Shown in pieces: positions 1 to 46,529 of a stretch of DNA of 46,529 nucleotides. The DNA lies in the IMG/VR virus record IMGVR_UViG_3300010885_083408, positions 1 to 46,529 of that record; one strand, 5' to 3'. The notes under the pieces were generated by a model. The model saw nothing but the letters and a program-made list of their open reading frames with translations. It was not told the origin of the DNA and searched no databases. Both the position numbers and the translations under genes were made by a program. Every line of letters begins with the position of its first letter. The stretch's first letter is position 1. This stretch comes from a virus.

Positions 1-1439
1 CTTGACACTCCGGTTTGCCACCAGTTCATGCGTTTCCAGTTGGCATCGTCGGCCTTTTGATCAATCTGTAGATCGTTGCCTTTTTCATCCTTGCCAACAC
101 CCAGAGCACCTGCGCCATAATCAACTGCGCGTCCAGCTCCATACATGATGGCTGCTGGAACCGCATAGCTGGCAGCCCCTTTGATGAAGTTGCCGGCCTT
201 GCTTAATACTCCACCCGTGGCCGCGCCAGGTATGCCGGGTTTGCCCTTACCGCCGCCAAGAAAATCTGGCAGGAGATCCATCAGTGTGTCCAACAGTCCT
301 GGCTCTTTCTTGGCCTCTGCAGTAGCAGCACCCGCGGCTCCTGCTGCATCCTTGGGTGTGGCTCTGTCGCCCGAGCTTCCATACAAGGGTGTGCCTGGTG
401 CTGTTGCTGGCGGAGCGGTTCCTGTAAGATTGACCTTGCCAGCTCTGATGTTGATGACATTGGCAGCTATGTTTCCCAGCGGTGATGCACTGGCCGCGCG
501 TGACATTCTGGCAGCCGTGGCATCGCTGGTCAACTTGATCTTGGGCTCTGTCTTGGCTGGTGCAAAGGTGGTGAAGGCTTTGAGTCCTTCATAGGCTCGA
601 TTGGCAAGCCCTTTGTTTTCACCCGGATCGTTGAATTTAGCAATGCCCGCAGCCCAGCGTGGATCTCTGTGTTTGTCAACATAGTCCAGAGCTCGGTTGC
701 CGGCCATGTCGGCCAGCAGAGTGCCTGCGCCGGCCAGCCGACCCATTTTAGAATCTTCAATCTTGGCATAGCGACCATCGGGTCCACGTATCTTGCTGCC
801 ACGACCTGAGTCGTCTTGACGATATCCTGCTTTAAGTACACTGGCTTTACCAACCAGGGCATCCAGAGCATCCCAGATGCCGGCCAGTTTGCTTTCTCGG
901 CCCTTGGTTTCGGCATTGAGTTTGTCGATATCTTCATTGCCACGAGTAGATAAATTTTCGCCTCGAACTACTCCACGCTCCATGGTGCTTTTTAGCAGTA
1001 TGGTTTCGCCAATCTTCTTGACACGCTCCTGTGTCTCCGTGGGCATGCGTTCGGTGCGTCTTGAAGCTTCTGTACCCTGTTCCTGATCCTGCTGAGGCTG
1101 TTGTTCGGCGCCTCCAACGATCTGCAGCAGGGGTTTGCGGTCTGGTTTGGGTGCAGAACCATCGGCATTTTTAGTAACATCAATGAGCTGTTTGACTGCC
1201 TTGGTGGTTTCCTTGGCTTGGTCTCTGATGTCCTCCAGGGTCTCCTGATTGATGACATCTTGTTTAATCTGTTGCTGTGCACTGACTCCCAGATTGTCGC
1301 GAATCTGCTCCAGACGCTGAATAACTTCATGAGCCTGGGCTCGTTGTTTGTCGTCCAGATCCGAACGCTTCAGCATCTGATACTGAGCGTCCAGGAGTTC
1401 TTCCAGCGTCAGTGGTTGTGATTTTTTAGCAGTTGCCAT
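1..1439 (-). CDS. Large virion protein, N-terminal part; candidate tail tape measure protein (partial)
   Basis: The frame is open from an ATG at 1439 to the window edge, giving 479 visible codons of a longer protein. Residues 1-100 are charged and helix-forming (MATAKKSQPLTLEELLDAQY...), followed by a Gln-rich linker near residues 110-120. An Ala/Gly-rich hydrophobic stretch with AASYAVPAAIMYGAGRAV lies near residues 418-440 and could insert in a membrane. The start is 2 bases after the holin stop, so it is the last visible gene of the leftward unit. A long helical protein with hydrophobic segments, downstream of the gp26/gp51 pair, fits a tape measure, which sets tail length and is ejected with the DNA. 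Tape measures of related phages may also carry a lytic domain in the unseen C-terminus. I see no direct sequence match to T4 gp29, so the function rests on context and composition. Confidence 0.5.
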   Translation of the reverse strand, partial: MATAKKSQPLTLEELLDAQYQMLKRSDLDDKQRAQAHEVIQRLEQIRDNLGVSAQQQIKQDVINQETLEDIRDQAKETTKAVKQLIDVTKNADGSAPKPDRKPLLQIVGGAEQQPQQDQEQGTEASRRTERMPTETQERVKKIGETILLKSTMERGVVRGENLSTRGNEDIDKLNAETKGRESKLAGIWDALDALVGKASVLKAGYRQDDSGRGSKIRGPDGRYAKIEDSKMGRLAGAGTLLADMAGNRALDYVDKHRDPRWAAGIAKFNDPGENKGLANRAYEGLKAFTTFAPAKTEPKIKLTSDATAARMSRAASASPLGNIAANVINIRAGKVNLTGTAPPATAPGTPLYGSSGDRATPKDAAGAAGAATAEAKKEPGLLDTLMDLLPDFLGGGKGKPGIPGAATGGVLSKAGNFIKGAASYAVPAAIMYGAGRAVDYGAGALGVGKDEKGNDLQIDQKADDANWKRMNWWQTGVS

Positions 1440-1441
1440 GT

Positions 1442-1867
1442 TTAATCGTCTCGATGTCTAGGATTGGGAATTGGATCGGGCAGTCCATCCGCGGCTACAG
1501 CTGGTCTGGGCGCGGGTGTAAAGGTTGGTCTGGGCACGGGCGCGGCCTGAGGAGCAAAAGTGGCCTGCGGTGTCAGACCAGGCTGGGGCATGTAGCCTGG
1601 AGTAGTTGCGCCGCCCAGCTTCTCCTGCGTTCTACCATAGGCTGCAATGCCCAGTACAGCACCCATGGCTAAGTGAAACAGTCCTGCGCCCTGCAGTGTC
1701 AGAGGTTGCCATTGCGATGAAACATTGCCATGTGTCAGAGCCTGCAGCAGACTCCAGGCCACTGGCGCCAGAACAAAATCAAAGAAACAGACAAACATGT
1801 ACATCCAGCCCATCATGGGGCGCCACTTGTTGTTCATCCAGTCTTCTTTTTTCATGGTCTGCGTCAT
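1442..1867 (-). CDS. Holin-like membrane protein (GTA holin 3TM type)
   Basis: This 141-residue protein begins MTQTMKKEDWMNNKWRP. A hydrophobic segment follows at about residues 18-42 (MMGWMYMFVCFFDFVLAPVA) and a second near residues 63-78 (GLFHLAMGAVLGIAAYG). The WRP followed by a transmembrane helix resembles the gene-transfer-agent type holin family with up to three membrane segments. The C-terminal 60 residues are rich in Pro, Ala and Gln and end in charged residues (PRHRDD), as in many holins with cytosolic tails. Holins form inner-membrane lesions that let the lytic enzyme reach the wall. It lies 1 base after the gp51-like stop and 2 bases before the putative tape measure start, so it is co-transcribed with tail genes. 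No endolysin gene is adjacent. A structural membrane-contact role cannot be excluded. Confidence 0.6.
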   Translation of the reverse strand: MTQTMKKEDWMNNKWRPMMGWMYMFVCFFDFVLAPVAWSLLQALTHGNVSSQWQPLTLQGAGLFHLAMGAVLGIAAYGRTQEKLGGATTPGYMPQPGLTPQATFAPQAAPVPRPTFTPAPRPAVAADGLPDPIPNPRHRDD

Positions 1868-1868
1868 G

Positions 1869-2099
1869 TTAGCCTTTCTGTTGTAGTCTTTTATTTTCTT
1901 CTTCTAAGTGATTGACCAGCAGAGCTATGTAGATTTCCCTTTCCCAGGGCATCATGGATTCCAATTCAGTGAGGCTATATTTGTGATACTGCATTAAATT
2001 GAAATTGGTTTGATAATAATTAAACAGGCTTTCGTGGGAAAGGATTATCCGAAAAAACTTTGCATGCCCTCCAGTGTTACTGTGTTGTGTAGACTGCAT
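1869..2099 (-). CDS. gp51-like small baseplate/tail assembly ORF, possibly expressed by -1 frameshift from gp26
   Basis: The ORF from the first ATG is 76 residues, but its first 18 codons lie inside the end of gp26 in another frame and look unlike a protein N-terminus. The convincing part begins near ESLFNYYQTNFNLMQYHKYS and ends with MMPWEREIYIALL and the helical LEEENKRLQQKG. No good start with a ribosome binding site precedes that part; the only other ATG is internal, at 1994. The position directly after gp26 matches T4 gene 51, a hub-assembly factor, although the protein is far shorter than T4 gp51 (249 residues). A T6C slippery run just before the gp26 stop offers an alternative: production as a gp26-gp51 fusion, as in gpG/gpGT tail chaperones. 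I consider the C-terminal 60 residues real and the start unresolved. Confidence 0.6.
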   Translation of the reverse strand: MQSTQHSNTGGHAKFFRIILSHESLFNYYQTNFNLMQYHKYSLTELESMMPWEREIYIALLVNHLEEENKRLQQKG

Positions 2100-2740
2100 T
2101 CCTTGCAGTCCCAGTCTAGGTCATGCTTCAACACCGGCATGGTGGCAAAGAATTGTTCGATCTTGTCCAGGCTAGCTGGTGGCAGGCTTTCAACAAACTC
2201 AACAAGTTCAGCCACACTGTAGTCAGCGGCACTGTATTGTTCGTCGCCCTTCCAGATGCTGTCAATGCTGGTAGAGATTAGTCGAATAATGGCATCTACA
2301 TCGCGTTGCTGCAGCATGTCTTCGACTTCACGCATTCTGGGATAGCGCATCTTGACCAGCAGATCCTGGTCCAGCTCAATGGTGTTGCTGTGTTCTGCGG
2401 GTTTGTTTACTGCCACAGAGGTAATGTCCAGTGTGGCGTTGCTCTTGGCGCCGCATGGACAGGTCAGAGTCAGATCAACCTTTTCGCCCACACTGTGTGC
2501 GCGAATCTGCATGAACAGATATTCAACATCAAAGCTGGCCAGTTTTCTGGCATCAATCTTGCCCAGAGTGCAGGCCGAGATTACGCCTTCAATGGCTTCA
2601 ATCTGCTGCTCGGAACTTCCCGATGCAGCCATGAGCAGTTGTTTTTGTTCCTTGACCAAAAACGGACGAAACTTTATGGCTTCGCCGTTGCTGGGTAAAT
2701 TCACGGTGTGAATCGGTGTATCAAATACTGGTAAAGACAT
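2045..2740 (-). CDS. 26: gp26-like baseplate hub assembly protein (T4_baseplate family)
   Basis: This 231-residue protein begins MSLPVFDTPIHTVNLPSNG. It has the conserved FRPFLVKEQKQLLMA segment near residues 26-40 typical of the T4 gp26 family. A CPCG motif and a later CKEC pair (near residues 94-97 and 212-215) look like a small metal-binding element. Length is close to T4 gp26 (208). In T4, gp26 is needed for hub assembly and is present in few copies or absent from the mature tail, so it may act as a chaperone. The start is supported by AGGAGA ten bases upstream. The last codons AGT TTT TTC GGA TAA contain a -1 slippery heptamer leading into the gp51-like frame. It lies 25 bases after gp54 in the leftward unit. 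Confidence 0.8.
   Translation of the reverse strand: MSLPVFDTPIHTVNLPSNGEAIKFRPFLVKEQKQLLMAASGSSEQQIEAIEGVISACTLGKIDARKLASFDVEYLFMQIRAHSVGEKVDLTLTCPCGAKSNATLDITSVAVNKPAEHSNTIELDQDLLVKMRYPRMREVEDMLQQRDVDAIIRLISTSIDSIWKGDEQYSAADYSVAELVEFVESLPPASLDKIEQFFATMPVLKHDLDWDCKECSLHNTVTLEGMQSFFG
2051..2057 (-). other. Candidate -1 ribosomal frameshift site T TTT TTC
   Basis: In the gp26 frame the sequence reads AGT TTT TTC GGA TAA, so the heptamer T TTT TTC has the X XXY YYZ form with both tRNAs able to re-pair after slipping back one base. After the slip, translation continues CGG ATA ATC CTT into the gp51-like frame and gives a fusion of about 290 residues (230 from gp26 plus 60). I see no strong stimulatory hairpin within 40 bases downstream, which lowers certainty. 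Confidence 0.5.
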
Positions 2741-2765
2741 AGTTTAATTCTCCTGGTTAATAATT

Positions 2766-3458
2766 TTATCCACTTAATTGGCCAACGCCAAAACTTTGAC
2801 CATAGTCATTGGCAGTTTCTACTTCCTGGCCCGTGTAGTTGACTCGTTTGGGTCCGGGCGTAGCCACAGGCGGTGCATTGGGTTTTGACAGAGTTCTCAC
2901 TGGCTGAGGTGCAGCATCAGTAATGGCTGCATTCTGCCAGCGTCGATAGGTAAAGGTTACATTGAGTCGGCTTACTGTGTTGCCCTGGTTGTGATCCAGC
3001 TGCACAGGGTTGACTGCAATAGGATAGAGATCAATAAACTTTACCTTGTACATGTTCTGATCTTGTTCGTCAAGCTGAGCAATAGTCATACCGGTGCTTA
3101 AATAGTTGTCCTGATAGTAGGCTGTGTTGGCCACCGGGTCCACCACTCCATTGATCCAGTCGTCAAAAAATGTCTTGACTGTCATTTCGCGATCTAGATA
3201 GAACTGCACGCTCATGCTCTCGCCGCCGTATTCGGCAAAGTGTGGGTGCTGAGTTGGCGGACCAAAGATGCGTTGCTGGCTGGTGTTGATGCGTGACATG
3301 GGCAACTGACAGTTTTCTGCCATCATGCTGACCAGACGTACATTGCTGGTTTTGTTTACACACTTGGGTGCAATCACTACAACTTCAAAGCGGTTAGGCT
3401 TGGCCATACCACGGGCCAGCACCTCGGCTCTGAAATTTTCTAGTGTAAATGTTGACAT
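2766..3458 (-). CDS. 54: gp54-like baseplate tail tube initiator
   Basis: This 230-residue protein starts MSTFTLENFRAEVLARGMAK; an upstream in-frame ATG at 3545 would read through the preceding gene and is rejected. The chosen ATG shares one base with the previous stop (TAATG) and has CAGGAAA about ten bases ahead. It resembles T4 gp54 in three places: the N-terminal ENF...NRFEVV segment, the central SVQFYLDREMTVKTFFDDW followed by INGVVDP (T4 has a similar DWVNSVQDP), and the C-terminal VNPVQLDHNQ...VTFTYRRW strand pair. This is the tail-tube (gp19/gp54) fold. In T4, gp54 binds the hub and begins tube polymerisation with gp48. It is shorter than T4 gp54 (320) and ends in a Pro-rich tail. A variant tube subunit is the main alternative. 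Confidence 0.72.
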   Translation of the reverse strand: MSTFTLENFRAEVLARGMAKPNRFEVVVIAPKCVNKTSNVRLVSMMAENCQLPMSRINTSQQRIFGPPTQHPHFAEYGGESMSVQFYLDREMTVKTFFDDWINGVVDPVANTAYYQDNYLSTGMTIAQLDEQDQNMYKVKFIDLYPIAVNPVQLDHNQGNTVSRLNVTFTYRRWQNAAITDAAPQPVRTLSKPNAPPVATPGPKRVNYTGQEVETANDYGQSFGVGQLSG

Positions 3459-4033
3459 TAGATTAGTTTCCTGGATTGTTTCCAGACGCTGTCTTTGCTG
3501 GCGCCGTGGAATTGTTCTATGGGCATCATGCTGGCACTGAGCCACTGATCCTGCGGAATGTTCAAAAATCTACTCTGCACATGAGCATTGAGATAGTGTT
3601 TGACGCAGGCCTGCACACCGGTAAACTTGGAGCTGGCATTGAGTATGCTCCAGCTTATTTCTTGTCTGAGTCTAGGATCTGGGTTGTCATGAGTAACTTC
3701 AATGAGTGCGCCCATGAGTTTGAATCTCAGACCATAGGGCAGATAGTGTAGGTTCAATGCGTAGAATCCGTCTTGAACTTTGCGAAATGGAAACACCAGA
3801 GGCAGTGCATCCCAGTAGGGCAGGGTGTCCTTGTGCTTGGCATCGTATTGAAACAGATACAGCCCGCCGGGCGTGACGCGAGCCGATAGTTGCTTGCCCT
3901 GATTGCTCAACATGCTGGTAACGCCGGTGCGCATGCCACGTAGATTCTTGATCTGGCTCTGATACCAGGCCTGACTGCGTGACTGATCGCCGGCTTTGAT
4001 GCTGAGGTCTTTGAATGGATTATAGGTGGCCAT
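3458..4033 (-). CDS. Conserved T4-like phage protein of unknown function between gp4 and gp54
   Basis: This 191-residue protein starts MATYNPFKDLSIKAGDQSRS. An ATG five codons upstream (4048) is possible, but it would make the late-promoter octamer coding, so I prefer 4033. It has no signal peptide or membrane segment. Conserved-looking parts are GGLYLFQYDAKHKDTLPYWD near residues 58-77, a hydrophobic LPLVFPF and LNLHYLPYGLRFKLMG, and a C-terminal basic helix. I have an impression of similar proteins in T4-like cyanophages next to gp4, but I do not recognise an established function. The T4 neighbours gp2 (DNA end protector) and gp53 are not matched by sequence, and gp53 is found elsewhere here (5677). 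The position suggests head completion or tail-hub assembly. It overlaps the gp54 start by one base. Confidence 0.7.
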   Translation of the reverse strand: MATYNPFKDLSIKAGDQSRSQAWYQSQIKNLRGMRTGVTSMLSNQGKQLSARVTPGGLYLFQYDAKHKDTLPYWDALPLVFPFRKVQDGFYALNLHYLPYGLRFKLMGALIEVTHDNPDPRLRQEISWSILNASSKFTGVQACVKHYLNAHVQSRFLNIPQDQWLSASMMPIEQFHGASKDSVWKQSRKLI

Positions 4034-4037
4034 GATA

Positions 4038-4490
4038 TTATTTATCAAGTCCTAGTTCGGTTTCCGTGATAATCTGGAATTTCCAGCCTCGGTCTTCGCA
4101 GAACTCCGTGGCATTTTTCCACTTGCTCTGGTTAACACCCCAGGTCATGACTTCCTCGACATAGCGTTTGGTGACTCGGTCGGGTTTGGTGGGCGGCCGT
4201 GTAAACTTGCTGGGCTTGATCTCTATGAGATACTTCTGAGTTTTACCGGTCTTGTCACGTATCTTGACATAGAAGTCCACAAAGTATCTGTGAATTCTTT
4301 TATCCACTGGTGATAAATAGGGTATAATGTATTCTTCACTGCCCCATTCCAGCACTGAATCGTTGGTATCGCACCATTTCATGAACTTGAGTTCCCATAG
4401 ACTGCGATATATCACACGTGTTGGGTCGCCAGCGTATTTGCTGGGATTATCGACCGTGTATCGGCCCTTGTAAGTTTTAGTTGAATACAT
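4038..4490 (-). CDS. 4: gp4 head completion protein (PD-(D/E)XK nuclease-like)
   Basis: At 150 residues it equals T4 gp4 (also called gp50/gp4) in length. The YRSLWELKFMKWCD motif near residues 28-41 supplies a Glu, and RYFVDFYVKI with YLIEIKPSK (near residues 68-95) gives the D...ExK core of the PD-(D/E)XK nuclease fold. T4 gp4 acts after DNA packaging to complete the head so tails can join; whether it cuts DNA in vivo is less clear. It is the first gene of the leftward unit, divergent from gp48. A late promoter octamer lies on the same strand about 34 bases upstream. Its last codons GAT AAA TAA also form the promoter octamer of the next gene. Confidence 0.88.
   Translation of the reverse strand: MYSTKTYKGRYTVDNPSKYAGDPTRVIYRSLWELKFMKWCDTNDSVLEWGSEEYIIPYLSPVDKRIHRYFVDFYVKIRDKTGKTQKYLIEIKPSKFTRPPTKPDRVTKRYVEEVMTWGVNQSKWKNATEFCEDRGWKFQIITETELGLDK
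4039..4046 (-). promoter_or_regulatory. T4-type late promoter octamer GATAAATA, leftward
   Basis: GATAAATA on the minus strand matches the T4 late consensus TATAAATA in seven of eight positions. It sits at the end of gp4, exactly five bases before the ATG at 4033. With T4 spacing the transcript would begin at or next to the A of the ATG, so it would be leaderless. Confidence 0.5.
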
Positions 4491-4498
4491 GATAAATA
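4491..4498 (+). promoter_or_regulatory. T4-type late promoter octamer GATAAATA, rightward, ahead of gp48
   Basis: The octamer lies in the short divergent gap between gp4 and gp48, 31 bases before the gp48 ATG. A leader of about 25 bases containing CTAGGA (a likely ribosome binding site near 4514-4519) would result. It would drive the gp48-gp53-hub unit. Confidence 0.65.
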
Positions 4499-4524
4499 AA
4501 CGGTAAACCTTTTCTAGGATCGAC

Positions 4525-4532
4525 TATTTATG
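4525..4532 (-). promoter_or_regulatory. T4-type late promoter octamer CATAAATA, leftward, ahead of gp4
   Basis: CATAAATA on the minus strand overlaps the gp48 start codon and points towards gp4, 34 bases upstream of its ATG. It faces the rightward octamer at 4491-4498, so the two predicted transcripts would overlap at their 5' ends. Confidence 0.55.
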
Positions 4533-5675
4533 GCCACCAAACCAATTAGCAATGAAGCTCTCAAGCCCAAGGAGTTTGGGAGAACCGGAGGCACGGCTCT
4601 GCTGGATCAAAACAATCAGGCCGAGGGTAATCTCAAATATAATGTCGGGGGTCTGACCTATCCCTTGAATGCCGGCGGTGCTGAATATCCACACTATGCT
4701 GTATTCTTCATCAACATACGTGGCAAGAGCAAGTACAAGAAAGACTACAAGACAGTAGAAGTCAGTGCAGCTGGCCAGAATCGCGGCAATGCCACCACCT
4801 TTCAAAACAATGCCAACACAGTAGCCACCATAGCTGGCACACTGGGTGGAGCCGCGTATGGAGCCAATGTTGCAGCCAAGGTGCTGGCCAACTCTGGCAA
4901 AACCGTGAGCGGCAAAGCAGCGCTTATTGGACTGGGTGCTGGCGCACTGACGGGTGGTATTATTGGAGGAACCGCAGCCAATGCCGCGGCCAATGCCCTG
5001 TTTACTCCAGACACCACGCACAGAATTGACAGCAGCATCATGCTGGCCATCAATGAAAGACCCAGTGTAAGCTATCATGCCACCTACGAGGGCAAGGATC
5101 TGGGCATGCTGGGAGCTCTGCTGGCCGGCGGTACCAGTGCCGTGGACAGTACACGCATGGATTTTGCCGCGGGTGCAGTTCGTGGCATGCTGCAGAATGT
5201 AGCACAGATTCCCTCGGGTATTGTCAATGCCATGGGCGGCAACATCGATGTAAATGCTCTGGCCAGCTTTGGCACTGGCATGGCACAGAATCCATTTCGT
5301 GAACAGATATTTCAGAATGTGCAGACTCGTACCTTTAGATTTGACTACAAGTTTTTGCCACGCAGTACCGCGGAACGAGATGCAGTGCAGAAAATTCTTA
5401 GAATGTTTCGTTTCCACATGCATCCCGAGCTGGCAGCCGATGGTTTGTTCTACATCTATCCCAGCGACTTTGACATTGTCTACTACTACAAGGGCAAGGA
5501 AAATCCCTACATCAACAAGATTTCAACCTGTGTGCTGGAAGACATGAAGGTAGACTATGGTGGTTCACAGCAGTTCAGCAGTTTTGCCGACGGCAGTCCC
5601 ACAGAAATCAACATGAGTCTGAGCTTTGTAGAAAAAGAAGTGCTGACCAAAGAACGCGTCAACATAGGATACTAA
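4530..5675 (+). CDS. 48: gp48-like baseplate tail tube cap
   Basis: This 381-residue protein begins MATKPISNEALKPKEFGRTG. The N-terminal part has the YAVFFINIRGKSKYK segment. The C-terminal half has TFRFDYKFLPRSTAERDAVQ, then FRFHMHPE and IYPSDFDIVYYY, which are hallmarks of the gp48 family in T4-like phages of aquatic bacteria. T4 gp48 (364 residues) caps the baseplate hub above gp54 and seeds the tail tube. Residues 92-155 form an unusual Gly/Ala-rich hydrophobic stretch (IAGTLGGAAYGANVAAKVL, then GLGAGALTGGIIGG) that resembles glycine-zipper membrane segments. It is the first rightward gene, with gp53 starting one base after its stop. Confidence 0.82.
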   Translation: MATKPISNEALKPKEFGRTGGTALLDQNNQAEGNLKYNVGGLTYPLNAGGAEYPHYAVFFINIRGKSKYKKDYKTVEVSAAGQNRGNATTFQNNANTVATIAGTLGGAAYGANVAAKVLANSGKTVSGKAALIGLGAGALTGGIIGGTAANAAANALFTPDTTHRIDSSIMLAINERPSVSYHATYEGKDLGMLGALLAGGTSAVDSTRMDFAAGAVRGMLQNVAQIPSGIVNAMGGNIDVNALASFGTGMAQNPFREQIFQNVQTRTFRFDYKFLPRSTAERDAVQKILRMFRFHMHPELAADGLFYIYPSDFDIVYYYKGKENPYINKISTCVLEDMKVDYGGSQQFSSFADGSPTEINMSLSFVEKEVLTKERVNIGY

Positions 5676-5676
5676 C

Positions 5677-6180
5677 ATGTACTTTGAAAAATTTCCTTTA
5701 ATACGTTATAGTCTGGATGGTGGGCTAACTACATTCCTGATGACCGATTTCTTTCGTCGAGTCAAGGCTGACCGAATCAACATTCAAAGTAGTCTGGCCT
5801 ACGACGAGTATGATGTTCATCAAGGCGAGACACCAGAAATACTGGCCGACAAGCTCTATGGAGATTCTAATTTTCACTGGGTCATACTGATTGCCAATGA
5901 AATAATTGATCCACGCTGGGACTGGCCCTTGGATGAAGTCATATTAAAACGATATGTAGAAGACAAATACGGCCTGGCCAACATCTATGCCACACATCAC
6001 TATGAAAATGCCGCGGGCGATGTAGTGCATAGCAGCTATGTCTTGACCAAGACTGCAGTAAATAACTATGAATATGAAATTATTAAAAACGAAGCCAAGC
6101 GCAGAATCAGTGTAATTAAACCTCAGTATTTGAATGCTTTTGTAACAAATTTTACAAAAGCCATACAGGCAGGTAACTAA
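5677..6180 (+). CDS. 53: gp53 baseplate wedge subunit
   Basis: At 167 residues it is a little shorter than T4 gp53 (196). It begins MYFEKFPLIRYSLDGG and carries the family signature GETPEILADKLYGDSNFHWV followed by ILIANEIIDPRWDWPL near residues 50-87; T4 has the similar RPEELANAIYGNPQLYWVLL followed by NDNYDPYYGW. gp53 is a wedge component that helps join wedges around the hub. The C-terminal part has RRISVIKPQYLNAFVTNF, parallel to the T4 IKIIAKSDINSFMNDL end. It is tightly packed between gp48 and the hub gene, consistent with one transcript from the 4491 promoter. Confidence 0.9.
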   Translation: MYFEKFPLIRYSLDGGLTTFLMTDFFRRVKADRINIQSSLAYDEYDVHQGETPEILADKLYGDSNFHWVILIANEIIDPRWDWPLDEVILKRYVEDKYGLANIYATHHYENAAGDVVHSSYVLTKTAVNNYEYEIIKNEAKRRISVIKPQYLNAFVTNFTKAIQAGN

Positions 6181-6182
6181 AC

Positions 6183-7475
6183 ATGGCAGCAACCAACGAA
6201 CAAGGCATACAGACCGCCGGTGATGTAAAACTTGAAGTCAGCATATCCACGGTACTGGGTGGTGTGGAAACTGATATCCGACAATTCATCGGTGAAGTCA
6301 ATATATTTGAAGATCTTTTCAAAAATGGTCTCTACGGCAACATACTGATTGTTGACGCTGCCAACATAGCCAGCATACTGCCCATTGTCGGCGACGAATA
6401 TCTGGCAGTTAAAATTGAAACTCCAGGCACCGGTGTGTCGATTACACGTACCTTCAAGGTGTATAGTCTCACAGATCGACGCATGATCAAGGACACCAAT
6501 ACACAGACGTTTGTGCTGCATTTTTGCAGTCCAGAATTGTTCATTGATCTGCTGAGCCCCGTGTATGGAACCTATCGTGGCAAGGTCACGGATCTTGTGC
6601 AGCAGATCTGGGATGAAGCAGTTTCCACAGGCAATACTCCGCTGAACATCATAGGCGAGGCCTCCAATGAAATTACCTTTACCAGCCCAGGCTGGAGCCC
6701 CATGCACTGCATAAACTGGCTGGCCACGCATGCCATAGATGCCAATGGCGGCGCACCAAACTTTCTTCTCTATGAAAGCAACAAGGACTACTACTTTGCC
6801 AACATGGACCAGAAAATTAAAAGCGACCCAACTTTTACTGATTACAAGTACATGGCCAACAACCTGACAGCGGACCCAGCTGGCGAAGCCTATGTCAAGG
6901 ACATCAACGCTGAATATCAAAAGGTCGAAGATTTTGAGATCATTGAAACCTTCAATGCCTTCAAGAACAATCAAAATGGTTACTATGCCAATCGGTTAAT
7001 TACCTTTGATATCCAGTCCAAGACTTTTGAAATCTTTGACTATGATCATGTAGCCAGCTACAGTCAGTATAATCACCTGGAAAAGGGCGCGCCCTTCAGA
7101 GACGATACTCTGAGAGCCACGGCAGGTCATATCAGCTTTTACCCTAAACATACAGAGCTGTACACAGGTGTTAAACTCAATGCCAACGACGTGGTTGAAA
7201 AAGTATTGCCGCAGCGTCGCAGCACTATACAGGAGCTGAGCAATTTTAAGATAGTAATTACGGTTCCAGGTCGCACCGACATCGAGGTTGGCACCATCAT
7301 CAATTTTGTCTATCCCGACAATCGTCCCAGAGATGAAACCGATAAATCCAAGGATGGCGGAGACGAATACTATTCAGGACGATATCTGGTCACTGCAATA
7401 CGACACAAAGTAACACTTATAAAGCACATGATGATTATGGAAATTGTCAAGGACAGCTTTCGAAAGGATGCATAA
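6183..7475 (+). CDS. gp27-like baseplate central hub protein
   Basis: This 430-residue protein sits directly before the gp5-type spike. The sequence reads as a tail-hub protein: an N-terminal beta domain with GEVNIFEDLFKNGLYGNILI, a segment TSPGWSPMHCINWLATHAID near residues 165-190, then NFLLYESNKDYYFANMD. The SP..CINWLAT..A...G.PNFL.YES pattern is typical of gp27/gpD-type hub proteins. The C-terminal part PGRTDIEVGTIINFVYP and YYSGRYLVTAIRHKV is the usual hub end. T4 gp27 (391 residues) forms a trimeric ring that links the tube to gp5. Overall similarity to T4 gp27 is weak, so I assign it from the fold pattern and position. The gene starts 2 bases after gp53. Confidence 0.7.
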   Translation: MAATNEQGIQTAGDVKLEVSISTVLGGVETDIRQFIGEVNIFEDLFKNGLYGNILIVDAANIASILPIVGDEYLAVKIETPGTGVSITRTFKVYSLTDRRMIKDTNTQTFVLHFCSPELFIDLLSPVYGTYRGKVTDLVQQIWDEAVSTGNTPLNIIGEASNEITFTSPGWSPMHCINWLATHAIDANGGAPNFLLYESNKDYYFANMDQKIKSDPTFTDYKYMANNLTADPAGEAYVKDINAEYQKVEDFEIIETFNAFKNNQNGYYANRLITFDIQSKTFEIFDYDHVASYSQYNHLEKGAPFRDDTLRATAGHISFYPKHTELYTGVKLNANDVVEKVLPQRRSTIQELSNFKIVITVPGRTDIEVGTIINFVYPDNRPRDETDKSKDGGDEYYSGRYLVTAIRHKVTLIKHMMIMEIVKDSFRKDA

Positions 7476-7478
7476 TAA

Positions 7479-10400
7479 ATGACACCAAATATATTTGGAG
7501 CCGATGGTTTCTTCTGGTGGATTGGCGTGGTGGAGGATCGCGACGATCCATCAAAACTAGGACGTTGCCGCGTACGTATTCTAGGCTATCACATCGACAA
7601 CAAAGAGGTTTTACCCACCGACGATCTGCCCTGGGCAGTGCCACTGCAGCCCATTACCAGTGCCGCGGTCAGCGGCGTAGGACAGACTCCGCTGGGCCCT
7701 GTGCCTGGTACCTGGGTCATGGGTTTCTTTGTAGACGGCAAGGATTGTCAGCAGCCCATGTTCATGGGCACCTTTGCAGCCAGCCCCGAAGAAATAAAAA
7801 AATGTGCGCCACAGAAGAAGAATACTCAGAACTCCGATCCCAACAACAAGGTTGATTCCAACGGCAATCCCGTCAAGGATGAGACTGGTAAAAACATCAA
7901 CAATCCACCCACCACCAATCCTAGTTCTGGCACCATTGGTGCACTGGACGATGCCGACGTGGCCAAGCTGCGCGAAATCATTGGTCAGCGTGAAAGCGGC
8001 GGCAACTACGCCATTGTCAATCAGATTGGTTTTGTGGGCAAATATCAGTTTGGTGCAGCTGCTCTGCAGACCGTGGGCATGGTGGCTGGCACCAAGAAAA
8101 ACTCTGATCTCAACGGCGATGTCTGGAGCGGTAAATATGGCTGCAACAGCATGGCAGACTGGAAGGCCAATAAAAATGGTTGTCAAGATCTGGCCATGAA
8201 CGAACTGCTCAAGAGTAACTACAAGACTCTGGGCAGAATTGGCGTGTTGAATGCTCAGAGCAGCAAGGCCGAGGTGGCTGGGTATTTAACCACCAGTCAT
8301 CTGCTGGGCGCAGGTGGCGCACGCGATCTTAAAAACGGCGTAGTCGGCAAGGATGCCAACGGTACCACGGGTGCCAGCTACTATGCTCTGGGCTCCAAGC
8401 CCTTTGGTGGCACTGGCGACGTCCAAGCAGCCCCGCCGCCGGGCGTGAATACCGTGGCTGGTTCTGGCAATGGCGGTGGTAGATTGAATGATCCAAGCAT
8501 GGGCCACAGTGAACCGTTTGCCGATCCCAATGGCGAGTATCCTGACTGCGACTATGCAGGGCAGGCCGACACCAACAAGCTAGCACGCGGACCAGCGGAT
8601 GCTGATTCAGACCTCAAGGGCACCATTGTTGAGTCCAGAAAAAAGAATGCCACGGAAAATGTTCCGGTTGCCAATGGCGGCAAGCCCTGGAACGAACCAG
8701 CGCCGGCCTACAATGCCAAGTATCCCTACAATCAGGTCACAGAAACCGAGGGAGGCCATGTAGTAGAAATGGACTCTACACCGGGTGCCGAACGCATGAA
8801 CTGGCATCACAAGGCTGGAACCTACGAAGAGATCGATGCCACGGGTACGCGACGCCACAAAGTAGTTGGTGAAAACTATGAAATCATAGTCAAGGACAAT
8901 CACGTATTCATACAGGGAGCCTGCGACGTAACCGTGGCTGGCGCCTGGAGTCTGCTGGTCAAGGATACCGCCAATGTTGAAATTGCCGGTAAAACCACGG
9001 TGAACATCAAGAGCGATGCCACGGTGAACGTCAGCGGCAAGGCCAACATCACGGTCAAAGACGATGCCAGCATCAGTGCCAAGAATCTCAAACTCAGCGC
9101 CCAGCAGGATGTCACTATTTCTGCAGGCAAGAGCCTGAACATGAGCGCAGGTGCCAGTGCCAAGTTTAGTGCCGGTGCCAGCATGAAGATCAATGCTGGC
9201 ACCATGAGCCTGGATGCCGGTAATATTAGCCTCAACGGCGGCGGCATGCTGGGTGGTATTGCTGGCGCCCTGGGCGGTGGCATCCTAGAAGGAGCTCTGG
9301 GTGGTGCTGTCGAAGGACTATCTGGACTTACCGGTCTGGCCGATCTGGCGGGCATAGCAGATCTTACCGAGCTCGGTGATCTAGCAGGACTGGACATTGG
9401 TGCACTCAGCGATGTGGCTGGCTTTGACCTAGGACAACTGGGCGAGTTAACTGGTCTGGACATTGGCAGTCTGGGCGATCTGGCCGGCGTCAATCTTGGC
9501 AGCATAAACATGGCCGATATTTCAAGTCTGACCAAGCTAGACATAGGCAGCATTGGTAAACTGGCCGGTGCTGCTGGTCTGGACATTCCGGGTCTGGACA
9601 AGCTAGGTAGTCTCAGTGGAGCCAGTTTAACTGCGGCACTTCAGGGCGAGCTAGGCGACAGTCTCAAGGGACTGAGTCTCAGCAGTTTTGATGGCCTCAA
9701 CATCAGCAAGCTGGGCGACATAGCCGGAGTTGATGTCAAGAACTTGACCAGCCTGGTGGGCATCAAGGATCTAGCCAACATCAGCAATCTCAACAACATA
9801 GGCAACCAGCTGGGTCTGGAAAATGTACTGAATGCCACGAGCCTGGAAGGACTGAACATCGGCAAACTTAACCTGCCCAGTTTCAATCCAGCCAACATAG
9901 CCAGCTTTAGTCCACAGAGTCTGCTGGGCGGCACCGACTTCATCAAGTCTGGACTGGCCAATGGAACCTTCAGCACGTCGGAGATCAATCTGGGCAACAA
10001 CCTGGTCAACAAGGCCACGGCCAGTCTGGGCGGATCGCTGGGGTCAACGCTGGGCGGGCTGGTGGGCAGCATTGCCGGCGGCAAGGGCATCAACCCCAGT
10101 CAGTTGACAGGACAGATTACCAGTGCATTGTCCGGAGGCAAGAGTCTGAACAGCGTGCTCAGCGGAGTTTTGGGCAGCAACGCCAGCGTGGGCAATGTCC
10201 TGAACCAGCTAACCGGCAAAACAGAGAATGGCGTAAGTTTTGATCTGACACCCGTCAACAGTCTGGTTCAAGCCAAGCCTACCTACAACGAGTTTGTGGG
10301 TTTTACCGACTTCCCGCCCGCGCTCAAGGTCAGCAAGTACTTTAGTCTGGGCAACCTCACCAGTCTTGTGGGCGAGCCTAGCCTGCAGAACAAACTAGTG

Positions 10401-10802
10401 GCACAGCTGGGCATGAACAAGGCCGACATAGCCGGCAACCTCAAGGATCTGGGCATCAATGTACTGGATCCAGTCAAGGAAAAATATCCACACATGCAGG
10501 TCATGACTGGATTTGTGCAGGGTCAGGAAGACAATCCATTCTCCAAGGGACAGGCAGTTAACCTGCAGTTCTTTGGTGCCAACACCACGGACTATTATAA
10601 CTATGCCACCTGGATCAAGAACAACGTGGCCTATGATCAGATGATCTTGAACTACAAGACCACGGGCGATCAGCATCCCTGGATCTACCTGAGCTTCAAT
10701 CCCGATGGCAATCGTGCAGCCAACGCACCCGACAAGGTTGTAACCTGCATGAACAACACCAAGGTCCTGGATGGTCTCATGGACATAGCGGCTCTGACAT
10801 AA
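7479..10802 (+). CDS. 5: gp5-type baseplate hub/spike with peptidoglycan hydrolase domain and extended C-terminus
   Basis: At 1107 residues it is about twice T4 gp5 (575). Residues 1-110 are the OB-fold collar (GFFWWIGVVEDRDDPSKLGR; GTWVMGFFVDG). Residues about 155-300 are a lytic domain with E172 in IIGQRESGGNYAIVNQIGF and GKYQFGAAAL, resembling transglycosylase-like phage enzymes rather than T4 lysozyme. Residues about 470-590 are the triple-stranded beta-helix spike (short VNIKSDATVNVSGKANITV-type repeats). Residues 620-674 are five 11-residue Leu/Gly/Asp repeats, followed by a degenerate Leu-rich region to about 920. Residues about 926-1107 look like an M15 peptidase-like fold lacking its metal ligands. 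It acts at the tail tip to pierce the envelope and cut the wall. PAAR, encoded at 12599, would cap the spike. Confidence 0.85.
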   Translation: MTPNIFGADGFFWWIGVVEDRDDPSKLGRCRVRILGYHIDNKEVLPTDDLPWAVPLQPITSAAVSGVGQTPLGPVPGTWVMGFFVDGKDCQQPMFMGTFAASPEEIKKCAPQKKNTQNSDPNNKVDSNGNPVKDETGKNINNPPTTNPSSGTIGALDDADVAKLREIIGQRESGGNYAIVNQIGFVGKYQFGAAALQTVGMVAGTKKNSDLNGDVWSGKYGCNSMADWKANKNGCQDLAMNELLKSNYKTLGRIGVLNAQSSKAEVAGYLTTSHLLGAGGARDLKNGVVGKDANGTTGASYYALGSKPFGGTGDVQAAPPPGVNTVAGSGNGGGRLNDPSMGHSEPFADPNGEYPDCDYAGQADTNKLARGPADADSDLKGTIVESRKKNATENVPVANGGKPWNEPAPAYNAKYPYNQVTETEGGHVVEMDSTPGAERMNWHHKAGTYEEIDATGTRRHKVVGENYEIIVKDNHVFIQGACDVTVAGAWSLLVKDTANVEIAGKTTVNIKSDATVNVSGKANITVKDDASISAKNLKLSAQQDVTISAGKSLNMSAGASAKFSAGASMKINAGTMSLDAGNISLNGGGMLGGIAGALGGGILEGALGGAVEGLSGLTGLADLAGIADLTELGDLAGLDIGALSDVAGFDLGQLGELTGLDIGSLGDLAGVNLGSINMADISSLTKLDIGSIGKLAGAAGLDIPGLDKLGSLSGASLTAALQGELGDSLKGLSLSSFDGLNISKLGDIAGVDVKNLTSLVGIKDLANISNLNNIGNQLGLENVLNATSLEGLNIGKLNLPSFNPANIASFSPQSLLGGTDFIKSGLANGTFSTSEINLGNNLVNKATASLGGSLGSTLGGLVGSIAGGKGINPSQLTGQITSALSGGKSLNSVLSGVLGSNASVGNVLNQLTGKTENGVSFDLTPVNSLVQAKPTYNEFVGFTDFPPALKVSKYFSLGNLTSLVGEPSLQNKLVAQLGMNKADIAGNLKDLGINVLDPVKEKYPHMQVMTGFVQGQEDNPFSKGQAVNLQFFGANTTDYYNYATWIKNNVAYDQMILNYKTTGDQHPWIYLSFNPDGNRAANAPDKVVTCMNNTKVLDGLMDIAALT
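9336..9500 (+). repeat. Five tandem 11-residue repeats inside the gp5-type spike gene
   Basis: Residues 620-674 read as LADLAGIADLT, ELGDLAGLDIG, ALSDVAGFDLG, QLGELTGLDIG and SLGDLAGVNLG. The consensus is xLGDLAGxDxG, with degenerate copies continuing for some 250 residues. The repeat is clearer in protein than in DNA, which suggests an old expansion under structural selection. Confidence 0.75.
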
Positions 10803-10803
10803 C

Positions 10804-11850
10804 ATGGCAACCAGCAGCGATTCAAACTATAAACTAGACATTCCAGCCACGGGTTCGCTGGATTGGATTTTTGGTCTGGGCTTGGAAAACAGTGATCTGG
10901 ACACAGTGTATCACTACACGGACTTTGCACAGAAGGTGCAAATACTAAAACTTGATAGCATAGGCATGGACGGCCCAGTCTATGTACCATTAACCAGCAC
11001 AGCGGTCACGGTAAGTTCATTTACCGTGAGCTACAACACCACTACCTATCGCAGCTGGACCAGCAGTCAGGCCATCTGGGTCACTGGGTCAACCGCATCC
11101 GCCAATGCCAGCATAACCTTTGGGGGACAACACCAGGGCGTGTTTCAAAGAAATCAGTGGTTTGTGCGTAATTCAGAATTTGATTTCAAACGCAACTACA
11201 CCAACAAGGATACTGACGACAGTGAATTTCGTGGCAACTATGAAGTCTCGGCAGAATACATCACCGTAAAGAAAAGCCGAGACGAAATACGCAATGCCTT
11301 GCCCGATGGTTATTATCAGGCCTTCAAGTTTATTCCAGATCGCACTACTCTGACCAGCATCACCATCACAGTAAGAATGCGACTGGGCACAGGATCTGGC
11401 AGCACAGGTTTGACGGTATCGGCCACGCAGACAGTGCGCAACGACTGGCAAAAAATGCTCAAAGAAGTTCGCGACTTTATCTACGAGGGCAAGGGCGAGC
11501 TTCGTACCACACAGTACAATCAGGGTGGAACTTTGACCGATGTTCTGGTAAGTTCCCTGGCAGTCACCAACACTGCCACCGCTGGCAGCGGCGCCACCAT
11601 AACCGTGTATACAACTAAAAATCACAGCATACAGGTTGGCAACGTATTAAATGTCACGGTCACCAGTGTTGGCACAGGACACAGCCTGGCTCAGGGACAG
11701 TTCAATGTTATATCCGTGCCTACAACCACGAGTTTTACCTATACTGTGACCAGCGTTGGAACCATAACGGTTACTTCGTCTACTCCGCTCCGAGCCAAGA
11801 TCAAGTATCTGGGGCTGGAGACCAACACCATAAATGTACCTAGATTCTAA
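10804..11850 (+). CDS. Virion structural protein of unknown function
   Basis: I do not recognise this 348-residue protein. It begins MATSSDSNYKLDIPATGSLD and is rich in Thr, Ser and Val, with a predicted all-beta character and no signal peptide or membrane segment. The C-terminal 100 residues contain a beta module with TTKNHSIQVGNVLNVTV and NVISVPTTTSFTYTV. The same pattern (H..x.G...V, then VPTTT.FTY) recurs in the 973-residue protein at 41519, so it is probably a virion surface module. It starts one base after the gp5-type gene and is followed after 11 bases by the HNH gene, so it is likely made with the hub. A hub- or wedge-associated appendage is plausible but unproven. Confidence 0.75.
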   Translation: MATSSDSNYKLDIPATGSLDWIFGLGLENSDLDTVYHYTDFAQKVQILKLDSIGMDGPVYVPLTSTAVTVSSFTVSYNTTTYRSWTSSQAIWVTGSTASANASITFGGQHQGVFQRNQWFVRNSEFDFKRNYTNKDTDDSEFRGNYEVSAEYITVKKSRDEIRNALPDGYYQAFKFIPDRTTLTSITITVRMRLGTGSGSTGLTVSATQTVRNDWQKMLKEVRDFIYEGKGELRTTQYNQGGTLTDVLVSSLAVTNTATAGSGATITVYTTKNHSIQVGNVLNVTVTSVGTGHSLAQGQFNVISVPTTTSFTYTVTSVGTITVTSSTPLRAKIKYLGLETNTINVPRF

Positions 11851-11861
11851 AGGAAGAAAAA

Positions 11862-12236
11862 ATGATTAAAAAAATAAAAACAACCGCGGCTCGAGATAAA
11901 CATGTAGGCCATGGCATGGAACGAAGCCCTAAATGGCCATATGTGCAGAAGCTGCATCTTAAACTAGAGCCAGTGTGCGCAGCCTGCGGATCTACCAAGC
12001 AACTGCAGGTGCATCACAAGAAACCATTTCATCTATTTCCAGAACTGGAATTGGATCTTCACAATCTGATTACTCTGTGCATGGATGAAAAAGATTGTCA
12101 CATCAACATTGGACATGGAGATAACTTCAAACACTACAATCCAGATGTGGCCGAGGACGCAGCAAAAGTTAAAGCAGATCAGACCCTGTTTGAATCCGTG
12201 GCAGCTGCTGCGAAAAAGAAAAGACTAATAGCCTAA
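11862..12236 (+). CDS. HNH endonuclease
   Basis: This 124-residue protein has the HNH beta-beta-alpha metal fold: C39-x2-C42, H51-H52 in the LQVHHKKPFHL motif, N68 in LHNLITLC, and C73, C79 and H80 followed by H85 (CHINIGHG). The Cys pairs would hold a structural zinc and the His/Asn residues the catalytic metal. A basic N-terminus (MIKKIKTTAARDK) could bind DNA. The start has AAGGAAG ahead of it. Freestanding HNH enzymes in phages are either homing enzymes or packaging helpers. Here it sits between tail genes with no intron or split gene beside it, so I cannot tell which. It has no nicking partner domain, and its length is normal for a single-domain enzyme. Confidence 0.88.
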   Translation: MIKKIKTTAARDKHVGHGMERSPKWPYVQKLHLKLEPVCAACGSTKQLQVHHKKPFHLFPELELDLHNLITLCMDEKDCHINIGHGDNFKHYNPDVAEDAAKVKADQTLFESVAAAAKKKRLIA

Positions 12237-12250
12237 CCTAGGAGACTAAA

Positions 12251-12595
12251 ATGGCCGAAGAACAAAAACAAAATGAAAAAGGTGCATTTATAGAGAAACT
12301 ATTGTTTGCTCTACTACCATTGCTGATTGGTAGCACGGGATATTTGATCAGTGCTCTGGGAGCTCTGCAACACGACGTTACTATCTTGAATCAGAAAGTA
12401 AGTCTGGTGGTAACAACCGATAACAAGCAGGCCAGCAACACAGGTGCAGAACTTGCTCGTGAAAAACTGCGTCAGGATCTGGAAAAAGAAATTCAAAAGA
12501 ACCGTGATAGTATCATAGAAAACCGTCAGCACATTGCTATCATTGAAGACAGAATGGGCATGGGTGCCAAGAAGATTAGCCCAATAAAGGAGTAA
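12251..12595 (+). CDS. Small membrane protein with coiled coil, holin- or spanin-like
   Basis: This 114-residue protein has a charged N-terminus, one strong membrane segment at about residues 14-38 (LLFALLPLLIGSTGYLISAL), then a long amphipathic helix with heptad-like Glu/Lys/Arg spacing from about residue 62 to 100 (ELAREKLRQDLEKEIQKNRD). Such N-in, single-span proteins with a periplasmic coiled coil occur among phage holin-like and inner-spanin-like proteins. No lipoprotein partner is visible. AGGAGA lies nine bases upstream of the ATG. It lies between the HNH and PAAR genes, so a tail-related membrane contact role is also possible. I do not recognise a named family. Confidence 0.6.
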   Translation: MAEEQKQNEKGAFIEKLLFALLPLLIGSTGYLISALGALQHDVTILNQKVSLVVTTDNKQASNTGAELAREKLRQDLEKEIQKNRDSIIENRQHIAIIEDRMGMGAKKISPIKE

Positions 12596-12598
12596 GAC

Positions 12599-12889
12599 AT
12601 GGCAGCAGCAGCACGCGCAGGAGATATTTGTTCGGGACACATATGTTTTCCACCGCGATCCGGTGTGACTACCTGCGGCAATGTTCAGATCAACGGACGA
12701 CCTCCGCATCTCATGGGCGACTTCTGGAACTTTCATTGCTGCCCTAAAATGGGCTGCCATCCTGGCGTGGTTGCTGGCGGATCCAGTACGGTGTTTATCA
12801 ACGGCCGGCCTGCTGCGCGCATGGGCGACAGCGTAGGATGTGGATCTATTATTGCCATGGGCAGTTCAAACGTGTTCATAGGTGGATAA
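12599..12889 (+). CDS. PAAR-domain tail spike tip protein
   Basis: This 96-residue protein begins MAAAARAGDICSGHICFPPR. It shows PAAR-type repeats: GDICSGH near the start, a central VQINGRPPHLMGD, then VFINGRPAARMGDSVGCGSI and a final SSNVFIGG. His and Cys residues at the strand turns (H14, H37, H49, C51, C52, H58) could bind a metal at the cone tip. PAAR proteins form a sharp cap on gp5/VgrG spikes; the T4 counterpart is gp5.4 (97 residues), so length agrees. The partner spike is the gp5-type protein encoded at 7479. AAGGAG lies upstream in the stop region of the preceding gene. The stop codon lies inside the late promoter octamer for gp25. Confidence 0.88.
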   Translation: MAAAARAGDICSGHICFPPRSGVTTCGNVQINGRPPHLMGDFWNFHCCPKMGCHPGVVAGGSSTVFINGRPAARMGDSVGCGSIIAMGSSNVFIGG

Positions 12890-12892
12890 ATA
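12885..12892 (+). promoter_or_regulatory. T4-type late promoter octamer GATAAATA ahead of gp25
   Basis: GATAAATA overlaps the PAAR stop codon and ends exactly five bases before the gp25 ATG at 12898. With T4 late promoter spacing the transcript would start on or beside the A of the ATG, which gives a leaderless mRNA. Chance occurrence at an A/T-rich gene junction remains possible. Confidence 0.45.
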
Positions 12893-12897
12893 AAGAT

Positions 12898-13287
12898 ATG
12901 ACCAGAGCAACAGTAACCTACGTAGATCTAGATGCAGCCTTCGGCATCAACCCGCGCACTCGCGATGTCGCCACGAAAACTGGTGACAACGCCATACGCG
13001 GTGCCCTGCGCAATCTAATCAACACCAAGCACTACGAACGACCCTTTCAGCCCAATCTGGGTTGTCAGATTCATAATTTATTGTTTGACAACATGGACGC
13101 GCTCACCACCATCACGGCTGAACGCACAATTCGAGACAGCATCAACAAGCACGAACCCCGAGTCGAATTACTGGATGTATCGGTCACCACCATGGATCAA
13201 AATGATCTAAATATATCCATAACCTACAAAATACGCAACACCAATCAGGTTTCGAATTTTACTACTCAATTTACTAGGATCAGATAA
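12898..13287 (+). CDS. 25: gp25 baseplate wedge subunit
   Basis: This 129-residue protein starts MTRATVTYVDLDAAFGINPR; the upstream in-frame start at 12838 lies inside the PAAR gene and is rejected. It matches T4 gp25 (132 residues), a widely conserved contractile-tail wedge protein found also as TssE. Family features are the early DLDAAFGINP...RDVATK, then IRGALRNLINTKHYERPFQP near residues 32-51, the NLGCQIHNLLFDN segment, and the C-terminal ELLDVSVTTMDQNDLNISIT strand pair. gp25 starts sheath assembly from the wedge and pairs with gp6. Its last base overlaps the gp6 ATG (stop TAA, start ATG shared as TAATG). Confidence 0.93.
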   Translation: MTRATVTYVDLDAAFGINPRTRDVATKTGDNAIRGALRNLINTKHYERPFQPNLGCQIHNLLFDNMDALTTITAERTIRDSINKHEPRVELLDVSVTTMDQNDLNISITYKIRNTNQVSNFTTQFTRIR

Positions 13288-15131
13288 TGGCCTACACCAG
13301 AGTCACAGAATTAGACTTTGATACCATCAAGGGTAATCTAAAAGACTATCTCAAGAATCAGTCAGCATTTACTGACTTTGATTTTGATGCCAGCAACCTG
13401 CAGGTTCTGCTGGATCTCCTGGCCTACAACACGCACTACAATGCCGTGTTGAGCAACATGGTCAGCAACGAAATGTATCTGGACACTGCTCTCAAGCGCA
13501 GTTCCGTGGCCAGTCTAGCCAAGCATCTACGCTACACGCCCAGAAGCATGCGTTCAGCCATAGGCAAGGTTTCTGTGAGACTCAGCAACATTGCAGGCAA
13601 TCCAACCTTTCTGAGCATTCCCAGCTACACTCAGTTCAGCACCACCGTGGATGGTACGGCCATGACCTTCTTCAATCGTAACAGCTACACGGCCGTGCCC
13701 GATGGCAATGGCGAGTACTTTTTTCCCGAGGTTGAAGTCTACGAGGGACGCAAACTAGACTTCTTCTATACTGTGCCAGCCAACCCTACGCCGGCCACCA
13801 GATACGCCATACCTAATGCCGGTGTGGACACCACCACCATCAAGGTCAAGGTAACCGAACCTAGCGGCGCCGTCAACATCTATACTCAGATGAACGACAT
13901 CACTGCTGCCAATTCCACCAGTCTATTCTATTATCTGGAAGAAAACATCGAAGGATTCTACGAAGTTTTCTTTGGCGACGGTGTGCTGGGCTACAGTCCG
14001 CCCGCGGGCAGCATTGTTAGCCTGGAGTATCTGATCAGCAATGGCACCATGGGCAACGTCAGCACCACCCTTACCGTGACCATGAGCGCCAACAGCATTG
14101 CCGGCGAAAGTGCTCAGAACCGCGTCGTTAGCCTGATCAGTCTGCCCGCGGGCGGCATGGACAGTGAAACCGTGGAACAACTTCGCTTCAATGCCATACA
14201 GCGCTACACCACCAATGGACGCGCAGTTACTGCCAACGACTATGCCAGCATCATCAGCGCCGAACTTCCAGGCGCACAGAGTGTCAATGTCTGGGGCGGA
14301 GAAAACAATGTACCGCCAGTGTTTGGCCGAGTCTACATCAGTGTGAAACCCAAGACTGGTTATGTGTTGACTGAATTTGAAAAACTAAGAATCATCAACG
14401 ATATCCTGCGTCCACGCAGCGTTGTCACCGTGGTGCATGAATTTGTGGATCCAATCTACACCTTCTTGAACCTGGAAATTCGCATTGATTATCAGGACGG
14501 CAGAACCAACAAGACAGCAGCCGAGATAGCAGCGCAAGCCAATGCCACCACCAATGCCTTTATTGACTCCAATCTAGAACGATTCAATGCAACCTACTAT
14601 CAGAGTCAGCTGCAGGAAAAGATCATGGACTTGGATGACTCCATACTGGGGGTCAACATCATTGTCAGCCTGCAGAAACGCATCAAGGTAGCCGCAGGCC
14701 AGACTTTTTCTGGAGAGCTGCGCTGGCCCAGCAAGCTGCATCCCAATGAAATACGCGGCAACTTTTTTGCCTACACCACCGAAGACGGCACCGTTGTAGG
14801 TGCCACGCTTCGTGACTATTCCGACACCATGCCGCCCGACTACAACGGAACTGGTACATTGAAGATCGTCAATGCTGCCACGGGCAAGCTGTTGCAGGAT
14901 CATGCCGGCACTGTAAATTATGCCACGGGCGAAATGAACATCACCAATCTTCCCGTTACTGGATACCTGGGAGCCAGCACTGATATTCGTCTAATTGCCT
15001 CCATACAGGAAACCAGTCAGAATATAACTCCAGGGTTCGACGAAATCCTGGTTTTGGACGACACAACTGCAGATGTTCTTTCCAATCTAGAAAACGGTCT
15101 GAACATTCTGGTATCTCCGGTGGTTAAATGA
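13287..15131 (+). CDS. 6: gp6 baseplate wedge subunit (Baseplate_J-like)
   Basis: At 614 residues it is close to T4 gp6 (660). The N-terminus MAYTRVTELDFDTIKGNLKD followed by FDFDASNLQVLLDLLAYNTH is the standard gp6 start, with NEMYLDTALKRSSVASLAKH after it. The central GAVTANDYASIISAEL-like region (here AVTANDYASIISAELPGAQS) is the baseplate J core shared by contractile tails. gp6 forms the iris-like ring that transmits the trigger signal during contraction. The C-terminal half has extra beta-rich segments. The gene ends in ATGA, where its TGA stop overlaps the next ATG by four bases, which suggests coupled translation. It sits in T4 order after gp25 and before the gp7-position gene. Confidence 0.92.
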   Translation: MAYTRVTELDFDTIKGNLKDYLKNQSAFTDFDFDASNLQVLLDLLAYNTHYNAVLSNMVSNEMYLDTALKRSSVASLAKHLRYTPRSMRSAIGKVSVRLSNIAGNPTFLSIPSYTQFSTTVDGTAMTFFNRNSYTAVPDGNGEYFFPEVEVYEGRKLDFFYTVPANPTPATRYAIPNAGVDTTTIKVKVTEPSGAVNIYTQMNDITAANSTSLFYYLEENIEGFYEVFFGDGVLGYSPPAGSIVSLEYLISNGTMGNVSTTLTVTMSANSIAGESAQNRVVSLISLPAGGMDSETVEQLRFNAIQRYTTNGRAVTANDYASIISAELPGAQSVNVWGGENNVPPVFGRVYISVKPKTGYVLTEFEKLRIINDILRPRSVVTVVHEFVDPIYTFLNLEIRIDYQDGRTNKTAAEIAAQANATTNAFIDSNLERFNATYYQSQLQEKIMDLDDSILGVNIIVSLQKRIKVAAGQTFSGELRWPSKLHPNEIRGNFFAYTTEDGTVVGATLRDYSDTMPPDYNGTGTLKIVNAATGKLLQDHAGTVNYATGEMNITNLPVTGYLGASTDIRLIASIQETSQNITPGFDEILVLDDTTADVLSNLENGLNILVSPVVK

Positions 15132-16849
15132 CTACAACAAGCAATAAACTAAGTCTGCTGATTGATCAGCAGTATCCGGACTATGTGGACGAATACTATC
15201 CCATGTTTGTGGTGTTTGTCACCAAGTATTTTGAATGGCTGGATCAGCAGGGCAATCCGCAGAACATCATACAGACCATAAAGCTCAATCGCGACATCGA
15301 CACCGTGGCGTCTAGTCTGGCCACGAGATTCCTGACTCAGTATGTTCCAGATCTGCCACAGACCTATGCCGCGGATCGCAATGTGCTGGTAAAATATTTT
15401 CGTGACTTCTATGAGCGCAAGGGCAGTGAAGACAGCTTCAAGTTCTTCTTCAAGGCTTTCTTCAACGATGATATCAGCATTAGCCGGCCTCGCGAAGTAT
15501 TGTTCAACACCAGCGGCAGCAACTGGGTGGCAGAACAGACACTTAAGATTACCAGTGTCACTGGAGATCCTGAGGATCTAGAACACACCACGGTGACCGG
15601 CACCAGCTCCAATGCTACTGCAGTTGTCAATCAGGTTATTCGTAACAACAACAGTACCTATACTTTATACCTGTCCAGAGACACCGTGGTTGGTGCATTT
15701 ACCAGCTCGGAAAGCATCTCAGGCTACAGCTGGGACTTTGTCAACGACGTCAGCAGTCAGGTCGTGGTGCAGAATACTGCGCCAGTGATAACACAGTCAG
15801 GGCGTTTCCTGGACAGTCGTAGTCAGCTAAGTTCGGATCAGATACTGCAGGACAGCTATTATTATCAGACTTTCAGCTATGTTATTCGCAGTCACACCAA
15901 CCGCGAGCTCTGGTACAATTCGGTGATTCGTCAGCTACATCCCGCGGGACATAATTTTTTCAACCAGCATGTCGTTGATACCAGCATAGTCCGTGCCAAT
16001 GGTTTTGTCAGCAGCAACACCCAGGAAACCACGGTTAAGCTGTTCAATGAAAACAGCTTTATTCTGGCGCCTGGTTACAGCTGGGATCGTACCGCAGACT
16101 TCCAAACAGGCACCAGCGCCACCACCACGGCGGGCGCCATAAGCTATACCGCAGGCTATAGATATCCAGGTGAAAACGTGACCTTTGCCCAGCAAAAGGG
16201 CGGCGACAGCGTGACCTTTGGTACAGCTCGTACCGAATTTGTTGGAAATGGTGCAACCTTTGATAAAATTGGTGCCGGCGTTGGTCTGGACGAACAACTG
16301 GTGGTGGATGGCTGGGGTGTGAACAGCAGTGTTGTTAACGTGTTGTTCAACAATACCAGCAGCATTACATTGTCATCTAATGCTAGAATTACCAGTGGAA
16401 GTATCTACGGCGCCAGTAGTTTCTTGCTGGTGGTTACCTGGATGAAGGATCCTACTCTGAGTGCCAGCAGCGAAGCCACCAATGCACTCAGCATCAGCCT
16501 AAGTTCAACCGCTGCCATGGCCATAACCTATGACGCCGAAACTCAGCGAAACTATAGAAAATTAGCAGTAGGTCAGACTCTGCAGTATCCCAAGCTGACC
16601 TACTACAACAGCAGCAATACCCTGACCTGCACCACGGGCTACAGTGGTGGCGAAACCACCACTGCCACCATAAAATTTACCTTTATTCCCTACAACCCCA
16701 ACAGAAACCAGAGCTACAGTCGCGCAGTATTCCGCATAACCAACATTGGTCTGGGCGGCATCATTGACTATGGAGTTGCCGTGAGCAGCAGCAGTACTTT
16801 TAATGCGCTGGGACCAGATCATCTCAATATTTCATTGGTCGGTATCTGA
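15128..16849 (+). CDS. Virion structural protein in the T4 gp7 position
   Basis: This 573-residue protein lies between gp6 and gp8, which is where T4 encodes the wedge protein gp7 (1032 residues). The N-terminal 130 residues are distinctive: PMFVVFVTKYFEWLDQQGNP, then RDFYERKGSEDSFKFFFKAF and DISISRPREVLF. I have an impression of similar N-termini in T4-like aquatic phage virion proteins. Residues 156-200 carry a GTSSNATAVV module that also occurs in gp13 here. The remainder is Ser/Thr-rich and beta-like, with LHPAGHNFFNQHVVDTS near residue 270. A gp7-like wedge role is inferred from order only. The TGA stop adjoins the late promoter octamer of gp8. Confidence 0.7.
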   Translation: MTTTSNKLSLLIDQQYPDYVDEYYPMFVVFVTKYFEWLDQQGNPQNIIQTIKLNRDIDTVASSLATRFLTQYVPDLPQTYAADRNVLVKYFRDFYERKGSEDSFKFFFKAFFNDDISISRPREVLFNTSGSNWVAEQTLKITSVTGDPEDLEHTTVTGTSSNATAVVNQVIRNNNSTYTLYLSRDTVVGAFTSSESISGYSWDFVNDVSSQVVVQNTAPVITQSGRFLDSRSQLSSDQILQDSYYYQTFSYVIRSHTNRELWYNSVIRQLHPAGHNFFNQHVVDTSIVRANGFVSSNTQETTVKLFNENSFILAPGYSWDRTADFQTGTSATTTAGAISYTAGYRYPGENVTFAQQKGGDSVTFGTARTEFVGNGATFDKIGAGVGLDEQLVVDGWGVNSSVVNVLFNNTSSITLSSNARITSGSIYGASSFLLVVTWMKDPTLSASSEATNALSISLSSTAAMAITYDAETQRNYRKLAVGQTLQYPKLTYYNSSNTLTCTTGYSGGETTTATIKFTFIPYNPNRNQSYSRAVFRITNIGLGGIIDYGVAVSSSSTFNALGPDHLNISLVGI

Positions 16850-16855
16850 TAAATA
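16848..16855 (+). promoter_or_regulatory. T4-type late promoter octamer GATAAATA ahead of gp8
   Basis: GATAAATA overlaps the preceding stop codon and ends 27 bases before the gp8 ATG. This spacing would give a leader of about 21 bases that includes CAAGGAT near 16871, a plausible ribosome binding site. Confidence 0.65.
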
Positions 16856-16882
16856 AAACAGTTAATCATCAAGGATTAGAAA

Positions 16883-18313
16883 ATGGCCATAGTTACCAGT
16901 AAATTTCGAACTGCTGCAGCCAGCAGCTTTGCCAGTCGTTTTGGAACCGACAGCATGTATCTGGTTCTGGGACGTCCCCAGAGCTGGGACAACAGCCTGA
17001 GTCCTAGATTTCAGACTCAGGGCAACGGCACCATCAGCGATACCAATGTTCCCAACCCAGCCGACAACATGGTCAATGAATACGCGCTCTGGCGCGATGC
17101 CATGGCTGCCATTAAATTGACGGCCAGCAATGTCAAGCTAGCTACTGTGCGCAACAGCTGGCAGACTGGCACCAGATATGACATGTATCGACATGATATT
17201 AGTTCGGCTCGGGCCACCAGCAATGGTAAATTTAGTCTGGACGACACCAACATGATTGTCTATGTTCCTGACACCGGCAACGTCTACAAGTGTCTGTTCA
17301 ATGGCAGTGGCTATACCTACACCACCGGCGTTGTCAGCACAGTACAGCCCACAACCACGGCCGCGACACCTCAGGTCACTGGCGATGGTTATATCTGGAA
17401 ATACCTGTACACGGTCAGCGCCGCGGATTCTGACTTTCTTACTGCCAGCTACATTCCTGTACCCGACACCAGCAGCGTGGGCAGCATCAATGGCATCGAC
17501 GTCATTGTAGTAGACGCCGGAGGCAGTGGTTATGCTGCTACTCCTACGGTGAACATCTATGGCGACGGCGTTGGAGCAACTGCCGCCGCGGTAACCAGCG
17601 CAGGCACAGTAACCAGAATTGACATGACCAGCTATGGCTATGGCTACAGCTGGGCCAAGATTGTGCTTACCGGTGGTAGCCCTAGCGTACCTTGTTCGGC
17701 AACCGCCATTATTGCGCCCAGCGGAGGCCATGGTAGCCGTCTGCAGAGTGAATGCTTTGCACACAATGTCATGGTGGCTGGCACAGTATCTGGTTATCAG
17801 AGCAGCGACATTCCAGTTAACCAGGATTTCCGTAGCGTGGCCATAGTCAAGAATCCTTTTGTGTATGCCAGCAGCATTGCAGTTGGTTCGGGTACAACCT
17901 TTACCAGCACCACGGGCAGAATTCAGCGCAGCATTCAGATGACCAGCACGGCTACTACATCGCCCACCGTGGACACCACCATTAGTTCTGCCAGTGGCGC
18001 TCAGGGCATTTTTGTGTTCCAGAGTTCGGGCACTACTCGCCTGGAATATGTGCAACCCTTTGCTTCCGACACCAGCATACTAAGCTCTGCCGAGTTAGCT
18101 CGTATCGATGCAGCAACCAAGAATCTGTATCAGTTCAGCAGCTCGGACACAATTACTGCCACTGGTGGTTATAGTGCAGCCGTCAGCAGTGTGACCACCA
18201 CTCTGCCCGAAATACAGCCCTACAGTGGTGAGATGCTGTATCTGGATTATCGTCAGCCAGTTACCCGAGCAGCAAGTCAGAATGAAAAGATAAATATCGT
18301 TATAAACTTCTAA
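16883..18313 (+). CDS. 8: gp8 baseplate wedge subunit
   Basis: This 476-residue protein matches T4 gp8 (334) at both ends. The start MAIVTSKFRTAAASSFASRF parallels T4 AIVTSKFRTEKMLNF. YLVLGRPQSWDN parallels the T4 FGRSEPWSS region, and GDGYIWKYLYTV parallels GDGYVWEYLFEI. The C-terminus YSGEMLYLDYRQPVTRAASQ followed by NEKINIVINF parallels T4 HSGEMIYMENRPPII and EEINILFTF. Residues about 200-270 are an insertion absent from T4, with two copies of a GSGYAATPTVNIYGDGVGA-like pattern. gp8 dimerises and links gp7, gp6 and the fibre-bearing part of the wedge. It has its own late promoter and is followed after 21 bases by the DUF4815 gene. Confidence 0.9.
   Translation: MAIVTSKFRTAAASSFASRFGTDSMYLVLGRPQSWDNSLSPRFQTQGNGTISDTNVPNPADNMVNEYALWRDAMAAIKLTASNVKLATVRNSWQTGTRYDMYRHDISSARATSNGKFSLDDTNMIVYVPDTGNVYKCLFNGSGYTYTTGVVSTVQPTTTAATPQVTGDGYIWKYLYTVSAADSDFLTASYIPVPDTSSVGSINGIDVIVVDAGGSGYAATPTVNIYGDGVGATAAAVTSAGTVTRIDMTSYGYGYSWAKIVLTGGSPSVPCSATAIIAPSGGHGSRLQSECFAHNVMVAGTVSGYQSSDIPVNQDFRSVAIVKNPFVYASSIAVGSGTTFTSTTGRIQRSIQMTSTATTSPTVDTTISSASGAQGIFVFQSSGTTRLEYVQPFASDTSILSSAELARIDAATKNLYQFSSSDTITATGGYSAAVSSVTTTLPEIQPYSGEMLYLDYRQPVTRAASQNEKINIVINF
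18289..18296 (+). promoter_or_regulatory. T4-type late promoter octamer GATAAATA ahead of the DUF4815 gene
   Basis: The octamer lies in the last codons of gp8 and ends 38 bases before the ATG at 18335. The leader would carry CAAGG about ten bases before the start. A small palindrome ACCTTCAAGGT lies between them and is too short to call a terminator. Confidence 0.6.
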
Positions 18314-18334
18314 CGACCTTCAAGGTATTCAAAA

Positions 18335-21300
18335 ATGAATTTTAATCAAGCGCCCTATTTTGACGATTTTGACGAACAGAAAAAGTTCTACAAGATCCTC
18401 TTCCGACCTGGTGTAGCAGTACAGACTCGAGAAATCAATCAGCTCCAGACCATACTGCAGAATCAGATTGCCAATTTTGGTGACAACATCTTCAAGGATG
18501 GTAGTCAGGTCATTCCAGGCCAGGTGCAATACAATGGCAAGCTGAGCTACATCAAACTCAGCGCCAAGTCTCTGGGCACCAATAGTTTAAGCTATCTGGA
18601 AGGCAAGGAAATCAGCACAGGCACTCTGGGCACAGGCGTCAAGGCCATGGTGGTCAAGGCCATGGTGGATGATGGTACAGATCCCGACACCCTGATTCTA
18701 ACCTATATTTCCAGCGACGAAGGTGGGTCGGGCACGGGTGCCAAGACGTTCAGCGCAGGTCAGACTTTGTACGTGGTAGACGAGCCCGCGCTCAGCATCA
18801 CTGTGCTGGGTGGTAGTGCTTCCACGGGTCGCAGTGCAGTTGCCAGCGTGCAGAAGGGCGTATATTACCTCAAGGGATACTTTGTCTATGTCGAAGAGCA
18901 GACCGTGGTGTTGCAGAAATACATCACCGACATCACAGCATTGAATGCCAAGGTTGGACTGCAATACACGGAAAGCGTAGTCACTGCCGACGACGATGGC
19001 AGTCTCTATGACAATGCCAATACTACTACAAACTATACCGCGCCCGGCGCACATCGTTTTAGCATTGACGCGGTACTGACCAGCTATTCAATTGATACTG
19101 AAACCGAAGATTTCTATGAACTGATTCGCATTCAAGACGGGGTCACTCAGCAGATCACAAATCGCAGTCAGTACAACATACTGGGCGACACCCTGGCACG
19201 CCGCACCTATGATGAGAGCGGCAACTATGTGGTGGATCCATTTAAGATCAGCATTCGCGAACATCGCAACAACAGTCGTGGCAGCTGGGGCAGTCTTGTA
19301 AGCTATCAGGTCAACGACTTTATTCAGGTCAACGGTGTATATTTTGTCTGTGTACGTGCTGGTACCAGTGCTCTTACACAGCCAACTGCGTTTGCCACAG
19401 CCGACGAAACCGCGGTGGTAACCGATGGTACTGTATACTGGAGATATACACGCAGCCCCAGAAACAACAACGGTGCCTATACACCAGAGCTGGGCGGTGA
19501 CAGCAGCAATCTTGTCTACAGCATCGGCCGTGGACGCGCCTATGTCAGAGGCTATGAAATTGAACGCACCACACAAGGCAACATCACAGTCAACAAGGCT
19601 CGCAACACCAGCACTACGGTATCACAGAGTTTTACTCTGGCCAATGGTAACTACATTATTCTGGATCGCAACGCAACCTGGGGCATGCCCGATGTCAGCA
19701 CTGGTCCGCAGATCACCCTGTTTGACCGAGTTCTGGGCGACAGCAGCTACTCCACCAAGTTTGGTTATGGTCGTCCCGTGGGAACTGCGCGTGTAAAATT
19801 CATTGACAACGACTACACAGGCGGTGTCAAACTTGGACTCTACAGCGTCAACATGGAACCTGGCAAGCAGCTGGATCGCGATGTCAATTCAGTAGCTCAG
19901 ATTGACAGCAGCGCCGCAGTACAGACCAAGACCTACAAGTTGAGCGGCAACGGCGTTTATCGATATACTGGTAACTCACAGACCAGCCTGGCAGCTACAG
20001 CCAACACTATTACCATACCAGCCTGCACCAACAGCTCGACCCTGTTTATTGTTACAAGTTCTGGAACCTTCTTCACCAAGGTGCTGACCAGTGGCGACAC
20101 CATTCAGGTCACCAACACCAGCAATACGGTCAGCAGCTTCCTGGTCTCGGGTATCATCAATGATACCTCCATGATCATCAAGTACGTGGGCGGAACTGGA
20201 TTTGCCACTACAGCATATCTGACCAGCTACAGTCTGGTGTTGCCAGCCTATACGGTGTTTGGCGGATACTGGGGTGCATCCACGGCCGCGGCGCTGACCT
20301 ATGAACTCAGACCCGGAGATGCAGTCTTTCTAAGCTCGGCCAGCGTGTTTGTATCGGGCACGGTAACCAAGCTATTTACCTACACCGATGTTCATGGCGA
20401 CAGTCGTACGCGCATGACCATTAGCTCAGCTGCTACAGCAGTCCAGGCCAGAAGTGGTGCAGGACTGGATCTGTATGTTCAGTACACCGGACAGGGTGCC
20501 AGCTTTGTTGGCAACATCCTGGGCAAGTACAGCGTGGGTGTCAACTCAAGAAAGCTTACTGGTCAGTTCAGTCTGCGTGACGTAGACGGCAACACAGTAT
20601 TGAATCCACAACCACACCAGGCAGTGCGAATCGTGGCTGCGGGTAGTGATGCCCGACTATTGACCGAACAACTTAATATCAATGATCTAATCAACATCAA
20701 CAACTACAACATTCTGGTTACACGACGTTCCGATAACCTCAAGGTATTTGGTGTCTGTCTGGATCAGGCCGTTGTTCCCAGCACCACCAACTATGCGGCC
20801 TTTGTCATCACCAACAAGGTCTATGACGCGGGCCAGGCCAATCTATTGTTCAAAATCGACCAAGTTCCTGCGCAGATCACCGACAACAGCTACAAGATCT
20901 ACAAGACAGAAAACTTTGCGCTCAACAACACCAGTATAATTACCCTGACCTTGAACTCCACGGGCAGCATCAGTGAAAGTTCGTTTACCAATGCTCCACT
21001 AGACTATCTGGCCAGCATTGTCGACACCACGGCAATTACCACACAGCTGGGCATCTACTATGTACAGCCCTATGGCAGCACGATTCAGATCTTCCTGAAC
21101 AGCAGCATCACCAACAATGTGCGGGTTGTGTATCCAGTACAGAAAACTGCGACAGCTGGCCAGCTGGGCGGACTCAAGACCAAGACACTGACCTATGATC
21201 AGACAGCGGAGATTCTGAGCAGCAGTCTTGCCCAGATGACCAGAGTGGTATTGCCGCATGCCGATGTATATCGCATCAACAAGATCCTGATGTCACGCGG

Positions 21301-24300
21301 ATTTGTAACCAGCTGGAGCGTTCAGGCAGCGGCCACGGCCATTGATGTCACTGGAAACTATCAGCTAGACGATGGTCAGAACGATGCTTTCTATGACTAC
21401 AGCAAGTTAAAACTCAATCCAGGGGCACCTACTGCCAGCGGTTCCATAAAAGTCTACTATGATTACTTCCTGCATGGCAGCGGCGATTTCTTTACCAAGG
21501 ATAGCTACAGCCCCAGCCAGGTGCCCTATGAAGTAATTCCAGACTACAAGGGTGTTGCTCTGCGCGACTATCTGGATTTCCGTCCATTGATTGGCACTAA
21601 TGCCACCCTGGCCAATGTCAACATGCTGCGCTATGGTACCAGTTTTACCTGCAGCAGCAATCGATATTTGCCACGCAAGGACAAGATCCTCATCGACAAG
21701 AACGCAGCCTTCAATGTCATCAGCTCGGCGCCCAGCAATGTTCCAGGTGATCCATTGACCAGTCAGGCCAACGACATCATGGAGGTATTTGACGTTGATC
21801 TCAGCGCCTATACCGACAACACAGACTGGCCAGAAATTGCCTACAAGGTCAAGGAAAACCGTCGCTACACCATGAAAGATATTGGTAATCTGGAAACACG
21901 TATTGCCAATCTCGAAGAGGTGGTAACACTGAGTCTGCTGGAAGTCAAAACCAAGAGCCTGCAGATACGAGACAACAAGGACAGCACACTGGAACGGTAC
22001 AAGACTGGTTTCTTTGTAGACCCGTTCAGAGATCAGACCAACGCTGAAAATACTCCGGACAATCGTTTCAGCATTGATCCGCAGAATCAGACCATGCAGG
22101 CTCATATCAGCCCCTATGGTTTCCCCCTGGTTGAAAAGATCAACTATACAGCCTATACCAGCACCACGGGCGCCGGTGGTGAGTTGACTCCTATTACCGC
22201 GGCTCGAGCAAATCAAAACTATCAGGTCACTGGTGATTATATCACTCTGCCCTACACCACCAGTGTGGTCATCAAGCAGTTGTTGGCTACCAGCAGCATT
22301 GCAGTATGCCCATTCTTAACACTGACCTTCCTGGGGCAGATGAAGGTATATCCTGACAAAGACATCTACGAAGATGTCACCACCATTCGACTCAACGTTG
22401 AAAACAAAGACAACGCACAACGACTCAAAGAAGCCGTGGAGCTTGGCCAACGTCTATATGGTTCACAATATACCATTGATGCTGGTGCCACCACCAAGAC
22501 AATCACAACCAAAGTCGACCTGGGCCTGATTCCATATTGCCGTGCCAATACCCTGGCCGTGGTTGTTACTGGTCTAAAACCCAACACCAAGCACTATCCC
22601 TTGATTGATGGTGTGGATATTCGTAGCTACACCACGGGTGCCATCAAGTTCACCATGCAGTATCTGGACCTGTTGAAATTCTATCATATTCGTCCCAATG
22701 GCAACAAGGACTGGGCTCGCTGGCGCAGCCTGACCCATACTGATACTGTGCGCAAACGTGTCAGCACAAAAATCAGCAAGTCGGGTTGGACCACAGAGCG
22801 CGTAACCTATTTCCCCAAGGACTATGACACCAATTTGCCTAGCAGCAAGTATGGTGATGCATTCCGCACAGCGTTTGCCACGGGCGCCAGCGTATACTAT
22901 CGCGAAGGCGGAGTTGTTGGATCCGGTGTAGCCATGCTGCAGGACGGCAACACCATCTACATTGCCAATGCGCGTGGCAGACTGTCACCAAAATATGTAC
23001 GTAGTCGTCCAGCGAACTCATATCTGTTCAATGGTCAATGGAACATAGCTGGCATTACTGGTTCATATTTTTCATATCTGCCAATTCAGCTCAGAACTGC
23101 CCTGCAGGTCTGTACCGATGACACCGAAGGTAATCTGTACAGCGATGACAAAGGTAATCTGGTATTTACCATTGACTTTCCCAACAACGATCTGCAGAGC
23201 TTCTTCAGTGGCGATAAACACATTGTCATCAGCGACAGCCCAACTGATGCTCCCGACGACTGGACCAGCCGAGCCGAAGCCAACTACAAAGTCGAAGGCT
23301 ATAAAATTGTCATAACCAAGACAACCACAACAACCAGAACCTACAGCCCGCGCTATGTTCCACCTGCTCCACCGCCTGAAGATCCTATTGCGCAGAGCTT
23401 TAAGATTCCCGACGGCTATGACAATGGCATCTTTGCCACGGGCGCCAGCGTGTTTTTCCAGGCAGTTCCTCCTAGCGATGCACTGCCCCTGGTGTTCCAG
23501 CTTCGTGTATGCGATGCCACTGGGCGTCCAGGTCCCGAAGAAGTTCCAGGCACAACAATAGTCAAGTTTGCCAGCGAAATTACCGTGGATTCCAGCACAG
23601 CCAACCGAGCTACAGTGTTTAACTTTGATCATCCAGTGCATCTCAAACCCGAGGTAAATTACTGCATGGTGTTGAAAACCGACAGTCCAAGATTCAGGGT
23701 CTGGATTGCGGTACTGGGTCAGGGCGACGTCCTGGATCCAACCAAGAGCTATACCACTCAGGGTAACCTGGGCAGCTTTTTCAAATCGCAGAACAATACT
23801 CTCTGGACCGAAGATCAGACCGCGGACATGAAATTCCAGATTCATCGCGCAGTATTCAACACCAGCGTCACCGGTGTTGCCTATGTGGTGAACCAGAATA
23901 TTCCGCCTAAACCATTGCCAACCAATCCATTTACACTGATGCATGGCAGTGCCAAGATTCGAGTCGAACATCCTAACCATGGGTATCGCAACGGCGATCT
24001 GGTTCGATTCCATAGTCAAAGCTATGCCGCAGCCTATGCCAATAGTTCAGGCCTGACTCTGGCTGGTATTCCAGTCACAGAAATTTTTGGTACCACCATT
24101 GCCACTGAACAGGTTGCTGACACTGATCTAAGCCTCACAGTTGAAAGTTGCCAGCTAGACAGCTATGTGGTGACTGCGCAGACCATTGCCAATCTTGGTG
24201 ATGCTGCAACCACAGCCGAGACTCTGAGAGCCGACGGCGGTAACGGTATATTTGCCAACAGCCAGGTACTATATCATGTGTCGACACCGCAGATTCCCAA

Positions 24301-25369
24301 CATCAGCTTCAACAATACCAGAATTAAATTCACAGGCTACAAACTGGAAGGTCATACCTATGACAATCTGCCAACCAGCGCAGCCAGCTATACACAGACT
24401 GCCGACGTCATGGATCTTAACATACCCTATGTTGAGAACAGCAGTCCCAAGATTGTGCTCACCGATCTCAACGAAAACAATCGATTTGCCGGAGTGTCCA
24501 TTACCGCAGGGTCTGGAACGCAGACCTGGTTTGACAGTTTTGTTGGTCGTCTGGACCTCAACAGCGATGTTGATGCACTAAGTCCAGCGATTGACATGAG
24601 CTCGGCTCACCTCAATGTGATTCAGCATCGCATTGATAATCCAACTGCTAGCCAGCGTCTGGGCGGCGGAACCCTGCCACCCTATGGTACAACCAGCACC
24701 TTCATTGTATATCAGACCGTGGTCAGCAGCGTAACCAACATTGCCTTTAATAGTGCAGAACAAAGCATTGTCAGTGCCACAAGTTCGTTTGGTTTAATTG
24801 TTCCAGGCCGCTACATCACCATCAGTGGTGCAGCCAATGCCAGCAACAACAATACCAGCACTGGTCTGCGAGTAACCAATGTGAGTCAGGACGACAGTAA
24901 AATCTTTGTAAGCAGCAATACCATCGTGGACGAATTGGCTGGTAGTTCCATAACAATTCGTCAGCTACAGGACTTTACCGAAGAGGCAACGTTTATTGAC
25001 GCCAGCGGTGAAAGCAAGTATATTACACGCAAGATTAACCTGGAAAATCCTGCCAGCCAGCTCAAGATCATCATGGACATCAATTGTCCAGCCGAAGCGA
25101 ATTTTGATATCTACTATAAAGTTGGCAGTGCAACTCAGGACTTTAACCAGCTGGTCTGGGACAACTTCGAACAGTTGACTACACCTAGCAAGGACAACAA
25201 TCGCAGCGTGTTTACCGAATACGAAACCACCATCACTGGATTCGATAGTTCGGGCTTCCCTATTGATCTAAGCCCATTCACAGCCTTCCAGCTCAAGATT
25301 GTGATGCGCAGTACCAATGGAGCACGCATTCCTAAGTTTGCAAATCTTCGAGTAATTGCACATGCATAA
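18335..25369 (+). CDS. Very large virion protein with N-terminal DUF4815 domain (baseplate/fibre connector candidate)
   Basis: The protein has 2344 residues. The N-terminus, with APYFDDFDEQKKFYKILFRP and AVQTREINQLQTILQNQIA, then GDNIFKDGSQVIPG, is the DUF4815 signature seen in large structural proteins of aquatic T4-like phages. The middle is beta-rich. Residues about 1180-1230 form a helical coiled-coil segment (NLETRIANLEEVVTLSLLEV). A Thr/Pro-rich linker near residue 1660-1682 (KTTTTTRTY; PPAPPPEDP) precedes DPIAQSFKIPDGYDNGIFAT, a domain repeated in such proteins. Near residue 1875 a HPNHGYRNGDLVRF module resembles those in the proteins at 10804 and 41519. It follows gp8, where T4 has gp9-gp11, so it may link fibres to the wedge. 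No catalytic motif is visible. The stop overlaps the next start by eight bases. Confidence 0.75.
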   Translation: MNFNQAPYFDDFDEQKKFYKILFRPGVAVQTREINQLQTILQNQIANFGDNIFKDGSQVIPGQVQYNGKLSYIKLSAKSLGTNSLSYLEGKEISTGTLGTGVKAMVVKAMVDDGTDPDTLILTYISSDEGGSGTGAKTFSAGQTLYVVDEPALSITVLGGSASTGRSAVASVQKGVYYLKGYFVYVEEQTVVLQKYITDITALNAKVGLQYTESVVTADDDGSLYDNANTTTNYTAPGAHRFSIDAVLTSYSIDTETEDFYELIRIQDGVTQQITNRSQYNILGDTLARRTYDESGNYVVDPFKISIREHRNNSRGSWGSLVSYQVNDFIQVNGVYFVCVRAGTSALTQPTAFATADETAVVTDGTVYWRYTRSPRNNNGAYTPELGGDSSNLVYSIGRGRAYVRGYEIERTTQGNITVNKARNTSTTVSQSFTLANGNYIILDRNATWGMPDVSTGPQITLFDRVLGDSSYSTKFGYGRPVGTARVKFIDNDYTGGVKLGLYSVNMEPGKQLDRDVNSVAQIDSSAAVQTKTYKLSGNGVYRYTGNSQTSLAATANTITIPACTNSSTLFIVTSSGTFFTKVLTSGDTIQVTNTSNTVSSFLVSGIINDTSMIIKYVGGTGFATTAYLTSYSLVLPAYTVFGGYWGASTAAALTYELRPGDAVFLSSASVFVSGTVTKLFTYTDVHGDSRTRMTISSAATAVQARSGAGLDLYVQYTGQGASFVGNILGKYSVGVNSRKLTGQFSLRDVDGNTVLNPQPHQAVRIVAAGSDARLLTEQLNINDLININNYNILVTRRSDNLKVFGVCLDQAVVPSTTNYAAFVITNKVYDAGQANLLFKIDQVPAQITDNSYKIYKTENFALNNTSIITLTLNSTGSISESSFTNAPLDYLASIVDTTAITTQLGIYYVQPYGSTIQIFLNSSITNNVRVVYPVQKTATAGQLGGLKTKTLTYDQTAEILSSSLAQMTRVVLPHADVYRINKILMSRGFVTSWSVQAAATAIDVTGNYQLDDGQNDAFYDYSKLKLNPGAPTASGSIKVYYDYFLHGSGDFFTKDSYSPSQVPYEVIPDYKGVALRDYLDFRPLIGTNATLANVNMLRYGTSFTCSSNRYLPRKDKILIDKNAAFNVISSAPSNVPGDPLTSQANDIMEVFDVDLSAYTDNTDWPEIAYKVKENRRYTMKDIGNLETRIANLEEVVTLSLLEVKTKSLQIRDNKDSTLERYKTGFFVDPFRDQTNAENTPDNRFSIDPQNQTMQAHISPYGFPLVEKINYTAYTSTTGAGGELTPITAARANQNYQVTGDYITLPYTTSVVIKQLLATSSIAVCPFLTLTFLGQMKVYPDKDIYEDVTTIRLNVENKDNAQRLKEAVELGQRLYGSQYTIDAGATTKTITTKVDLGLIPYCRANTLAVVVTGLKPNTKHYPLIDGVDIRSYTTGAIKFTMQYLDLLKFYHIRPNGNKDWARWRSLTHTDTVRKRVSTKISKSGWTTERVTYFPKDYDTNLPSSKYGDAFRTAFATGASVYYREGGVVGSGVAMLQDGNTIYIANARGRLSPKYVRSRPANSYLFNGQWNIAGITGSYFSYLPIQLRTALQVCTDDTEGNLYSDDKGNLVFTIDFPNNDLQSFFSGDKHIVISDSPTDAPDDWTSRAEANYKVEGYKIVITKTTTTTRTYSPRYVPPAPPPEDPIAQSFKIPDGYDNGIFATGASVFFQAVPPSDALPLVFQLRVCDATGRPGPEEVPGTTIVKFASEITVDSSTANRATVFNFDHPVHLKPEVNYCMVLKTDSPRFRVWIAVLGQGDVLDPTKSYTTQGNLGSFFKSQNNTLWTEDQTADMKFQIHRAVFNTSVTGVAYVVNQNIPPKPLPTNPFTLMHGSAKIRVEHPNHGYRNGDLVRFHSQSYAAAYANSSGLTLAGIPVTEIFGTTIATEQVADTDLSLTVESCQLDSYVVTAQTIANLGDAATTAETLRADGGNGIFANSQVLYHVSTPQIPNISFNNTRIKFTGYKLEGHTYDNLPTSAASYTQTADVMDLNIPYVENSSPKIVLTDLNENNRFAGVSITAGSGTQTWFDSFVGRLDLNSDVDALSPAIDMSSAHLNVIQHRIDNPTASQRLGGGTLPPYGTTSTFIVYQTVVSSVTNIAFNSAEQSIVSATSSFGLIVPGRYITISGAANASNNNTSTGLRVTNVSQDDSKIFVSSNTIVDELAGSSITIRQLQDFTEEATFIDASGESKYITRKINLENPASQLKIIMDINCPAEANFDIYYKVGSATQDFNQLVWDNFEQLTTPSKDNNRSVFTEYETTITGFDSSGFPIDLSPFTAFQLKIVMRSTNGARIPKFANLRVIAHA

Positions 25370-25616
25370 TTGGAAAGACAACCTGGCCAGAGTTGAAGAC
25401 GAACCAGCTCTGGTCAAGGATCTATTTACTGGAGCTGTCATTGACAGAGATACCAGCGCCTATGAAAAATATCTGGCCGCAAAAAATGCCAGACAGCAGC
25501 AAAGAGATCAAATCGATAGTTTGGAGAGTCGTATAAATAACGTTGAACATGGAATTACTGACATCAAATCTCTGCTGACTAGACTGCTGGAAAATCAAAA
25601 TGGCCATAACAACTAA
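25362..25616 (+). CDS. Small coiled-coil protein, unknown function
   Basis: This 84-residue protein starts at the ATG at 25362, whose first eight bases overlap the end of the DUF4815 gene (ATGCATAA). A TTG two codons earlier is less likely. It is highly charged, with DLFTGAVIDRDTSAYEKYLA near residues 20-40, where VIDRDTSAYEKYLA is a pattern I associate with small phage structural proteins. A C-terminal helix follows with regular spacing of hydrophobic residues (LESRINNVEHGITDIKSLLT), suggesting a coiled coil. It may be an assembly factor or a connector for the large proteins on either side. It overlaps the next gene by 17 bases. A late promoter octamer lies within it. Confidence 0.7.
   Translation: MHNWKDNLARVEDEPALVKDLFTGAVIDRDTSAYEKYLAAKNARQQQRDQIDSLESRINNVEHGITDIKSLLTRLLENQNGHNN
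25532..25539 (+). promoter_or_regulatory. T4 late promoter octamer TATAAATA (exact consensus)
   Basis: TATAAATA matches the T4 late consensus in all eight positions. It lies inside the small coiled-coil gene, 60 bases before the ATG at 25600. It would drive the LtfC-like gene and the giant fibre gene behind it. Confidence 0.7.
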
Positions 25617-25938
25617 TCTTACCATAGACCAGGGCGCGGACTTTCAGGCTGTAATCAAGTTATATACAAGCCTGAGCACCCCGCTGGATCTGACTGGTTA
25701 TACAGGTACTGCGCAACTTCGTCGAAGCTATGACAGCACCACATCCAGTGGCGCCTTTACCGTGGCAATACCACAGCCACAGAACGGCGAAGTGTATTTA
25801 ACCATGACGCACAGCAGCACCGCTGTATTAAAATACGGGAGATATCTTTACGATGTACTAATCTCTGACACCAGCTCGGGAACCTGGACCCGAGCCGTGG
25901 AGGGAATAGTCACTGTAATGCCAAGAGTTACTAGGTAA
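25600..25938 (+). CDS. Small beta-sandwich virion protein (LtfC/BppU-N-like)
   Basis: This 112-residue protein begins MAITTNLTIDQGADFQAVIK. The layout of beta strands, with LDLTGYTGTAQLRRSYDST, then GEVYLTMTHSST and LKYGRYLYDVLISD, ending RAVEGIVTVMPRVTR, fits the small Ig-like domain found in lactococcal BppU N-termini, LtfC and many phage appendage proteins. These domains normally attach fibres or receptor-binding proteins to the baseplate. Its position directly before the giant fibre gene supports a connector or collar role. The gene overlaps the upstream coding region by 17 bases and is separated from the giant gene by six bases, so the pair is probably translated from the same late transcript. 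Confidence 0.65.
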   Translation: MAITTNLTIDQGADFQAVIKLYTSLSTPLDLTGYTGTAQLRRSYDSTTSSGAFTVAIPQPQNGEVYLTMTHSSTAVLKYGRYLYDVLISDTSSGTWTRAVEGIVTVMPRVTR

Positions 25939-25944
25939 GAGCAC

Positions 25945-28900
25945 ATGACAATCCGCAAGGTATTGGGTGCCACGTCTAGTCTGGTAACAAGAGCTGAATT
26001 AGTCAGCGGCGCCCCCGTAGTTATTTCCAAGGCCATTGTTAGCCGTAGTCAGATACAGGCTCAGCTTCAGCCGAGCTCGGGCATCATCAAGGTTGCCCAG
26101 AATCCCACCACTCTCATTGGCCGGGTGTTCTACGACACCGACGGCGGACTGAGCCGATTCCTGCGCGATTATTTAATTGGATCAGACAGCATACTGCTGT
26201 CCTTGATTATTGGACGCAGTTTCAACGAGGTGCTGAGCGCAGTAGATCTGTTCAGCATTACTCAGTTTTATCTAAGCAGAGTTGTTGTAGACACCGCAAG
26301 CTTCAGTGAAAGCTCTACACTGCGTGTCTCCAAGTCAGCGCAGGATTATCTTACTCTGGGTGAAACCTCGGCAAAAACTGCCAGCAAAACCCTGGCAGAT
26401 CAAATTCAAATTCTCGATGTTCTGGATTTTGTCTACCGAATCATAGGCATTGCTCCACGCGACACACTTACTCTGGGCGATTATCAAAATCTCAGAGTCG
26501 CGCAATTAAAACTAGAAACTCTGGGCGTGTTTGAGGCTGTCAACAAGCTGTCGGGCAAGCCCGTGGCCGACAGCGTGTCCATACTAAGTAGCCTGGACAT
26601 CGAAGCCCTGATTGGTCTTGTACGTCGTGAAACAGTTCAGGTTCAGGAAGCACGTGCCCTGACTGTGAGCCTGCCCAAGATCGAAGACTTGACTGCGGAA
26701 GATACGCCGTATAAACTCATTGGTAAACCGCAGAGCGAAATCATTGATGCCCGCGAAGTCCTTGTGCCATTGATAGGCAAAGGATTATCAGAACAAATCA
26801 ATTCAGTTGAAACCCGAGCTTTTTATATAACTGCACCCAAGATCGAAGACTTGACTGCGGATGATGTGCCCTATAAACTCGTTGGTAAACCTCAGCTAGA
26901 CGAAGTCAACACCGAGGCTGTCTATGTTCCATTGATTGGCAAAGGATTGTCGGAACGAATTACTGCCACGGAAAGCAAGATCTTTGATCTATCACTGACC
27001 AAGACCGACAGTCTGTATGGTGTGCAGGAAAACATCTACAAGTTGTTTGATCTGAGTCTGGTCAATCGCGATCCAGCCACGGTTAGTATACTGGATACAT
27101 CTAGCCTGTTGCCCATCAAGCTGGTGCAGGATCTGTTTGCCCAATCCGACTTCCGTGTACTAGACATAAGCAAATCTTTTGCCGACATTGCCAGCATGCT
27201 GGATCTTGCCGGAGTCTACGACGGCAACGTATTTGACTGGATAACCAATCGCTTTGATACACTGATAACCAATGATGTTATTGCCAGAGTGTCTCGCACC
27301 AGTCGCAGTATTGACGACATCGTCAATTCCAATGATGATTTTGCCCGCGTGTTTTCGGTTCAGCGACTTCTGCAGGATACGCAGACTCAGTCCGATGTTC
27401 GTAGTCTGTTCATCACTTCACTTAAATCAGACTCAGTCAGCTCTGCGCAGGACCGAATCTACAAGCTCGTGGGAGCTAGACGCACGGATCAGCAGGAAAT
27501 TGTAGATGCCGGCGCCACCAAATTCTTTGGACTGAATATACTCACAGATCCAGAGATGCTAGAAAAGGCCGAGTTTGTGATACTAAAAGCTGGTATCAAT
27601 GACACCGCGGCCAGCACCGAATATTTTATGCGCAGATTCAATGCCACTCGAGGCTTTGCAGAATCCGCGTATTTTGGCGATGGGCCATTCCTGAGTCAGC
27701 TTAAAAGAGTCGCTGACACGTCTACATCCACCGACAATTTTGCCAAGGTCTGGCAGGCTGGACGCCGTGTCAATGATGCTGTTGGCAGAGAAGATCGGAT
27801 CTACAAGTTTGTGCAGAAGATGCCGGCACACAGTCTGGTCATTGGCGAAAGAATTCGGAGCTTTGGGTTCACCAAGCTGCTGCAGGACATTGCTGCCATG
27901 GTGGATCTGGCCGGCATCTTCGACGGCAACATCTACAACTTCAGCAAGTCCATTAGCGAGCCAACACTCAATGTCAGTGAATTCCTGGCACGTGCCGTAA
28001 AATTCCGTCGTCGTAGTCGCGATGGTTTCATCGACAACGTAACCATAACCGATTTTCTGAGCATTGTCATACCCATTGGACTGCAGGATGTTTTCCAGGT
28101 TCGGGATCTGCCTCCGATATTTGTCGGTGGCCGTGTGGTCCGCGAGCAACAACCAGCCAACGACGTGTTCTATCGTCAGGTAGCTTTCTATCGCTATCCA
28201 CATCACAACGACATCGGCATAGCTGGCGAAGGTTTCAACAGCATCACACCGGCGCTGGACGACAGTCCATTTGGTACTGCGCCAGCCAAGAGTTTTGTAA
28301 CTGCCATACCCAGCCCCACCAAGGGAGACACCACCTCCACCGCCGTGGTGGTAGGCGGCATTGGTGCCTTCCGAAATCAACCTGGTCGTGAAACTGCTCA
28401 GTTATTGCTGAACATCGATGCCAAGGCTGGTGCCACCTACACCACCACCAGCAAGACCACGGACTTTGTCATACCCAATGCCAGTTTCAAGATTCGCAGT
28501 TCGCCGGCTCACAACAGTTCCGTGGGTACAATTATTCGACCCCGAGATCGCGATCAGGTCGGCACCGTAGATTTCCAGACTTATATACTGCTGGGCGGCC
28601 GCCGTGTCGGCGATTCAGTGCTGCTGGGACGATCCGACGGTCTGGGTTTCAAGGTATCGGGATTTGAAACTTCGGTACTTCCCTTTAATTATTTCACGGT
28701 GCAGACCACGGGCACCACCAGCACCGCAGCTGTGGTGCCCACAACCTCGATATTAACTGATATAGCAACCGGCAATCTTGTTGGGAGCTACGACGACGGC
28801 TACGTGCCCTATGCGCTGCCCTGGAATGTCAGCTGGTATGGTCGTAGCAGCAACACCATCTACATAGGCACCAACAGCTACATCACCTTTGATAGTGGAC

Positions 28901-31900
28901 AGGCTTCCTTTACTGGAATTTTTGCCGCTGCCGCTGGCAACTTGACGGGCATACTGAGCGTCAATGCCGGCTCGTTGGGATTATCCTCGGATTATATTCT
29001 TGACAGCCTGGGTGCTGCCATCACTGGTACTGCTCCTAATCGCATAGCCACGGTTGTCTACAAAGGCCATCAGTATGGTTATACTCCAACAACCGACGAC
29101 GATTATAATACCTGGCAGGTTCAGTTCTTTGAGGCTCGCCCCTGGCAGCACAGCATCAGAATGCAGGCCACGCGTGGCTACAGTTTCTTTGACACCAGCA
29201 TAGGTGCCTACAGCAGCAGCGCCGCAGTCAACATCTGGACCAATGGTTATGATCTTCAGGCAACTCAGGTTCGCCAAGTTACCGATCCTGCGATCATGCA
29301 GATTGGCACCAGCTCTAGCTTTACCTTTGCCACCAGCAGCTATGCGGTACAGGGAGCGGCCACGCTCATCGGTGAGGTCACGCCTTTCTTCTTCATTGGC
29401 AGAAAATTTGATGCCGTGCAGCTTGGTACTGCGTTGAGACCCAGCAGCAGCAATGTAAACCTAGTGGCGTTCAGCACCGACATCGGCGCAGCTGCCTGGG
29501 ACATTGGTGCCAGCTACATCACGGTCACCAGAAACGTTGCCGACAGCTATGGCATCAATCCCTTTGGTGTTACTTCACAGGTTACACAGCTGACCAGCAC
29601 TGCGGCTCAGGAAATCGACGGCAAGGGTAACCCAACTGGTAACTGGCCGTCAGCGTATTTTGGACAGAAACTACTCAGCGGTGTTGGTCGAAACCAGCCA
29701 CACAATTTCAGTGTGTGGGTAAGAACAACCACGGGCAATACTGCTAGCTTTGGCATTGCTGCTTCTACAGCGGGTGCGGCCGGTACCTTCAACACTCAAC
29801 TTGCCATTACCGCGACTCCGGTCTGGACTCGTTATGATCTGGATTTCACACCCACGGTGGCCACCCCCAACATCATGTTTGGTACGCCGTCTGGTGATGC
29901 TAATCGGTTTACCGACGGCTCGGCTCCGGTGTATGTCTGGGGCGCACAGGTTACACCTGGCAGCGGTGTAAGAGCTACTTATACGCCAACAACCAGTGGC
30001 GCAATTATTGTACCCGCAGATCGTTTCAGCGGCGACCCGCTGGAAAACGTCAGCTATTTTATGGGCAAACGTGCCAAGGTTGGTGTGGCATCAACCACCA
30101 GTGGTATCTCCACCAGTGCCAGCGGTGTGCTGGATCCGGTTATTGTTGGATCACGCTATCCTGGTGTGCGTCGTGTCAGCGGCGATGTGTTTGAAAATGT
30201 CAAGATTGTAGACACCAAGAGTCTGACTGACGTTGTAGTCGAGCCCTACAACAACATCATGCCAGAGTTTGCCAGCGTGGTCTACAACAGCATTGGTTAT
30301 CCAGCTGGTACCCAGGGCTGGGCCATAGACGATCAATATGCTCTGCCTCGTCTGGTCGACGACGAAAATCTCGGTATCTGGAACTACACCACCAGCGGTG
30401 TTGTGCGCGGCACCATCAGTGTTCTCACACCCGATGAAACTGCTATTAGCTATCAGGAAAACAACGCCAGCTATGGACAGCCTGTTGGACAAGTAGCAGT
30501 GCAGGCATTTAATTCTCCGTTCTGGGTTGGCGGTCTGCCCTTTGGTTCTGTCACCATGGACCTCAGTCGCACCCGTCTGTTGTTTGGCAGTGGTTCCAGC
30601 ATCAATCTTGGCACTACATCGGAAAGCGCGGTCTACGACTGGCCCAGTGTAGACAATTTCAATTATCTCTGGGTCAGCAGCACCATTACCTTGCTCAACG
30701 CTGTGGGCAATCCAGTTGATTACCCAGTCACGCTGGTGGATGAAAACGGTGCTCTGGTTACAACACCGCGCGGAGATAATGCGCCCTATCTCAGCATCGT
30801 CGAAGGGCTGCCTGCCGCGGGCTGGACTGGCTGGCGCGTAGTGCAGGCACAATGGTGGGCTCCCGAATTCTATAATTATTACAACAACAGGCTTCAGTAT
30901 TCCACGGAATTTGATGGCTTTGGCACCAGCTATCTGCGTGCCGTAACCGTGGAAATTGCTTTATATCGTCATACCGCTACTGGTCAGCAGATCATTAGTT
31001 ATGCCCAGCCCTACTATGGGCCACAGAACGTCAATGCATCATTGTTGATGCTCAGCGACAATCGCGCATACTATGGCGATTCGATCTACATAGCGCCAAC
31101 TGTGTCGTCAACTGCAGTAATGTTGAGCGGCCGCCGCGGATTTTTTACAGCCCGAAGTCTGGGGTATGCTGGTCTTTCTCTTACCAATGAAGAACTTTAT
31201 AGCGGAGCTCGTCCAGCCAATCGAGTTGGAACAGCAACCAGCTATGCAACCAGCGTTGTTAGTCAAAATACAAACTATCCACCGTCCTATGTTACCAGCG
31301 TGGGTGTTAGATTTGGTAGCATGGAGCCTAACAGTTCAGATGCCACCGTGGTTGAAGCTTTATACCATGGCAGTTACTCACCATACTACGTGGTTACCGT
31401 GGATCGCTATGGCGATGGCGTGGATCAGGTCGCCATGGTATATCACACATCACCCAGTTTGGCTGCATTTGCTGCACCAGATTATAGCACCACGGGCTGG
31501 GATAGTACTACTCAGCAGTTTGTGCGTCCCGGTACCTACGTGGCCAGCGTCTATGTTGATCCAAGCAAGGTTACCTCGGGTGCAACTCCCAGTGATAGTC
31601 CAGTAGACGCTCAGGCCCTGGGCGTTACAGTCTATACTGTGGGCAACAACCCCAACCTGACTTCCACCACCACGGGCTACAATAACTTCCTGGATGCCAG
31701 CAGCATAGCAACCGTGTACTTCCAGGCCGGCTATGCCACCAACAGCAGCACTGGATTGACCTATCCAACCTTGACCGCGGCTAGCAGCGTGGGATCGGTA
31801 TCCAACATCACGGTAACGCCGGAAAGAATCTGGTTGGATGCCAATGGAAACATGGTTGGAGATCCTGCGCTGAGTTCACAGACCTATGTCGCTGGCACCT

Positions 31901-34900
31901 ATGTTGATACTGCAATCTGGTATCGCGTAAGTTTTGTCTACAATGTAAATACATCGATATCGGTTCTGCGTGGATTGTCTGGCGATGATAGCTATCTGGC
32001 TCATCGCGATGCTGGACCAAACACCGCGGGTGTGCGTCGTTTCCGCATGCGTTTCAGTCAGCATGCTGTCTGGGGTGGAGTTGTTGCGCCTGTGTCCAAC
32101 TCGCTGACTATGCCCACCCGCAACTTCCGTCTGCAGGCACCGCAGCTAGAATATGCGCCTCGCACACAGACCAGACCCAGCAGGTACATCAACACTCTGT
32201 ACAGAACAACAGGAACCAACAGTGTTTCGCAGATAACAGCGACTCAAGCCACGCAGACCTACGAACGAGTCAAACAAACCGGTAAAGTCATAGCCGATAC
32301 CCTGGATTACGCTACATCTGCTACACTGAATGCAGCCGCGCTCAGCGGGTCTACTCTGTGGGCCAGCGCCAGTGGTGTAGTATATGAGACCGAGGTCAGC
32401 AATAACTGCATTGTAAATACCCTGTTTAGTCTGGTCAACATCAGCGGAACTCGATTTATTCAGACCACGTCCAGCACGGCTTCATCCTGGACTCTGAATT
32501 TCTCCTATCTGGTGGGCGCCAGCGGCAACGGATATGGTAGTTTAGAAAACGGTGAAAATTATGTGCTGCAATATCGCAGCACCAGCACATCTAGCTGGAC
32601 CACGGCCACCACGCTGTGGTTTGGCGGCAGTTCCTGGACACAGGGCAGTACTTATCGCCAGACGTCATATACTCTGACACTGGGCACAACAACCAGTCTG
32701 AGCTGGCGGTTTGCCTTGTTCAATGTTGATGCTGGAAACACTGCTGATGGTGCGGCTTTGTCTGGTGTTACCATTCGCACCAACAGTGTTTCCAGCATCA
32801 ACTCGGTCTCCATGACAAGCCCCGTGGGCCTGTCCGACAGGGTTGCAGTTGCCGGCACAGAAACCAATCCGCTGTTATTGTACAGCAGTGGGCTGGTTAC
32901 CCGCACCGGTGTCACAGAAAGAATTCAGAGTCTGCTGGGCAAGCTCACGCGCGATACGCTGATCCTGGGCCGCGGCACTGTCAGCGAAACCTATCCCGAA
33001 CGACGCAGTGGCGACAATCTAGACAATCCAGCGTTCTTTATAAACAAATCAGCCAAGACTGGAACCACCTCGGTGTTTACTGGTGTAGCCACCAGTGTGA
33101 CGTCGGTGGCCACCAGCACCGAACGCATCTTCATAGGCGACCCTAGTTTGTCTGGCCTGCGTCGCATCAGCGGACAGTATCTGGAAAACACGACCTTCTA
33201 TGTCAGCAAGTCAGCCAAGCAGGGTCGAGTATCGTCCATAGCCATACAGACTATACTGGGCAACAATGGAGCTGCCAGTTCAGTATTGTTGTCACAGACT
33301 ACCTCGGACACCGACGTAGTTGGTACACTGAGTGCCTATGCTGATGTCCGAACCTTTGTACGCTATCCCTGGTACAACAACTTTGATGGAGTGCCCGGTG
33401 CCTTTGCCGATGGTTCGACCATAACAGACCCTGCCCAGTTGTTGGTGGGCAAACGCGCTACCCGAGGTACAGATCCAGTCTCGGCCACGGACGTCACCGG
33501 CGTCTTCAGTCCCTACCTGCCCAAGCTCATCATCAAGGATGCCAAGCGCGGTGCTGCCGGCACCTATCTAATCAACACCATAGATCCAAACCCCGACGTG
33601 GAGTACGGCTATGGTAGTTCAGCAACCGTGACTGCCGGACCCTATGACTTTGATGCCGTGGGCACCCTGGATCAGTTCTATCTGACCTACATGCTATATC
33701 GTCTGTTCCAGGAGAATACGCAGATACTGGACAACGATGCTTTCTTTATCACCAAGTTGTTGCGTGACTCCGCGGTCATGCTGGACCTCACCGATGTGTT
33801 TGATGGTCTGGTGTTCAACAGCGTTCTAAACAGAAATGAGACAGTAACCTTTGGCAGTGGACAGACCAGCATTACCTTCCCTGCAGCCAGACGAACCGGT
33901 GCCAATGAGCGTGTAGTTCTTGACACATCACAGACCAAGTTTGAGGTGTTGACACAGCCCGACAATGATGCGTTGTTCATCACCAAGCCCATGGACACCG
34001 TGGACAATGCCAACAGAACGGTTACTGTGTTGGATGCCGATCGGTTGTTGGTGGGCAAACGCGCCACAGTTGGCACAGATCCAGTTTTGGCCACGGACGT
34101 CACTGGCAGTTTTAGTCCCTATGTTCCACGCTTCATTGGCAAGACTGCCAAGCGCGGTGCCAGTGGCACAGTGGCACTCAAGACCATTGACGGCACAGTC
34201 AACGATGGCCTCTACAGTTCCTTTGCAGTAACCTATGGCAGCTATGACATCGATCTGGTGGGCAGCATTGACTTACTGACTCTGCAGTTCAGCGGTCCTC
34301 GCAGATTCTTTGAAACCCTGTTGATTGGCAGTGGCTTTGACCAGCGTCAGGACAATCTAGAAAATGTTCGCTTCTTTGTTGGTCAACGCGCAGGCCTGGA
34401 TCAGGGATCATTTGATAGTTTTGATCCAGCAGTGATGCTGGACCGAATTACCGCGTTCAACGCCACCAAGGGACTGCTGATAGATGCCACGCCAGCGCTG
34501 GACGACAGTCGGTTCAGTCCATATCCTGCAAAATTCCTGAGCCTGAGTGCCAAGCAGGGCCGCAGTGTTACCTTTAGCAGCATCACGGTTACCCTGCGTG
34601 ATCCCGACACCCTGTATGCGGGTGCAACCACATCGCTGGTGAGTCGCATAGATCGTCTGGAAAGAACCTTGTTCTTTGTCAGCAAGTCTGCGGATGCTGT
34701 AGTGCCTGCGCAGGTGGTGATTGGCGGCGACACTGGCTTCCGTTATCAAAGCACAGAAAGCCAGCTAGAAAACACCAAGTTCCTGGTGCTAAAACGTGCC
34801 ACAGTTGGCGCCGATCCGGCCACCGTGATTGATCGTGGCCAGTTCAGCATCTATCCAAGTCGCTTCTTCAGCAAGACAGCTCAGCTGGGTGCAGCCACCA

Positions 34901-37900
34901 CCATTGCCATCAAGACGCAGGATGTGGCCGGCAACAACGACAACGGCTATAGTTCCGTGGCTATCTCTACTGCCACCACGGATCTTGACTTCTTTGGCAC
35001 CATTGACTTACTGACTCTGCAGTTCAGCGCACCACGCGTCGTCAACGACATCGTCACCATAGGCAGCGGACTGGATCAGCGTCAGACCACACTGGAAAAC
35101 ATCAGTTTCTTCATCACCAAGTTGATTGGTGACAGAAGCGAAATACTAGACCTCACCGAAGTCTTTGATGGACTGAACTATCGCAGCACCCTATTAAAAC
35201 GTGAAGTTCAGATCATGGGCAGCGGGCAGACCAGCCTGACCTTCCCTGCACGCAGCAAGACCGGCAACAATGAGCGGGTCGCCTTCAATGTAGCATTGAC
35301 AGCCAAGCAGGGCCGTGGCACCTGGTTGGGCGACGGCAATTTAATTACCTTTAGCACCATTGCCAGCAGCAACTGGAACTACAACGCCGCAGAAAGTTCT
35401 ACCACGGCCACGGCCGGCATTGCCGACCCGCTGGGTTTTGGTCAGACCGTGTATCAGTTCAACGAAACTGTGCAGTATACACCGGAACAAGACGGCAAAG
35501 GCAATCCAACCGGTAACTATCTCACAGTAGCTAACCCTCACTGGGTAGAAACCACTACCAATGCCTTCCCTGCATCTGGCAGCAGCTACACCGTAAGTTT
35601 TTATGTACGTGATGGTAATGTTGGCAATCCACGATGGGTGGTGTTGACCGATCCCCATCTGATTGCAGCCAACGAGGCAGTTAACTATAATCCACGTCTG
35701 GGCACCATTACACGAACAGCCAGCAGCAGTCGTGTAGTAAGCGCTGGCATGTACCCAGTAGGTGCACTTGGCTGGTATCGTTGCTGGGCGCAGGTAAGAA
35801 TGACGGCCGCAGGTCAGGGCACCATGCTGCGACTATATCTGGCCACTGACGGCACCGTCACCAGTGTAACCCAGTTGAGCTATGTTGGTGTTACCAGTTC
35901 GGGCGTGTTTATCTGGGGACCGCAGGTCACACCAGGTCAACGCCTGCAGAACTATGTGGCCACCACGGGCACTCCTATACTTGTCAATTCCAACACCGGT
36001 GCTGCCACAGATGTGCAGCGTGTTGGTGCCAGCACTGCTGCCAGAAACGACATCGACGAAACCATGTCCTATCTGGTGGGCAAGCTAGCCGACAATCTAG
36101 TGCCAGCACAGGTTGTCACAGGCAGTGGCTTTGACCGGCGCCAGGCTCAGCTGGAAAATATTAGTTTCTTGGTTGGTCAACGTGACGCCGAGGTCACAAC
36201 GGCGCGGGACAGCAGCACTTTTAGTCCATATCCGGCTCGTTTGTTCACCAAGTCGGCTCAGCTGGGCACCGCCACCACCATTAGAATTAAAACGCGCGAT
36301 GCAGCCGGCAACAACGATGGCATCAGTACTTCCGTGGCAATCACTACGGCCACCACAGACCTTGACTTCTTTGGTGTCATTGACCTCATCACTTTGATCA
36401 GTGTACCAATTCGCTATGTCAATGACACCGTTACCATAGGCAGTGGACTGGATCGGCGCCAGACCACCCTGGAAAACATCCGGTTCTTCATTGGTAAGCT
36501 CATAGGCGATACTACACCGATATTAGACCTTACCGAAGTCTTTGACGGCCTAAAATATAGTTCAACCATACTTAAACGTGAAATTGTACCGGCTCTGGAT
36601 GGCAGTCAGTTTAGTCCGTATCCGGCTCGTTATGTAACCAAACTACTAGATCCCAGTGGACTCGCAGCAGCATCAGCCGCGGTCACTGGTGCAACCAACA
36701 ATGGTTATGGCGGCAGCACTGGCAGCGGTGGCGATCAGGGCGGCGGTGGCGGTGGCGGTGTTGGCACCAATGCAGTTAAAAATTCATCGGGAAATAGTTG
36801 GGGCGACAACGGTGCCAACGCCGCAGATTTTCAGGGACTGAGTCAGGTTCTCGTACAGGCCGGCACCTTCCTGGGTCTGGGTGGAGCCGGCGCCGATGCG
36901 TTCGCCGTCCCTAGCGACGGTAAACAGGGTGGTAATGGCAGCGGTATTGGCGGTGGTGGCGGCGGTGCTGGCTACTATGGCGGCGACGGCGGCGCTGGTA
37001 GTCCGGGCGGTGGCGGCGGCGGAGCCGCGGGTTATACTGTAACTCACGTTGGCGGCGCTGGCGGTAGCGGCGTTACGGTGCTGCATTTTGTAACAGCTAG
37101 TGGCAGCAGTGCTGTCGTGGTAGCTACTCCGGGCCGAACCAACTATTCAGTACCAGCCAATACACTGTCGATACGTACCTGGGTAATTGGCGCCGGTGGC
37201 AGTGGTGCGGGCGCAACCACTGACGATAGCTCTGCGGGTGGCGGTGGTGGCGCTGGTAGCATTGCCTATGCTAGCTGGCCCAGCAATGTCGGATATTATA
37301 CCGGCACCATAGTGATTTCCAATGGTGCGGCTAGCTTGGGCGGTTCTGGCGCCGCCAACGGCACTGCTGGTCAATCTTCGACCCTGACCTATGCTGGTGC
37401 TAGTTTAACTGCCAACGGAGGTTTTGGCGGAACCTATAACAACAATACCTTTGCCTACGGGGGAGATGCCACCGTCAGCACCACCAGTGTCAGCATTATG
37501 GGCGCTGTAACTGGTGCAAATTTTGTTACCATGGGCACCACCAGCGCTGGCATACGCCAGAGTGGCGATGCGCTGGAAAATGTTCGCTTTACAGCGGCCA
37601 AGTTGGCCGATGCAGAAATTCCTGCGCGGGTATTGGTGGGCGGCGACACCGGCTTCCGTTATCAAAGCACAGAAAGCACGCTAGAGAACACCAAGTTCCT
37701 GGTGCTAAAACGTGCCACAGTTGGTGCGGATCCAGCCAGCATGCTGGACTACTTGCCCGCTCGCTTCTTTGCCAAGTCGGCTCAGCTGGGCACCGCCACC
37801 ACCATCAGTATCAAGACTCGCGACGCCACTGGCAACAACAATGCCATCAGCACTTCGGTAGCCATCACCACAGCCACCACAGATCTTGACTTCTTTGGTG

Positions 37901-40323
37901 TCATTGATTTTATTACCTTGATCGCTGTGCCGCGCCGTGACATCAGCGACAACCTCACCATAGGCAGCGGCTTTGACCAGCGCCAGAACACCAGAGAGAA
38001 CATCAGGTTCTTTATACGCAAGCTCATAGGCGACACTACACCCATCCTGGACCTCACCGAAATCTTCGACGGATTAAACTACCGTTCGACCATACTGAAA
38101 CGTGACACTGCTCCAGCTCTGGACACCAGCACTTTTAGTCCGTTCCCAGCCAAGTTTTTTCAGACAGCCATACCTAGTCCCACCAAGGGCGACACTACTG
38201 CCACGGCGGTAACCGTGGGCACCACCAGCACTGGTGTGCGCAAGAGTGGCGATGTCCTGGAAAACTTCAGTTATTTTGCTAGCCCAGTAAAAGCCGATGC
38301 TGTGGCGCAATCCGACAATGATAGTTTGCTGATTCTGAAACGCGCAGTACAGGACACTGGCAGCTTTGACAGACTGGATCCAGCCACGGTGCTGGACATC
38401 GGCACCTTTAGTCCGTATCCAGCTAGATTCTTTGGCAAGTCAGCCAAGATTGGAACAACCTCGGGCGCTGTTACAATTAGAATCAAGACTGCAGATGCAC
38501 CCGGCAACAACGATGGCGTCAATAGTTCCGTGGTTGCGTTGTTTGGTGCAGCTGCACCAGACTTTGTTGGTGCTCTGGATTTTATTAGCATCCTTAGCGC
38601 ACCGCAGCGTAGCGTCAACGATGTGATCACCATTGGCAGCGGCTTTGATCAGCGTCAGAACACCCTGGAAAATGTTCGCTTCTTCATCACCAAGTTGATT
38701 GGTGACAGAAGCGAAATCCTAGATCTTACCGAAGTCTTTGACGGCCTAAAATATAGTTCAACCATACTTAAACGTGAACAGATTACTGCAGGCAGTGGTC
38801 AGACCAGCCAGACTTTCCCGGCTCGCGCTCGAAGCGGCGACGCAGAACTTGTCACTCTGTTCCTGAGTCAGACAGCCAAGCAGGGTATTCGTACTCTGCA
38901 GGTTCAGGGCAACCTGCTGCCCTACAGTGAAGACTGGTTATCCAATGGAGCTGGGCAAAGCAACATCAACATATCGGGCGCCTCATACACACCGCCATTT
39001 AGTTCCCTGGCTCTGTCATTATTCCTAGGAGAAAGCAACGACGTCGACGGCAAGGGCAATGGGTTCAGCGCAGCGCACTCATTTGCTATTACGGCTACAA
39101 ACTTCATGGTGGCAAACAATGCCTACACCATAAGTTTCTATCTCAAATCTTTGAGCGGTGATCGCTATCTGTTGATGAGTGATACCCCACTGGCTGCAGC
39201 CAGCGAATGTCCAAGCTTCTATGCGCATCCCAGCAACGGAACCTATTCGTTTACCACAGGCACCACCACCAGCATTGTCAAGGCCGTGGGCATGTATCCA
39301 GTAGGACGTGCGTCTCTGGGCTGGTATCGTTGCTGGATGCATGTAACCCCCACTGGCACGCCTAGCACTAATTTTATGAATTTTGGCTTTAGCAATACGC
39401 CCAGCAACCTGGGCGGAACTCCGGCCTATCAGGGCGATGGTGGCAACCACTTTGCTCTCTGGGGAATTCAGATTACCAGAGGGCATGGACTGCAGCCCTA
39501 TGTTGCCACCACCGCCACGGCCATAATAAACAGAGTGGTTGGCGATGCCGACACCGACTTTGTAACCGTGGGCAGCAACTTGGGAAAACGCGCGGCCTAC
39601 GACCTCTGGGAAAACACCAGCTTCCTGGTAGGCAAGACCGACAACGATGATAGCGTCACTCTGGGCAGTGGACTGGACCAGCGTCAGACCACGGCCGAGA
39701 ACACCAAGTTCTTTGTGTTCAAGCGAGCCACGCTGGATCAGGATAGTTTCAGCAGATTTGATCCAGCAGTGATGTTGGATAGCAGTGCGTTCAGTCCGTT
39801 CCCTGCCAAGTTTTTTAACAAGACAGCCAAGCAGGGTTCGGGAACAACCACGGTGGTCAGCGGAGTTACGGTCACAGCAAACGCCCCGGACCGCTTGTTT
39901 GTGGGACAGCAGTGGGGTATCAGAAGACAAAGCGGCGATCGGCAGGAACGCATTAGTTTCGATGTCTTCAAGACCACGGGGCTGGGCGGTGCTGGATCAT
40001 CGACTTCCGTGACCATCACCAGCGATGTATTCAGCCCCGTGACCACCTTCAGACTAAATAACGGTAGCGGGCAGATGTTCGAGAGTCTGGTCATACCAGA
40101 TCCGGCGATACTGAGCACAGGCTCGGTGAAATACGATGTCCAGCAATCTGTGGATGCTCTGGTCAAAGATTCAGCAAAAGCCCTGCCAGAAAATTTCGGA
40201 GATCTTGACCCATACGGGAATATAAATACCGTAGCCAGTATTGGAAAAATACGCATGACCAATTATGTTGACATAGACTACATTGAAGATGACTATGTCG
40301 GCGACCAGCGTTCATTTACTTAA
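25945..40323 (+). CDS. Giant modular fibre-like virion protein (4792 residues)
   Basis: The 14.4-kb frame is uninterrupted and would encode about 500 kDa. Residues 40-760 are a run of short acidic/hydrophobic helical repeats, including a 54-residue tandem repeat at 244-351. Residues about 946-1108 form a beta domain with YVPYALPWNVSWYGRSSNTI and YIGTNSYITFDSG. Four lectin-like jelly-roll modules, with DGKGN, GWYRCW or WGxQxTPG motifs, lie near residues 1170-1352, 1786-2086, 3129-3352 and 4321-4532. Residues about 2350-4650 repeat a unit with FSPYPARFF, TTDLDFFG, GSGFDQRQ and LDLTEVFDG. Two Gly-rich segments lie near 3585-3717 and 3729-3846. I find only about four cysteines. The architecture fits a host-contact long fibre. 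Known phage fibres are usually much shorter. The acidic C-terminus ends VGDQRSFT. Confidence 0.75.
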   Translation: MTIRKVLGATSSLVTRAELVSGAPVVISKAIVSRSQIQAQLQPSSGIIKVAQNPTTLIGRVFYDTDGGLSRFLRDYLIGSDSILLSLIIGRSFNEVLSAVDLFSITQFYLSRVVVDTASFSESSTLRVSKSAQDYLTLGETSAKTASKTLADQIQILDVLDFVYRIIGIAPRDTLTLGDYQNLRVAQLKLETLGVFEAVNKLSGKPVADSVSILSSLDIEALIGLVRRETVQVQEARALTVSLPKIEDLTAEDTPYKLIGKPQSEIIDAREVLVPLIGKGLSEQINSVETRAFYITAPKIEDLTADDVPYKLVGKPQLDEVNTEAVYVPLIGKGLSERITATESKIFDLSLTKTDSLYGVQENIYKLFDLSLVNRDPATVSILDTSSLLPIKLVQDLFAQSDFRVLDISKSFADIASMLDLAGVYDGNVFDWITNRFDTLITNDVIARVSRTSRSIDDIVNSNDDFARVFSVQRLLQDTQTQSDVRSLFITSLKSDSVSSAQDRIYKLVGARRTDQQEIVDAGATKFFGLNILTDPEMLEKAEFVILKAGINDTAASTEYFMRRFNATRGFAESAYFGDGPFLSQLKRVADTSTSTDNFAKVWQAGRRVNDAVGREDRIYKFVQKMPAHSLVIGERIRSFGFTKLLQDIAAMVDLAGIFDGNIYNFSKSISEPTLNVSEFLARAVKFRRRSRDGFIDNVTITDFLSIVIPIGLQDVFQVRDLPPIFVGGRVVREQQPANDVFYRQVAFYRYPHHNDIGIAGEGFNSITPALDDSPFGTAPAKSFVTAIPSPTKGDTTSTAVVVGGIGAFRNQPGRETAQLLLNIDAKAGATYTTTSKTTDFVIPNASFKIRSSPAHNSSVGTIIRPRDRDQVGTVDFQTYILLGGRRVGDSVLLGRSDGLGFKVSGFETSVLPFNYFTVQTTGTTSTAAVVPTTSILTDIATGNLVGSYDDGYVPYALPWNVSWYGRSSNTIYIGTNSYITFDSGQASFTGIFAAAAGNLTGILSVNAGSLGLSSDYILDSLGAAITGTAPNRIATVVYKGHQYGYTPTTDDDYNTWQVQFFEARPWQHSIRMQATRGYSFFDTSIGAYSSSAAVNIWTNGYDLQATQVRQVTDPAIMQIGTSSSFTFATSSYAVQGAATLIGEVTPFFFIGRKFDAVQLGTALRPSSSNVNLVAFSTDIGAAAWDIGASYITVTRNVADSYGINPFGVTSQVTQLTSTAAQEIDGKGNPTGNWPSAYFGQKLLSGVGRNQPHNFSVWVRTTTGNTASFGIAASTAGAAGTFNTQLAITATPVWTRYDLDFTPTVATPNIMFGTPSGDANRFTDGSAPVYVWGAQVTPGSGVRATYTPTTSGAIIVPADRFSGDPLENVSYFMGKRAKVGVASTTSGISTSASGVLDPVIVGSRYPGVRRVSGDVFENVKIVDTKSLTDVVVEPYNNIMPEFASVVYNSIGYPAGTQGWAIDDQYALPRLVDDENLGIWNYTTSGVVRGTISVLTPDETAISYQENNASYGQPVGQVAVQAFNSPFWVGGLPFGSVTMDLSRTRLLFGSGSSINLGTTSESAVYDWPSVDNFNYLWVSSTITLLNAVGNPVDYPVTLVDENGALVTTPRGDNAPYLSIVEGLPAAGWTGWRVVQAQWWAPEFYNYYNNRLQYSTEFDGFGTSYLRAVTVEIALYRHTATGQQIISYAQPYYGPQNVNASLLMLSDNRAYYGDSIYIAPTVSSTAVMLSGRRGFFTARSLGYAGLSLTNEELYSGARPANRVGTATSYATSVVSQNTNYPPSYVTSVGVRFGSMEPNSSDATVVEALYHGSYSPYYVVTVDRYGDGVDQVAMVYHTSPSLAAFAAPDYSTTGWDSTTQQFVRPGTYVASVYVDPSKVTSGATPSDSPVDAQALGVTVYTVGNNPNLTSTTTGYNNFLDASSIATVYFQAGYATNSSTGLTYPTLTAASSVGSVSNITVTPERIWLDANGNMVGDPALSSQTYVAGTYVDTAIWYRVSFVYNVNTSISVLRGLSGDDSYLAHRDAGPNTAGVRRFRMRFSQHAVWGGVVAPVSNSLTMPTRNFRLQAPQLEYAPRTQTRPSRYINTLYRTTGTNSVSQITATQATQTYERVKQTGKVIADTLDYATSATLNAAALSGSTLWASASGVVYETEVSNNCIVNTLFSLVNISGTRFIQTTSSTASSWTLNFSYLVGASGNGYGSLENGENYVLQYRSTSTSSWTTATTLWFGGSSWTQGSTYRQTSYTLTLGTTTSLSWRFALFNVDAGNTADGAALSGVTIRTNSVSSINSVSMTSPVGLSDRVAVAGTETNPLLLYSSGLVTRTGVTERIQSLLGKLTRDTLILGRGTVSETYPERRSGDNLDNPAFFINKSAKTGTTSVFTGVATSVTSVATSTERIFIGDPSLSGLRRISGQYLENTTFYVSKSAKQGRVSSIAIQTILGNNGAASSVLLSQTTSDTDVVGTLSAYADVRTFVRYPWYNNFDGVPGAFADGSTITDPAQLLVGKRATRGTDPVSATDVTGVFSPYLPKLIIKDAKRGAAGTYLINTIDPNPDVEYGYGSSATVTAGPYDFDAVGTLDQFYLTYMLYRLFQENTQILDNDAFFITKLLRDSAVMLDLTDVFDGLVFNSVLNRNETVTFGSGQTSITFPAARRTGANERVVLDTSQTKFEVLTQPDNDALFITKPMDTVDNANRTVTVLDADRLLVGKRATVGTDPVLATDVTGSFSPYVPRFIGKTAKRGASGTVALKTIDGTVNDGLYSSFAVTYGSYDIDLVGSIDLLTLQFSGPRRFFETLLIGSGFDQRQDNLENVRFFVGQRAGLDQGSFDSFDPAVMLDRITAFNATKGLLIDATPALDDSRFSPYPAKFLSLSAKQGRSVTFSSITVTLRDPDTLYAGATTSLVSRIDRLERTLFFVSKSADAVVPAQVVIGGDTGFRYQSTESQLENTKFLVLKRATVGADPATVIDRGQFSIYPSRFFSKTAQLGAATTIAIKTQDVAGNNDNGYSSVAISTATTDLDFFGTIDLLTLQFSAPRVVNDIVTIGSGLDQRQTTLENISFFITKLIGDRSEILDLTEVFDGLNYRSTLLKREVQIMGSGQTSLTFPARSKTGNNERVAFNVALTAKQGRGTWLGDGNLITFSTIASSNWNYNAAESSTTATAGIADPLGFGQTVYQFNETVQYTPEQDGKGNPTGNYLTVANPHWVETTTNAFPASGSSYTVSFYVRDGNVGNPRWVVLTDPHLIAANEAVNYNPRLGTITRTASSSRVVSAGMYPVGALGWYRCWAQVRMTAAGQGTMLRLYLATDGTVTSVTQLSYVGVTSSGVFIWGPQVTPGQRLQNYVATTGTPILVNSNTGAATDVQRVGASTAARNDIDETMSYLVGKLADNLVPAQVVTGSGFDRRQAQLENISFLVGQRDAEVTTARDSSTFSPYPARLFTKSAQLGTATTIRIKTRDAAGNNDGISTSVAITTATTDLDFFGVIDLITLISVPIRYVNDTVTIGSGLDRRQTTLENIRFFIGKLIGDTTPILDLTEVFDGLKYSSTILKREIVPALDGSQFSPYPARYVTKLLDPSGLAAASAAVTGATNNGYGGSTGSGGDQGGGGGGGVGTNAVKNSSGNSWGDNGANAADFQGLSQVLVQAGTFLGLGGAGADAFAVPSDGKQGGNGSGIGGGGGGAGYYGGDGGAGSPGGGGGGAAGYTVTHVGGAGGSGVTVLHFVTASGSSAVVVATPGRTNYSVPANTLSIRTWVIGAGGSGAGATTDDSSAGGGGGAGSIAYASWPSNVGYYTGTIVISNGAASLGGSGAANGTAGQSSTLTYAGASLTANGGFGGTYNNNTFAYGGDATVSTTSVSIMGAVTGANFVTMGTTSAGIRQSGDALENVRFTAAKLADAEIPARVLVGGDTGFRYQSTESTLENTKFLVLKRATVGADPASMLDYLPARFFAKSAQLGTATTISIKTRDATGNNNAISTSVAITTATTDLDFFGVIDFITLIAVPRRDISDNLTIGSGFDQRQNTRENIRFFIRKLIGDTTPILDLTEIFDGLNYRSTILKRDTAPALDTSTFSPFPAKFFQTAIPSPTKGDTTATAVTVGTTSTGVRKSGDVLENFSYFASPVKADAVAQSDNDSLLILKRAVQDTGSFDRLDPATVLDIGTFSPYPARFFGKSAKIGTTSGAVTIRIKTADAPGNNDGVNSSVVALFGAAAPDFVGALDFISILSAPQRSVNDVITIGSGFDQRQNTLENVRFFITKLIGDRSEILDLTEVFDGLKYSSTILKREQITAGSGQTSQTFPARARSGDAELVTLFLSQTAKQGIRTLQVQGNLLPYSEDWLSNGAGQSNINISGASYTPPFSSLALSLFLGESNDVDGKGNGFSAAHSFAITATNFMVANNAYTISFYLKSLSGDRYLLMSDTPLAAASECPSFYAHPSNGTYSFTTGTTTSIVKAVGMYPVGRASLGWYRCWMHVTPTGTPSTNFMNFGFSNTPSNLGGTPAYQGDGGNHFALWGIQITRGHGLQPYVATTATAIINRVVGDADTDFVTVGSNLGKRAAYDLWENTSFLVGKTDNDDSVTLGSGLDQRQTTAENTKFFVFKRATLDQDSFSRFDPAVMLDSSAFSPFPAKFFNKTAKQGSGTTTVVSGVTVTANAPDRLFVGQQWGIRRQSGDRQERISFDVFKTTGLGGAGSSTSVTITSDVFSPVTTFRLNNGSGQMFESLVIPDPAILSTGSVKYDVQQSVDALVKDSAKALPENFGDLDPYGNINTVASIGKIRMTNYVDIDYIEDDYVGDQRSFT
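26674..26997 (+). repeat. Two tandem 162-bp repeats (54 residues each) in the giant fibre gene
   Basis: Two adjacent units begin with the same 26-base sequence at 26674-26699 and 26836-26861. In protein each starts PKIEDLTA and contains YKL(I/V)GKPQ and VPLIGKGLSE. Third-base changes inside the units show some divergence since duplication. Confidence 0.8.
34735..34808 (+). repeat. Dispersed direct repeat in the giant fibre gene, copy A
   Basis: Two exact tracts of 27 and 38 bases (34735-34761 and 34771-34808) recur at 37650-37676 and 37687-37724 with only a few differences between and around them. They encode GFRYQSTES and NTKFLVLKRATVG. Confidence 0.7.
35107..35144 (+). repeat. Dispersed 38-bp exact repeat in the giant fibre gene (second copy at 38680-38717)
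   Basis: The tract encodes FFITKLIGDRSEI in both places. The codons just downstream differ silently, so the match stops sharply. Confidence 0.75.
36529..36582 (+). repeat. Dispersed 54-bp exact repeat in the giant fibre gene (second copy at 38725-38778)
   Basis: The 54 bases encode LTEVFDGLKYSSTILKRE and are identical at 38725-38778, 2.2 kb away. Paralogous copies at about 35150 and 38055 encode nearly the same residues with different codons. Confidence 0.8.
40221..40228 (+). promoter_or_regulatory. T4 late promoter octamer TATAAATA (exact consensus) near the end of the giant fibre gene
   Basis: All eight positions match the T4 late consensus. It lies 110 bases before the ATG at 40339, inside the last codons of the giant gene, and would drive the three appendage genes that follow. 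Confidence 0.65.
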
Positions 40324-40338
40324 AAGGAGCATCCTAAA

Positions 40339-40878
40339 ATGATCAATTACAACGAAAATGCCAAGCTTCGTGGCAGCGTGGACATCAAGGTCTATGGACC
40401 CGACGGTGCAGTCAAAGACAGCCGCTACATCCCTAACCTAGTTGTGCAGAGCGGCAAGAACTATATTGCTACCCGAATCATCGGTACAGCTACTGCCACC
40501 ACCGCGGTTTATACCACCAGCTCAGCCACCAGCTGCATGACACACATGGCCATTGGCACTGGTTCAACAACTGCGGCAGTCAGTGATACCACACTGGGCA
40601 CCGAAGTAGCCGTAGCCGGCGATATCGCAGCCTATAGCCGTGCTCAGGTACAGAGTACCACGCAGAGTACCGGTATTGTTACCTATGTTGCCACATTCGG
40701 TGTCAACAATCCACAGCGTACCATCACATCCAACACCACTGCCATCACCGAAGCTGCTATTCTTAACAGCTCGACCGCGGCCTTGGCTGGTACCATGCTT
40801 TGCCGTACAACCTTCAACGCGGTTAACAAGGGTAACGACGACACGCTGCAGATCACCTGGACTATCACCGTATCCTAA
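40339..40878 (+). CDS. Tail appendage/virion protein, unknown role
   Basis: This 179-residue protein begins MINYNENAKLRGSVDIKVYG and has AAGGAG nine bases ahead of the ATG. A pattern I have seen in phage appendage proteins is present: VQSGKNYIATRI near residues 36-47, then MTHMAIGTGSTTAAVSDTTL, a central YVATFGVNN, and the end GTMLCRTTFNAVNKGNDDTL followed by ITWTITVS. The sequence is all-beta in character with no membrane segment. It follows the giant fibre gene directly, so it may be its tip, its chaperone or a partner in the fibre. No T4 counterpart is recognised. Confidence 0.7.
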   Translation: MINYNENAKLRGSVDIKVYGPDGAVKDSRYIPNLVVQSGKNYIATRIIGTATATTAVYTTSSATSCMTHMAIGTGSTTAAVSDTTLGTEVAVAGDIAAYSRAQVQSTTQSTGIVTYVATFGVNNPQRTITSNTTAITEAAILNSSTAALAGTMLCRTTFNAVNKGNDDTLQITWTITVS

Positions 40879-40897
40879 TTGGATATGAGGCAGCTCC

Positions 40898-41515
40898 ATG
40901 GCAACGCTAACACTGCGTACCACCAAGGGCTCGCCGCTTACTAGTGCTGAAGTAGATGACAATTTCTCCCAGCTGGATCAGACAAAAATCCAGCTGGGTG
41001 GAGACATCGGAGGCAGCACCAGCAGTCCTACGATCATTAGTCTACGTGGGAAACCTCTAAGCAGCGCAAGCCCCACAACTGGACAGGCCATTGTCTGGAA
41101 CGGATCCACCTGGATTCCCCAGACAATTTCTGCTGGCGGCAGTGGTGCCACGGTTACCATACTCAACGACATTTCAAGTCTGTTCAACGATAAACGACAG
41201 GTGTTTACTCTGAAGTTAGGCACTTTGCCCATTACTGAAAGCATGGACTATGTGGACAACAAGGATTTTACCGTAAATATTGCAGGTCGTCTCTACAATG
41301 CAGCAGTACCGCAGACCACTACTCTGGGCCCATGGATAGTTGACTACACGGCGGACCGCACTCTTTCCTATAAAGTATCGGGTTCGAAAATTATTTTTTA
41401 TCGTCCCATTGAACGTCAGCAGACTGCAGAAATACGGATAAATAATAAATCAGCAACCAGACAAAAACGACGTCGCTATCCCTTGGCGGCCAACACTATA
41501 GTATTTGGAGATTAA
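40898..41515 (+). CDS. Tail fibre-like protein with N-terminal LTSAEVDDNF motif
   Basis: This 205-residue protein begins MATLTLRTTKGSPLTSAEVD. LTSAEVDDNFSQLD, near residues 14-27, followed by KIQLGGDIGGSTSSPTI is a common entry motif of phage fibre and baseplate-attached proteins. A short linker with GQAIVWNGSTWIPQ (residues about 62-75) is also widespread in tail fibres. The C-terminal 110 residues are beta-rich and end basic (RQKRRRYPLAANTIVFGD). It lacks a long shaft, so it could be a short fibre or adaptor. The gene follows the previous stop after 19 bases and ends three bases before the next start. A late promoter octamer lies in its last codons. Confidence 0.7.
   Translation: MATLTLRTTKGSPLTSAEVDDNFSQLDQTKIQLGGDIGGSTSSPTIISLRGKPLSSASPTTGQAIVWNGSTWIPQTISAGGSGATVTILNDISSLFNDKRQVFTLKLGTLPITESMDYVDNKDFTVNIAGRLYNAAVPQTTTLGPWIVDYTADRTLSYKVSGSKIIFYRPIERQQTAEIRINNKSATRQKRRRYPLAANTIVFGD
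41437..41444 (+). promoter_or_regulatory. T4-type late promoter octamer GATAAATA ahead of the 973-residue protein
   Basis: GATAAATA matches the T4 late consensus in seven of eight positions and ends 74 bases before the ATG at 41519, inside the end of the upstream gene. No closer late promoter precedes the neck genes, which are probably served by this transcript. Confidence 0.55.
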
Positions 41516-41518
41516 ACC

Positions 41519-44440
41519 ATGGCAAAAAGAGTCCTACCAGACTACTACACATTCAGTCCCAGCACCAACACCATTACGATTCCCAATCGTATCATTCCCA
41601 AGAATCAGTTACTGCTGGTGGTGAATGTCAGCAGCAACACGGTGCTCTACAACTTCAGCGATCCAGATCTAACCCTGGCCAGCTATGTCTGCCCATACAG
41701 CAGCACCGGTACTCAGTTTACCCTGAGCTTCAACACCACGGCCATGAATGCCGCGGATTCCATCATGATCATGGAAGACGAAGAAAGCACCAAAATTGAC
41801 TTCAGCGAAGTAGTGCAGGATCCCACCAACAAGCTCAGAGTAGCTGCACCCCAGTCCCTGATTGACACCGACTTTGAATACGGCACTCAGGGTATTAAGT
41901 GGGAAAGCATTGCCATGGTGCAGAACGTGGCCAGCTACTTCTACAAGAGCGGCGCCAACAGTCTGAACATCAGCAGCATCACCGGCGGCAACGAAGCTGG
42001 ACGAAGCCTGATCACAGTAAACACGGCAAGCCCGCATGGTGTGGTCATTGGTGAGCTGGTCACAGTCAGCAACACCAGTAGCTCGAGTTCAGAAGGCACC
42101 TTCTTTGTGCAGACCGTGCCCAGCACCACGCAGTTTACCTACATTGCCAAGGGCCAGGTCACAGGCACCATTAGCCTACCCAACACCACTGTGGTGGCGG
42201 CTACTCGCTACGACAGCGGAAATCAAAGTTCCAACCTCAACGTAACTACAATTACATCGGACAATGCCGCTGCCAACAATGCTGTAACCACGGGCAGTGT
42301 ACTGACCATCACCACCAACGGTGTGCATGGACTGCTGCGCGGATCACCCGTGCTGATTCAGAGTGGTACAACCACCACCACCAATGGCAGCTGGCAGGTC
42401 TACGATGTGCCAACTCCCTATACCTTCCGTGTGGTCACCTTTAACACCAGCACAGGTACAACCACCCCCTCGGGCGGGCTTGGCGGCATCTATGTCAATC
42501 CCGAGGCCATATTCCAGCATCGCAGCAGCGACGGCGGTGTGTTGGTCACCACCAATGCCAACCAGGAAGGCATTGCCGCGATTCGTCAGACACGACGTTA
42601 TTTCCGCTATCAGAGCGGCAAGGGCGTGCAGATGTCGTCGGGTACAAAATTTACGCCTAGCCTGGACATCAATTCAATTACACAGGCCGGCACCAGTGTT
42701 ACCTGCAGTATTCAGCAGCCCCTGACTTTCAGCACCGGTGTTACCGTGGCCATCAGCGGCGTTGAAACCAATGCAGGCACCACCAACTTCTACAATGGCA
42801 ACTTTGTTGTGCAGAGCATCAACTCTGTGGCCCGCACCTTTAATTATTTCACCACCAGCAACACCGACACCTCACCCGGCGGTCAGCCTTTTGCCACGGT
42901 GCTGAACTTTAGTTCATCGGTCATACGTGTAGGCATGTTTGACTTCCAGAACGGATTCTTCTTCGAATACGATGGCACGACATTGTTTGCAGTGCGTCGG
43001 GACAGCATCAAAGAAGGCATGGGCACCATTCAGGTCACCAATGGCCAGACCTTTGTCACCGGCACCACCACCAAGTTTGGTAAACAGATCAGCCCCGGAG
43101 ACTATGTTGTGATTCGCGGCTCCAGCTATATGGTGCAGACCGTGGACAGCGATGTTGGTTTCCAGATCAGCCCCAAGTATCGTGGACCATCGGTTACCGG
43201 CATTCGCTTCAACATCACTCAAAACTTCAGAGTGCCACAGAGTCAGTGGAACATGGACAGATTCGACGGTGCTGGTCCCAGCGGAACCCTGCTGGATCTC
43301 ACCAAGATGCAGATGATTTACCTGGACTACACCTGGTATGGTGCAGGTACCATACGTTATGGCATGCGAGATGTCAATGGCAATGTGGTCTACTGTCATA
43401 GAATTGTCAATGCGAACCGTAATTTTGCAGCCTACATGAGATCCGGTAACTTGCCGGCCCGCTACGAGGTCAACAACGTTGGTCCCTATGGTCGTTTAAT
43501 TTCAGGCAATGCTGCTACCCGAGGTGTAAACCTGGCCAGCTCCGATGGCCAGATGGTCATTGACAATGGAACCTACTGGCCAGACTCTGGCCAGATTGCC
43601 ATTGAACAGGGCAACAACCTGGAATACATGACCTACAGCACCAAGACAGCCAACACAAGTCTGGGAGCCACGGCATTTACTCTGGGAAGTCTGAGCCGCC
43701 GACAACTTGGCGGATCCACCAGCAACCTGACCTTTATTCCACATGAATTCAACGGCGGCAGTGCCGGAGCCAGTTCAGTGCCCATTGTAACCTATGTGGG
43801 TGCCAATCTGGCGCCCGTGGTAAGTCACTGGGGTACCAGCGTGATCATGGACGGTGGTTTTGATGACGACAAGTCCATCTTCTTTAGCTATCCCAAGACT
43901 CGAACCTTCAACATAAGCAGCAACACCAGCGTTGCGGTGCTCAGTGTTCGACTGGCACCCAGCGCCGACAACAGTCTCACCGGAGCCTTTGGAGCTCGTG
44001 AAATTGTTAACCGCATGCAGTTGAAGTTGCTGAACATCGACACCAATGCCACTGGACCCTTGGTTATTTCAGGGTACCTAAATCCATCTAGATTTGCCGG
44101 AGCCACAGTACCAACCCTGCCCACAGACTGGGCCACGACCTCGATTCAGAGTGTGATTGGTTCCAACAGTCTGGCTCAGCTCATTGACCATGCAACCAGT
44201 CAGACCACACTGGTGGGCGGCGAACAGATCTTCAGCTTCTATGTTGACTCCGGGGTTATTAACTATGACCTCAAAGATGTTCGAGATCTGGGCAACAGTG
44301 CCATAGGCGGCGAAGGCAGTACATATACTCCAGGCTATCCCAATGGGCCAGATGTGCTGACTCTGGTGGCCACCAATGTATCCTCGGGCACCGTGGTTCT
44401 CCGAGGTATGCGTATCAGCTGGACAGAAGCCCAGGCTTAA
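41519..44440 (+). CDS. Large virion structural/fibre protein (973 residues)
   Basis: It begins MAKRVLPDYYTFSPSTNTIT and contains NKLRVAAPQSLIDTDFEYGT near residues 102-121, followed by GIKWESIAMVQNVASYFYKS. I have an impression of this RVxxPQSLIDTDFEYG pattern from virion proteins of aquatic T4-like phages. Between residues about 160 and 450 there are three related beta modules (with HGVVIGELVTV, HGLLRGSPVLI and STGVTVAISG) ending in VPxTTxFTY-like strands. The C-terminal half, with PQSQWNMDRFDGAGPSGTLL and YLDYTWYGAGTIRYGMRD, resembles a conserved domain of such proteins. No catalytic motif is seen. It lies where T4 has gp12/wac, just before the neck genes, so a fibre or collar role is inferred. 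Confidence 0.72.
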   Translation: MAKRVLPDYYTFSPSTNTITIPNRIIPKNQLLLVVNVSSNTVLYNFSDPDLTLASYVCPYSSTGTQFTLSFNTTAMNAADSIMIMEDEESTKIDFSEVVQDPTNKLRVAAPQSLIDTDFEYGTQGIKWESIAMVQNVASYFYKSGANSLNISSITGGNEAGRSLITVNTASPHGVVIGELVTVSNTSSSSSEGTFFVQTVPSTTQFTYIAKGQVTGTISLPNTTVVAATRYDSGNQSSNLNVTTITSDNAAANNAVTTGSVLTITTNGVHGLLRGSPVLIQSGTTTTTNGSWQVYDVPTPYTFRVVTFNTSTGTTTPSGGLGGIYVNPEAIFQHRSSDGGVLVTTNANQEGIAAIRQTRRYFRYQSGKGVQMSSGTKFTPSLDINSITQAGTSVTCSIQQPLTFSTGVTVAISGVETNAGTTNFYNGNFVVQSINSVARTFNYFTTSNTDTSPGGQPFATVLNFSSSVIRVGMFDFQNGFFFEYDGTTLFAVRRDSIKEGMGTIQVTNGQTFVTGTTTKFGKQISPGDYVVIRGSSYMVQTVDSDVGFQISPKYRGPSVTGIRFNITQNFRVPQSQWNMDRFDGAGPSGTLLDLTKMQMIYLDYTWYGAGTIRYGMRDVNGNVVYCHRIVNANRNFAAYMRSGNLPARYEVNNVGPYGRLISGNAATRGVNLASSDGQMVIDNGTYWPDSGQIAIEQGNNLEYMTYSTKTANTSLGATAFTLGSLSRRQLGGSTSNLTFIPHEFNGGSAGASSVPIVTYVGANLAPVVSHWGTSVIMDGGFDDDKSIFFSYPKTRTFNISSNTSVAVLSVRLAPSADNSLTGAFGAREIVNRMQLKLLNIDTNATGPLVISGYLNPSRFAGATVPTLPTDWATTSIQSVIGSNSLAQLIDHATSQTTLVGGEQIFSFYVDSGVINYDLKDVRDLGNSAIGGEGSTYTPGYPNGPDVLTLVATNVSSGTVVLRGMRISWTEAQA

Positions 44441-44449
44441 GGAGACACC

Positions 44450-45427
44450 ATGGCTCAGCCAAGCACCCGACAAGGTCTTATCGATTATTGCCTGCGCAAG
44501 CTGGGCCATCCTGTCACCGAAATCAACGTAGACGACGATCAGCTCAGCGATCGCATCGACGATGCGCTTCAATACTATCAGGACTATCACTATGATGGAG
44601 TGGAGCGCATCTATCTCAAGCAGAAGATGACGGCCAGTGTCATCAATCTCACCACGGCAGTAAACACCAGCACGGTGGTTCTCAGCGTGGGCGAAAAGAT
44701 CACGGGCCTGAGTTCCAATGCCACGGCCGTCGTGACTCATGAATTCGAAACCTATTCCGCGGGCACCAGTATTTTAGTGCAGGGCACTTCAGGAACATTC
44801 CTGCCCGGCGAAACCGTGGTCAGTGAACGATCCGGCCTGAGTTCTGTGGTCAGCACCTTTACCCTAGGCGTGGTGGACCTGCAGTATGTTCCCATCACCG
44901 ACGCTGTCATTGGTGTGGTCAGAGTCCTGCCCTTCAGCAATGTCAGCTCGGGGCAGAGCTATATGTGGGACATACGCTATCAGCTGCGTCTCAATGACAT
45001 GTTTGATTTACTCAGCACCAGTCTCATCTACTATCAGCAGGTCAAACAACAGCTGGGTCTGATCGATCAACTGCTGGTGGGCAGCAAGAGTTTCCATTTC
45101 CAGCGCCACATGAATCGTCTCTACATAGACATGATGTGGGGCACGGATATTCAGACCGGCGAATACATCATGCTGGAATGCTACAGAATTCTGGACCCGG
45201 ATAGCTGGACCGATGTCTACAATGATCGTTTCCTCAAACGCTATGCCACGGCGCTGATCAAGCGCCAGTGGGGCGAGAACCTTAAAAAATTCGAAGGCAT
45301 TCAGATGCCCGGTGGTGTCACGCTCAATGGTCAGAAAATCTGGGACGAAGCCATGGCCGAGATTGACAATCTAGAAAACGAAGCGCAGAGCACCTATGTA
45401 GAACCTCCCATGTTCCAGGTAGGATAA
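44450..45427 (+). CDS. 13: gp13 neck protein
   Basis: At 325 residues it is close to T4 gp13 (309). The start MAQPSTRQGLIDYCLRKLGH and PVTEINVDDDQLSDRIDDAL followed by YYQDYHYDG are typical of the gp13 family. The C-terminal half has FHFQRHMNRLYIDMMWG, the WTDVYNDRFLKRYATALIK segment and GGVTLNGQKIWDEA. Residues about 84-130 are an insertion with GLSSNATAVV and GTFLPGETVVSERSG, a module also found in the gp7-position protein. gp13 and gp14 form the neck that closes the head and receives the tail. AAGGAGA lies in the stop region of the upstream gene, six bases before the ATG. Confidence 0.92.
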   Translation: MAQPSTRQGLIDYCLRKLGHPVTEINVDDDQLSDRIDDALQYYQDYHYDGVERIYLKQKMTASVINLTTAVNTSTVVLSVGEKITGLSSNATAVVTHEFETYSAGTSILVQGTSGTFLPGETVVSERSGLSSVVSTFTLGVVDLQYVPITDAVIGVVRVLPFSNVSSGQSYMWDIRYQLRLNDMFDLLSTSLIYYQQVKQQLGLIDQLLVGSKSFHFQRHMNRLYIDMMWGTDIQTGEYIMLECYRILDPDSWTDVYNDRFLKRYATALIKRQWGENLKKFEGIQMPGGVTLNGQKIWDEAMAEIDNLENEAQSTYVEPPMFQVG

Positions 45428-45430
45428 ACC

Positions 45431-46204
45431 ATGAGCACCAATTTCTACTTTCAAAGTGGAATACCTGGAGGCCGCACCGGCGAACAACGTCTGGTGGAAA
45501 GCCTGATCATTGAGTCAATCAAGATCTATGGTTTTGATGTCTACTACCTGCCGGCCAGCACAGGCAATCGCGACGAAGTGTTTCTGGAAGATCCCACCAA
45601 GCACTACGAAAATGCCATACCCATAGAAGCCTATCTGGAAAATGTCGATGGCTACGGCGGCGATGGCGAGCTCATGAGTAAATTTGGTCTGGAAATTCGC
45701 GACACCGCCACATTTTTAATTTCGCGCAGTCGCTGGAGCGATGTAGTGGCCAAGGATCGCACGGGCATGATACAGTTGCCCAACCGTCCGGCCGAAGGCG
45801 ACATTTTATACATGCCCCTGACCCACAGCTATTTTGAGGTCAAGAAAGTTGACACTCACAATCCTTTCTATCAGCTGGGCAAGCTTCATGTCTACAAACT
45901 GCAGTGTGAACTATTCCAGTACAGCTCAGAACAATTCAACACTGGCATCGACGAAGTCGACCAGATCGAAGCCGACAGCAGTCTGGACCTGCAGAGTTTT
46001 GGCATACTGCTGGAAGACGGCAGTGCACTGCTGCTGGACAGTTCCACGTATCTGGATGAGGACACAGGACAGCTGCTCTACGAAGGATTTGATCTTAAGA
46101 CTCAGGATCCACAGAGCACCAACGACGTGTTCAATACACTGGCCATTGCCGACATACTGGACTTTTCAGAAATCAATCCTTTTGGTGAGGTTGCAACCCG
46201 ATAA
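45431..46204 (+). CDS. 14: gp14 neck protein
   Basis: This 257-residue protein (T4 gp14 has 256) begins MSTNFYFQSGIPGGRTGEQR. Family features are LVESLIIESIKIYGFDVYYL near residues 21-40, the EDPTKHYENAIPIEAYLEN segment and FGLEIRDTATFLISRSRW, then RPAEGDILYMPLTHSYFEVK. It binds gp13 to complete the neck. The C-terminal part is acidic. It starts three bases after gp13 and its TAA stop shares a base with the gp15 ATG, so the three neck/tail-terminus genes are tightly coupled. Confidence 0.93.
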   Translation: MSTNFYFQSGIPGGRTGEQRLVESLIIESIKIYGFDVYYLPASTGNRDEVFLEDPTKHYENAIPIEAYLENVDGYGGDGELMSKFGLEIRDTATFLISRSRWSDVVAKDRTGMIQLPNRPAEGDILYMPLTHSYFEVKKVDTHNPFYQLGKLHVYKLQCELFQYSSEQFNTGIDEVDQIEADSSLDLQSFGILLEDGSALLLDSSTYLDEDTGQLLYEGFDLKTQDPQSTNDVFNTLAIADILDFSEINPFGEVATR

Positions 46205-46529
46205 TGTTTGATCATAAAACCTTCTATCATGGAATCACTCGCCGAGCTGTCATAGCCTTTGGCGTGATGTTCAACAACCTGTATGTGCGCAGAAAGAATT
46301 CCAGCAATCAGGTGGTGCAGACTCTGAGAGTGCCCCTGGCCTATGCTGCCCGAGATCGCATGCTGGCTCGCATACAGGCCATGCCCGATGCCGACAAGAT
46401 GCAGAAAGAAGTTACTCTGCCCCGCATGAGTTTTGAGATTCTGAGTTTTGAATACGACGGCGCGCGCAAGATCAACAACATGAATCAGCTGAGCAGCACC
46501 ATCAGCCAGACTCAGGCCAAGCGTGTGTA
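46204..46529 (+). CDS. 15: gp15 tail sheath stabiliser/terminator (partial)
   Basis: The frame begins MFDHKTFYHGITRRAVIAFG and is open to the window edge (108 codons visible). It parallels T4 gp15, which starts MFGYFYNSSFRRYATLMGDL: FYHGITRRAVIAFG aligns with FYNSSFRRYATLMG, FNNLYVRRK with FSNIQIKRQ, LRVPLAYAARDRMLARI with IRVPITYASKEHFMMKL, and LPRMSFEILSFEYDGARK with LPRINLHLVDFSYNAPFK. gp15 forms a hexamer that ends the tail tube and sheath and docks onto the neck. The C-terminal part lies outside the window. Confidence 0.9.
   Translation, partial: MFDHKTFYHGITRRAVIAFGVMFNNLYVRRKNSSNQVVQTLRVPLAYAARDRMLARIQAMPDADKMQKEVTLPRMSFEILSFEYDGARKINNMNQLSSTISQTQAKRV

Follow-up and report, generated by a model that had tools for sequence, protein, structure and literature searches.

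In the 46.5-kb stretch of viral DNA analysed here (the window), gp26 and the gp51-like frame that follows it very probably constitute one tail assembly chaperone (TAC) gene with two products, the longer of which is predicted from the sequence to arise by a -1 frameshift at the end of gp26. The locus lies on the minus strand. The gp26 open reading frame (2740-2045, 231 aa) matches the profiles PF12322 (E=5e-62) and phrog_150, 'baseplate hub' (E=8e-67), and its 3' end reads GGAGGGC ATG CAA AGT TTT TTC GGA TAA. T TTT TTC (2057-2051) fits the pattern X XXY YYZ in the zero frame, and the gp26 stop codon TAA (2047-2045) follows closely, its last base 6 nt past this heptamer. The gp51-like frame is -1 relative to gp26 and stays open to 1869; a -1 slip would yield ...GMQSFF-RIILSHESLFNYYQ..., a 290-aa fusion in which 60 codons follow FF before the stop at 1871-1869. 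The original prediction had read the end of gp26 in this way and had proposed that slippage enters exactly the gp51-like frame, and the sequence agrees on both counts. The gp51-like C-terminal domain, counted from the slip site (2057-1869), matches phrog_634, 'hub assembly catalyst' (E=5e-29). TTTTTT occurs 11 times on the minus strand of the window, so that only about 0.001 chance hits would be expected in register within the last ~15 nt of a gene.

Together, the heptamer, the register, the missing gp51 start and the colinearity with T4 proteins described below make gp26 and gp26-51 best read as a TAC-N/TAC-NC pair. Most ribosomes would read gp26 and terminate at TAA, producing the TAC-N form. 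In a minority, the tRNAs of the P and A sites, standing on TTT TTC, would slip back one base to TTT TTT, and these ribosomes would continue in the gp51 frame to produce the TAC-NC form. Pairing of GGAGG, 10 nt upstream, with 16S rRNA would favour the slip, as would a stem whose 5' arm begins about 6 nt downstream, and the nearby stop codon may perhaps contribute as well. We infer the slippage itself, its efficiency and the effect of these stimulators, as well as the chaperone function. If the pair works as lambda gpG/gpGT does, the shared N-terminal part would coat the tape measure and the C-terminal domain would recruit tail-tube subunits. The suggested -1 frameshift from gp26 into gp51 has gained support, with nearly every sequence test of it positive and an invariant -1 offset.

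As the original prediction had proposed, we aligned homologous gp26/gp51 junctions. Searches with gp26 and gp51 gave a first set of 87 IMG/VR loci with both genes, the window included; another three scans, started from different gp51 sequences, added 237 new loci, of which 124, non-redundant among themselves and against the first set, served as held-out loci. T TTT TTC, or the same run ending in A or T, stands in the gp26 register with gp51 at -1 in 87/87 loci of the first set, and T6 is in the gp26 register in 237/237 of the later ones. In most homologues, and in nearly all of the 87, the gp26 stop has its last base 3 or 6 nt beyond the heptamer. Elsewhere in the gp26 and gp51 genes phenylalanine is encoded by TTT and TTC in a ratio of 932 to 317, which argues that the invariant TTT-TTT is not mere codon usage. 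Named phages carry T6 in 14 of 19 cases, among them Kyanoviridae (including Pelagibacter phages), Schizotequatrovirus, Emmerichvirinae, Menderavirus, Ionavirus, Rhizobium phages and others, and all 19 place gp51 in the -1 frame. The five without T6 are Ackermannviridae and the Vibrio phages D533 and K444, all of which keep the -1 frame. At these loci (L097, L098, L099, L100 and L101) the run is weaker, ATTTTC, CTTTTC or CTTTTT, with the gp51 domain directly after gp26, and the change of frame may occur by another slip or by restart at TAATG.

A conserved T run could in principle act on RNA polymerase instead, which would slip and produce mRNAs with an altered number of Ts that encode the fusion. 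In bacteria, stretches of nine A or nine T are known to make the polymerase slip (PMC5009743), and some homologues (L014, L030) do have eight Ts, but the window and most homologues have just six. What is conserved is a tRNA-slippage heptamer together with its register, the Shine-Dalgarno (SD) spacing and a downstream stem, none of which polymerase slippage would need, and we give this alternative hardly any credence.

The gp51-like frame does not have a convincing start of its own. In the window its sole upstream ATG (2099) falls inside gp26, and among 80 non-redundant loci the window is one of two with any upstream ATG in the -1 frame; it is absent from the other 78. The first downstream ATG is scattered in position and is most often found at codon 20-21, within the conserved FALMQ motif. 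Across the same loci, a coding pattern of variability (third codon position high, second low) starts right after the heptamer, indicating that the gp51 sequence is translated from the slip site. The original prediction had doubted that gp51 has its own start, and these loci bear it out; in the closest groups we met no homologue that lacks the run and has a conserved gp51 start.

These observations weigh on a second alternative, in which translational coupling yields gp51 as a short protein of its own: GGAGG would retain terminating ribosomes, which would then reinitiate in the gp51 frame. Coupled genes typically carry an SD-like sequence ahead of the stop codon (PMC5009743), many phage annotations treat gp51 as an ORF in its own right, and a start codon overlaps the gp26 stop in Vibrio XZ1/ValKK3, Moby, PhiW-14 and Rhizobium phages. 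However, no -1-frame start lies at SD distance in the window, and none is conserved among the 80 loci. The usual placement of the first ATG, so far into conserved sequence, and the onset of the codon signature at the heptamer also argue against coupling, which moreover leaves the invariant T6 and the 10-nt spacing unexplained and fits poorly with the one-piece homologues in T4 and a Campylobacter phage. We consider it very improbable. At seven loci (L094, L095, L096, L098, L103, L104 and L109) the annotated gp51 start overlaps the gp26 stop by one base (TAATG/TGATG or similar), and a coupled restart could coexist with frameshifting there. Annotated gp51 starts differ among the records of other named phages, and gp51 is unannotated in the records of S-CAM1, S-PRM1 (L112), ACG-2014e (L110), AS-zj (L106) and S-WAM1.

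The predicted frameshift product has natural counterparts that are encoded in one piece. In T4 and other Tevenvirinae the long form is a separate full-length gene: in T4 gp51 the gp51 domain comes after PF12322 (residues 1-201), and T4 gp26 consists of PF12322 alone. When a profile of the predicted fusion products was compared with these proteins, T4 gp26 terminated at the slip-site FF, and hhalign placed the FF-RIILS region on residues 200-244 of T4 gp51. Against gp51 of Klebsiella phage KMI13 the same profile gave one domain match that spans positions 23 to 284 and crosses the junction. Campylobacter phage CPt10 encodes a one-piece 244-aa protein that matches both the gp26 and the gp51 parts. 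Membership of the gp26/gp51 family is thus indicated by the matches to PF12322, phrog_150 and phrog_634 together with colinearity with the T4 proteins. An AlphaFold2 model of gp26 (pLDDT 91.7) resembles other phage 'baseplate hub' proteins; a fold search with it against the PDB returned no significant solved structure (HK97 gp13, 2ob9, ranked 19th with E=2.0 and a probability of 0.16, which is not significant), and sequence searches of the PDB with gp26 found nothing. A likeness of the gp51 domain to HIV gp41 came from weak coiled-coil sequence matches in the PDB and was set aside as an effect of composition. In the window, gp26 carries C-P-C and C-x-x-C pairs at residues ~94-96 and 212-215 that recall a zinc-binding site, positions at which the residues differ in many homologues.

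In order of transcription, genes for a gp4-like head closure protein and a gp2-like end protector are followed by the tail tube gene (3545-2766; phrog_45, E=2e-35), gp26, the gp51 domain, a holin-like gene (1867-1442) and a long ORF that is cut by the window end (1439-<3). The downstream ATG is probably the true start of the tail tube gene. The original prediction placed a holin and a putative tape measure downstream. The holin is upheld by profile matches (phrog_3427, E=2e-7; PF11351 above its cut-off), and the long ORF, for which PHROG profiles returned no match, is a putative tape measure by position. In Pelagibacter phage HTVC008M the gene at the equivalent position, one small ORF after gp51, does match tape measure profiles. 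The resulting order is tail tube, gp26/51, holin-like gene and putative tape measure, with the holin-like gene intervening before the last.

What the two products do is a question apart from how they are made. Even if the frameshift is real, gp26 and the fusion could be components of the baseplate hub or hub-assembly factors, a view with which frameshifting is fully compatible. Database names ('baseplate hub', 'hub assembly catalyst') and T4 genetics, which places gp26 in the hub (PMC3004832), point in this direction, as does the absence of a significant match to a known TAC fold. Against this, both the gene order (tail tube, gp26/51, putative tape measure) and the pairing of a short with a long form fit TACs; in T4 both gp26 and gp51 are classed among the hub assembly chaperones, and the particle lacks gp51 (PMC3004832); and gp26/gp51 have reportedly been identified as TACs (Vladimirov et al., 2022). 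We regard the hub role as unlikely. The role as a tape-measure chaperone is one that we infer from the gene order, the short/long pair, the T4 listing and the 2022 paper.

The original prediction had seen no clear stimulatory structure, and on this point it does not hold, since the heptamer is flanked by a selected SD-like element upstream and a covarying long-range stem downstream. The SD-like GGAGGG (2072-2067) was recognised by its sequence, codon bias and anti-SD energy, and its GGAGG (2072-2068) ends exactly 10 nt upstream of the heptamer. GGAGG stands at exactly this distance in 55 of 99 loci. The spacing fits the 9-14 nt reported for SD-like elements that act in -1 frameshifting (PMC5009743). 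The Glu codon within the element is GAG in 52 of 64 cases where 18.8 would be expected from the usage of each gene (P ~4e-19; this and the other p values, save those from independent contrasts on the gp26 tree, ignore relatedness), which makes it the most GAG-biased Glu column in gp26. For the Leu codon just before it, a final G is found in 47 of 63 cases, where 19.3 would be expected. The element is also the strongest anti-SD site in the last 150 nt of gp26. Its pairing energy was stronger in the discovery set (-7.95) than in synonymous-randomised sequences (-5.41); at the held-out loci, about a quarter of which have the exact GGAGG and others a weaker motif, the corresponding values were -6.71 and -5.23 (p=4e-12). 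By this codon evidence, the SD-like element is under selection at the codon level.

Downstream of the slip site, the RNA folds more stably than synonymous-resampled controls (mean z -2.46; held-out loci -2.60), and the effect is small inside gp26 (-0.58). Because the stems differ between lineages, RNAalifold found no consensus structure in the full codon alignment. A long-range stem emerged from the averaged pair probabilities, joining columns 14-25 to columns 110-121 of alignment A1. The window falls in the group with this stem, which pairs 2044-2035 with 1946-1937: the 5' arm, TCCTTTCCCA, begins 6 nt past the heptamer, and the 3' arm, TGGGAAAGGG, lies within the gp51 codons W-E-R. Covariation argues for the pairing, with 48 doubly changed cells against 26.3 after shuffling (0/500), and so does a comparison with within-column synonymous permutation (z=-6.5; z=-12.8 in the 124 held-out loci). 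At the third-position synonymous pair 18-117, the held-out loci have TA in 39 and CG in 24 cases versus CA in 9 and TG in 4 (Fisher 1e-8). Independent contrasts on the gp26 tree agree for this pair (same-way changes 6.2 of 9, opposite 0.1, p=0.03), with control pairs null; pair 15-120 gave no clear result in these contrasts.

A strong long-range stem is present in about half of the loci. Counting local and long-range stems together, 83% of 204 loci have a strong one, compared with 26% at a control place, and 35 of the 204 have neither type. Several sets of loci lack the long-range stem and often have strong local hairpins of differing sequence (L010, L016, L029, L034, L044 and L065; L020, L024, L067 and L073; L032, L070 and L112). 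These local hairpins lie roughly as far from the slip site as the long-range stem does, and the distribution of the two types by lineage suggests turnover of the stimulator. We hold it to be about an even bet that in aquatic T4-like phages the chaperone frameshift is driven by an undescribed signal composed of an internal SD at exactly 10 nt, an invariant T TTT TTN and a stem, either local or spanning ~88 nt with its 3' arm in the conserved PWERE codons; that the type of stem follows lineage; and that the T4 lineage exchanged the frameshift for two genes.

Several characterised systems provide comparisons. Like lambda gpG/gpGT, whose frameshift mechanism has been described (PMC5009743), the present locus has, upstream of the putative tape measure gene, a presumed chaperone gene with a predicted -1 frameshift site close to its end and with a short and a long form. 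The slip site differs, a holin-like gene intervenes here, and the likeness is one of arrangement. T4 offers a homologous pair, gp26 being colinear with the unshifted product and gp51 with the fusion, but its two forms are separate genes on opposite strands and need no frameshift. The arrangement of an SD-like element ~10 nt upstream, a slippery heptamer and a downstream stem recalls E. coli dnaX; here, however, the heptamer is T TTT TTC and the stem is long-range, with arms ~88 nt apart and the 3' arm in gp51 codons. In phage Adele (Vandenendeviridae/Andersonviridae), TAC-N ends in a conserved poly-T motif at which a -1 shift takes place (PMC12846349). Adele belongs to another virus group, and its motif is GTTTTT.

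The annotation of gp26 and gp51 in T4-like phages is inconsistent: gp51 is given arbitrary starts or omitted, and both are called baseplate hub proteins. Vladimirov, Gautam and Davidson (2022, Virology 566:9-15) reportedly proposed -1 frameshifting in several T4-like groups, and are said to have described separate genes 26 and 51 in T4's group. PMC12846349 and PMC10885494 credit the T4-like TAC genes to these authors. The idea of a frameshifted gp26/gp51 TAC is thus already published for T4-like phages, and the window adds another case. What may be new are the SD-like element and the long-range stem with its covariation, traced here across about 200 related sequences; a literature search that covered mostly papers outside subscription found no description of either at gp26/gp51. 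Reading gp26 and gp51 as one frameshifted chaperone gene would correct the annotation of hundreds of genomes. In addition, the natural series of local and long-range stems lends itself well to studying how frameshift efficiency depends on SD pairing and on the geometry of the stem.

Elsewhere in the window, two large ORFs lie on the plus strand. One (18335-25369) encodes 2344 aa with a DUF4815 domain. The other (25945-40323) encodes 4792 aa, has a sole Pfam match that is glycine-rich and late in the protein, and is probably a giant tail fibre or adhesin.
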